NCBI GenBank assembly: GCA_018992685.1
Contig: JACVGT010000039.1
Span: forward strand, 1-38,237
Length of the DNA: 38,237 nucleotides
Direction: 5' to 3'
Source: Theionarchaea archaeon
GTDB taxonomy: Archaea > Methanobacteriota_B > Thermococci > Methanofastidiosales > SZ-28-30
Translations under genes and position numbers: made by a program
Shown: positions 1 to 38,237 of the stretch, one piece after another
Position numbering within the stretch: the stretch's first letter is position 1
Layout: each line of letters starts with the position of its first letter
The notes under the pieces: generated by a model
What the model saw: only the letters and a program-made list of their open reading frames with translations
Databases searched by the model: none
Told to the model about the DNA's origin: nothing

Positions 1-2148
1 GTAGGACACTGCAGTATTCACCCATGACCCTTCCACATGGATTGCATCCAGAATAGAGGCAGCATAATCAACGGTGAGGTCATCCTCACCTCCAATCTTT
101 TCCAGCATTGTGGCTGCAGTCTCATGTCGCCAGCAGGGATAGGTGCCACTTTCAGGGACAGCGAGGTTGAAATTCGTAGAGACCAGATACCCATCTCCCT
201 TGTCCTTTCTGGTAAAGGATAACTCACCAGTTTTTCCCGCACTGATAACCACTGCATCACCTGCAGCATCAGCAAAATGGTATTGCCCGTACATTTTTTC
301 CCTGAAGTCAAAGGTTTGGGCCAGTTCTAGCACACTGGCAACATCGGAACATTCTCTCATGGCTTTGATCAAGAACTGTTTAGTAGATCCTGAGAACGGT
401 CGTTCTGGATGAGGAGTCAGCGACATGGGGGGGACTCCACTCCCCGCAACAGCAAGTCCCTTCTCGTTGAAGAGAACGTAGCTGCCACTGGGCGTTCGAG
501 TATCGTATCCTTTCTCATCCCACTCCCGGCCCAGCTGTACATATCCATATCCTTTGTAGGCTGGAAAGAACTCCACTTTGAGCTCTCTGTCAGATATCGT
601 TCCAAGTTGAAGATCTACATTACCCATGAATAGAACAGTCCCTCCACTGGAGGCGGTGATGACTGAACAGAACTCCCGGATTTCATTTCCCGAGAGAAAA
701 GAGTCATACAAGACATGAGAACCTGAGAGGGATAACGTGTGAGGAACCTCTCTGCCCTCCATTCCGGTAGACTGAGACAGCACCGCAACAGCGAGAAGAA
801 CTGCAGTCAATGCCACAGTATCCTTTTTTTCTATTCTGAACGTCGTCTCTCCCCCCCTCTTGTGCGTATTCCCTCTTGTGGAGTTCAGTGTAAGAATGTC
901 AGTACAGTGAGGGTTCTGTCCCTTTCGTGTGGAACCCAGAACTCCCAGGCCCATGACTATGAGGAGGAGAACACTCCCCCCACAGATTCCTTCTGAGTCT
1001 GTCTGACATGTCTGAATCCATTCATCGCATTCCTGTATTTTTTCTGCAGCTCCAGCATGTATATAATTCTGCCTGGCTATCTGGAGAAGAAAGAGAGCTG
1101 ATTCATACTCTTTTTCATCATATGCTATCTTTCCCTTTTCCAAGAAGAAGTCCCCCTCCTGACGGATGAACGTACTGCAGTCATTACCAAGGTCTGCACC
1201 ATAGACGTCATAGTTGCCACTCCTGTCGTCGCTCCAGACCACCATGCTGCTCCACATTTCATGAGTGGACTGTTCAACCTCATCAGTAGTGATCCTGAAC
1301 TCTTCCTGAGTGGAGAGGTCATACCCATAGAGTTCCCAGTTTCCATGTCTGTCATCGCTCCAGACAACAATATCACCAAAGATATCAGGAGAACTCGGAT
1401 TACTGATACCCGTTGCTATCCTGAACTCCTCCTGAGTGGAGAGGTTGTACCCATAGAGTTCCCAGTTCTTGTACACCAGGTCAAAATTCCGTGTATCAAC
1501 CCATACTACAATATCACCATAGATTGCAGGGGAGAATGGGTCTGCATCATCTGTCGTAATCTGGAATTCCTCTCCTGTTGAAACATCATATCCATAGATG
1601 TGCGTGTCCTCCCTATCATCAACCCATATCACAAGGTCACCAGAGACTGCAGGCTGCCACTGCTGAGCATTCTCATCTGTTATCTGGAATTCCTTCCTGG
1701 TGGAAAGGTCATACCCATAGATGTCCCAGGACCCATTTCTGTCATCTTCCCAGACTGCAATAGTGCCGAAAAATTCCAGCGTGGGTTTAATACTTTCAAC
1801 GGAGGACATCCGGAACCCCTCTGAAGTGGAAATATCGTATCCATAGATATGTTCATACCCATTATTGCTCCCAATCCCCACCACAAAAGTGCCGTAGATT
1901 TTCGAGTTACGGAGTTCTCTTCCGTCTACTGTTATGTGAAATTCTCTGTGAGTAGAAAGATCACGTCCATACGTGCCCCATGTTCCATCTCTTTCCTCTC
2001 TCCAGATCACCGTGTCGCCGTAGATTGAAGGAGATTTCTGTTGGTTTTCCCCTGATACAAGGGGGAACTCTGACAGTTCACCCCTACCATGAACGCCTGT
2101 TAAGAGAAACCCCATGATGACCATGAAAACGACGAATCCTTTCTTCAT
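1..2148 (-). CDS. Secreted beta-propeller protein fused in frame to an Ntn-hydrolase (choloylglycine hydrolase/C45-like) domain; C-terminus beyond the window
   Basis: Reading the minus strand from ATG 2148 gives 716 codons without a stop to base 1, so the gene is cut by the left edge. AAGGAG sits about 6 nt before the ATG. Residues 1-21 are a signal peptide (MKKGFVVFMVIMGF). Residues ~30-360 hold about seven propeller repeats of the type VVWxDDRxGNxxxYGYDLST. A helical pair follows (KIAYDEKEYESALFLLQIAR), then a membrane segment near residue 391 (GGSVLLLIVMGLGVLG), where the two paralogs at 4112 and 5552 end. Here the frame continues through a second hydrophobic segment (~446, VALTAVLLAVAVLS) into a domain with Cys494 in FCSVITASSGGTVLFMGNVD, GQYHFADAAGDAVV and STNFNLAV. 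These fit the N-terminal-nucleophile choloylglycine hydrolase/C45 families, where this Cys becomes the mature N-terminus. It could be two genes lacking a separating stop. Propeller confidence is high, hydrolase good, true fusion uncertain. Confidence 0.82.
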   Translation of the reverse strand, partial: MKKGFVVFMVIMGFLLTGVHGRGELSEFPLVSGENQQKSPSIYGDTVIWREERDGTWGTYGRDLSTHREFHITVDGRELRNSKIYGTFVVGIGSNNGYEHIYGYDISTSEGFRMSSVESIKPTLEFFGTIAVWEDDRNGSWDIYGYDLSTRKEFQITDENAQQWQPAVSGDLVIWVDDREDTHIYGYDVSTGEEFQITTDDADPFSPAIYGDIVVWVDTRNFDLVYKNWELYGYNLSTQEEFRIATGISNPSSPDIFGDIVVWSDDRHGNWELYGYDLSTQEEFRITTDEVEQSTHEMWSSMVVWSDDRSGNYDVYGADLGNDCSTFIRQEGDFFLEKGKIAYDEKEYESALFLLQIARQNYIHAGAAEKIQECDEWIQTCQTDSEGICGGSVLLLIVMGLGVLGSTRKGQNPHCTDILTLNSTRGNTHKRGGETTFRIEKKDTVALTAVLLAVAVLSQSTGMEGREVPHTLSLSGSHVLYDSFLSGNEIREFCSVITASSGGTVLFMGNVDLQLGTISDRELKVEFFPAYKGYGYVQLGREWDEKGYDTRTPSGSYVLFNEKGLAVAGSGVPPMSLTPHPERPFSGSTKQFLIKAMRECSDVASVLELAQTFDFREKMYGQYHFADAAGDAVVISAGKTGELSFTRKDKGDGYLVSTNFNLAVPESGTYPCWRHETAATMLEKIGGEDDLTVDYAASILDAIHVEGSWVNTAVSY

Positions 2149-2372
2149 GCTCAGTCTCCTTCTTGAAAGTGTATATTCTCCCTGAATTTCATTAATAAAC
2201 CTTTGGCCCGGGTTCTATATCTTTCCATACTTTTTTCCGAATAGTGGTTGAGGGATAGACATGGTGGAGGGAGATGTCGCCAGTTTTAGAAGCACGATGA
2301 GAAATGGCTGTACGCTTCAGAGTTGGCACGGGCATGACATTGTCCAAAACGGGTCTCCACTCGACCACCTCG

Positions 2373-2408
2373 CTCCACGCCGTGGAGAACTGGCCCAGAG
2401 GCCAGTTC
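2373..2408. other. Two adjacent overlapping hairpins in the intergenic region
   Basis: CTCCACG (2373-2379) pairs with CGTGGAG (2381-2387), and GAACTGGCC (2387-2395) pairs with GGCCAGTTC (2400-2408) around a 4-nt loop. The two stems share base 2387. A strong TATA-like TTTATATAAA lies at about 2447-2457. If it is used on the minus strand, both hairpins would fall in a roughly 290-nt 5' leader of the propeller gene that starts at 2148. A second TATA-like TTTATTAA near 2190 on the minus strand could instead give a short leader. The stems are perfect; their function is unknown. Confidence 0.45.
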
Positions 2409-2598
2409 AAGGCGCGAACATCTCGTCCTTCTACCTTTCATTGAGTTTATATAAATTACGGTTCAATAAGTGATAATATTTTTTTTTACATAAAGATTTG
2501 GGAATAAAAAAGACATTTTCCGTGCATTCTTTAAAAAATGAGTTCTTTTCCCAAAAGAAGGACCGATACATTATTAAGCAAGGAGAAATATGATATAT

Positions 2599-2676
2599 TG
2601 CTGTAGGGACAGACGACTCTGAACGCCCAAGTCACCAGAACCTTTCCCTACAGCACCAGTAGAGGGTATGGTGACT
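2599..2676. other. Pseudoknot-like interleaved inverted repeats (candidate structured RNA or 5' leader)
   Basis: TGCTGTAGGGA (2599-2609) is perfectly complementary to TCCCTACAGCA (2645-2655), an 11-bp helix. AGTCACCA (2630-2637) is perfectly complementary to TGGTGACT (2669-2676), an 8-bp helix. The order A-B-A'-B' is that of an H-type pseudoknot, or of two mutually exclusive hairpins extending to neighbouring bases. A weak TATA-like CATTATTAAG lies at about 2569-2578, at the distance expected for a transcript starting near 2600. The element is about 220 bp before the MFS transporter at 2895, so it could be its leader or a free RNA. No known RNA family was recognised, and no convincing ORF lies in 2411-2894. 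Confidence 0.45.
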
Positions 2677-2894
2677 GGCCAACAAGACTTAAAGATGAGA
2701 ACTCAAGAGCGACTGCAGACCTTTCATCACACATCCTCGATGCCAGATTTCTGAATACTCTTGATTCTACCTGAATCTTGGACGACATATGAAGGTTCTC
2801 CGGAAAAGATCACGGGCAGCTACATCCTTGATCATGAGTCAACTATCATAACATTTAAAATGGAACCAGGAAATCCATTTCAGGCGGGTGTATC

Positions 2895-4085
2895 ATGAAT
2901 GCGATCGTCAGAGTTCAGGGGTTCTGGCTGAACCATACTCATTCGTTCTTTGTGATAGTGCGATTCCTTTTTGCCAGTGCAAATGGGCTTACTGCAGCTA
3001 TTGGGACGATATATCTTTTGGGAAAAGGATTGTCCTACACCGAGATAGGGACGGTATGGAGTGTTTCACTCTTCTTTTCAACAGTACTGGATTTTCCCAC
3101 GGGGAATTGTGCTGATCTCTACGGGAGGAAACTCACCTATGCACTGGGCGTCATCTCCATTGGGGCGGGAATGGTGGTGTACGGTATGGGCACTGCCCTA
3201 TGGATGTTCCTCGTGGCGGCATTCCTTATTGGGTTCGGTACTGCTCAGATCAGTGGATCACTCTCCTCATGGATAGTGGATGAGCAGGTTAAAGCTCATA
3301 AGAAGGGCACAATCAGCAAGATCTTTGGTGATGGCAGTGCTTCGGCGTCAGCCGGGGGCATTATGGGTGGCGTGCTGGTTGGGCTATTTTTCCGTGGCTC
3401 GCTGGAAATCGTCTATTTTGCCAGTGGCACCCTCTTTTTCCTGACAGGGATCTTTACATTCACGTCAATTCCAGAAAACTACGGACAACCGGGCGGGAGA
3501 TGGATCCAGTTACCCAAGAACGTATTAACCCATTTTATCCACTCGTTGCCCCTGGTTCTCCTTTCACTGACACTGGTGTTGATGTTTGCCTGCTACACCG
3601 TCTTTTTCTTCATCTGGCAACCCCTGGCGCTTCAGCTGCAGATCCAGGAAGGAGATTTGGGCTTCCTGTATGCGATTTTCATGGCAGGATCTGCTGTGAG
3701 CGCATTCATAATGGGGAGAATGAGCAGAAAAATCGGGGACGTCACTATCTTGATGATGTGTTTCGCCTGTGCAGCAACTGGATTCCTCACAATTGCCCTA
3801 AATGCTGGCATGATTGGACTGACAGCCGGGCTCATACAGTATGCAGTGGGGTATGGTGGATTCATCCCAGTCCTCTATGCCTGGATGAACACCTTCATTC
3901 CAAGTTCAATTCGAGCTTCCACCAGTTCTCTCATTGGTACCATCGGCACCGGTGGGATAATCGTGCTGCAGGTTATCATGGGTGCTTTCATCGAATCATA
4001 TGGACTGTCTGCAGCTTCCTTGTGTGCTACAGGATTTGCTGCTGCCGGTATCTGTGCTCTGCTCTTCCTTCCAAAGACATCATGA
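2895..4085 (+). CDS. MFS-family transporter
   Basis: 396 aa, the usual length for a 12-helix major facilitator. Hydrophobic segments run through the whole protein. The loop between helices 2 and 3 carries the family motif A as DFPTGNCADLYGRK (residues 66-79), with the conserved Asp and the GRK basic cluster. The central cytoplasmic loop is short. This places it in the inner membrane as a secondary transporter. The substrate cannot be told from sequence, but the proportions and the DFPTG form of motif A resemble drug/metabolite-type efflux carriers. The start is ATG at 2895 with only a weak upstream purine/GGCGGGTG stretch. It stands alone on the plus strand, 26 bp tail-to-tail with the propeller gene ending at 4112. 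The family call is secure; the substrate is unknown. Confidence 0.88.
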   Translation: MNAIVRVQGFWLNHTHSFFVIVRFLFASANGLTAAIGTIYLLGKGLSYTEIGTVWSVSLFFSTVLDFPTGNCADLYGRKLTYALGVISIGAGMVVYGMGTALWMFLVAAFLIGFGTAQISGSLSSWIVDEQVKAHKKGTISKIFGDGSASASAGGIMGGVLVGLFFRGSLEIVYFASGTLFFLTGIFTFTSIPENYGQPGGRWIQLPKNVLTHFIHSLPLVLLSLTLVLMFACYTVFFFIWQPLALQLQIQEGDLGFLYAIFMAGSAVSAFIMGRMSRKIGDVTILMMCFACAATGFLTIALNAGMIGLTAGLIQYAVGYGGFIPVLYAWMNTFIPSSIRASTSSLIGTIGTGGIIVLQVIMGAFIESYGLSAASLCATGFAAAGICALLFLPKTS

Positions 4086-4111
4086 GAATGACGTGCGGAT
4101 TACTGCCTGTC

Positions 4112-5329
4112 TTACCTTGCTCTCCTGCTGACTGACAACCCTACAAGCACAACACCTGCTATAAGTCCTGTTCCCAGGCAGAATCCTCTGTTAGCTTCCT
4201 GGATCTCCTGAACCCATGCATCACACTCAGCAACCTTCTCAGATCCATGCTCCAGATAGATGTCCCTTGCTTTCTGAAAATACTCCAGAGCCTTTTCATA
4301 GTCTTTCTCTTCAAAAGCCTTTTGACCCTGTTCAAAGAGTGAATCTGCCTCTCGGATCTCCCTAACTACCCGAAGATTACAGCCGAAGAGATTGATCTCA
4401 CGGTTCTTGTCATAGGCTCTAAAGACCACCGCATCTCCATAGATTACTGCGTCATATCCCTCAACAATCCAGAGTTCTTCTCCGGTCAGAAGGTCATATG
4501 CATAGATATCTGAGTCATATTCACGTTCCTCTTTCCACAGCACAGTATTCCTGCATATGTGCAGCAGCAATTGACGGCCTGGCCTCACTATGACAGGAAA
4601 TTCCTCCTTGGTGGAAAGGTCATATCCATAGATATCCCCCTCATCGTCCTGACTGGCTACCCAGAGTACGACATTCTCATAAACCTGTGGAACACTCTGA
4701 TAGGAAGGACCCACAGCAATCGGGAATTCCTCACCCGTGGAAAGATCATATCCATAGACGTCCCAATCACTGTTCCTGTCATCCACCCATACCACAATAT
4801 CTCCATAGATTGCAGGATCCCCCTGGTTGCGGGGATGATCTGTTATCTGGAACTCCTCTCCTGTTGAAAGCCTCTTCCCATAAATATCGCTCGGGCCATT
4901 CCTGCTATCTTCCCATACCACAATGTCCCCATAGATTGCAGGAAGCCACTGGTCATTCAGGTCATGGGTAATCTGGAATTCCTCTCTTGTGGAAAGGTTA
5001 TACCCATAGATATCAGAATTACCGTTTCTGGTATCTTCCCACACCACGATATTCCCATGGATTGCTGGATTCTCCTGGCAGTCGGGATCATCAGTTATCT
5101 GGAATTCCTCTCTTGTCGAAAGGTTATACCCATAGATATCATGGTTCATGGGAGAGAAATCTCCCTTGTCATTCCTCCAGTCTTCCCAGACCACGATATT
5201 CCCATAGATTGCTGGAAACCATTCTTTTTGGGGAGTGTCTGTGATCTGAAATATGCTCGCGTCATCCGGGGTGACAAGCTGTGTAAGGAGAAAAAGTGTA
5301 CATATTGGCGCTATTTTGTTCAATTCCAT
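4112..5329 (-). CDS. Secreted DIYGYDLST-repeat beta-propeller protein with C-terminal anchor
   Basis: 405 aa. Residues 1-24 form a signal peptide (MELNKIAPICTLFLLTQLV). About six or seven repeats follow, each with AIYGDIVVWEDxRN, then DIYGYDLSTxEEF and a QIT strand, the TolB/WD40-like propeller pattern. Residues ~325-380 form a TPR-like helical pair (KAFEEKDYEKALEYFQKAR), then comes a membrane anchor ending in SVSRRAR. The protein should therefore sit outside the cell, tethered to the membrane. ATG 5329 has GTGAGAGA just upstream. It is a tandem paralog of the gene at 5552-6775; the helical pair and anchor are almost identical between the two, whereas the middle blades have diverged. Binding partner and function are unknown. 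Confidence 0.85.
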   Translation of the reverse strand: MELNKIAPICTLFLLTQLVTPDDASIFQITDTPQKEWFPAIYGNIVVWEDWRNDKGDFSPMNHDIYGYNLSTREEFQITDDPDCQENPAIHGNIVVWEDTRNGNSDIYGYNLSTREEFQITHDLNDQWLPAIYGDIVVWEDSRNGPSDIYGKRLSTGEEFQITDHPRNQGDPAIYGDIVVWVDDRNSDWDVYGYDLSTGEEFPIAVGPSYQSVPQVYENVVLWVASQDDEGDIYGYDLSTKEEFPVIVRPGRQLLLHICRNTVLWKEEREYDSDIYAYDLLTGEELWIVEGYDAVIYGDAVVFRAYDKNREINLFGCNLRVVREIREADSLFEQGQKAFEEKDYEKALEYFQKARDIYLEHGSEKVAECDAWVQEIQEANRGFCLGTGLIAGVVLVGLSVSRRAR

Positions 5330-5363
5330 TCTCTCACTTCCTTTCTATCTTCAACATGCAGCA

Positions 5364-5382
5364 GATGATCCAAATGATCATC
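5364..5382. promoter_or_regulatory. Inverted repeat upstream of the 5329 gene, possible operator
   Basis: GATGATC (5364-5370) and GATCATC (5376-5382) form a 7-bp dyad with a 5-bp spacer, 35-53 bp upstream of the start codon at 5329. This position could place an operator over or near the core promoter. The rest of the 222-bp gap 5330-5551 shows no convincing gene. The regulator is unknown. Confidence 0.3.
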
Positions 5383-5551
5383 ACTGTCTCTCAAGAGGTC
5401 CACGCTCCTTCAGAGGTTCCCTCACTCCATTGTTCATGGCTATGTCTTCGACAGCACATGTCCAGGTTCCTCTCTTGAGGATTGTGCGTGTACCCATGAG
5501 TAAGATCTTCTCTTGGGAGAAACTGCTCGAGAAGATGAAAATTGCTGGACT

Positions 5552-6775
5552 TCATCTCGCTCTCCTCCTGACTGACAACCCTACCAACACAGCACCTGCA
5601 ATAAGTCCTGTTCCCAGGCAGAATCCTTTCTTCGCTTCCTGGATCTCCTGAACCCATGCATCACACTCAGCGACCTTCCGAGATCCATGCTCCAGATAGA
5701 TGTCCCTTGCTTTCTGAAAATACTCCAGAGCCTTCTCATAGTCTTCTTTTTCAAAAGCCTTTTGACCCTGTTCAAAGAGTGAATCTGCCGTTCGGACCTC
5801 CCTGACTACCTGAAGATTGCAGCCAAAGAGATTGATCTCGCGGTTCTTGTTAGAAGCTCTAAGGACCACCGTATCTCCATAGATTACTGGATTATATCCT
5901 CCAGAAATCCAGAATTCTTCTTTAGTCAGAAGGTCATATGCATGGATATCTGAATCATATTCATGAGGGGATTCAAAGACAACAATATTCCCGAATAGCT
6001 GCGGCAGCCTTTGATTGGCAGGTTCTACGATGAGAGGTAAGTCTTCCCCCGTCGATAAATCGTATCCATAAATATCGCAATCATTACTCCGACATTCACT
6101 CCATAACACAATCTGTCCAAAAATTGTAGGTTCGAATCGATACTGGGTATCTCTCGTCATCTGAAACTCTTCATTTCTGGAAAGATCAAACCCAAAAATA
6201 TCCCACGGGCCATTTCTATCATCTCCCCATACGACAATTGTCCCATAGATTGCAGGGTCTACTTGGTTGTGAGGATTGCCTGCTATTTGAAATTCCTCTC
6301 TTTCTGCAAGGTTGTACCCATAGATATCGGGCGTGCCGTTTCTATCATCTTCCCATACCACAATATCCCCATAGACAGCAGGGGACCGTTGGGCTTGTGG
6401 GTCATCAGTTATCTGGAATTCCTCTCTTTTTGCAAGGTTGTACCCGTAGATATCGAAATTGCCGTCTCTCTGATCCTGCCAGACCACGATGGTTCCATGA
6501 ACTGCTGGATTTCCCTGCCAGTTAGGATCATCAGTTATCTGGAATTCCTCTTTTGTTGCAAGGTTGTACCCATAGATATCAGTATTTACAGGAGAGATGC
6601 TTTTGGGATCCTGATTCCTCCAGTCTTCCCATACCACAATATCCCCGTACATGGCCGGTGCCACCTGCTTTTCCGGGTTATCTGTAATCTGGAATATGCC
6701 TGTGTCATCTGAGGGGATAAACTGCATCAACATGAGAAATACAATGATTGCTCCTAGCCTATCATAAGATATCAC
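5552..6775 (-). CDS. Secreted DIYGYDLST-repeat beta-propeller protein with C-terminal anchor (paralog)
   Basis: 407 aa starting at GTG 6775, with AGGTGAGA 5-10 nt upstream. Residues 1-24 are a signal peptide. About seven propeller repeats follow (AVYGDIVVWEDDRNGTPDI, YGYNLAxREEFQIT), then a helical pair (KAFEKEDYEKALEYFQKAR) and a C-terminal membrane anchor ending SVRRRAR. It is the tandem paralog of the 4112-5329 gene. Their last ~80 residues are nearly identical while several blades differ more, which fits duplication with later gene conversion. It is probably an extracellular, membrane-tethered propeller; the ligand is unknown. Confidence 0.85.
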   Translation of the reverse strand: MISYDRLGAIIVFLMLMQFIPSDDTGIFQITDNPEKQVAPAMYGDIVVWEDWRNQDPKSISPVNTDIYGYNLATKEEFQITDDPNWQGNPAVHGTIVVWQDQRDGNFDIYGYNLAKREEFQITDDPQAQRSPAVYGDIVVWEDDRNGTPDIYGYNLAEREEFQIAGNPHNQVDPAIYGTIVVWGDDRNGPWDIFGFDLSRNEEFQMTRDTQYRFEPTIFGQIVLWSECRSNDCDIYGYDLSTGEDLPLIVEPANQRLPQLFGNIVVFESPHEYDSDIHAYDLLTKEEFWISGGYNPVIYGDTVVLRASNKNREINLFGCNLQVVREVRTADSLFEQGQKAFEKEDYEKALEYFQKARDIYLEHGSRKVAECDAWVQEIQEAKKGFCLGTGLIAGAVLVGLSVRRRAR

Positions 6776-7008
6776 TCTCTCACCTCTTTTCTGCCTTGAG
6801 ATGCCACAAGAAATGGAGTGATCAAGAGATGAAGACTATTACTACTTAACATAGTCCCTCCTTCCATGAAGTGCTCTGCGCGGCTCAACATTCTGAGACT
6901 GTGAGACTGATGTCCTTCAAGGACATCGTAAAGAACGGTTGATCCTTGCCAGTCTCCTGGTACACTCCATACGTGTGTGAATCCCACCAATACATTGCTG
7001 TTCTCCAT
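6772..7008 (-). CDS. Possible small upstream ORF coupled to the propeller gene
   Basis: 78 codons from ATG 7008. Its stop TGA overlaps the GTG start of the propeller gene at 6775 in a GTGA overlap. A TATA-like TTAAATATTT (about 7027-7036 on the minus strand) lies about 24 bp before the ATG, which would fit a leaderless start. Against it, the protein has no recognisable domain, no hydrophobic pattern and unremarkable composition. It also spans a perfect palindrome at 6909-6927. It may simply be the 5' leader of the propeller gene. Confidence 0.22.
   Translation of the reverse strand: MENSNVLVGFTHVWSVPGDWQGSTVLYDVLEGHQSHSLRMLSRAEHFMEGGTMLSSNSLHLLITPFLVASQGRKEVRE
6909..6927. promoter_or_regulatory. 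19-bp perfect palindrome upstream of the 6775 propeller gene
   Basis: GATGTCCTT (6909-6917) and AAGGACATC (6919-6927) are perfect inverse complements around a single central C. It lies 134-152 bp upstream of the propeller start. It is either a binding site for a dimeric regulator or a hairpin in the transcript leader. No partner regulator gene is visible nearby. Confidence 0.35.
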
Positions 7009-7174
7009 ACTCGCGATGGGAGACTCAAATATTTAAGGTTTTTCTTCATCTATTCTCTTCCTGACAGATACCCACATCCTGTGACCACTGGATTTGAAAG
7101 ACCAGTCAAGTAAGATATTCTGAGGAGAAACCTGCTGGAAGAATCCTGCCCCTTATCTTCTGGTTTTGGGTTGG

Positions 7175-7477
7175 ATGTGCTTTAGTTCCCATTGCTGTGT
7201 GCGCATCTGTAGAAATTGCGAGTCTGGGTCTCCTTTGGTATCTAGACGGGATGCCCTTGCTCTAGTTGCGTGGGTGTCTGGTCATCACAATGTCGCTATA
7301 GCTGTTCTGTTGTTAATCGGCTACATAGTTGGAAAAATCATTGATGCTATTATTGATTGGATTCGTAATATGATTATTTTGGCTCATCAAAAACCAAGTG
7401 GAGAAGACATTGTTCACCTTGCTGATGCCATTAGAAAATATATGGAAAACGCAGGAATAGAAGTTGAAAATAGATAA
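7175..7477 (+). CDS. Small putative membrane protein, hypothetical
   Basis: The frame is open from 7166 (TTG) to 7477; I prefer ATG 7175, which gives 100 aa. The N-terminal third is Cys-rich and not obviously protein-like. The middle contains one clear membrane helix (VAIAVLLLIGYIVGKIIDAI), followed by an amphipathic C-terminal helix (DIVHLADAIRKYMENAG). No family is recognised. It overlaps the next small frame (7464-7664) by 14 nt in another phase, so the two could be coupled genes or one gene split by a frameshift. Confidence 0.4.
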   Translation: MCFSSHCCVRICRNCESGSPLVSRRDALALVAWVSGHHNVAIAVLLLIGYIVGKIIDAIIDWIRNMIILAHQKPSGEDIVHLADAIRKYMENAGIEVENR

Positions 7478-7664
7478 CCTCTCACGCAATCCAGATGATT
7501 CATATACTGTGACTTTCAGTGATGGCAGTAAGCAGACATTCAAGAAGGTGGGTGATGATTTTGTTCCAGTTCCCACTCCAAGCAATGATCCTCAACCAAC
7601 TAGTAATAATTCCTCATCCAGCACAAGTGGCGGGTACAGGAGATTATGCACCCAGGGAGCCTAA
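7464..7664 (+). CDS. Small hydrophilic ORF, possibly the continuation of the preceding gene
   Basis: 66 codons from a TTG at 7464, overlapping the previous frame. The middle looks like real protein: DDSYTVTFSDGSKQTFKKVG resembles a small beta-hairpin domain. A Pro/Asn/Ser-rich low-complexity tail follows. The lack of a good start and the 14-nt overlap suggest either translational coupling or a frameshifted single gene. Function is unknown. The following 153 bp (7665-7817) hold an A/T-rich palindrome GGGTTTAAAACCC near 7696-7709 that may contain a promoter. Confidence 0.35.
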   Translation: MKIDNLSRNPDDSYTVTFSDGSKQTFKKVGDDFVPVPTPSNDPQPTSNNSSSSTSGGYRRLCTQGA

Positions 7665-7817
7665 CCAATACTACTAGGAAAGGTCTGAGTCCAAAGGGTT
7701 TAAAACCCCAGCCTTAAAACAGTGAAGGTGACAAGAAAAGAACAAAAGGACAACTGCAATGAAAACAGAACGGCACCATGTTGTCACTATTCAGAGTGTT
7801 ATGAATAGCCGAGAGAA

Positions 7818-8324
7818 TTGAAGGAGATGATACCTACGAATGTGTCAAAAAAAGCATATAAAGCAAAGAAAAGAGCATTATATATCAGGATAATCCAGGT
7901 AATAGTGGTTTTTGGCCTCTATGTGTTAGTCTCTCAATATACTCATGGCATGACAGGAAGACTCCCCGATTTCTTCAGTGGTCTGGATTTCATCTTTGGA
8001 GGTCTTTTTTGTATAGCTATCAGTGAACTCATTTGGAAAGCATTCAGGCCAGTCGCACGAATGTGTGAACACTTCTTCGTTACGGAATATGACCACCAGG
8101 TCATAGAATGGGACAAAATAGAGAAGGTCGAACTGAAAGAGAAATGCCTGAATCTTCATGCGCCGGAGGAACGTGCGAAAACCTATGTTGTGTCCTTCTC
8201 TAATATCGAGAATGCTGAAGAACTCATAGAGGATACCAGAACCATGTGCAAGACCAAAGGGATCGCCTTTGAAGCAGTCTCTAAGAATACTGAGGATATA
8301 GAATCCCTACAGGGGGAGCATTAA
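7818..8324 (+). CDS. Hypothetical membrane protein with two helices and a C-terminal soluble PH-like domain
   Basis: 168 codons from TTG 7818; ATG 7827 (165 aa) lies directly after AAGGAG, so the exact start is unclear. A basic N-terminus (KKAYKAKKRALYIR) precedes helix 1 (IIQVIVVFGLYVLVSQY) and helix 2 (LDFIFGGLFCIAISELIW). The last ~95 residues are soluble and alternate strands with a final helix (FFVTEYDHQVIEWDKIEKVE ... SNIENAEELIEDTRTMCKTK). This is reminiscent of bacterial PH-type domains attached to two-helix membrane proteins. No specific function can be assigned. Neighbours are not co-transcribed in any obvious way. Confidence 0.6.
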   Translation: MKEMIPTNVSKKAYKAKKRALYIRIIQVIVVFGLYVLVSQYTHGMTGRLPDFFSGLDFIFGGLFCIAISELIWKAFRPVARMCEHFFVTEYDHQVIEWDKIEKVELKEKCLNLHAPEERAKTYVVSFSNIENAEELIEDTRTMCKTKGIAFEAVSKNTEDIESLQGEH

Positions 8325-8855
8325 ATTGGGCAGATTAAGGCATTGTCTCCTTTTTCCATTCTTGCTCTTCACAAAGCTGCCTGCAAGCCAAAGATGCGAT
8401 TGTGTAAGCTTTTTTCGCAGAGTACAATAATAACTTATCAGTGCTGAACCAGATTGAAAGTGTTAAAATAGATGGAACTGAACTAAGTACGAAGGTAATG
8501 TCTGTTTCACCTAGTGGGTCACGAAATAGTTCATGTTGAACAGATTGTTAGTGGAAATGTATTCTGATTTGCTGGATCCTACATGAGAACGCAAGCTACC
8601 ATCTCTGTCACTCAGATTATGGGAAAAAGATCTTTCTCAAATCATTAGTATGATATCCCCATATATTTTTGGCCCTTCTTGATCACCTAGGGATTCAAGC
8701 CATTAAGACAAATCCCTCGCAGGGCTAATAACCGTAGGAACCAGCGCATCCTGTCATTTTCTTTCCTCTATTTCCATCATTATAATAAAAGGAAATCAAA
8801 AAGCTTATTACCCTATGAATAGGTATGTGCATAACATCTCAGAAGGAGGTATATC
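8325..8855. other. Intergenic stretch with a possible decayed coding fragment and the promoter of the C25 peptidase
   Basis: The plus-strand frame 8408-8539 is open and protein-like (EYNNNLSVLNQIESVKIDG) but has no start codon and follows a stop, so it may be a relic. Near 8780-8812, AT-rich elements (TTATAATAAAAGG and CTTATTAC) are candidates for the TATA box of the peptidase at 8856. Nothing else was recognised in this gap. Confidence 0.3.
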
Positions 8856-11528
8856 ATGAAAGAAAAAAAGGTTACACTTCTCGTCCTGGCAATGTTGTTG
8901 AGTTTGGCCCTTCCTGCAGCTTTTTCTGAGAAGAGTGCATTCACTGTTGACTACACCTTCGAGCCAGTCAAGGCTGATGGGTGCCAGGGATGTGGCTTCT
9001 GGACAATCGAAGACACTCGAGTGTTGAATGAACCAGGAGCTCCGCTGATACCCTACAGGATGGGTACCATTCTTCTCCCCCAGGGCACAGAACTGAAGGA
9101 TGTCAAGGTACGGCATACGAAGCCCCTTGTTCAGTCTGGATTTGATCTTCCGTGGGGCCAGCCACCCTGCACATTCAGTGACAATCCCATGACTGTTGGC
9201 AAGAATGAAGGAATCTATGGCACAGATACTCCATATCCTGGCAAAACACTTGAGATCGTGGGCATCCAGTACTGCAGAGGATTCGCGCTCCTCTATATTC
9301 ACTTGTTCCCAGTCCAGTATATGCCCGAATCTGGATCAGTGAAATTCTATCCGAACCTGACTGTGGATATTCAATTCACCACGGGCAAAAAGAACAACCT
9401 GTACAGAGGACTGGCTTCTGACAAAGCAGCTGTGATGGACATGGTGGATAATCCCGAAGTCGTTGAAACATACGAAGATGGACCGTTCCCCCTGGCTTCT
9501 GAAGAGTACATTATTATTACCAGCGACACCATGCAGTCAACGTTCCAGACATTAGCCACCTATAAGATGGGATACGTGAATGGAGCTTCTGTCTATACAG
9601 TCTCCTGGATCATAGCCAACTACTCCGGGGTAGACAATGCAGAGAAAATCAGAAACTTCATCATTGATAAGTATACCAATAACGGTACCAAGTATGTCCT
9701 GCTGGGCGGAGACATCTCTGCTGTTCCATACAGAGGATTTTATGTGTCGACTGGTGGATACACTGATTATGACATGCTGGCCGACATGTATTTTGCCCAC
9801 TTGGATGGTTCCCACAATGAAGATGGTGACAGCTACTGGGGCGAGACTCATGACAGTGTCGACTTCGCTGCAGAGATTGCTGTTGGCAGAGCACCCTGTG
9901 AGACAGTAACGGAAGCTTCGAATTTTGTCAACAAGGTCATAGCACATGACCAGGCAGAAAAGCCCAATAAGGTACTGTTCCACCAGTCCAGAGTACAGTC
10001 TGGCAACACGCCTGACTCCAGATGCCTGGCCTGGAACTGTGCTCAATGGCTGCCTGACTACTATGACATGGAGTATCTCTTTGAGGAGGTAGATGGCGTG
10101 ACCAAGCAAGAGTGGATCGATGCGTGGGCAGCCGGCCCAGTTTCAGTAGTCCACATTGGCCACGGAAATTCTGAGGTCTACTACATCAACCTCGAAAAGG
10201 ATGTTGGCACAGTCAGCTGGTACGGCTCAGATGTGGCTGCGATGACCAACACGTTCTGGCCTTGGACCACAAGCGTCGCCTGCATCTGTGGACAGATCGA
10301 GTACAATGACTGCCTGGCAGAACAATATGTCAAGGACCCTGACAACGGAGCTATTGCAGCCATTTATAATGACAACTATGGCTGGTTCAACACGATTAAT
10401 GCATGCATGTACTCTGGCGAATTCTGCGAAATGGAGTTCAGAGCCTGTTGGAGCGACGGGGAAGGAAGAGCTGGTGATATGCTGAACAAGGCACGAAGCT
10501 ATCTGGCGTCGTCAGCACAGACGGACTCGACCTACCGGTGGTGCCACTATGAGAGGAATATTGTAGGAGATCCTCATATACGCGTGAAAAATGGTACCTC
10601 GGAGTCACCTCCTCCAGAAGGGAGTATTCAAATTACCACGCCCACTGCTGGATCAGAAGTTTCAGGTCTCGTCACAATCAAGATTTCCTCGACAGGATGT
10701 GTCAGCCTTGTGACGGGCTTGATTACCTATCAAGGGGTGCAAGTGCTCGCTGATGAATATGATCTTCTTCCTATAAACGGCCCGCCATTCATGTATTCGT
10801 GGGACACGCTTGAGCGAGACAATATGGGGGCGTTCAAGTACGAGAATGGAAGATACAAGATTTCAGTGAATGGATACTGTCCCAACTACTCCTCAGTTGT
10901 ATGTTCTAACAGTATTGAGGTCATTCTGAAGAACTACAGCGTCTGGCTGATCAGCCCGTCAGAGGGGGAAATCATCTCAGGTACGATCACGGTGGATGTG
11001 GATACTCTGGGAATGGACATGGTTGAGTTTTACATTGATGGGACCTTGAGGTCCACAGACACAGATGCACCCTTCCAGTTCAGTTGGGATACTACCCATG
11101 ATTCTGATGGTACTCACACTGTTGAGGTGAAAGGTTACTGCGAGGGATTGTTCAAAGATAGTTTCACTGTCACTGTCACCGTGGAGAATTACACCGACTA
11201 CTATGTAACTATTACAAATCCTTCAGAGGGTCAAACTGTCTCTGGAACTGTGAACATTACCACAACCACCAACTGCGAGGAAGTGCGGTTTTATGTCGAC
11301 GGCACCCTGGTGAGGGTTGATACAGCATCGCCATTTGACTACACCTGGGACACCACTGGATACTCTGATGGAACCCACACGATATTGGCTGAGGGATACA
11401 TTGGTGGCATGTTTATGGCTGAGGACTCCGTTGTATGCACGGTCAACAACAGTGGAGAGTGTCTCGGAACGATCCTGGTTGCCTTGCTCTTGCTACTAGG
11501 TGCTGCAGGAACCTGGAGAACACGGTGA
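8856..11528 (+). CDS. Secreted gingipain-family (peptidase C25) cysteine protease with Ig-like repeats
   Basis: 890 aa, with an excellent ribosome-binding site (AGAAGGAGGT) 7 nt before the ATG. Residues 1-25 are a signal peptide. Residues ~30-205 match the propeptide/N-terminal part of C25 proteins (RMGTILLPQGTELKDV). The catalytic domain spans ~210-570: VVHIGHGNSE holds the catalytic His436 of the GHG motif, and SVACICGQ holds the likely nucleophile Cys476, followed by DCLAEQY, as in gingipains. Three Ig-like repeats start near 589, 693 and 781 (xxITxPSEGxxVSGTVxI ... VxFYVDGTL ... WDTTxxSDGTHT). A C-terminal membrane helix (~870-886) ends in TWRTR. It should cleave proteins at the cell surface. 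It is a single gene, followed by a T-rich terminator. Confidence 0.9.
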   Translation: MKEKKVTLLVLAMLLSLALPAAFSEKSAFTVDYTFEPVKADGCQGCGFWTIEDTRVLNEPGAPLIPYRMGTILLPQGTELKDVKVRHTKPLVQSGFDLPWGQPPCTFSDNPMTVGKNEGIYGTDTPYPGKTLEIVGIQYCRGFALLYIHLFPVQYMPESGSVKFYPNLTVDIQFTTGKKNNLYRGLASDKAAVMDMVDNPEVVETYEDGPFPLASEEYIIITSDTMQSTFQTLATYKMGYVNGASVYTVSWIIANYSGVDNAEKIRNFIIDKYTNNGTKYVLLGGDISAVPYRGFYVSTGGYTDYDMLADMYFAHLDGSHNEDGDSYWGETHDSVDFAAEIAVGRAPCETVTEASNFVNKVIAHDQAEKPNKVLFHQSRVQSGNTPDSRCLAWNCAQWLPDYYDMEYLFEEVDGVTKQEWIDAWAAGPVSVVHIGHGNSEVYYINLEKDVGTVSWYGSDVAAMTNTFWPWTTSVACICGQIEYNDCLAEQYVKDPDNGAIAAIYNDNYGWFNTINACMYSGEFCEMEFRACWSDGEGRAGDMLNKARSYLASSAQTDSTYRWCHYERNIVGDPHIRVKNGTSESPPPEGSIQITTPTAGSEVSGLVTIKISSTGCVSLVTGLITYQGVQVLADEYDLLPINGPPFMYSWDTLERDNMGAFKYENGRYKISVNGYCPNYSSVVCSNSIEVILKNYSVWLISPSEGEIISGTITVDVDTLGMDMVEFYIDGTLRSTDTDAPFQFSWDTTHDSDGTHTVEVKGYCEGLFKDSFTVTVTVENYTDYYVTITNPSEGQTVSGTVNITTTTNCEEVRFYVDGTLVRVDTASPFDYTWDTTGYSDGTHTILAEGYIGGMFMAEDSVVCTVNNSGECLGTILVALLLLLGAAGTWRTR

Positions 11529-11537
11529 ATCTCAAAT

Positions 11538-11559
11538 CTCTTTTTATTTTTCTTTTTTG
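11538..11559 (+). terminator. T-rich transcription terminator after the C25 peptidase
   Basis: Tracts of five, four and six T separated by single bases directly follow the stop at 11528 without a required hairpin. This is the usual form of an archaeal intrinsic terminator. Confidence 0.55.
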
Positions 11560-11609
11560 AAGATGCAATGATTTCAATGGAAAACAGAGACTATTGGTCA
11601 ACAAAGGAA

Positions 11610-11744
11610 TCACCTTACTTTCTTCAAATAGAGAATAATTCCTCCAGTTATGATGAAAATTGAAAAGAGCACTATTTCTGGCTTTATTCTCCAGAGGCAG
11701 CTCGTTTGATTGCAGATCCTGTATTCCAGGATTTTGCTTATTCT
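11610..11744 (-). pseudogene. Possible C-terminal remnant of an anchored surface protein
   Basis: The minus-strand frame ending at TGA 11612-11610 encodes about 44 residues ending in a membrane helix and basic tail (IVLFSIFIITGGIILYLKKV plus Arg). This is the same type of C-terminal anchor as in the surface proteins of this window. There is no start codon and a stop lies just upstream. It may be a relic of a gene removed during the neighbouring tandem duplication, or chance. Confidence 0.25.
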
Positions 11745-11787
11745 TTATATGAAGGTGTCAATGCACAAAAAGTGAAATCCCTCTGCT

Positions 11788-12645
11788 TCAGGAAGTACTC
11801 TCTTCAAGACTCAGTTTTCGATATCTCATTCGCCTCTGGTCATACCTCATGGGGTGTTCACAGCGGAATTCGAATACTATGTCATGCGGAATCTGTTCTG
11901 AGAACCAAGGCGCATAAAAGTCCCAATCACCGTCCACCTGGTTAGCACCTGTTGCAGTAACGTCTACCATGTAAGCTTCTCTATAATAAGTCCATGCTTT
12001 CCGATAATAGTCCATGGCTGCTTCAGAATTGCCCGCTTTCTGGTAGATGTAGCCAATCTCTTCATGCAGCCAGGCTCTTTCTATGGAATGGAGAGATTCT
12101 TTCTCAGGACCAATTCTTTCCCACGCTTCAAGAGCTTTTTGATTGTATGTTCGAGCTTCCCTCATGTTGTGAGCCTTCTCCCAGAAATCAGAAGCATATT
12201 GGAATAGTTGAGGCTGGAAGTATGTGCTTTCATCGGCCTCCTTCGAATGTTCCGCGGCCAATTCTGTATAAAGGGATTGGGCTAGGGTATGGTCCCCAAT
12301 TCCTTGGTAAACTCTGGCCAGCCAACGTTTAGTTGGGTAGGGATTGTTCAGAGCAGTTTCTCGTGCTTCTTCTTTTCTTCCGAGTGCAATCAAGCAATTC
12401 ACACGAATATGGATCCATGGATATTTAGATTGCTCTTCATATTCCAGCGTTTTCCTATACTGGGACTGTGCTTTCTCTCTTTCTCCCAGAAGCCTGTAGA
12501 TACGGGCAACATCAAAACTGTAGAACGTAACTGTAGAAAAATCCTTTCTCTCAAGTTCTTGTTGCAGTCTGGAGCAAGATTTATGTAAGAGCCTCTTGAG
12601 TTCTCGTCTTGTGAAGAGTGCTTCTGCTATTTTGGAGTATTCCAT
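11788..12645 (-). CDS. TPR-like helical-repeat protein, copy C of a tandem family
   Basis: 285 aa from ATG 12645, start MEYSKIAEALFTRRELKRLL. Repeated helical pairs of TPR character follow, for example IYRLLGEREKAQSQYRKTLE, then LARVYQGIGDHTLAQSLYTE and IGYIYQKAGNSEAAMDYYRK. The conserved C-terminal block is DGDWDFYAPWFSEQIPHDIV, then RRMRYRKLS. There is no signal peptide or membrane helix, so it is predicted cytoplasmic. It lies 11 bp after an orphan copy of the 568-aa protein's C-terminal domain (12657-12908). It is the third of three paralogs whose start codons are each 1470 bp apart. Its C-terminus (EESTS) differs from the other two. Its role is unknown; the context suggests a partner, perhaps immunity, of the adjacent domain. 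Confidence 0.75.
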   Translation of the reverse strand: MEYSKIAEALFTRRELKRLLHKSCSRLQQELERKDFSTVTFYSFDVARIYRLLGEREKAQSQYRKTLEYEEQSKYPWIHIRVNCLIALGRKEEARETALNNPYPTKRWLARVYQGIGDHTLAQSLYTELAAEHSKEADESTYFQPQLFQYASDFWEKAHNMREARTYNQKALEAWERIGPEKESLHSIERAWLHEEIGYIYQKAGNSEAAMDYYRKAWTYYREAYMVDVTATGANQVDGDWDFYAPWFSEQIPHDIVFEFRCEHPMRYDQRRMRYRKLSLEESTS

Positions 12646-12656
12646 TGTATCATCTC

Positions 12657-12908
12657 TTAATACGTACTGATCAGTTTGAATCCTTCACATAGCCATTTGC
12701 CAATGATAGTGGAGTATTCTTCCTTGGTTGTATCGTACATGTAGGGTGAATGACAATCCGCTCTGTATGCTGTTCTCAGTTCGCAAAATTCTCTAGAGTT
12801 TTTCCTTATAAATACTTCCCACTCCTTTCCCGCACTATCGAAGAAATGACATTGGTGAAATCTATGAAGTGAGGGACAAGTGGTCTTTTCCCCCACCCGT
12901 TTGCCCAC
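12657..12908 (-). pseudogene. Orphan C-terminal domain of the 568-aa protein (copy C)
   Basis: 83 codons from a GTG at 12908 without a good ribosome-binding site. Residues ~24-83 align with residues ~508-568 of the protein at 15597-17303: DSAGKEWEVFIRKN, LRTAYRADC and GKWLCEGFKLISTY correspond to DDAGKEWAVFIEKY, LISAYRVDC and AKWLCEKFRQISIY. The signal peptide, helical region and membrane part are all missing, as is the first strand of the domain. The frame is preserved despite many substitutions. It is either a silent or expressible orphan cassette, or a decaying duplicate. Confidence 0.6.
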
Positions 12909-12946
12909 CGAATTCGGAGTTTGTCAAGGAGAGAAGACAATATTCT

Positions 12947-13249
12947 TCAGGGACAAGAGCTTCTACTGAGGATCAGCATTGTGTCTAATCTTCTCTTGCA
13001 GCATGAGAATCTGTATTGTAGTCGCTTCGAGTCAGACTTCCATAGCCGCTCAAACCCAAAGTCAATCATGTGCAATTCTGGAAGCTGCATGTGGAACCAC
13101 TGTGCATAAAAATCCCGATCACCATCTACCTGATGAGCACCAATGGCAGTAGAATCTTCTGTACAGGCTTTTCTATACGTGATCTTGGCCTTTTGATAGT
13201 ATTTCATGGCAACTTCAAACTGTACAATGGTCAGGAAAGGCTGTCCCAT
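12947..13249 (-). pseudogene. C-terminal fragment of a divergent TPR-family copy
   Basis: The minus-strand frame encodes FEVAMKYYQKAKITYRKACT, then HQVDGDRDFYAQWF and a tail like that of the TPR proteins (compare EAAMDYYRKAWTYY ... NQVDGDWDFYAPWF). The first two thirds of the gene are absent. Its 5' end overlaps the 3' end of TPR copy B by 19 nt. It lies between TPR copy B and orphan tail C in the 1470-bp repeat unit. Confidence 0.6.
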
Positions 13250-14115
13250 GATCCATCAGGGTCTTCACTCTTTCTAGTACTGAGCTTCCGATATCTCATT
13301 CGCCTCTGGTCATACCTCATGGGGTGTTCACAGCGGAATTCGAATACTATGTCATGTGGAATCTGTTCTAAGAACCAAGGCGCATAGAAATCCCAATCAC
13401 CATCGAATAGATGATCCACTGTGGCCTCTAAATCCTCTGTATAAGCTTCTTTGTAATAGACCCATGCCTTCCGATAATAGTCCATGGCTGCTTCAAAATT
13501 GCCCGCTTTCTGGTAGATGTAACCAACCTCTTCGTGCAGCCAGGCTCTTTCTATGGGACGGAGAGACTCTTTCTCAGGACCAATTCTTTCCCAAACTTCA
13601 ACTGCTTTTTGATTGTATGTTCGAGCTTCCTTCATATTGCCAGCTTTTTCCCAAAAGTCAGAAGCATATTGGAATAGTTGTGGCCGAAAGTATGTGCTCT
13701 CATCAGCTTCTCTTGACTGTCCTGTTGCCAATTCCGTATAGAAATCTTGGGCAAGATCATAGTCTCCAAGTTCCTCATACAGATGTGCCAACAGGTTTTT
13801 CGTCGGATAAGGATCGTTCAAGACAACTTCTCGTGCTTCTTCTTTTCTTCCGAGTGCAATCAAGCATTTTCTCCTTATCTCCCTCCATTGATGTTTCGAT
13901 TGTTCAATGTATTCCAGCGTTTTTTCGCACTGGGACTGTGCCTTCTCTGGTTCTCCTAAGAACTGGTAAAGGCGGACTATATCAAAACTATAAAACGTAG
14001 CTATTGAGAAGTCTTTTCTCTCAAGTTCTTGCTGGAGTTCGGAGCAAGACTTCTGCAAGAGCCTCTTGAGTTCTCGTTTTGTGAAAAGCGCCTCTACTAT
14101 TTCGGAATATTCCAC
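13231..14115 (-). CDS. TPR-like helical-repeat protein, copy B of a tandem family
   Basis: 294 aa from GTG 14115. That codon aligns with the ATG of copies A and C (VEYSEIVEALFTKRELKRLL) and has the same upstream AAGGTGAC box as copy A. The frame is open to 14208, but those extra 31 codons read the orphan tail in a wrong phase. The TPR-like helices match copy A closely (IVRLYQFLGEPEKAQSQCEK, then LAHLYEELGDYDLAQDFYTE and VGYIYQKAGNFEAAMDYYRK). The C-terminal block DGDWDFYAPWFLEQIPHDIV and the tail KSEDPDGSWDSLS follow. It is cytoplasmic, without a signal peptide. It follows orphan tail B by about 11 bp. Confidence 0.75.
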   Translation of the reverse strand: MEYSEIVEALFTKRELKRLLQKSCSELQQELERKDFSIATFYSFDIVRLYQFLGEPEKAQSQCEKTLEYIEQSKHQWREIRRKCLIALGRKEEAREVVLNDPYPTKNLLAHLYEELGDYDLAQDFYTELATGQSREADESTYFRPQLFQYASDFWEKAGNMKEARTYNQKAVEVWERIGPEKESLRPIERAWLHEEVGYIYQKAGNFEAAMDYYRKAWVYYKEAYTEDLEATVDHLFDGDWDFYAPWFLEQIPHDIVFEFRCEHPMRYDQRRMRYRKLSTRKSEDPDGSWDSLS

Positions 14116-14126
14116 AACGTCACCTT

Positions 14127-14363
14127 CTAGTACATGCTGATTTGCTTGAATTTTTCGTACAGCCATTTTGCAATGATTGTAAGACGGTTGCTTCCGTCTT
14201 CTCTGCACTTATACGGTGGGGGGCAATCCACTCTGTACGCTGTTCTCAGTTGATAAAACTCTTCAAAGTATTTCCTTATAAGCACTGCCCATTCCTTTCC
14301 TGCACTATCGATGAAGTGACATCGGTGAAATCTATGAAGTGAACAACAAGTGAATTTTTTCCG
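14127..14363 (-). pseudogene. Orphan C-terminal domain of the 568-aa protein (copy B)
   Basis: The frame open from 14363 to TAG 14127 encodes IDSAGKEWAVLIRKYFEEFY, LRTAYRVDCPPPYKCREDGS and LTIIAKWLYEKFKQISMY, very close to the end of the 568-aa protein. No start codon lies at its head: relative to copy C a 1-nt length change puts the corresponding GTG out of frame. The domain itself is intact in frame. The TPR copy B start lies 11 bp downstream, exactly as the full-length gene precedes TPR copy A. Confidence 0.6.
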
Positions 14364-14391
14364 TTATCCATCTACCCACCGAACTTAGAGT

Positions 14392-14719
14392 ATGTCAAGG
14401 AGAGAAGACAATATTCTTCAGGGACAAGACCCTCTACTGAGGATCAGCATTGTGTCTAATTTTCCCTTTCAGTATGAGAATTCTGTATTGCAGTCGCTTC
14501 GAGTTAAACTCCTATGGCCGCTCATACCCAAAGTCGATCATGTGCAATTCTGGAAGCTGCATATGGAACCACTGTGCATAGGCGTCAATCACCATCTACC
14601 TGATGAGCACCAGTGGCAGTAGGATCTTCTGTACAGGCTCTTCTATACGTGATCCTGGTCTTTTGATAGTATTTCATGACAACTTCAAACTGTACAACGG
14701 TCAGGAAACGCTGTCCCAT
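14392..14719 (-). pseudogene. Frameshifted C-terminal fragment of a divergent TPR-family copy
   Basis: The minus-strand frame from ATG 14719 reads FEVVMKYYQKTRITYRRACT, then HQVDGD, and hits TGA at 14587-14585. The sister fragment at 12947-13249 continues DRDFYAQWF. The downstream similarity resumes in another phase (CAQWFHMQLPELHMIDFGYE-like), so an indel has broken it. The fragment's start overlaps the end of TPR copy A. It belongs to the second 1470-bp unit. Confidence 0.55.
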
Positions 14720-15585
14720 GATCCATCAGTGTCTTCACTCTTTCTAGTACTGAGCTTCCGATATCTCATCCGTCTCTGATCATACCTCATTGGATGTTCA
14801 CAACGGAATTCGAACACAATGCCATACGGAATCTGTTCTGAGAACCAAGGCGCATAGAAATCCCAATCACCATCAAATTGATTAGCGCCAGTTGCAGTAA
14901 CATCTATCATGTAAGCATCTCTGTAGTAGGCCCAGGCTTTTCGATAATAGTCCATGGCTGTTTCAGAATCGCCCGCTTTCTGGTAGATATAGCCAATCTC
15001 CTCATGCAACCAGGCTTTTTCTATTGAAATGTGAGATTCTTCCCCGGATCTGACTTTTTCCCACGCTTCAACTGCCTTTTGATTGTATATTCTAGATTCC
15101 CTCATATTACTAGCCTTTTCCCAGAAATCAGAAGCATACTGGAACAGTTGAGGCTGGAAGTTCGTGCTCTCATCGGCCTCCTTCGAATGTTCCGCGGCCA
15201 ATTCTGCATAGTAAGTCTGAGCAAGATCATGGTCTTCAAGTTCCTCATATAGGTACGCGAAAAGTCTTTTGGTCGGATAAGGATCGCTTAAAACGATCTC
15301 TTGTGCTTCTTCTTTTTTTCCAAGAGCAATTAGGCATTTTCTCCATATCCCCCTCCATTGATGTCTCGATTGCTTAATGTATTCCAGCGTTTTTTCGCAC
15401 TGGGACTGTGCCTTCTCTGGTTCTCCTAAGAACTGGTAAATGCGAACCATGTCAAAACTATAAAACGTGGCAATCGAGAGATCCTTTTTTTCAAGTTCTT
15501 GCTGGAGTCTGCAGTAGGACTTCTGTAAGAGCCTTTCAAGTTCTCGTTTTGTGAATAGTGCTTCTACTATTTCAGAATATTCCAT
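14701..15585 (-). CDS. TPR-like helical-repeat protein, copy A, directly downstream of the 568-aa membrane protein
   Basis: 294 aa from ATG 15585, with AAGGTGAC 3-10 nt upstream and only 11 bp after the stop of the 568-aa gene, so they form an operon. It contains repeated TPR-like helix pairs (MVRIYQFLGEPEKAQSQCEK, LFAYLYEELEDHDLAQTYYA and IGYIYQKAGDSETAMDYYRK) and a conserved end (DGDWDFYAPWFSEQIPYGIV, RRMRYRKLS). There is no signal peptide. Copies B and C repeat it at 1470-bp intervals. TPR-type scaffolds bind peptides or partner proteins. The fixed pairing with the neighbour's C-terminal domain suggests the two proteins interact, but this is inference. Confidence 0.78.
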   Translation of the reverse strand: MEYSEIVEALFTKRELERLLQKSYCRLQQELEKKDLSIATFYSFDMVRIYQFLGEPEKAQSQCEKTLEYIKQSRHQWRGIWRKCLIALGKKEEAQEIVLSDPYPTKRLFAYLYEELEDHDLAQTYYAELAAEHSKEADESTNFQPQLFQYASDFWEKASNMRESRIYNQKAVEAWEKVRSGEESHISIEKAWLHEEIGYIYQKAGDSETAMDYYRKAWAYYRDAYMIDVTATGANQFDGDWDFYAPWFSEQIPYGIVFEFRCEHPMRYDQRRMRYRKLSTRKSEDTDGSWDSVS

Positions 15586-15596
15586 AATGTCACCTT

Positions 15597-17303
15597 CTAG
15601 TAGATACTAATTTGCCTGAATTTTTCGCACAGCCATTTTGCAATGATTGTAAGACGGTTGCTTCCGTCTTCTCTGCACTTATACGGTGGAGGGCAATCCA
15701 CTCTGTACGCTGATATGAGTTGATAAAAGCCCTTATAGTATTTTTCTATGAATACTGCCCATTCCTTTCCTGCATCATCAACGTAGTAGTAGATGTATCG
15801 CCCCGTTTTTGCATTGTAGAACAGCTTCGATGCTCGTTCTATAATTTCCTGAATCATATGCTTATCATCAAGTATGGCTTGGTGACTGCTCGCTACACAC
15901 TCCTTTGTTGACTGTGCCCTCTGCGGAATGTGTGCCTGTCCATATGAACCTTCCACAACGATAACTACCTGTTTCCCGTCAATCCAGCCAGGGACTGCTG
16001 GTGGCCATTCGTATCCGACAGAAGGAGCAGTGACAACTAACAGGAAGACTGCTCCCACCACTCCAACAGCTATGGAAAGTACGGTCACGCATGCATCCAG
16101 GATGGCATAAAGAATGGCCAAGATATCTGGAAGAGTCAAAGTCCACCCGATTTCACCGAGTTCTGTATACACAAACATTGGAAGCATCACCAAGAGCTCC
16201 ATAAAGCTGAGATCTGGCTTCTTCACAAAAACGAGAGCAACCCCCAGATTGTTTGTCTCATCCAGTTCTTCCACATCACCCACAAAATCACCTAGTGGGC
16301 TGGCCGTGTACGCGGAAGCACTCTCTTCTGGCACCTGAAGAGCAGAGTATGACCGTATGTCAGATAGTGAACACTCTCTCAGAGCATCCGTATACACCTC
16401 AATCTCGGAGATCCCCAGGGCTGTGTCACCATTCAAAGCGGTGAGGGCTCCGCAGTGTATCTGCAGCCCAATAAAGAAATCTGCCATATATTCTGCTTCT
16501 CCTTTCCGGAGTTCCTGCTCTGCTGCCTTGTACACCTCTTTGGAGAATGCCTTGACATGTTCCAACGAGGGCTGGCTTTCAGACATTGCCTGAATGGCCT
16601 CAACCAGCTTTTCTTCAGCATTCTGAAGTCTTGGCCCATCATCCTTTTTCTTTCCTTTTCCCGGGGTTTCCTCTAATAAGAGCTTTAATGCAGCTATGGA
16701 TAACGTCGTCTGGATATCCAGTAACTCTGTCTGCTGCTCTTTTACCACCTGTGATGCAGTATGGAGCGTGGAATAGTGACCTACCAGAATGTCCTGGAGC
16801 TCCGAGATCTGGTCATCTGTGAATCCTGCCTGGTAGAGGCGGTCCCGTTCCTCAGGGGCAAATCCTCTGACTGCATAGTTGTGAAAATCATTGAAAGTGG
16901 CTAACCACTCTATGATCTCAGCTATATCCTCATCTGTATATCCGAGATCAGTCAAAGATTCCTTCCGGCTGTCAGATAACCCCATGAGGAGAATGATTTC
17001 CAGGTGGTTCTGGAGACTCACCTGTAGGGCATCATGGATATCCTGGGAAGCATTCTGCGCTTTTCCTATCTGGAGGGCAGTAGTCTCAATTGCCTGCAGT
17101 GTATGCTGATAGACGGCCTGCGTATTCTTTCCCTGCTGCAATTCCATGTATAAGAGGGTCACATCTTTCTGGAGAGAATAGAGGTCCTCGCGGTATTCTC
17201 TATACACGGGGAAATCAGTGTCTTCACAATCTCCAGGAAGAGCAGGATTGTTACAGAATGCCAGGATGAGTATGAGAGTCAGAGAGAGTGCTGCAGCCTT
17301 CAT
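15597..17303 (-). CDS. Secreted/membrane helical protein with a C-terminal domain that is reduplicated downstream
   Basis: 568 aa, overlapping the upstream gene by ATGA. Residues 1-22 are a signal peptide. Residues ~35-210 are helical, with two similar helix-turn segments (LGYTDEDIAEIIEWL at 120-134, AGFTDDQISELQDIL at 159-173). Lys/Asp-rich linker ~214-224 and another helical region to ~320 follow. Residues 344-364 (VEELDETNNLGV ... KKPDL) look like a CARDB-domain edge. Hydrophobic segments lie at ~367-382 and ~391-426. The C-terminal ~70 residues (YIYYYVDDAGKEWAVFIEKY ... LISAYRVDC ... WLCEKF) resemble the strand pattern of RelE/barnase-like (BECR-type) nuclease domains, which is only a fold-level impression. 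Orphan copies of this domain occur at 14127-14363 and 12657-12908. Overall function is unknown; an effector or toxin role is possible. Confidence 0.72.
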   Translation of the reverse strand: MKAAALSLTLILILAFCNNPALPGDCEDTDFPVYREYREDLYSLQKDVTLLYMELQQGKNTQAVYQHTLQAIETTALQIGKAQNASQDIHDALQVSLQNHLEIILLMGLSDSRKESLTDLGYTDEDIAEIIEWLATFNDFHNYAVRGFAPEERDRLYQAGFTDDQISELQDILVGHYSTLHTASQVVKEQQTELLDIQTTLSIAALKLLLEETPGKGKKKDDGPRLQNAEEKLVEAIQAMSESQPSLEHVKAFSKEVYKAAEQELRKGEAEYMADFFIGLQIHCGALTALNGDTALGISEIEVYTDALRECSLSDIRSYSALQVPEESASAYTASPLGDFVGDVEELDETNNLGVALVFVKKPDLSFMELLVMLPMFVYTELGEIGWTLTLPDILAILYAILDACVTVLSIAVGVVGAVFLLVVTAPSVGYEWPPAVPGWIDGKQVVIVVEGSYGQAHIPQRAQSTKECVASSHQAILDDKHMIQEIIERASKLFYNAKTGRYIYYYVDDAGKEWAVFIEKYYKGFYQLISAYRVDCPPPYKCREDGSNRLTIIAKWLCEKFRQISIY

Positions 17304-19015
17304 AACAGCCCCTCCGGAGGATCAGCGATTGCCTGGATGATGTACCCTCCAGAATAGAGGGGAATCCAGGTGTATGTGATGGTGATACTCTCGTCTCTTG
17401 GTAATACTTCAATAAACACTCTGTGGACCACCTCGTCATCAATGAGGAGGATAACCCAGAAGTCCTCAGCATCGGCCTTTCCCTCATTTCTGACGGTCAC
17501 TGAGATTATGACCTCTTCCTTGATGTTGGGGCTCGCGGGATTCAGGGAAATATCTTCATTCAGTATGACGAGATCGGGCAATGCTTTGTGGGTTACAGCA
17601 AAGCTCCCATCAAAGAGCGCTTTGTAACACGTGCCTTCTCCTTCAACGATTATGACTCCACACACAGAGTACAATCCAGAAGAAGAGGGCGTATACTCAG
17701 CAGAATAGGTGCCGTCCTCATTATCCACCCAGGAGAGTGGGGTATAGGTGTCATCTGGGAGGTACAGGAGTGACGTAACCTCCCCACCTGAGAGGAGTTC
17801 TCCCTGTTCACTGAAAACTGTCAGCAGAAAGTCTACGGGCTCATCCAGGAAAGATTCTCCAATTTTAAGGATTGCAAAGGCGTTCTCGCAGTCCCTGACG
17901 TAAAAGGTTCCTCCTGCTTCCTCTAAGTAACACGAATCTGTGGAAATGTCTGCCGTAATGGAGTAGGACCCCTCATGTTCTGGCAGGTAAGACGCAGAAT
18001 AGATCCCTGGGGCACTGGAAGTCCACTCTAAATCTATAATCTCAGAGCCATCAGGTAAAGAGAGCACGCTGGCTATTTCCCCATCCAGCGGTTGGCCTCC
18101 CTCATCAGCAGCTGTAACGGTGACATGCACGCACTCTCCCAGGTCATACTCAGGAATGTCCTTGTCAAATTCCAAAGCCAGAGTGGCGTGATAGCACACA
18201 CCAAACGTGGTGGATGCCTGGACATCTTCATAGAATCGTTTCTTCACATAGACATGTGCTGTATATTGGCCTTCCTTTGGATCAGCCTGGACGCCCTGGT
18301 CATTGGTGAAATCCCACATGTAATAGTGACATTCCATTGCAGGGTTCCAGGACCAGTCTTCTGGCGTAATTGTTTTCTTTGTGGAATCGGGTAGCGCAAT
18401 ATCTCCTTTGATGCTGTCAGCCTGGATGTAGTCTCCTGTCTCTTCATCTGTTACCTGCAGGACTACCCGTGCAAAGGAGTCCCCACTTGAGTACTTTGGT
18501 TTGTTGGTCTTGAGATCAGCATGCATGTGGTGAGCACCTGTTCCATCATCGGGGAAGTACCACAAGGTGTTGTCTCCAACCAGGAAGGAGGGAGAAGTGA
18601 CCACATACTTTCCAGGTGGTATATAGGTGAGGGGTACATCTTCAATATTGAAATCAGGGTTCCAGGGCTGGACATACACCAGTTCTGCCGTATACAAAAT
18701 CGGAATGTTTTCAGTACAATTTTCAGGGCAATCATAATCGGGATAGGAACGGAAATTAAGGACACCCCCGATCTGCTGCTCATTGCTGATCCCAAATACC
18801 CAGAGAGGACGTCCAAAGACATAGACTGAAGGTACCCATTCCTCATAACGGCACATGTATCCTGAGGGGCACTCCTCACATTCATGGACGTGCCAGTGCT
18901 CTGGCATGGAGATGTGCCACTCCCTGGGTGTACCATAGGGAAGGGATTCAACATTATGGGAAGATGCAAGAGCAGCAATCAATATGAGAAACAGGAAGAT
19001 ATATCCTTTTTTCAT
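17300..19015 (-). CDS. Secreted multi-Ig/CARDB-type surface protein
   Basis: The frame is open from 19078, but ATG 19015 fits best. It is preceded by GGGAG 8 nt upstream and starts a clear signal peptide (MKKGYIFLFLILIAALASS). This gives 571 aa. After a Cys-rich N-terminal segment (ECEECPSGYMCRYEEW, CPENC) come beta-sandwich domains with the pattern YxADxITxTVxxxDG, each with a GIYSASYLPEHEGSYSI-like strand. Residues ~475-570 form a CARDB domain (LPDLVILNEDISLNPASPNI, then VRNEGKADAEDFWV). It ends abruptly at AIADPPEGLL, before the usual ETNN edge. The stop overlaps the start of the 568-aa gene (ATGA), so translation is coupled. It probably lies extracellularly as an adhesion or binding partner of that protein. 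A TATA-like TTTATATGG lies at ~19150-19159 on the minus strand. Confidence 0.78.
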   Translation of the reverse strand: MKKGYIFLFLILIAALASSHNVESLPYGTPREWHISMPEHWHVHECEECPSGYMCRYEEWVPSVYVFGRPLWVFGISNEQQIGGVLNFRSYPDYDCPENCTENIPILYTAELVYVQPWNPDFNIEDVPLTYIPPGKYVVTSPSFLVGDNTLWYFPDDGTGAHHMHADLKTNKPKYSSGDSFARVVLQVTDEETGDYIQADSIKGDIALPDSTKKTITPEDWSWNPAMECHYYMWDFTNDQGVQADPKEGQYTAHVYVKKRFYEDVQASTTFGVCYHATLALEFDKDIPEYDLGECVHVTVTAADEGGQPLDGEIASVLSLPDGSEIIDLEWTSSAPGIYSASYLPEHEGSYSITADISTDSCYLEEAGGTFYVRDCENAFAILKIGESFLDEPVDFLLTVFSEQGELLSGGEVTSLLYLPDDTYTPLSWVDNEDGTYSAEYTPSSSGLYSVCGVIIVEGEGTCYKALFDGSFAVTHKALPDLVILNEDISLNPASPNIKEEVIISVTVRNEGKADAEDFWVILLIDDEVVHRVFIEVLPRDESITITYTWIPLYSGGYIIQAIADPPEGLL

Positions 19016-19253
19016 CTTTTCATCTCCCAGCCTCCTGTAAAGGTAGTATGATCCACAAAAAAATCGGAAAAAGCGCATTTCAATATCTTGATTTTATCCA
19101 CCACGTAGATGTCCATTGTTCCACCTCTCCCCTGAGGATTACCTGATCCATATAAATGTATCGGGTTAGAAATGAATTATCCACCGTAAAGAACAGTGAG
19201 ACAGGTTCCTTTTCCACTGCAACAGAGCATGACCCCCTGGCTGAAAGTGATTA

Positions 19254-22200
19254 ATTTCAATCCTAACATAGTCTGATTTCAACACTGTCGAAAATAATGA
19301 CAATCCAGAAGATTTCGAACTTTCAATCCTAACATAGTCTGATTTCAACTGATGTAGGCTGTTGCGAAATGGTTACTGAAACTTATCTTTCAATCCTAAC
19401 ATAGTCTGATTTCAACAGCTCCCTTATCGTATGTCATGTCATCACCAGACAACTTTCAATCCTAACATAGTCTGATTTCAACATTCACACTGCAACAGAT
19501 ACACGATGAGATTCAGAGCTTTCAATCCTAACATAGTCTGATTTCAACAATTAGGAAATGTATTAAATAATGCGCAGGATGAACTCTTTCAATCCTAACA
19601 TAGTCTGATTTCAACCTGACTGCCATTGATATGGGAGACCAGCGAGCACCTTTCAATCCTAACATAGTCTGATTTCAACAATACCATTTGAGGTGGGTTA
19701 AATGGCATCAGTTAACTTTCAATCCTAACATAGTCTGATTTCAACCCCCCTGGCGGTTTATCTTGGATTTTCTTCACTTTTCCTTTCAATCCTAACATAG
19801 TCTGATTTCAACAAAAAAGAAGGATATGATGGCGAACGGTGTGCAGACTTTCAATCCTAACATAGTCTGATTTCAACACACAAAACTATGTCCCAGATGC
19901 CCTAATTTCATCTGCCTTTCAATCCTAACATAGTCTGATTTCAACTTTCAACGTCACCCTCTGCAAAAATGTAGTCCTGCCTTTCAATCCTAACATAGTC
20001 TGATTTCAACACTTGATGGAACAAAGCACAAAGCAATCAATCGCAGACTTTCAATCCTAACATAGTCTGATTTCAACTGTTCAGTTTCATCGATATATCA
20101 AAGAAGATAGAAGCTTTCAATCCTAACATAGTCTGATTTCAACCACGCTTCAACAGGTAATAAACGACACTGAATCTTCCTTTCAATCCTAACATAGTCT
20201 GATTTCAACTGTCTGACAGTCATGGTTGTTGCATTCTTCGTTATGCTTTCAATCCTAACATAGTCTGATTTCAACAATTTCTTGAATTTCTCAATCCTGG
20301 TAACTATGATTCTTTCAATCCTAACATAGTCTGATTTCAACGATCTACGGTTTGACGTCCTGATGAACGCCTATTTCCCTTTCAATCCTAACATAGTCTG
20401 ATTTCAACGATCTACGGTTTGACGTCCTGATGAACGCCTATTTCCCTTTCAATCCTAACATAGTCTGATTTCAACGATGGATAACGCAATGCAACTAGAT
20501 AGACAAAACGGACCATCTGCTTTCAATCCTAACATAGTCTGATTTCAACCGGCGATGTACCACGATGGCGATATTTACAATCCAACTTTCAATCCTAACA
20601 TAGTCTGATTTCAACTCTATTATACACATGACACTAGATTTTGTAGCAGACTTTCAATCCTAACATAGTCTGATTTCAACTCTGTACAGTTTTTGATATA
20701 CTATTTATAAACTTTGCTTTCAATCCTAACATAGTCTGATTTCAACTTCTCCACAGGTACAATAACACGAAACAAAGAAGACCTTTCAATCCTAACATAG
20801 TCTGATTTCAACGGAGGAGTGAGAACATGACCATAAAGGAGATATACGCTTTCAATCCTAACATAGTCTGATTTCAACCTTTGAAGTAGCCTTGAATATT
20901 GCTCTTGAAGACCCTTTCAATCCTAACATAGTCTGATTTCAACAGGGAAAAAAGGTGATCTTCCCGGTAAATGAACCAACTTTCAATCCTAACATAGTCT
21001 GATTTCAACCTTGAAGCTCCTGCAGTCCCGTTCTTGCTGTTTCTTCTTTCAATCCTAACATAGTCTGATTTCAACTCGAAAAAGCGCGTCAGAAACAGAA
21101 AGGTTATAGACTTTCAATCCTAACATAGTCTGATTTCAACGTCGAATACCATTTTAAATCTATGTTACAGATTTGCTTTCAATCCTAACATAGTCTGATT
21201 TCAACTTTCCACGTTTTGGCTTCTAATTTTGCTGTGAACATCTTTCAATCCTAACATAGTCTGATTTCAACGATATACAGTCTCAGAAGATGATTTATGC
21301 CAGATTTCTTTCAATCCTAACATAGTCTGATTTCAACTCTGTACAACACCTTCTTTATCCTTGAAAACGAGACCCTTTCAATCCTAACATAGTCTGATTT
21401 CAACCCTTGCTGATAACGATAATTTGTCTTCCCATCCAATCTTTCAATCCTAACATAGTCTGATTTCAACGTATTTCAGAGATTAAAGAAGAACTGCAGG
21501 AGATTACTTTCAATCCTAACATAGTCTGATTTCAACTAATACATCTTTAAATCCTGTAAATCTTTCTTCTTTCTTTCAATCCTAACATAGTCTGATTTCA
21601 ACCTAATGTGGGAATCCAGAAGAGTGACCACAGCACCCTTTCAATCCTAACATAGTCTGATTTCAACTTATTCTTTTTTTGGTGGGAATGGGAATATTTA
21701 TATCTTTCAATCCTAACATAGTCTGATTTCAACTGTAACCTGTTCTGCTTGTGCGCTCTTTCTGAGCACTTTCAATCCTAACATAGTCTGATTTCAACAC
21801 TTTATCACCTCCTATTCCAGTCTTATGAATCCACTTTCAATCCTAACATAGTCTGATTTCAACCAGTTCATGAAACAATTCGGCCCAGTGCGTGACCCTT
21901 TCAATCCTAACATAGTCTGATTTCAACTCGGGGGGCACGGCTGGACTGGGCGAACCTGACAGCTTTCAATCCTAACATAGTCTGATTTCAACATATCCTC
22001 CCATCCCGCATAAGCGAGCATATCATCGCTTTCAATCCTAACATAGTCTGATTTCAACCTCGCATTAGATCTACTTCCCCTCCTCTCTTACACCTTTCAA
22101 TCCTAACATAGTCTGATTTCAACATCAGCTTGTCAAAACTGAGAATGAACAGCTTGTAGCCTTTCAATCCTAACATAGTCTGATTTCAACAATTGGTCTC

Positions 22201-22980
22201 ATGTCTTTCATTGGATCCTCTCCTTCCTTTCAATCCTAACATAGTCTGATTTCAACAGTACCCGGATGTTTCATGTGACGTATTTCGTGGTACTTTCAAT
22301 CCTAACATAGTCTGATTTCAACTTCGATTCCTCCTGAATGGGTGATAATCTTTGACGACTTTCAATCCTAACATAGTCTGATTTCAACCTTTTCCTTTCT
22401 TTTCCTGGTCGTGTAGTATTCTGACTTTCAATCCTAACATAGTCTGATTTCAACATGCTAGAGGTATAGAATGTCTGTAACTACTGCTGCTTTCAATCCT
22501 AACATAGTCTGATTTCAACAATTACAAGAAATTAAACAAAATCAAAAGGTTCTAACTTTCAATCCTAACATAGTCTGATTTCAACACGGTGTCTTTTTGT
22601 CAGCGTAGAAATCCCAGATTTCTTTCAATCCTAACATAGTCTGATTTCAACATTACTCATTCATTTCATCCCCAGATGCTTAGCCTTTCTTTCAATCCTA
22701 ACATAGTCTGATTTCAACGTAGATGTAAGAGTCACAGGCGAATATAAGATCTTCTTTCAATCCTAACATAGTCTGATTTCAACAAAATCATTGAAGACTT
22801 GAGAAATTACGGTATTCTCCTTTCAATCCTAACATAGTCTGATTTCAACAATTCTACACGATGCCAATACCTGTGTTTTACGTAACTTTCAATCCTAACA
22901 TAGTCTGATTTCAACAATCACAATGGGGGTGGCATGGATGCGGCCGGAATCTTTCAATCCTAACATAGTCTGATTTCAAC
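19254..22980 (-). CRISPR. CRISPR array 1: 57 repeats of 30 nt, 56 spacers, transcribed on the minus strand
   Basis: On the plus strand each repeat begins CTTTCAATCCTAACATAG and ends TCTGATTTCAAC. As transcribed it begins GTTGAAATC and ends ATTGAAAG, the usual 8-nt crRNA 5' handle of type I-B systems. Repeats recur every ~66 bp, with spacers of mostly 34-38 nt. The leader (22981-23107) and cas2 adjoin the right end, so new spacers enter there and the left end is oldest. The oldest repeat (19254-19283) begins with A instead of C, as in array 2. The spacers at 20342-20378 and 20409-20445 are identical, a tandem repeat-spacer duplication. The spacer at 20476-20519 is unusually long (44 nt). Confidence 0.98.
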
Positions 22981-23107
22981 AGGGTGCCTTTTTCCCTCTA
23001 TTTCCCTGATACTATATAAAACTATCGTCCGTTCAGCACCCCTCGTCGTGGATCTCCGGTTCTGCACTTCCTTTATAAAGAACCACGACTTTTCGTGAAA
23101 ATCACAA
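22981..23107 (-). promoter_or_regulatory. Leader of CRISPR array 1
   Basis: 127 bp, 126 of which match the leader of array 2. On the minus strand it holds a TATA box TTTTATATAGT (23022-23012) about 35 bp before the first repeat, placing the transcript start just ahead of the array. A second TATA-like TTTATAAAG lies at 23079-23071. GTCGTGG (23045-23051)/CCACGAC (23083-23089) and GGTTCT (23058-23063)/AGAACC (23079-23084) form dyads that may guide integration. Its upstream edge contains the last two codons of cas2. Confidence 0.9.
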
Positions 23108-23365
23108 AATATTAGTAGGCTCAACCTTGGGTTCTCCAATGAACCTCCGATTTACCAGCGCCTCATCTCTCACCGTGTAGATAATAACCGAATCTTCTTT
23201 CTTCTCAATAATCTCTTCAACTCCGAGTTCGATCTCTTTCAACCGTGCCTTTGTCACTTCACCCTCCAGTACTGAATTCTGCATCCAATTCAAGTACTGT
23301 TTTAGAAAGATACGCACCTTGTCTACTCTCTCCACACTCACATCATACACGACAATGACATACAC
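23102..23365 (-). CDS. cas2: CRISPR adaptation endoribonuclease-like protein Cas2
   Basis: Cas2 dimerises between two Cas1 dimers and holds the prespacer during integration. The frame opens at GTG 23374. I prefer GTG 23365, which gives 87 aa beginning MYVIVVYDVSVERVDKVRIF, the classic Cas2 first strand with its conserved Asp. The cas1 stop overlaps this GTG by one base (TAGTG), the same coupling as between cas4 and cas1 (TGATG). The C-terminal SVIIYTVRDE strand also fits. The stop TGA lies inside the 127-bp leader of array 1. Confidence 0.95.
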   Translation of the reverse strand: MYVIVVYDVSVERVDKVRIFLKQYLNWMQNSVLEGEVTKARLKEIELGVEEIIEKKEDSVIIYTVRDEALVNRRFIGEPKVEPTNIL

Positions 23366-24339
23366 TACCACCACATCCTGAATGCCTTGTACGTCTGCAC
23401 GCCCAGAAAATGCTTTATCAACTTATAACACTCCAGTCGAATCAGCCTCTGATAAGAAACGTTCCGCCCCAGACTCCTGTGCTTCACGGTAGTTTTCAGT
23501 CTCTGGTCAAAATGACTCAAGAACACTTTCTTCCCTTCCTCATTCAGTAAACAGTTGTTCACGTCTTTGCGGAAATGGTCCTCTGTAATAATGCCCTTGT
23601 TCAAGACCTTGAAAATCACTCTGTCCCCGAGAAAAGGCTTGAAGACTTCACTCAAGTCCAGGCTTAGCGAGAACCGTCTTTCAAAGGGTTCGTGCAGGAA
23701 GCTCACACTGGGGTGCAATTGAGTATTATAGATCTCTGACAACGTTGCAGAGTACACCAGTGCGTTGCTAAAACTGATAAGACAGTTCACCATATTCTCT
23801 GGAGGTTGTCGTGTCCTCTTCTCAAACCGGAAATTCTCAGGCAATATCCTGTCAAAACACTGGTAGTACAGTCCCCTGATATTCCCTTCAATACTCATCA
23901 ACTGGGGAATACTCCCGGCATCAGGCACTTTTTCTGACCAGTCTTCAACCTGCCCAACTGTGTCTTCCAGATCGTAGTACCTCAGATTCCTTACAATGTT
24001 GTCAAACCCTCCCGAGAGTAGTTCCTTTGCCAGGTCTAGTCTTTTCTCACTGTCGAGATAGTGGGCTGCCTGCCTTACCACGATGTCTCCTGAAACCAGA
24101 GATTCTCGTGGATAGAACGACCCCTCAAAGAACCCATAGTGGTTGAAAAAGTGGATGCACACCCCATTCTTTGCCAGGTACGACAAGACACCAGAAGTCA
24201 CAGAAACTCTTCCATATACAAAAATCGTGTGAATTTTGTGTATGGGAAGCAGGAATTTCCTTTCCCTGCTCACAAAGTATACCGTGTTCTCTTTCCTCAT
24301 CAATTTCCCATCCTTTACCAAGTAAAAATTTACTTTCAT
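23365..24339 (-). CDS. cas1: CRISPR integrase Cas1 (type I-B)
   Basis: Cas1 inserts prespacers at the leader-repeat junction with Cas2. The frame opens at 24354, but ATG 24339 (MKVNFYLVKDGKLMRKENTV) overlaps the cas4 stop as TGATG and gives 324 aa, a normal length. The beta-rich N-terminal domain contains FVYGRVSVTSGVLSYLAKNG. The metal-binding residues of the catalytic domain are visible: Glu151 in MSIEGNIR, His216 in SFLHEPFERR and Asp228 in SLDLSEVFKP. It is the middle gene of the cas4-cas1-cas2 adaptation operon. Confidence 0.97.
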   Translation of the reverse strand: MKVNFYLVKDGKLMRKENTVYFVSRERKFLLPIHKIHTIFVYGRVSVTSGVLSYLAKNGVCIHFFNHYGFFEGSFYPRESLVSGDIVVRQAAHYLDSEKRLDLAKELLSGGFDNIVRNLRYYDLEDTVGQVEDWSEKVPDAGSIPQLMSIEGNIRGLYYQCFDRILPENFRFEKRTRQPPENMVNCLISFSNALVYSATLSEIYNTQLHPSVSFLHEPFERRFSLSLDLSEVFKPFLGDRVIFKVLNKGIITEDHFRKDVNNCLLNEEGKKVFLSHFDQRLKTTVKHRSLGRNVSYQRLIRLECYKLIKHFLGVQTYKAFRMWW

Positions 24340-24842
24340 CACATCACCCAGCACAATTCATAGTAACTGCATTTCTTGCAGTAAGGTTTTTTCTCAGGGG
24401 ACGGGGGAGTTCCTGCAGAGACAACCTGTACAATATCTTTGAGAATACCTTCAATCTCTTCTTCCTGAGAGCTTTCCAAAACGATTTTCTCTCTCTTTCG
24501 AAGAAGGGGATAGTTTATTACCCCTGTGGCTACTATCCCTTTCTGTTTCAGGTAGTACAGGTAGTACAGCAATTGGTAGATGTGTGATTTTTCCATTTTT
24601 CTGGAACGTTTTACTTCGTGGAGAACTACCCCTTTCCCCTCTTCTATGAAATCAACATTTATTGGTCCAATTCTCATTTCCTTTTCCCTCTTGTAACTGG
24701 TCTGATGCAGCAGCTTCCCCATGAACACTGCATCACTGGTATGTTCCATTGCAGAGTAGTGAGAGAATAACCACAACTTGCTCTTACAAATGAAGTAGTA
24801 GTTCACCTGCACCCCCGTTATTGTAGATTCCTTGGTAAGCAT
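24339..24842 (-). CDS. cas4: CRISPR-associated exonuclease Cas4
   Basis: A RecB-like Fe-S nuclease that trims prespacers and helps select PAM and orientation. The frame opens at 24875, but ATG 24842 (MLTKESTITGVQVNYYFICK) gives the usual Cas4 N-terminus and 167 aa. Visible are the first cluster Cys (YYFICKSKLWLFS), the RecB-type active site (NVDFIEEGKGVVLHEVKRSR, then QLLYYLYYLK) and the three C-terminal Cys (YCKKCSYYELC). A TATA box at 24864-24872 is about 26 bp before this ATG, so cas4-cas1-cas2 probably have their own promoter with little or no leader. Confidence 0.95.
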   Translation of the reverse strand: MLTKESTITGVQVNYYFICKSKLWLFSHYSAMEHTSDAVFMGKLLHQTSYKREKEMRIGPINVDFIEEGKGVVLHEVKRSRKMEKSHIYQLLYYLYYLKQKGIVATGVINYPLLRKREKIVLESSQEEEIEGILKDIVQVVSAGTPPSPEKKPYCKKCSYYELCWVM

Positions 24843-24863
24843 TAGTTCCTCTTTGTAGCAATG

Positions 24864-24872
24864 ATATAAATA
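24864..24872 (-). promoter_or_regulatory. TATA box for the cas4-cas1-cas2 operon
   Basis: TATTTATAT on the minus strand is centred about 26 bp before the preferred cas4 start (24842), in the 81-bp gap after cas3. This spacing would start transcription at or next to the ATG. Confidence 0.5.
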
Positions 24873-24923
24873 CATTTCCTTTGGAGAGACAAATACTTAA
24901 AATCAGAGTGGGGAGAGCAAAAC

Positions 24924-27497
24924 TCAAAGAACATTTTCCAATAACCCGATTCTCTCATTTTCTTCCTCCAGAATCGAGCTGTCAAATCCATATTCCTCAT
25001 GATAGGGAAGCTTGCAGATCCAGTAGATTCTTGTCTTCCACTTAAATTGTCGTTCCACAGGTTCAAACCATTGAAGTTCATCACCATGCATCTTCATGTC
25101 CAACTGTATCCACCAATAGGGAATCTTGACTTGATTTTCAGTTCTGAGTTTCCCTTCATTATCCTCGTAGCGTACTTCCGGGACAACATCAAACTTCCTA
25201 TAAGCTCCTGTTCTGATTACAAAGTGATTTCCTACCTCTTCAGAAAATGTAATATCACCAGGCTTCAGGCCGAAGAGAAAACACTTCTTAAAGAGGCTCG
25301 GCTTTCCTTCAAATTCCAAGAAGCCATAAGCGCCCTCGAATTTCCCTCTTTTTTCGAATTCCTCAAGATAGTCATCTCCATAAACACTGTCACACACGTC
25401 CTTCAGGGAGCCATAGGAATGAACACCCTCATGGAGACTGTCCCTGGTTCTCTCGACTATGCTCTCCTCATAGGGGAGGACGTGCTCTGGTGGATACACT
25501 TTCATTAGAAATTCATGGCCATCCGTCTTCCAGTGTGTGCCATTTCTGTTTAACCTTCCTGCCCTCTGACCCAGAGCATCTGATGGAGCCACCTCAGTAT
25601 ACATGACGTCACAGGAAATATCAAGAGAAATTTCTATAACCTGTGTTGAGACAACAACCACAGGTCTTTTCCCTTTCTTTAATCCTTCTATGAGTTCTTT
25701 CTCTTTCTTTGTTCTGTCTGAGTAGGTGAATTGTGAATGAATGAGACATAGAGAGCCTTTGTCAATCTCACTTTTGATCGCGTCATAGAACTGCTGAGCT
25801 CTCCTTACTGTGTTTAGAATGATGAATTGGTTGAGATTTTGCAGATAGTTACTTCTTACTTCCTCTACGACCTCCTGGGCAACTGTTCCTTTCTCTACAA
25901 GATGATAGTCCAAGAACTTCATCTTGAACGGTGTAAATGACAGTCCTTCATCATCCTGCACCTCCTTGTATGTTATCCCTTCTTCTATTGAGTCTCTTGC
26001 CAACCTTGTTGTCATGAATGCTGGCAGAGTTCCACTCATCAAGAGATGGGGAATTCTCATTTTCCGAAGGATGGTGAAAAGATCGACGAGGTGTCTCAGC
26101 GTCTGTGCCTCATAGTAATGGATTTCATCAAAGACCATAACAGCATTCTGCAGATTTCCGCAGGCAAAATCAGCCTGTGGAAATCCATGAACAAAGGAAA
26201 GGATGAGATGATCTATTGTGGTAACTGTCACAGGCTTATAGAAAACCTTACCTTTGAATTCTTCACTCTTCACTTCTTCCACTTCTTCCTCATCCAGTTC
26301 AGATTCATTGCCCTTTTCTCTTCGAAGTTCTTCTTTCAACTTGATAGAAGACTTGCCATGGTAGAGTCCCACGAGCTCTTTTCCATGAAATCCTGCCTTG
26401 TTGAGGGTCTTCACAAACCGGTCCAAGATAGCATTACTGGTGGTTTGGGTGGGCATGGCGAAAACGATCTTGTTCTTGTTGAACCTCCTGCAGATGTCCA
26501 ATGCCCAAATAAGGGCAGCTTCAGTTTTTCCTCTGCCGCATGGAGCAAACAAGAAGGAATAGGGAGATGCTTCTCCACGTATTCTGGATTGGAAACCGTA
26601 TGGTACATTATTCCCCAAGATATCTGCTGCAGAAAGGGTGGGAAGAGTCAAAACATAATCATCAGGACTCTCTAAGAGAGGACCGAGCACTTTCTGACTC
26701 GGCAGTCCGGCACAAAAGTCAGAAAAATGTGCACTAGAATAGAAGTCGCAGAGTTTGGTAACGGAAAGAAAAAACGTGAAAAGCGATTTCATCCGTGTCA
26801 TTTCACTCAATTCTTCTATTGTTTGCACTTTACCTTTTACTGAGGATCTCCTGCTTAAAGGGAAGAGATAACTGTTGATCTTTCGACGTGCATTCTCTGA
26901 TTTCAAGACTTCTATGGACCGCACGGGTGCATTCAGGTCCCATGCAAACTCAAAAAATGGCTTGAATCCGAGCACATCATATGCTTTTGGGAAGTGATTC
27001 AAGTGGTCCACCATCTCTTCTTGAAGTGGATCAACTCTTCGTATTTCAGCATTCTGATACAAGGCATCATGTAGCTGTGAATGGTGGGAGAGTACTGTAA
27101 GGGGCTCAACAACAGGAAATCCCTCTATCGGATATACTGAAGGAATTCTGACCTTGAAGACTTCAAGTGCTAAGGGAAACCCAAAAAAAGCGTGAGGGTA
27201 CCTCTGAGATCTCTTATTTTGCCTGATTCTGTCCTGGAATTGCCTGGTAAGCTTTCCTACGTCGTGAAGATATATGGTCACAAAAAGATTCTTCATGAGA
27301 GTTGCGGGTTCTGTGCCACACCGCTTTGAGAAAGAGAGGACTGATTGATAGTTCTTTTCAAAATAACACTTCAGAATTCGCAGGCAATCGGTAGTATGTC
27401 CTTCGAGAGTCTGGAAGTAAGTCTTCTTTTCTCCTTGGAATTCCGTCTCACAACTTTTCGCCACTCCCTGCATAAGATTTAAATAGTCTCTGCCCAT
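24924..27497 (-). CDS. cas3: CRISPR effector nuclease-helicase Cas3 (HD + SF2 helicase)
   Basis: Cas3 is recruited by Cascade after target recognition and unwinds and degrades the DNA. 857 aa, the usual length for a fused HD-helicase. The HD domain holds His34 (LEGHTTDC), His78-Asp79 (HDVGK) and HHSQLHD near 138. The helicase has Walker A FAPCGRGKTEAA (317-328), a DEIH box (457-460), SGT (488-490) and motif VI GQRAGRLNRNG (643-653). All catalytic positions look intact. Start ATG 27497 lies only 12 bp from the divergent start at 27510, so any promoter must lie inside that gene. It is separated from cas5 by the opposite-strand gene. Confidence 0.97.
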   Translation of the reverse strand: MGRDYLNLMQGVAKSCETEFQGEKKTYFQTLEGHTTDCLRILKCYFEKNYQSVLSFSKRCGTEPATLMKNLFVTIYLHDVGKLTRQFQDRIRQNKRSQRYPHAFFGFPLALEVFKVRIPSVYPIEGFPVVEPLTVLSHHSQLHDALYQNAEIRRVDPLQEEMVDHLNHFPKAYDVLGFKPFFEFAWDLNAPVRSIEVLKSENARRKINSYLFPLSRRSSVKGKVQTIEELSEMTRMKSLFTFFLSVTKLCDFYSSAHFSDFCAGLPSQKVLGPLLESPDDYVLTLPTLSAADILGNNVPYGFQSRIRGEASPYSFLFAPCGRGKTEAALIWALDICRRFNKNKIVFAMPTQTTSNAILDRFVKTLNKAGFHGKELVGLYHGKSSIKLKEELRREKGNESELDEEEVEEVKSEEFKGKVFYKPVTVTTIDHLILSFVHGFPQADFACGNLQNAVMVFDEIHYYEAQTLRHLVDLFTILRKMRIPHLLMSGTLPAFMTTRLARDSIEEGITYKEVQDDEGLSFTPFKMKFLDYHLVEKGTVAQEVVEEVRSNYLQNLNQFIILNTVRRAQQFYDAIKSEIDKGSLCLIHSQFTYSDRTKKEKELIEGLKKGKRPVVVVSTQVIEISLDISCDVMYTEVAPSDALGQRAGRLNRNGTHWKTDGHEFLMKVYPPEHVLPYEESIVERTRDSLHEGVHSYGSLKDVCDSVYGDDYLEEFEKRGKFEGAYGFLEFEGKPSLFKKCFLFGLKPGDITFSEEVGNHFVIRTGAYRKFDVVPEVRYEDNEGKLRTENQVKIPYWWIQLDMKMHGDELQWFEPVERQFKWKTRIYWICKLPYHEEYGFDSSILEEENERIGLLENVL
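27478..27485 (+). promoter_or_regulatory. TATA box of the opposite-strand gene, inside the 5' end of cas3
   Basis: TTTAAATA is centred about 28 bp before ATG 27510, the spacing of a leaderless archaeal promoter. It overlaps the first codons of cas3 on the other strand. Confidence 0.55.
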
Positions 27498-27509
27498 AAG
27501 AACCTTTTG

Positions 27510-28334
27510 ATGGGCTACAAGCGTTACACTTTAGAAAATCCGGAGGACCTTGTCATTCTCGAGAAATATTTCTCCGTTCAGGGATGTATGATTAAAGATG
27601 AATACAAGTTTGTGGCAGAAATTCATGAAGAGTACGAAGTGTTCAGGGAGACTCATTTCTACCATGACAAGGGAAGGGGACGGATCTTAATTATGAAGCC
27701 TGTTGAAGGAGGTGATTATGACGAGTTGCTGCTGTTTTCTCCCTTAGGAACTCTGGAGACTCTGAGTTCAAATTCCTACTATGATGCTACTGAACTGGAG
27801 AAAATAATCGAAAAGATGCTGAGCAAGAACACCGAATTTCGGAGCAGTCTTATCAATGACTTGTGCGAGGCAAAGAGAAAATTTAATGCGACATTCAGGA
27901 TATTCTTTGGTACAAATTTTGACTTTTTCTCAAAATGCGAATTGATTGCAGAGATCAATCCCTTTTGTCTGAAAAGAAGTGATTTCAAGGATCTGACCAT
28001 GAGACTGTCTGGGATGATAGATAGTTTCAATAAGGAGGAAACCGCAGGACTTCTCGGAGATGAAGTGAGAGGGAGCATTGATGCCTTGAGAAAAGCATTC
28101 CAGAAAGCTGACAAGAAACATCATGTTACTGAAGAACTCAACAAACTCTCCGTCATTCACAGCCTCAGACACACGATTCCAGTTCATGAAACAGACAAGT
28201 ACTTCCCACAATTCCTAAAAATCTTCCAGAAAGAATACCCTGATAATGCGGTGGATTGGACTGATCTTTCAATCTTTGTACTGCAGGAGACAGCTAGAAT
28301 AGTCAAAGAGATCTCAGGAGTACTCAGCCAATGA
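27510..28334 (+). CDS. Unidentified protein encoded on the opposite strand inside the cas operon
   Basis: 274 aa from ATG 27510 (a TTG at 27507 is also open). Not recognised. The N-terminal ~110 residues look alpha/beta (NPEDLVILEKYFSVQGCMIK, then GRGRILIMKPVEGGDYDELL). The rest is mainly helical and hydrophilic, with DDxxExxxKE-like helices and the ending DWTDLSIFVLQETARIVKEI. There is no signal peptide, membrane helix or obvious catalytic motif. It lies divergently from cas3 (12 bp between starts) and meets cas5 end to end (1 bp apart). The frame is fully intact with codon use like its neighbours, so it is probably expressed. A leaderless-type TATA box precedes it. Its position suggests a CRISPR accessory protein, regulator or passenger, but nothing in the sequence proves this. 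Confidence 0.7.
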   Translation: MGYKRYTLENPEDLVILEKYFSVQGCMIKDEYKFVAEIHEEYEVFRETHFYHDKGRGRILIMKPVEGGDYDELLLFSPLGTLETLSSNSYYDATELEKIIEKMLSKNTEFRSSLINDLCEAKRKFNATFRIFFGTNFDFFSKCELIAEINPFCLKRSDFKDLTMRLSGMIDSFNKEETAGLLGDEVRGSIDALRKAFQKADKKHHVTEELNKLSVIHSLRHTIPVHETDKYFPQFLKIFQKEYPDNAVDWTDLSIFVLQETARIVKEISGVLSQ

Positions 28335-28335
28335 G

Positions 28336-28992
28336 CTATATTAGAGAAATGCTATCAGTATCAAATCGCCAGCATTCCACGGGTTCTTCTAGCTCTGCAG
28401 GTAGCTTCCTCGGCACAGAGATAACTCTCATTTCCACATCTTCACCATCATTCACAAATCGATAGGGTACCTTCACGACTTCACAGTCCTCATGAACACC
28501 TTCGACTACACTCGAGACAAGAGCACTCTTTTCCTGATGCACGTCTGTAACCTCAATGTGACTTATGTCCACCATGTCGTCTGACTGACCCAGATAGCAG
28601 ACCCTCTCAGGATCTTTCAACTTCCGAGCAATCTCTTCCATGAGTTCATTCTCTCCCACAAGATATATGCGGTACTTTGGGTTGACCAGAAATGTTTTGA
28701 ACATGGGAGCAGAAGGAAATCTCTCCACAAATGTGCGTTCTGTCTGTCTGGTCACGAGCTTGAGTATTTTACACATCTCAGTGACTCTCTCCACTCTTCC
28801 CACGGGTTCGATCCCAATCATGACCTTGTCCTGGAGAAAATAGGAATCCCTGGAGAGCCCCATTGCACACTCAAGAAGTCCTCTGATGGTAGTAAAAGGA
28901 GGAACAGGATAAGTGAGCATGACACTGGTGGAGGTAGGCTGCCTGAAACAGCAGAAATACATGCCCTCCATATCGAACCTGAGTCCCTTCAT
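28336..28992 (-). CDS. cas5: Cascade subunit Cas5 (type I-B)
   Basis: Cas5 caps the 5' handle of the crRNA in Cascade. The frame opens at ATG 29022. ATG 28992 (MKGLRFDMEGMYFCCFRQPT) gives the typical Cas5 start and 218 aa, five bases after the cas7 stop. The N-terminal RAMP-type strand and the signature TYPVPPFTTIRGLLECAMGL (the PxPPxxTxxGLL element) are clear. The rest matches the I-B/Tneap-like Cas5 group in size. It is the last gene of the cas6-cas8-cas7-cas5 operon. Confidence 0.93.
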   Translation of the reverse strand: MKGLRFDMEGMYFCCFRQPTSTSVMLTYPVPPFTTIRGLLECAMGLSRDSYFLQDKVMIGIEPVGRVERVTEMCKILKLVTRQTERTFVERFPSAPMFKTFLVNPKYRIYLVGENELMEEIARKLKDPERVCYLGQSDDMVDISHIEVTDVHQEKSALVSSVVEGVHEDCEVVKVPYRFVNDGEDVEMRVISVPRKLPAELEEPVECWRFDTDSISLI

Positions 28993-28996
28993 AGGA

Positions 28997-29947
28997 TCAC
29001 TGAAGGTTCTGCTGTCTGACATATTCTGTGGCTTCCCCTATGACATCTTTTGGCTCTGTGATCACAGCAGAAGGGCCCATGACATCCCTGTATGCGTCTG
29101 TCAACTGCTCCTTGTTCTCCAACAACCCAGAAATCTGGCCAAGCAGAATGCTGTCACTATACTCTTTCACATCCCTGAGTATCTCTTTGAATCTACTGAT
29201 GTCCAAGGTCTTCCTTTTCCCATTGTCCTCAGTGAATCTGAACAACTTCTGCAGCCTATGAGAGTAAACTGTCTGGAACGAGATGCAAATGAGATCCGGC
29301 GTAAAGTCGGTCAAGAGCCTGGCCTGTTTAGAATAATCTGTCAATAATCTCAGTGATTCTAGTATTTTGATAATTCTCTCCTTTCTCTTGTCTGCGTCAA
29401 TGTCGTACTTGATTCTCATTGTACCTGTTTTCTGATCGACTCCCTCGTCTCCTCCAACTCGCCTCACATCTACTGACAATCCACACTTGTAGATATTAGT
29501 GCCGATTTCAATGTTCACAATGTCTCCCTCGAGTTTTTCTCCCTTGTGTCTTCGCGTCAGAAAGTCAATGACGCTGTTGTCCTCAAAAGGAAGCAATCCA
29601 ATTGCAGGAGAGACTTTGACGGGTGAAGTTCTTATCCTGGCACCTCCACCTCCTCTTTCTTCTCCACCATATGGTCTCATGAACCCAAAAAGGTCGCAGT
29701 TCAAACACTCGGCAATTTTCCCACAAGTTTCTCCTCTGTCATCCGGTACACACATGTGTTCTTTCTCACTGAGGTTCCTTCGAATCGCCTCCTTCATATA
29801 GTATCTCATGGCCTGTCCCGAAACGTAGGGAAACTCCATGCCTTCGCTCTTAAACTTCTTTACATCAATGTAGTTGCTTTCCCCTTCGCCAGAATTGAGG
29901 TTTGTCAAATCTGTCTCAGAGAGCCACACTATGCTGATTCCCTTCAC
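28997..29947 (-). CDS. cas7: Cascade backbone subunit Cas7 (Cst2/DevR family)
   Basis: Cas7 polymerises along the crRNA spacer as the backbone of Cascade. 316 aa from GTG 29947, overlapping the cas8 stop as GTGA. The N-terminal strand (MKGISIVWLSETDLTNLNSG) and FPYVSGQAMRYYMKEAIRR are the family signature, with DRGETCGKIAECLNCDLFGF and a Gly-rich loop RPYGGEERGGGGARIRTSPV further on. The Cst2/DevR form supports subtype I-B. Confidence 0.94.
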   Translation of the reverse strand: MKGISIVWLSETDLTNLNSGEGESNYIDVKKFKSEGMEFPYVSGQAMRYYMKEAIRRNLSEKEHMCVPDDRGETCGKIAECLNCDLFGFMRPYGGEERGGGGARIRTSPVKVSPAIGLLPFEDNSVIDFLTRRHKGEKLEGDIVNIEIGTNIYKCGLSVDVRRVGGDEGVDQKTGTMRIKYDIDADKRKERIIKILESLRLLTDYSKQARLLTDFTPDLICISFQTVYSHRLQKLFRFTEDNGKRKTLDISRFKEILRDVKEYSDSILLGQISGLLENKEQLTDAYRDVMGPSAVITEPKDVIGEATEYVRQQNLQ

Positions 29948-31479
29948 TTGGCATCACCTTTCTTCTTTTCTTTCTCTTCAAAATATCTTAGCTTTGAGAG
30001 GCTGATGCTCGTGTAGATTATGAGAGCATCTCGTATCTCTTTCCATTGGTTCTCATCTGATTCAATGATCAGATCAGCCACCTTTTCCAGGGGTATGGGG
30101 TAAACTCTCTTCTCCCTTGCATCAGGTCCTATGACCCGTTTTGAGGCTTGCTCAAAGGCTCTGAGAAAGTCTGCTCTTGTCTTTGCTTTGTCCATTGAAT
30201 ACAGAATGCTCAGGTGATCTCCCACCAGTTTTGCAAGAGATTCACCAGCTCCCTTAAGAGCTTCCAATTCTTGCTCAAGTCCCATTTTTCTCAACCTCCA
30301 TAAACAAATCAGTCTGTCTAGATGACGTATATTGCCAAAAAATACGACCTTGTTCTTTTTCGGCAGAAATATCCTCGAAAACCTTCTAAAGTTATTTTCG
30401 ATAGCAAATTTAGCGGCATCTTCTCTGAGAGCATTGGTTTCATCAAAAGCAGTGACCTTTTCTTTTCTCATGACACTGATCCTCTCGAGAATGTGATCAT
30501 ACATCTTTGTGCCTTCTCTTCCTAGTTCTGCAAGAAGGGTCACTGTTTCATCTTCTAGAACAAGCGGTCTGTATTTCACGTTCTTCACTGTCCCTGAAGG
30601 AATAACCAGCATGCTCCATTGCTTGCAGAAGGTTCGTTCCACCGTTTCAAAGAACACGTCAAATTCGAGCTCTTCTTCCTTGAAATCTTCCATTATGCGA
30701 TCAATAAATTCTTCAAAGAATTTTAGGAAAGTTGTATTTTCTCCCTCCGTGGGCATGAGTTTCTCATCCTTGCCAATTCTCATTATATTCGACACTTGCT
30801 GATTCTGGCCATTTAGAACCTGAAGGTATCTTCTCTTTGCCTCATTTGTTTTCTTCAAATCCATTTCGAAAGGCAAGAGTATTACTGAATGGGTCCGCTT
30901 TCGAGGACCCACGAAACATCTATAAACCATACCTTCATCAAGCCACTGGACTGTACCCACAAGATAGCACAATGGACAAATATTATCGAAATTCTCCTTC
31001 ATTGTTCTTACCCCACTGAGACTTCTGATCTTTGTGGCAAAGGGGTGTACAGCCTGCTTCAAATTATCAACTTTCTTCTTGTAGGTTCTACCGCAAAGAA
31101 CGCACGTCCTCTTGCCAGGTTCCAGGTCTGAAAAGATCTGACCCAGTCTCTGGCTGGTCTCAAGGTATATTTTCTCCCTCAGGACATTCCTGTCTCCAGC
31201 TTTTCCATATTGGATAAGAACAAAGTCTTTTCTTACATATCTTTCTTGTCCTTTCTCATCAAATTTCTTGCAGAAAATGACAAGATCTCGCTTTGACTCT
31301 ATTCGGTGGGCAAGGTTTCTGAGGAATACTTCTTTGTCGTGGATGTCGATTTCAACCATGTCGTCATGGATTACGGCTTGGCATCCCTCGATGTCCGTCA
31401 GTAACCTGTAGAGAGTTTCCGTTCCGTTGAGCATCCATGTATCATGCTGAATCGGCAAAGTCACTTTCATGTTGATCAC
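29944..31479 (-). CDS. cas8b: Cascade large subunit Cas8 (Cas8b/Cst1-like, zinc finger)
   Basis: The large subunit recognises the PAM and recruits Cas3. 511 aa from GTG 31479, which overlaps the cas6 stop; ATG 31470 (MKVTLPIQHDTWMLNGTETL) is an alternative start. A CxxC pair (Cys126/Cys129, TCVLCGRTYK) and a second CPLC pair (Cys168/Cys171) form a zinc finger, as in many Cas8a/b proteins. The remainder is helical. Large subunits diverge quickly, so the call rests on the position between cas6 and cas7, the length and the finger. The exact Cas8 subfamily is less certain. Confidence 0.88.
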   Translation of the reverse strand: MINMKVTLPIQHDTWMLNGTETLYRLLTDIEGCQAVIHDDMVEIDIHDKEVFLRNLAHRIESKRDLVIFCKKFDEKGQERYVRKDFVLIQYGKAGDRNVLREKIYLETSQRLGQIFSDLEPGKRTCVLCGRTYKKKVDNLKQAVHPFATKIRSLSGVRTMKENFDNICPLCYLVGTVQWLDEGMVYRCFVGPRKRTHSVILLPFEMDLKKTNEAKRRYLQVLNGQNQQVSNIMRIGKDEKLMPTEGENTTFLKFFEEFIDRIMEDFKEEELEFDVFFETVERTFCKQWSMLVIPSGTVKNVKYRPLVLEDETVTLLAELGREGTKMYDHILERISVMRKEKVTAFDETNALREDAAKFAIENNFRRFSRIFLPKKNKVVFFGNIRHLDRLICLWRLRKMGLEQELEALKGAGESLAKLVGDHLSILYSMDKAKTRADFLRAFEQASKRVIGPDAREKRVYPIPLEKVADLIIESDENQWKEIRDALIIYTSISLSKLRYFEEKEKKKGDAK

Positions 31480-32204
31480 ATCATTCTCCTACTGTTCCTT
31501 CCAGCTAGCTTCACCATACCAAATCCCATACTATTCTTTTCACCAAACCCAGTCTCATACCCCAACCTCAAAAGTCCACTGTCACCCCACGCCTCAAAAA
31601 CCATGAGACTTGCCCTATGGAAGGTGTCTTTGATCTGTATCCTCATCATTTTCGTGGAGAATGGCTTTGAAAAGGAAATATCATCTTTTTCCTCTTTGTA
31701 CAACCTTTTGAATTTCTTCACCAAATTCTTCCTCAAGTTCTCATAGAACTTGGGCTCAGTAGGATATAAATCCACAATCTTTAGTCTCCCATTCTCCTCT
31801 CTTACACTCCTCACAATGATGGGGGACACTGTGGAGAAAACGCTTCTCCCATTGAATTCCGGATTTTTCAGAATCTCTACACTCTCTACATCAAACGTGA
31901 CTGTGCCAACCCTCACTGTGGGACTTTCCAGAATACCTTCCACAAAACAATGGACAATCTCTGCCCTCGGAGAGGACATCAAGAAATAACATTCATTCTC
32001 CACATATATGCCTTCAGGAGAAATCCTCCTTTCGGGTATTTGAATCAGAGAAAACGTGAAATACTTGAACTCTGTGCTCGAGTGAATCCTCGAAGCTAAA
32101 TCTGAATTCACTCTTTTGATAGGCCCATAGACTGCTCCTGCCAGTGCCAGGTTGTAGTTGAAAGGGATGAGCCCTCTTCCTTTCAGAGAAACTTTTGCTC
32201 GCAT
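31476..32204 (-). CDS. cas6: CRISPR RNA endoribonuclease Cas6
   Basis: Cas6 cuts pre-crRNA within each repeat, leaving the ATTGAAA-type 8-nt handle. The frame opens at TTG 32219. I prefer ATG 32204 (MRAKVSLKGRGLIPFNYNLA), giving 242 aa. The likely catalytic His41 lies in RIHSSTEFKYFTFS. The C-terminal Gly-rich loop GFGEKNSMGFGMVKL is the family hallmark. It is the first gene of the effector operon. One Cas6 must serve the two slightly different repeats of arrays 1 and 2. Confidence 0.95.
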   Translation of the reverse strand: MRAKVSLKGRGLIPFNYNLALAGAVYGPIKRVNSDLASRIHSSTEFKYFTFSLIQIPERRISPEGIYVENECYFLMSSPRAEIVHCFVEGILESPTVRVGTVTFDVESVEILKNPEFNGRSVFSTVSPIIVRSVREENGRLKIVDLYPTEPKFYENLRKNLVKKFKRLYKEEKDDISFSKPFSTKMMRIQIKDTFHRASLMVFEAWGDSGLLRLGYETGFGEKNSMGFGMVKLAGRNSRRMM

Positions 32205-32237
32205 TCCATCAACTTGCAAGGAAATGAGGATAAGAAC

Positions 32238-32245
32238 TATTTAAA
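32238..32245 (-). promoter_or_regulatory. TATA box of the cas6-cas8-cas7-cas5 operon
   Basis: TTTAAATAG on the minus strand lies about 35 bp before cas6 ATG 32204, preceded by purines that could serve as BRE. It sits in the gap between the old end of array 2 and cas6. Array 2 is transcribed towards cas6, so read-through is also possible. Confidence 0.55.
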
Positions 32246-32290
32246 CTTTTCCCTAAGTATGAAAAGGACAAGTCCAATGTGTGATCGTGT

Positions 32291-33772
32291 GGTCATTGTC
32301 CAACATAGTCTGATTTCAACAAGAGAATAGAGAAACTAGAGCAAGATAGAGACGGGATTTCAATCCTATCATAGTCTGATTTCAACTTTCATTGCCTTCG
32401 GCATAGTGGCCTGGTACACAAAGCTCATTTCAATCCTATCATAGTCTGATTTCAACTTTAAAGATCAATCAAAAGCTACGATCCACAAAAGAATTTCAAT
32501 CCTATCATAGTCTGATTTCAACAAAAAATAGCATTTAGCTCGAAACCGTCTTCAAACTATTTCAATCCTATCATAGTCTGATTTCAACGACTATTTTGAG
32601 AACTTTGTGAGTGAAACTGAGGTATTTCAATCCTATCATAGTCTGATTTCAACTCAACAGGACAGTTAATTGTGGTTTATCATGACCTATTTCAATCCTA
32701 TCATAGTCTGATTTCAACTGTTACCATCTCAATGCACCCTGCATTTAACTATAATTTCAATCCTATCATAGTCTGATTTCAACATTCCTATTCCAGAGAA
32801 CCCAGGGTTTGACCCATTCATTTCAATCCTATCATAGTCTGATTTCAACTGAAACAGCCCTTACCATGTATCCAAGCAAAACTTTATTTCAATCCTATCA
32901 TAGTCTGATTTCAACTAAATCTTCAAAAGGATTCCTGCCAATGTTCCTGAAATTTCAATCCTATCATAGTCTGATTTCAACTACTTGGGATCAGGACATT
33001 TATAAGCAAAAAAAACTGATTTCAATCCTATCATAGTCTGATTTCAACAGAAGAAAGATCCCGGTGAAGCAGTTATGTCAACATAATTTCAATCCTATCA
33101 TAGTCTGATTTCAACAATAAGCATTGAAGCAGTGGATCACATTGACATACATTTCAATCCTATCATAGTCTGATTTCAACAACTAATGCGAGTTTGGAAA
33201 AAAGAGTTAAATAAGGATTTCAATCCTATCATAGTCTGATTTCAACTATTTCCACAAGATCACTCTCCCTCTCTTTCTACCATTTCAATCCTATCATAGT
33301 CTGATTTCAACAGTAGAAAGGTTACTTATTCAGTTCCCTTTCCTGCCATTTCAATCCTATCATAGTCTGATTTCAACGATCCACCAGGCTGTTGGTAAGC
33401 CCCCAGTGATCCGATTTCAATCCTATCATAGTCTGATTTCAACGATAGGAAATGCTTTCTCAGAACTGAGAGACACAATATTTCAATCCTATCATAGTCT
33501 GATTTCAACTTGACGACCCTGAGCGAACATGTCTAAAGCGAGAAAATTTCAATCCTATCATAGTCTGATTTCAACCTATGACAGTAGAATCTGAAGTCAC
33601 CCCAACTGACGATTTCAATCCTATCATAGTCTGATTTCAACATAACTCTATTTACATACAGGTGTATTTAAAGTTAATTTCAATCCTATCATAGTCTGAT
33701 TTCAACATATTTGAGTGTCCCGGCGGTAATCCTGAGTCAATCATTTCAATCCTATCATAGTCTGATTTCAAC
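32291..33772 (-). CRISPR. CRISPR array 2: 22 full repeats plus one degenerate, 22 spacers, transcribed on the minus strand
   Basis: On the plus strand repeats begin ATTTCAATCCTATCATAG and end TCTGATTTCAAC. They differ from array 1 at base 1 (A for C) and base 13 (T for A), so the crRNA handle ends ATTGAAAT. The period is ~66 bp with mostly 34-37-nt spacers; the one at 32387-32426 is 40 nt. The leader is at 33773-33899, so the right end is newest. The oldest unit (32291-32320) is degenerate on its left half, and its surviving part reads AACATAG as in array 1, not ATCATAG. Confidence 0.98.
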
Positions 33773-33899
33773 AGGGTGCCTTTTTTCCTCTATTTCCCTG
33801 ATACTATATAAAACTATCGTCCGTTCAGCACCCCTCGTCGTGGATCTCCGGTTCTGCACTTCCTTTATAAAGAACCACGACTTTTCGTGAAAATCACAA
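33773..33899 (-). promoter_or_regulatory. Leader of CRISPR array 2
   Basis: 127 bp that differ from leader 1 by a single base near the array (TTTTTTCC against TTTTTCCC). The same TATA box lies ~35 bp before the first repeat, and the dyads are the same. It starts with TTGTGA on the minus strand, which equals the last codon and stop of cas2 at leader 1. Confidence 0.9.
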
Positions 33900-34026
33900 C
33901 ACAAGTCTTGGCGATGTTGATGTATCGAGGCTGAGTAAGTGGATATGTGGTGACTGTGGTGCGACCTTCTATGCCCAGGAACCTTTGAGTAGCTATGATG
34001 AACGAGCTATCTGTCGAAGGTGTTAG
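33900..34026 (+). pseudogene. Truncated zinc-ribbon protein remnant
   Basis: The plus-strand frame ending at TAG 34024-34026 encodes SRLSKWICGDCGATFYAQEP, then ERAICRRC: two CxxC knuckles of a zinc ribbon. There is no start codon; the frame enters straight from the leader of array 2, whose homology ends at 33899. The 5' part of the gene appears lost at this junction. Confidence 0.45.
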
Positions 34027-34244
34027 AATGAACTGATAGGTGAAAAATGAGATTGTCGATACAAGTACCTTATTTATCCGTAGAAAGAAACACCGTTTTT
34101 ATTTTCACTTTTTACATGGTTATAAATATCTCAATAAGAAACCTTTAAGTATTTCTGCCCAAGAATGAGAGATGATAGTTTATAGAAAAAAGTGGCTATT
34201 TGAAGTCTTGACAATTCAATTATTAAGAAAATGGAGGTGGGTAA

Positions 34245-34319
34245 ATGAAGAAAGAGAGGTCTCCTCAACAGAAAATAAGAATTGACCGAATTGAAAGGGA
34301 GGCGATGTCCGGTGAATAG
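34245..34319 (+). CDS. 24-aa upstream ORF coupled to the following gene
   Basis: ATG 34245 follows GGAGGTGGG by about 5 nt and encodes 24 charged residues (MKKERSPQQKIRIDRIEREA ...). The stop TAG at 34317-34319 lies just past the GTG (34312) that is the best start of the next gene. The GGGAGG for that GTG lies inside this ORF, so the two are probably translationally coupled. It could be a regulatory leader peptide or a relic of a longer gene. TATA-like ATTATTAA is near 34219, and TATAAATAT at 34121-34129. Nothing else was seen in 34027-34244. Confidence 0.4.
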   Translation: MKKERSPQQKIRIDRIEREAMSGE

Positions 34320-36327
34320 AATGAATCTTTTGGCTAGATCTATTATAATAGCGTTGCTGGTATTCATTCTGTTTGTACCAAAGATTTCAGAACAGCACTT
34401 GGATGAAGGGACCCACCTCATCATTGTTGAAGTAGTACTTGACACGATTGACCTAATATCATCAGATGAAGTTGACTATGATGACGATCCTGATGATGGT
34501 GACGATATTAGGTTCTATTCTAAATTCGCTCAAGCTGGACATTCATCCCAAGAATGCATGATTGCATTCCCTGATGACTTGTACGAAGGTTATTACAAGA
34601 AAGACTACGAAGAGCTAAAAAAGGGCAACTTCAAGGATCAGGATGACAGTCACATCGTTGTAGGACAGATTGTTTACCTGCATGTTGAGTGTGACCCTCC
34701 CGAACCCTTCAACTACGAGATTCATATATGGGATGACGATTGGTATAGTCCTGATGGAATCTGCCAAATGATCAAGGATGCATTGGAACTCGAGTTTCTG
34801 CCAAAGGAAGCCAGAATCTGGGGAGGGCTTGCCACGGGACTGGGTTCAGTCTTTAGAGAGATCAAAGGTTCCTCAGACAACTACAGTAGTTCAGTGGTGA
34901 TAAACAAAGTGGTGACAGAGACCACAAGACACACTGAGCAGACAACACTGTCATGTTGTAATGACCTGGATTGGAAGGTCGGAGACCCTGGAGCTAGAGT
35001 CAATTTCACGATAAAGATAGAGAATTTTGAGGACCTTAAATGCAGGACAAACGGCTGCCCAAACATAGAGGCATACAGAAAACTCGTCCAGAGTAAAATA
35101 GATCAGTTGGCTCTTGAAGAGGAACTCAAACGGTTGTTGAAAAGAGATTTCAATGTGATGCATGATTCTATTGAACAAGGAAAGATGGAAGAAGCTAGGG
35201 AAGAAATAGACAATTTCAGGGAAGAAATATATGATAATGGTACTATCGATTATAACACAGCTGTTATTTTGGAAATTTTAGCCGGTAAATACCTGGATTT
35301 TACCCCTACAATTGGATGTGATCCCCCCGTCTATCAGAATATCGTAGCTTTCCCTACACCAGAGCGTTTCCTAGGTTCAGATTTGAATAGCGACGGTGAC
35401 ACAAATGATACTATCTTGCGCTACAAGAATCTCTTTACTGGTGAGATTGTTAACACAGGGCTTGTTGCCTCTGGTGCCCATCATTCCATCGACATCCATG
35501 AAAATATTATTGCTTTCGTAGGCGAGGGCTCGCACATTCAGTACTATGACACCAGAACAAACACTTTCATTGAGACTGGGACCACTGGCTCACATCCTTC
35601 GATCCATGAGGGTATCATTACTTTCGTTTCAAAGAATACGATTCACTATTTCAATCTGGAAACTCAGACACTGGTAGATACAGATATTTCCGGAAGCAAC
35701 CCCACTGTATACGATAACCTAATCGTCTTCCATGCTTTCAACCCGGAACCAACAATCTGGGCCTACGATGTGCACACTGGAACTGCTGTAAACACTGGAT
35801 TAACTGGGAGAGATCCTGTTCTCTATGAAACTGTGATTGCTTTTGAGACCCCAGAATCCTCAGCTGGCGAAGATCTGAACGGCGATAATGATCTCAATGA
35901 TTGGGTGGTTCGATACTACGATCTGAATGATCAGATCCTCACAAATACAGGTGCAGTCGGGAGATCTCCTGCCCTCCACGGCGATCGAATAGTCTTTGCG
36001 ACTCCTGAAGGGGATGTAGCCCAAGATCTAAATGGCGATGGCAAGATCTTGGGTAGCGTTATCAGATACTATGATCTAGAGAGTGGCCGTGTGGTCAACA
36101 CTCAGAAATTGGGTACTGAGCCTGATATCTATGATGATACAATTGCTTTTTATTTTTTCGAGCACTGGGTAGGTAGAGATTTCAATGGCGACGGAGATCA
36201 AGCTGAACCAATCGTAGGAATTCATCAGATTTCTGTGAAGAAAATGGGTACCACAAATACGGCATCACTGTTCTTGATTCTTCTATTGGCTGGAAGTGTA
36301 GCTGCATATCTTGAAAGAAGAAAGTAA
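34312..36327 (+). CDS. Membrane-anchored surface protein with C-terminal propeller and Ca-binding-type repeats
   Basis: 671 aa from GTG 34312, with GGGAGG 9 nt upstream; ATG 34321 is also possible, and the frame is open back to 34282. A signal peptide/anchor is at the start (LLARSIIIALLVFILFVPKI). Residues ~35-325 have an acidic stretch (DEVDYDDDPDDGDD), a beta-rich part and a helical hairpin (SKIDQLALEEELKRLLKRDF). From ~340 on there are about seven propeller-type blades (xxVYDNLIVF ... YYDLxTxxxVNTG), four with EDLNGDxDLND, a dockerin/EF-hand-like Ca-binding loop. It ends with a membrane helix and YLERRK. Predicted extracellular; ligand unknown. Confidence 0.78.
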   Translation: MNRMNLLARSIIIALLVFILFVPKISEQHLDEGTHLIIVEVVLDTIDLISSDEVDYDDDPDDGDDIRFYSKFAQAGHSSQECMIAFPDDLYEGYYKKDYEELKKGNFKDQDDSHIVVGQIVYLHVECDPPEPFNYEIHIWDDDWYSPDGICQMIKDALELEFLPKEARIWGGLATGLGSVFREIKGSSDNYSSSVVINKVVTETTRHTEQTTLSCCNDLDWKVGDPGARVNFTIKIENFEDLKCRTNGCPNIEAYRKLVQSKIDQLALEEELKRLLKRDFNVMHDSIEQGKMEEAREEIDNFREEIYDNGTIDYNTAVILEILAGKYLDFTPTIGCDPPVYQNIVAFPTPERFLGSDLNSDGDTNDTILRYKNLFTGEIVNTGLVASGAHHSIDIHENIIAFVGEGSHIQYYDTRTNTFIETGTTGSHPSIHEGIITFVSKNTIHYFNLETQTLVDTDISGSNPTVYDNLIVFHAFNPEPTIWAYDVHTGTAVNTGLTGRDPVLYETVIAFETPESSAGEDLNGDNDLNDWVVRYYDLNDQILTNTGAVGRSPALHGDRIVFATPEGDVAQDLNGDGKILGSVIRYYDLESGRVVNTQKLGTEPDIYDDTIAFYFFEHWVGRDFNGDGDQAEPIVGIHQISVKKMGTTNTASLFLILLLAGSVAAYLERRK

Positions 36328-36418
36328 TCTCCTCTTTTTCAGAAATATTTTGTTTGAATTCGGTGACAATAATAGTGTAGCAGTCCAAGATGGGACTTCC
36401 TTTATTTTCAAGAGTGTC

Positions 36419-38209
36419 TCATTCTTTTCTCACGATGATTTTCCTTCCCATGAAGACAGCTACAATTATCACTAGTGAGACAAAGAAAACAATCAAAACC
36501 CACTGTGACAATGGTTTCTCAGGAGAAGGTACAGTCTGAGTACCGTTTCCGGGTTGAATCGATTCTGTCTGCGGAAAAGTCCGGCAGCACCAGTCGGGAT
36601 CTTGGTCATCAGCCGGATTATTGGTTATATTCATCTGATCGGTACCATCAGCATTCATGACATAGATCTCCTCATTGCCATCCCTATCCGATGTAAAGGC
36701 AATCTTTGTCCCATCCGGTGACCAGGTTGGATCATGATCATCAGCAGGATTATCGGTTAACTTTTGGACATCATGACTGCCAATATCTATGACATAGATT
36801 TCTCGATTCCCACATCCACCTGAGGAGAATGCAATCTTTTTACCGTCCGGAGAGCATGAAGGATTATGACCGTATGAAGTGATCTGGCTTACATTCTCTC
36901 CACTGCAATCCACGGTGAAGATGCCTCCTGTATACAGACTGTAAACAATTTTCTTGCCATCAGGTGACCACACGGGGAACACCCCGTGAACCTCTACGAA
37001 GAGTGGATTGCTCCCATCAGAATCTGTAATGACAATACTACTGCCCAGAGAAAATGCAATCCTTTCCCCATCAGGAGACCATGAAGGACAAGAATTATCA
37101 ACTTCAACAACGGATATGTTCTTGTATTGGCTTCCATCAGTTCTCATGGTATAGACCTGGAGGTATTCTCCACACAAGAGCGTGAAGGCTATCTTTTCCT
37201 CATCAGGAGACCATGAAGGACAGAGATGCCTGCAGGAATGTGTACTCAGTCTGACTTGATTGCTTCCATCAGGATCCATCATGTATACCTGGGCCCCTAC
37301 ATCCATGCTTGCAGAAAATGCAATCCTTTCCCCATCAGGAGACCATGAGGGTTCTCTCTCATCAGTGGGACTGAACGTTATTCTCTTTCGGTTACGTCCG
37401 TCTGCATTCATAACATAAATGTCAAAGTTGTCCTCTTTCGAAGAGAAAAGTATTCTTTCCCCGTCAGGAGACCACGTTGGATCAAGGCTGAGATCCAGAC
37501 CGGGGCTCAGAGCTCTCACACTGCCTCCATGGAAATCCATGGCAAAAACCATGACATCCTGGCCTTCCCGAGCTTCGAACAGGATTTCATTCCCATCTGG
37601 TGACCAGGAGGGATCGGAGCAAAGGAAATTTTCAGTGTCGAGACTGTGCATTTCGCTCTCATCGAGATTCATGACATTAATGGTTCCAAATCCACCTGTT
37701 CCCGACACAAAAGCAATTCTCTTACCATCGGGGGACCAGCAAGGATCAACCCCCCCACCATATTCATCTGTGAGATTCACCTGACCTGTCCCATCTGCAA
37801 ACATTATATAAACGTTGGCTTTCTCATATTTTCCTCTCACGAAAGCAATTCTTGATCCGTCAGGGGACCAGCAAGGATCCCAGTCATCAGCAGGATCACT
37901 GGTGAGTCTCTGGACGTTGCCACCATCTGTACTCATGACATAAATCTCCTCATTTTCATCTCGATCTGATACGAAAGCGATTCTCTCTCCATCTGGTGAC
38001 CAACAGGGATTCGAATTATTGAAGAAATCCTTGGTCATATTCACAATATTATCCTTGGCCATATCTAGGACAAATATCTGGGATTTGCTGTCTCTATCGG
38101 AGACAAAGGCAATCCTTCCGTAGTTATCTGACTCCATATGTGCAGAGGAAAAACTTCCTGTGTACGGGAGGGATATCATCAGGATCACCCAAACGTACTT
38201 CCTTTTCAA
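36419..38209 (-). CDS. TolB-like PD40-repeat propeller protein, membrane-anchored
   Basis: 596 aa from TTG 38209, which follows AGGAGG by ~8 nt and opens a signal peptide (MKRKYVWVILMISLPYTGSF). ATG 38236 at the window edge is the longer alternative. About twelve repeats of ~43 residues have the form WSPDGxxIAFxSDRDxxxEI, then YVMNxDGxxxxxLT, the PD40/WD40-like TolB propeller. Twelve blades suggest two six-bladed propellers. The last, DPDWCC, is degenerate. A Pro/Ser linker and a membrane helix (QWVLIVFFVSLVIIVAVFMG) follow, with a basic end. Such proteins act outside the cell as binding scaffolds; the ligand is unknown. It converges with the 34312 gene across 91 bp of T-rich sequence. Confidence 0.85.
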   Translation of the reverse strand: MKRKYVWVILMISLPYTGSFSSAHMESDNYGRIAFVSDRDSKSQIFVLDMAKDNIVNMTKDFFNNSNPCWSPDGERIAFVSDRDENEEIYVMSTDGGNVQRLTSDPADDWDPCWSPDGSRIAFVRGKYEKANVYIMFADGTGQVNLTDEYGGGVDPCWSPDGKRIAFVSGTGGFGTINVMNLDESEMHSLDTENFLCSDPSWSPDGNEILFEAREGQDVMVFAMDFHGGSVRALSPGLDLSLDPTWSPDGERILFSSKEDNFDIYVMNADGRNRKRITFSPTDEREPSWSPDGERIAFSASMDVGAQVYMMDPDGSNQVRLSTHSCRHLCPSWSPDEEKIAFTLLCGEYLQVYTMRTDGSQYKNISVVEVDNSCPSWSPDGERIAFSLGSSIVITDSDGSNPLFVEVHGVFPVWSPDGKKIVYSLYTGGIFTVDCSGENVSQITSYGHNPSCSPDGKKIAFSSGGCGNREIYVIDIGSHDVQKLTDNPADDHDPTWSPDGTKIAFTSDRDGNEEIYVMNADGTDQMNITNNPADDQDPDWCCRTFPQTESIQPGNGTQTVPSPEKPLSQWVLIVFFVSLVIIVAVFMGRKIIVRKE

Positions 38210-38237
38210 TGTGGCTTCCTCCTGCATTTTCTCCATC

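What the first reader, a model, noticed from the sequence alone, without database searches (positions are those of the whole stretch)
11788..17303. Tandem orphan-cassette array: a secreted protein's C-terminal domain plus a TPR gene repeated three times at exactly 1470-bp spacing
The full-length 568-aa protein is followed by TPR copy A. Then come orphan copies of only its C-terminal domain (14127-14363, 12657-12908), each followed ~11 bp later by TPR copies B and C. The three TPR starts are at 15585, 14115 and 12645. The frames of the domain and of the TPR genes are kept despite divergence. This is the layout of polymorphic toxins with orphan toxin/immunity cassettes (as in CDI and Rhs loci). 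The C-terminal domain has a strand pattern loosely like RelE/barnase-type RNases. If correct, this is an archaeal secreted effector with swappable tips and TPR-type immunity proteins, not a type I can name.
Basis: partly seen in the sequence, partly recalled or inferred. Interest (0 to 1): 0.75.

Follow-up and report, generated by a model that had tools for sequence, protein, structure and literature searches.

The report
Archaeal nuclease-tipped protein with triplicated partner
A little-studied archaeon carries a surface protein whose tail may be an RNA-cutting toxin, and the gene next to it, possibly the antidote, has been copied three times together with short, probably silent scraps of the toxin gene.

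Summary
The array is real: a 1470-bp unit occurs three times on the minus strand (11788-15791). All three TPR genes are intact and strongly constrained (omega 0.16-0.22). The "orphan domains" are smaller than claimed. Each is a 62-codon fragment starting in mid-domain (residue 507 of 568). Copy B has no start codon before that fragment. The fragments diverge like neighbouring spacer, and neutrality is not rejected between them (omega 0.50, p=0.07). Each TPR except the last is followed by a decayed third of another TPR gene. The array is a gene-conversion mosaic, including one tract between the full-length tail and orphan B.

The window is from Theionarchaea. Homologues occur only in one congeneric genome. 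There, a whole but start-less tail domain plus two TPR genes sits at a defence hot spot, while the full-length gene lies elsewhere, without a TPR, with a changed tail. AlphaFold gives a helix-plus-four-strand fold for the tail; the best PDB match is the RNase toxin BrnT (Z 5.2 and 4.4, weak). The tail is basic and its TPR neighbours acidic.

Best reading: a polymorphic-toxin-like RNase tip with TPR immunity, amplified for the immunity genes, with silent tail passengers. Swappable tips are not shown.

The parts
17300..19078 (-). Surface protein with filamin/invasin-like and CARDB Ig-fold domains, 592 aa; its stop overlaps the start of the next gene
   Evidence: Pfam CARDB 3e-13, Filamin 4.2e-10; same gene order in G001
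15597..17303 (-). Full-length 568-aa protein: signal-peptide-like N-terminus, helical region, hydrophobic stretch, C-terminal domain
   Evidence: ORF; no Pfam/NCBIfam/PADLOC family; homologue in G001 at 37-40%
16014..16124 (-). Probable transmembrane stretch (residues about 394-430)
   Evidence: Kyte-Doolittle mean up to 2.8 over 19 residues
15597..15941 (-). C-terminal domain A (residues about 455-568), predicted helix plus four-strand sheet, basic (+4)
   Evidence: AlphaFold pLDDT 64, core 80-84; BrnT best match Z 5.2; charge
14701..15585 (-). TPR protein A, 294 aa, ATG start 11 bp after tail stop
   Evidence: Pfam TPR_12 2.8e-07; omega 0.16-0.22 against the other copies
14455..14719 (-). 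Degenerate C-terminal third of another TPR gene (frameshift, stops)
   Evidence: profile hits with stops; six-frame view
14127..14315 (-). Orphan tail B, 62 codons homologous to residues 507-568; no start codon upstream of the fragment
14160..14219 (-). Tract in tail B matching tail A (15630-15689) at 30 consecutive polymorphic sites: gene conversion
   Evidence: none of 5000 permutations reached it
13231..14115 (-). TPR protein B, 294 aa, GTG start
12974..13249 (-). TPR C-terminal remnant, frame still open (ORF 12947-13249)
12657..12845 (-). Orphan tail C, 62 homologous codons (possible GTG start at 12908)
11788..12645 (-). TPR protein C, 285 aa; last unit, no remnant after it

Best explanation
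A toxin-immunity-like locus of Theionarchaea. The 568-aa exported or membrane-anchored protein, made in one operon with an Ig-fold surface protein, displays or delivers a C-terminal nuclease-like domain with a BECR-type fold. The acidic cytosolic TPR protein encoded 11 bp downstream binds and neutralises that domain in the producer. Two rounds of 1470-bp tandem duplication, with a breakpoint inside the toxin gene's 3' end, multiplied the TPR (immunity) gene. They carried along 62-codon tail fragments that are mostly silent and serve at most as donors for gene conversion. Shown: the array, constraint on the TPRs, truncation and near-neutrality of the tails, conversion, and location in defence-rich variable regions. 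Inferred: the fold, nuclease activity, delivery, and TPR-tail binding.
For: Unit and spacing. TPR omega 0.16-0.22, p<1e-13. Tail fold helix-strand x4 in two models of different query sequences: best PDB row BrnT both times (Z 5.2, rmsd 3.3, 74 aligned; Z 4.4, rmsd 2.9, 62 aligned), with HigB2, RelE1 and CdiA-CT Kp342 rows below it; two phage 'Nuclease' models at Foldseek probability 0.98 and 0.93. The two complete tails with a TPR downstream (A, G001 C150) are basic (+4) and share SHQAILDD; the G001 full-length tail without TPR is acidic (-3) and lacks that His. TPR A and B are acidic (-13, -15). A separate tail+TPR+TPR module lies in G001 at a site that in G000 holds a UvrD/PD-DEXK/DpdA defence module; the window array lies beside CRISPR-Cas I-B. 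The tail region is among the least conserved parts of the 568-aa protein (0.17 and 0.32, against 0.36-0.55 in the N-terminal 345 residues). CDI orphan toxins also lack start codons while immunity genes are expressed (PMC9086364).
Against: The fold match is weak (Z about 5, pLDDT 64, five-sequence alignment) and no family model hits the tail. No catalytic site is established. The possible transmembrane stretch leaves the side of the membrane on which the tail sits unknown. TPR proteins are general scaffolds and no TPR-tail contact was tested. G001 carries a full-length gene without a TPR next to it. Only two genomes have the family. Charge pairing rests on few sequences, and tail C (-1) and TPR C (-3) lack the contrast.
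Confidence: 0.45

Rival explanations
1. Ordinary segmental tandem duplication. The 568-aa protein is a membrane-anchored surface sensor or adhesion component with a small cytosolic tail, the TPR protein is its scaffold or signalling partner, and the locus expanded for TPR dosage; the tails are dead passengers and nothing is toxic.
For: Tails truncated in mid-domain, no start in B, neutrality not rejected; spacer and tail about equally similar between B and C; hydrophobic stretch before the tail; TPRs are common scaffolds (general knowledge); fold match weak.
Against: Both fold models rank a toxin RNase first; in G001 tail and TPRs occur together away from the full-length gene; both sites are defence-rich and variable.
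Confidence: 0.35
2. One reading: the orphan tails are functional alternative toxin tips, exchanged into the full-length gene, each with its own TPR immunity protein.
For: A-B conversion tract in the tail; tail C keeps all 7 residues invariant in A and the two G001 tails (P about 0.005) while half of all positions differ; tail C and TPR C both differ in charge from the A and B pairs.
Against: B and C lack the first half of the domain; B-C omega 0.50, p=0.07; conversion tracts also occur in the TPR genes, so exchange is not specific to the tip; no genome shows a different tip on an otherwise near-identical body.
Confidence: 0.1
3. The tail fragment is kept because it holds a cis element (promoter, ribosome-binding site or coupling signal) for the TPR gene, not for its protein.
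For: A tail lies upstream of the first TPR gene in every unit; a GGTGA ribosome-binding-like motif overlaps the tail's end in A and B.
Against: In G001 108 bp separate tail and TPR, and the second TPR there has no tail before it; the scan used is for bacterial promoters only; the motif lies just beyond the tail's stop codon and needs only a few bases.
Confidence: 0.1

Closest known systems
CDI / Rhs orphan toxin-immunity modules (polymorphic toxin systems)
   Same: Exported protein with variable C-terminal tip, partner gene directly downstream, repeats of tip fragment plus partner gene behind the main locus, orphan tips without start codons (PMC9086364)
   Different: Copies here are paralogues of one tip, cut in mid-domain, not alternative tips starting at a boundary motif; no CDI, Rhs or other delivery domain; partner is a TPR protein
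BrnT / RelE / HigB-type (BECR) RNase toxins
   Same: Predicted N-terminal helix plus four-strand meander; BrnT best structural match for two models
   Different: No sequence family match; weak Z; domain is the tail of a large exported protein and the partner is not a DNA-binding antitoxin
Homogeneous polyimmunity loci (Zhang et al. 2012, PMC3482391)
   Same: Tandem same-family putative immunity genes in one orientation
   Different: There immunity genes are never interrupted by toxin cassettes; here each copy is preceded by a tail fragment; TPR is listed there as repeats in toxins and fused to immunity domains (passages read), not as a stand-alone immunity family
VARTIG modules of Thermococcales (PMC8416519)
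   Same: Surface Ig/CARDB protein leads a variable island; variable C-terminal part; smaller genes matching the C-terminal part of the large one
   Different: The variable part there is an Ig domain; here a small alpha/beta domain, in Theionarchaea, with TPR neighbours

Membership tests
Polymorphic toxin system (general) | Export signal on the large protein | tested here: met
   Hydrophobic N-terminus, residues 3-23, fits a signal peptide; no dedicated predictor run
Polymorphic toxin system (general) | C-terminal toxin domain of a known family | tested here: inconclusive
   No family hit; weak structural match to BrnT
Polymorphic toxin system (general) | Immunity gene directly downstream | tested here: inconclusive
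   TPR gene 11 bp downstream here and TPR pair after the G001 orphan, but none after the G001 full-length gene; neutralisation not testable here
Polymorphic toxin system (general) | Tip polymorphism between relatives with a conserved body | tested here: inconclusive
   Tail 0.17-0.32 identical against 0.36-0.55 for the N-terminal 345 residues: faster divergence, but homologous, not a swap
CDI (CdiA/CdiB) | TPS secretion domain / CdiB partner | tested here: not met
   No such Pfam or NCBIfam match in the 568-aa protein or its upstream neighbour
CDI-like orphan module | Orphan tips lack translation starts | tested here: met
   B and the G001 orphan have no start in frame before the domain; C has only a possible GTG
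CDI-like orphan module | Orphan carries the complete toxin domain | tested here: not met
   B and C start at residue 507, mid-domain; the G001 orphan is whole
BECR-fold nuclease | N-terminal helix followed by four-strand meander | tested here: inconclusive
   Predicted order fits in both models but pLDDT is 64 and best Z 5.2
BECR-fold nuclease | Catalytic residues / RNase activity | not testable with these tools
   W, V, A, R, D and C conserved in all tails; His of SHQAILDD only in A and G001 orphan; needs an assay
BrnT family | Sequence profile match to BrnT | tested here: not met
   No Pfam hit up to E=10 for any of five tails
TPR proteins | TPR profile above curated cut-off | tested here: met
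   TPR_12 and TPR_8 above cut-off in all three
VARTIG | arCOG07710-type large Ig protein with hypervariable C-terminal Ig domain | not tested
   No arCOG model at hand; the variable part here is not predicted to be an Ig domain

The most novel reading that the evidence does not exclude
A Theionarchaea-specific toxin-immunity system in which an Ig-fold surface protein and a nuclease-tipped partner jointly form one CARDB domain on the cell surface, TPR proteins serve as a new immunity family, and a tandem array of tail fragments plus TPR genes acts as a gene-conversion library that diversifies both tip and immunity.
Probability: 0.15. Interest if true: 0.75.

Novelty: new variant of a known kind. 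Interest (0 to 1): 0.45.

Why it matters
By the accounts read here, polymorphic toxins are rare in archaea, most known immunity families are absent from them (PMC3482391), and archaeal systems had not been tested experimentally as of 2021 (PMC8416519). A tip with a BECR-like fold and a TPR partner would add a new candidate toxin-immunity pair, small enough to test in E. coli. The array also gives a readable case of how such loci duplicate: the putative immunity genes stay constrained while the toxin scraps drift.

Tried and rejected
Assembly artefact: rejected, because the copies differ by roughly 15-40% and carry a degenerate remnant.

Orphan tails as full domain cassettes: rejected for B and C (homology starts at residue 507), kept for the G001 orphan.

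Constraint on orphan tails: B-C omega 0.50, p=0.07. A-C gives p=0.011, but that includes the lineage of the functional gene. Conservation of 7 of 7 independent invariant residues in C (P 0.005) argues the other way but may date from before orphaning, so it was left open.

Searches that found no further relatives: 115 genomes of the phylum (otherwise TPR-generic hits only), GTDB contigs with the 568-aa protein, IMG/VR with the tail, phage records with the tail, PDB sequences. GTDB with the TPR alignment gave only the G001 contig. PHROG hit phrog_35203 at E=0.006 has no known function.

Foldseek against PDB gave no match at E<=0.001 for either model, so the fold claim rests on rank and on repeated toxin rows.

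Rfam found nothing in the window.
Full report
What is there. On the minus strand a 1470-bp unit occurs three times. Unit A is the 3' end of a 568-aa gene (15597-17303) followed by a TPR gene (14701-15585). Units B and C hold a piece of the same 3' end (to 14127 and 12657) followed by TPR genes at 14115 and 12645. Stop-to-start distance is 11 bp each time. All three TPR proteins match Pfam TPR models above the cut-off.

Anatomy in detail. Aligning the units shows that tail homology between A and B/C starts at about residue 507, so B and C hold 62 codons. Upstream of that point B and C share a spacer with each other and not with A. B has no ATG, GTG or TTG in frame before 14285; C has a GTG at 12908. 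Between TPR A and tail B, and between TPR B and tail C, lies a C-terminal third of a further TPR gene, about 40% identical to the intact ones: broken after A, open after B. TPR A and B end in a short extension fused to that remnant; TPR C does not. The simplest history (inference) is a tandem duplication with one breakpoint in the 3' end of the 568-aa gene and the other beyond an old second TPR gene, followed by a second unequal exchange.

Selection. A pairwise codon model gives omega 0.22, 0.16 and 0.21 for the TPR genes, each far from neutral (p<1e-13). For the tails it gives 0.53 (A-B, p=0.19), 0.33 (A-C, p=0.011) and 0.50 (B-C, p=0.07). Only B-C compares two orphans. In the unconverted 5' part of the tails B and C are about as similar (0.80) as in the spacer before it (0.77-0.85). 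Lack of stops is expected with probability 0.08-0.21 under drift. Against pure decay, tail C keeps all seven residues that A and the two G001 tails share (P about 0.005). The TPRs are therefore the clearly selected part; the orphan tails are near-neutral or weakly constrained.

Conversion. Across 1028 ungapped bases the three copies share runs of identical polymorphic sites far longer than permuted data: A-B 30 sites at 15689-15630 (in the tail), A-C 11 sites and B-C 10 sites in the TPR genes. Exchange happens along the whole array, not only at the tip.

Relatives. Within 115 genomes of the phylum, strong homologues occur only in one congeneric genome. A database hit to the same 17302-base contig names it Theionarchaea archaeon SZ_28-30. 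Flanking genes of the two genomes are about 80-94% identical in DNA, but the TPRs are only 30-34% identical between genomes. G001 has (a) the surface-protein gene and the full-length gene on two contigs that overlap by about 95 bases (L019, L018), without a TPR next to them, inserted where G000 contig C19 has only 28 bases between the aligned flanks; and (b) a separate module on contig C150: a tail of about 105 residues without a start codon before the domain, then two TPR genes 68% identical to each other. The corresponding place in G000 holds a UvrD helicase, a PD-(D/E)XK nuclease and DpdA. The window's array lies beside a CRISPR array and CRISPR-Cas I-B genes. Both modules thus sit in variable, defence-rich places.

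What the tail is. No family model matches it. AlphaFold on a five-row alignment gives pLDDT 64, with 80-84 in the core, and the order helix, four strands, helix, strand. Using the G001 orphan as query gives the same core order at similar confidence; the two runs share their alignment rows and are not independent. VIA-align puts BrnT first both times (Z 5.2, rmsd 3.3, 74 aligned; Z 4.4, rmsd 2.9, 62 aligned), and RelE/HigB toxins plus CdiA-CT of K. pneumoniae 342 recur further down. Plain Foldseek finds nothing at E<=0.001, although two phage 'Nuclease' models score probability 0.98 and 0.93. PMC9086364 notes that BECR-type CDI toxins are often recognised by structure alone at 7-17% identity. 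I treat a BECR-like fold as likelier than not, but unproven.

Hints of a pair. Domain A and the G001 orphan are basic (+4) and share the string SHQAILDD within an otherwise 33% identical alignment. The G001 full-length tail, which has no TPR, is acidic (-3) and lacks the His. TPR A and B carry -13 and -15. Tail C (-1) and TPR C (-3) differ from A and B together. These are few data points and only suggest that tail and TPR are matched.

Comparison with known systems. Orphan toxin modules of CDI lack start codons while their immunity genes are expressed (PMC9086364), which fits. They are, however, whole domains of different toxins, which does not fit B and C. Zhang et al. (PMC3482391) describe tandem immunity genes and list TPR repeats within toxins and fused to immunity domains. 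VARTIG of Thermococcales (PMC8416519) shares the Ig-type surface protein in a variable island but not the tail or the TPR. I found no described archaeal system with a TPR immunity array in the papers searched; those searches read titles and abstracts plus selected passages only.

Verdict. A real array. The most likely mechanism is a toxin-immunity pair whose putative immunity gene was amplified, with drifting toxin scraps. A plain surface protein with a duplicated TPR partner is the main alternative.

Noticed in passing
17300-19078 and 15597-17303: The CARDB domain at the end of the 592-aa protein stops at profile position 85 of 101, and residues about 346-365 of the next protein (GDVEELDETNNLGVALVFV) read like its missing last strand; the same split occurs in G001 (L019, L018). 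The two proteins may complete one domain together.
   Followed up: partly
L053:6926-6954 (G000 C19) against L019/L018: Near-empty site: G001 carries about 5.4 kb (surface protein, full-length gene, a reverse-strand beta-propeller gene) where G000 has 28 bases between aligned flanks.
   Followed up: partly
L045:5093-9995 (G000 C4): UvrD helicase, PD-(D/E)XK nuclease and DpdA (7-deazaguanine DNA modification type) at the place where G001 has the tail-TPR-TPR module: a defence hot spot.
   Followed up: partly
8856-11528: C25 (gingipain-type) peptidase with Ig domains, converging on the array; about ten related copies in G001, some on contig ends.
   Followed up: no
4112-5329 and 5552-6775: Two tandem, similar genes for exported proteins with repeated DIYGYDLST-type (propeller-like) motifs, ending in a TPR-like stretch and a C-terminal hydrophobic anchor.
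   Followed up: no
L046:2587-6084 (G000 C16): A 1165-aa paralogue of the 592-aa surface protein (42% over residues 12-387) with a CARDB-like end in one piece and no tail or TPR gene found there.
   Followed up: partly
19244-19945 and 23365-32219: CRISPR array with repeat CTTTCAATCCTAACATAGTCTGATTTCAAC and Cas1b, Cas4b, Cas3b, Cas5b, Cas7b, Cas8b and Cas6 genes; no Cas2 was looked for.
   Followed up: partly
L017:1-83: Contig start in G001 encodes the end of a dockerin-like or EF-hand-like protein (DRNWDGLVQIDEVMVMCASWGEH) directly before the orphan tail.
   Followed up: no
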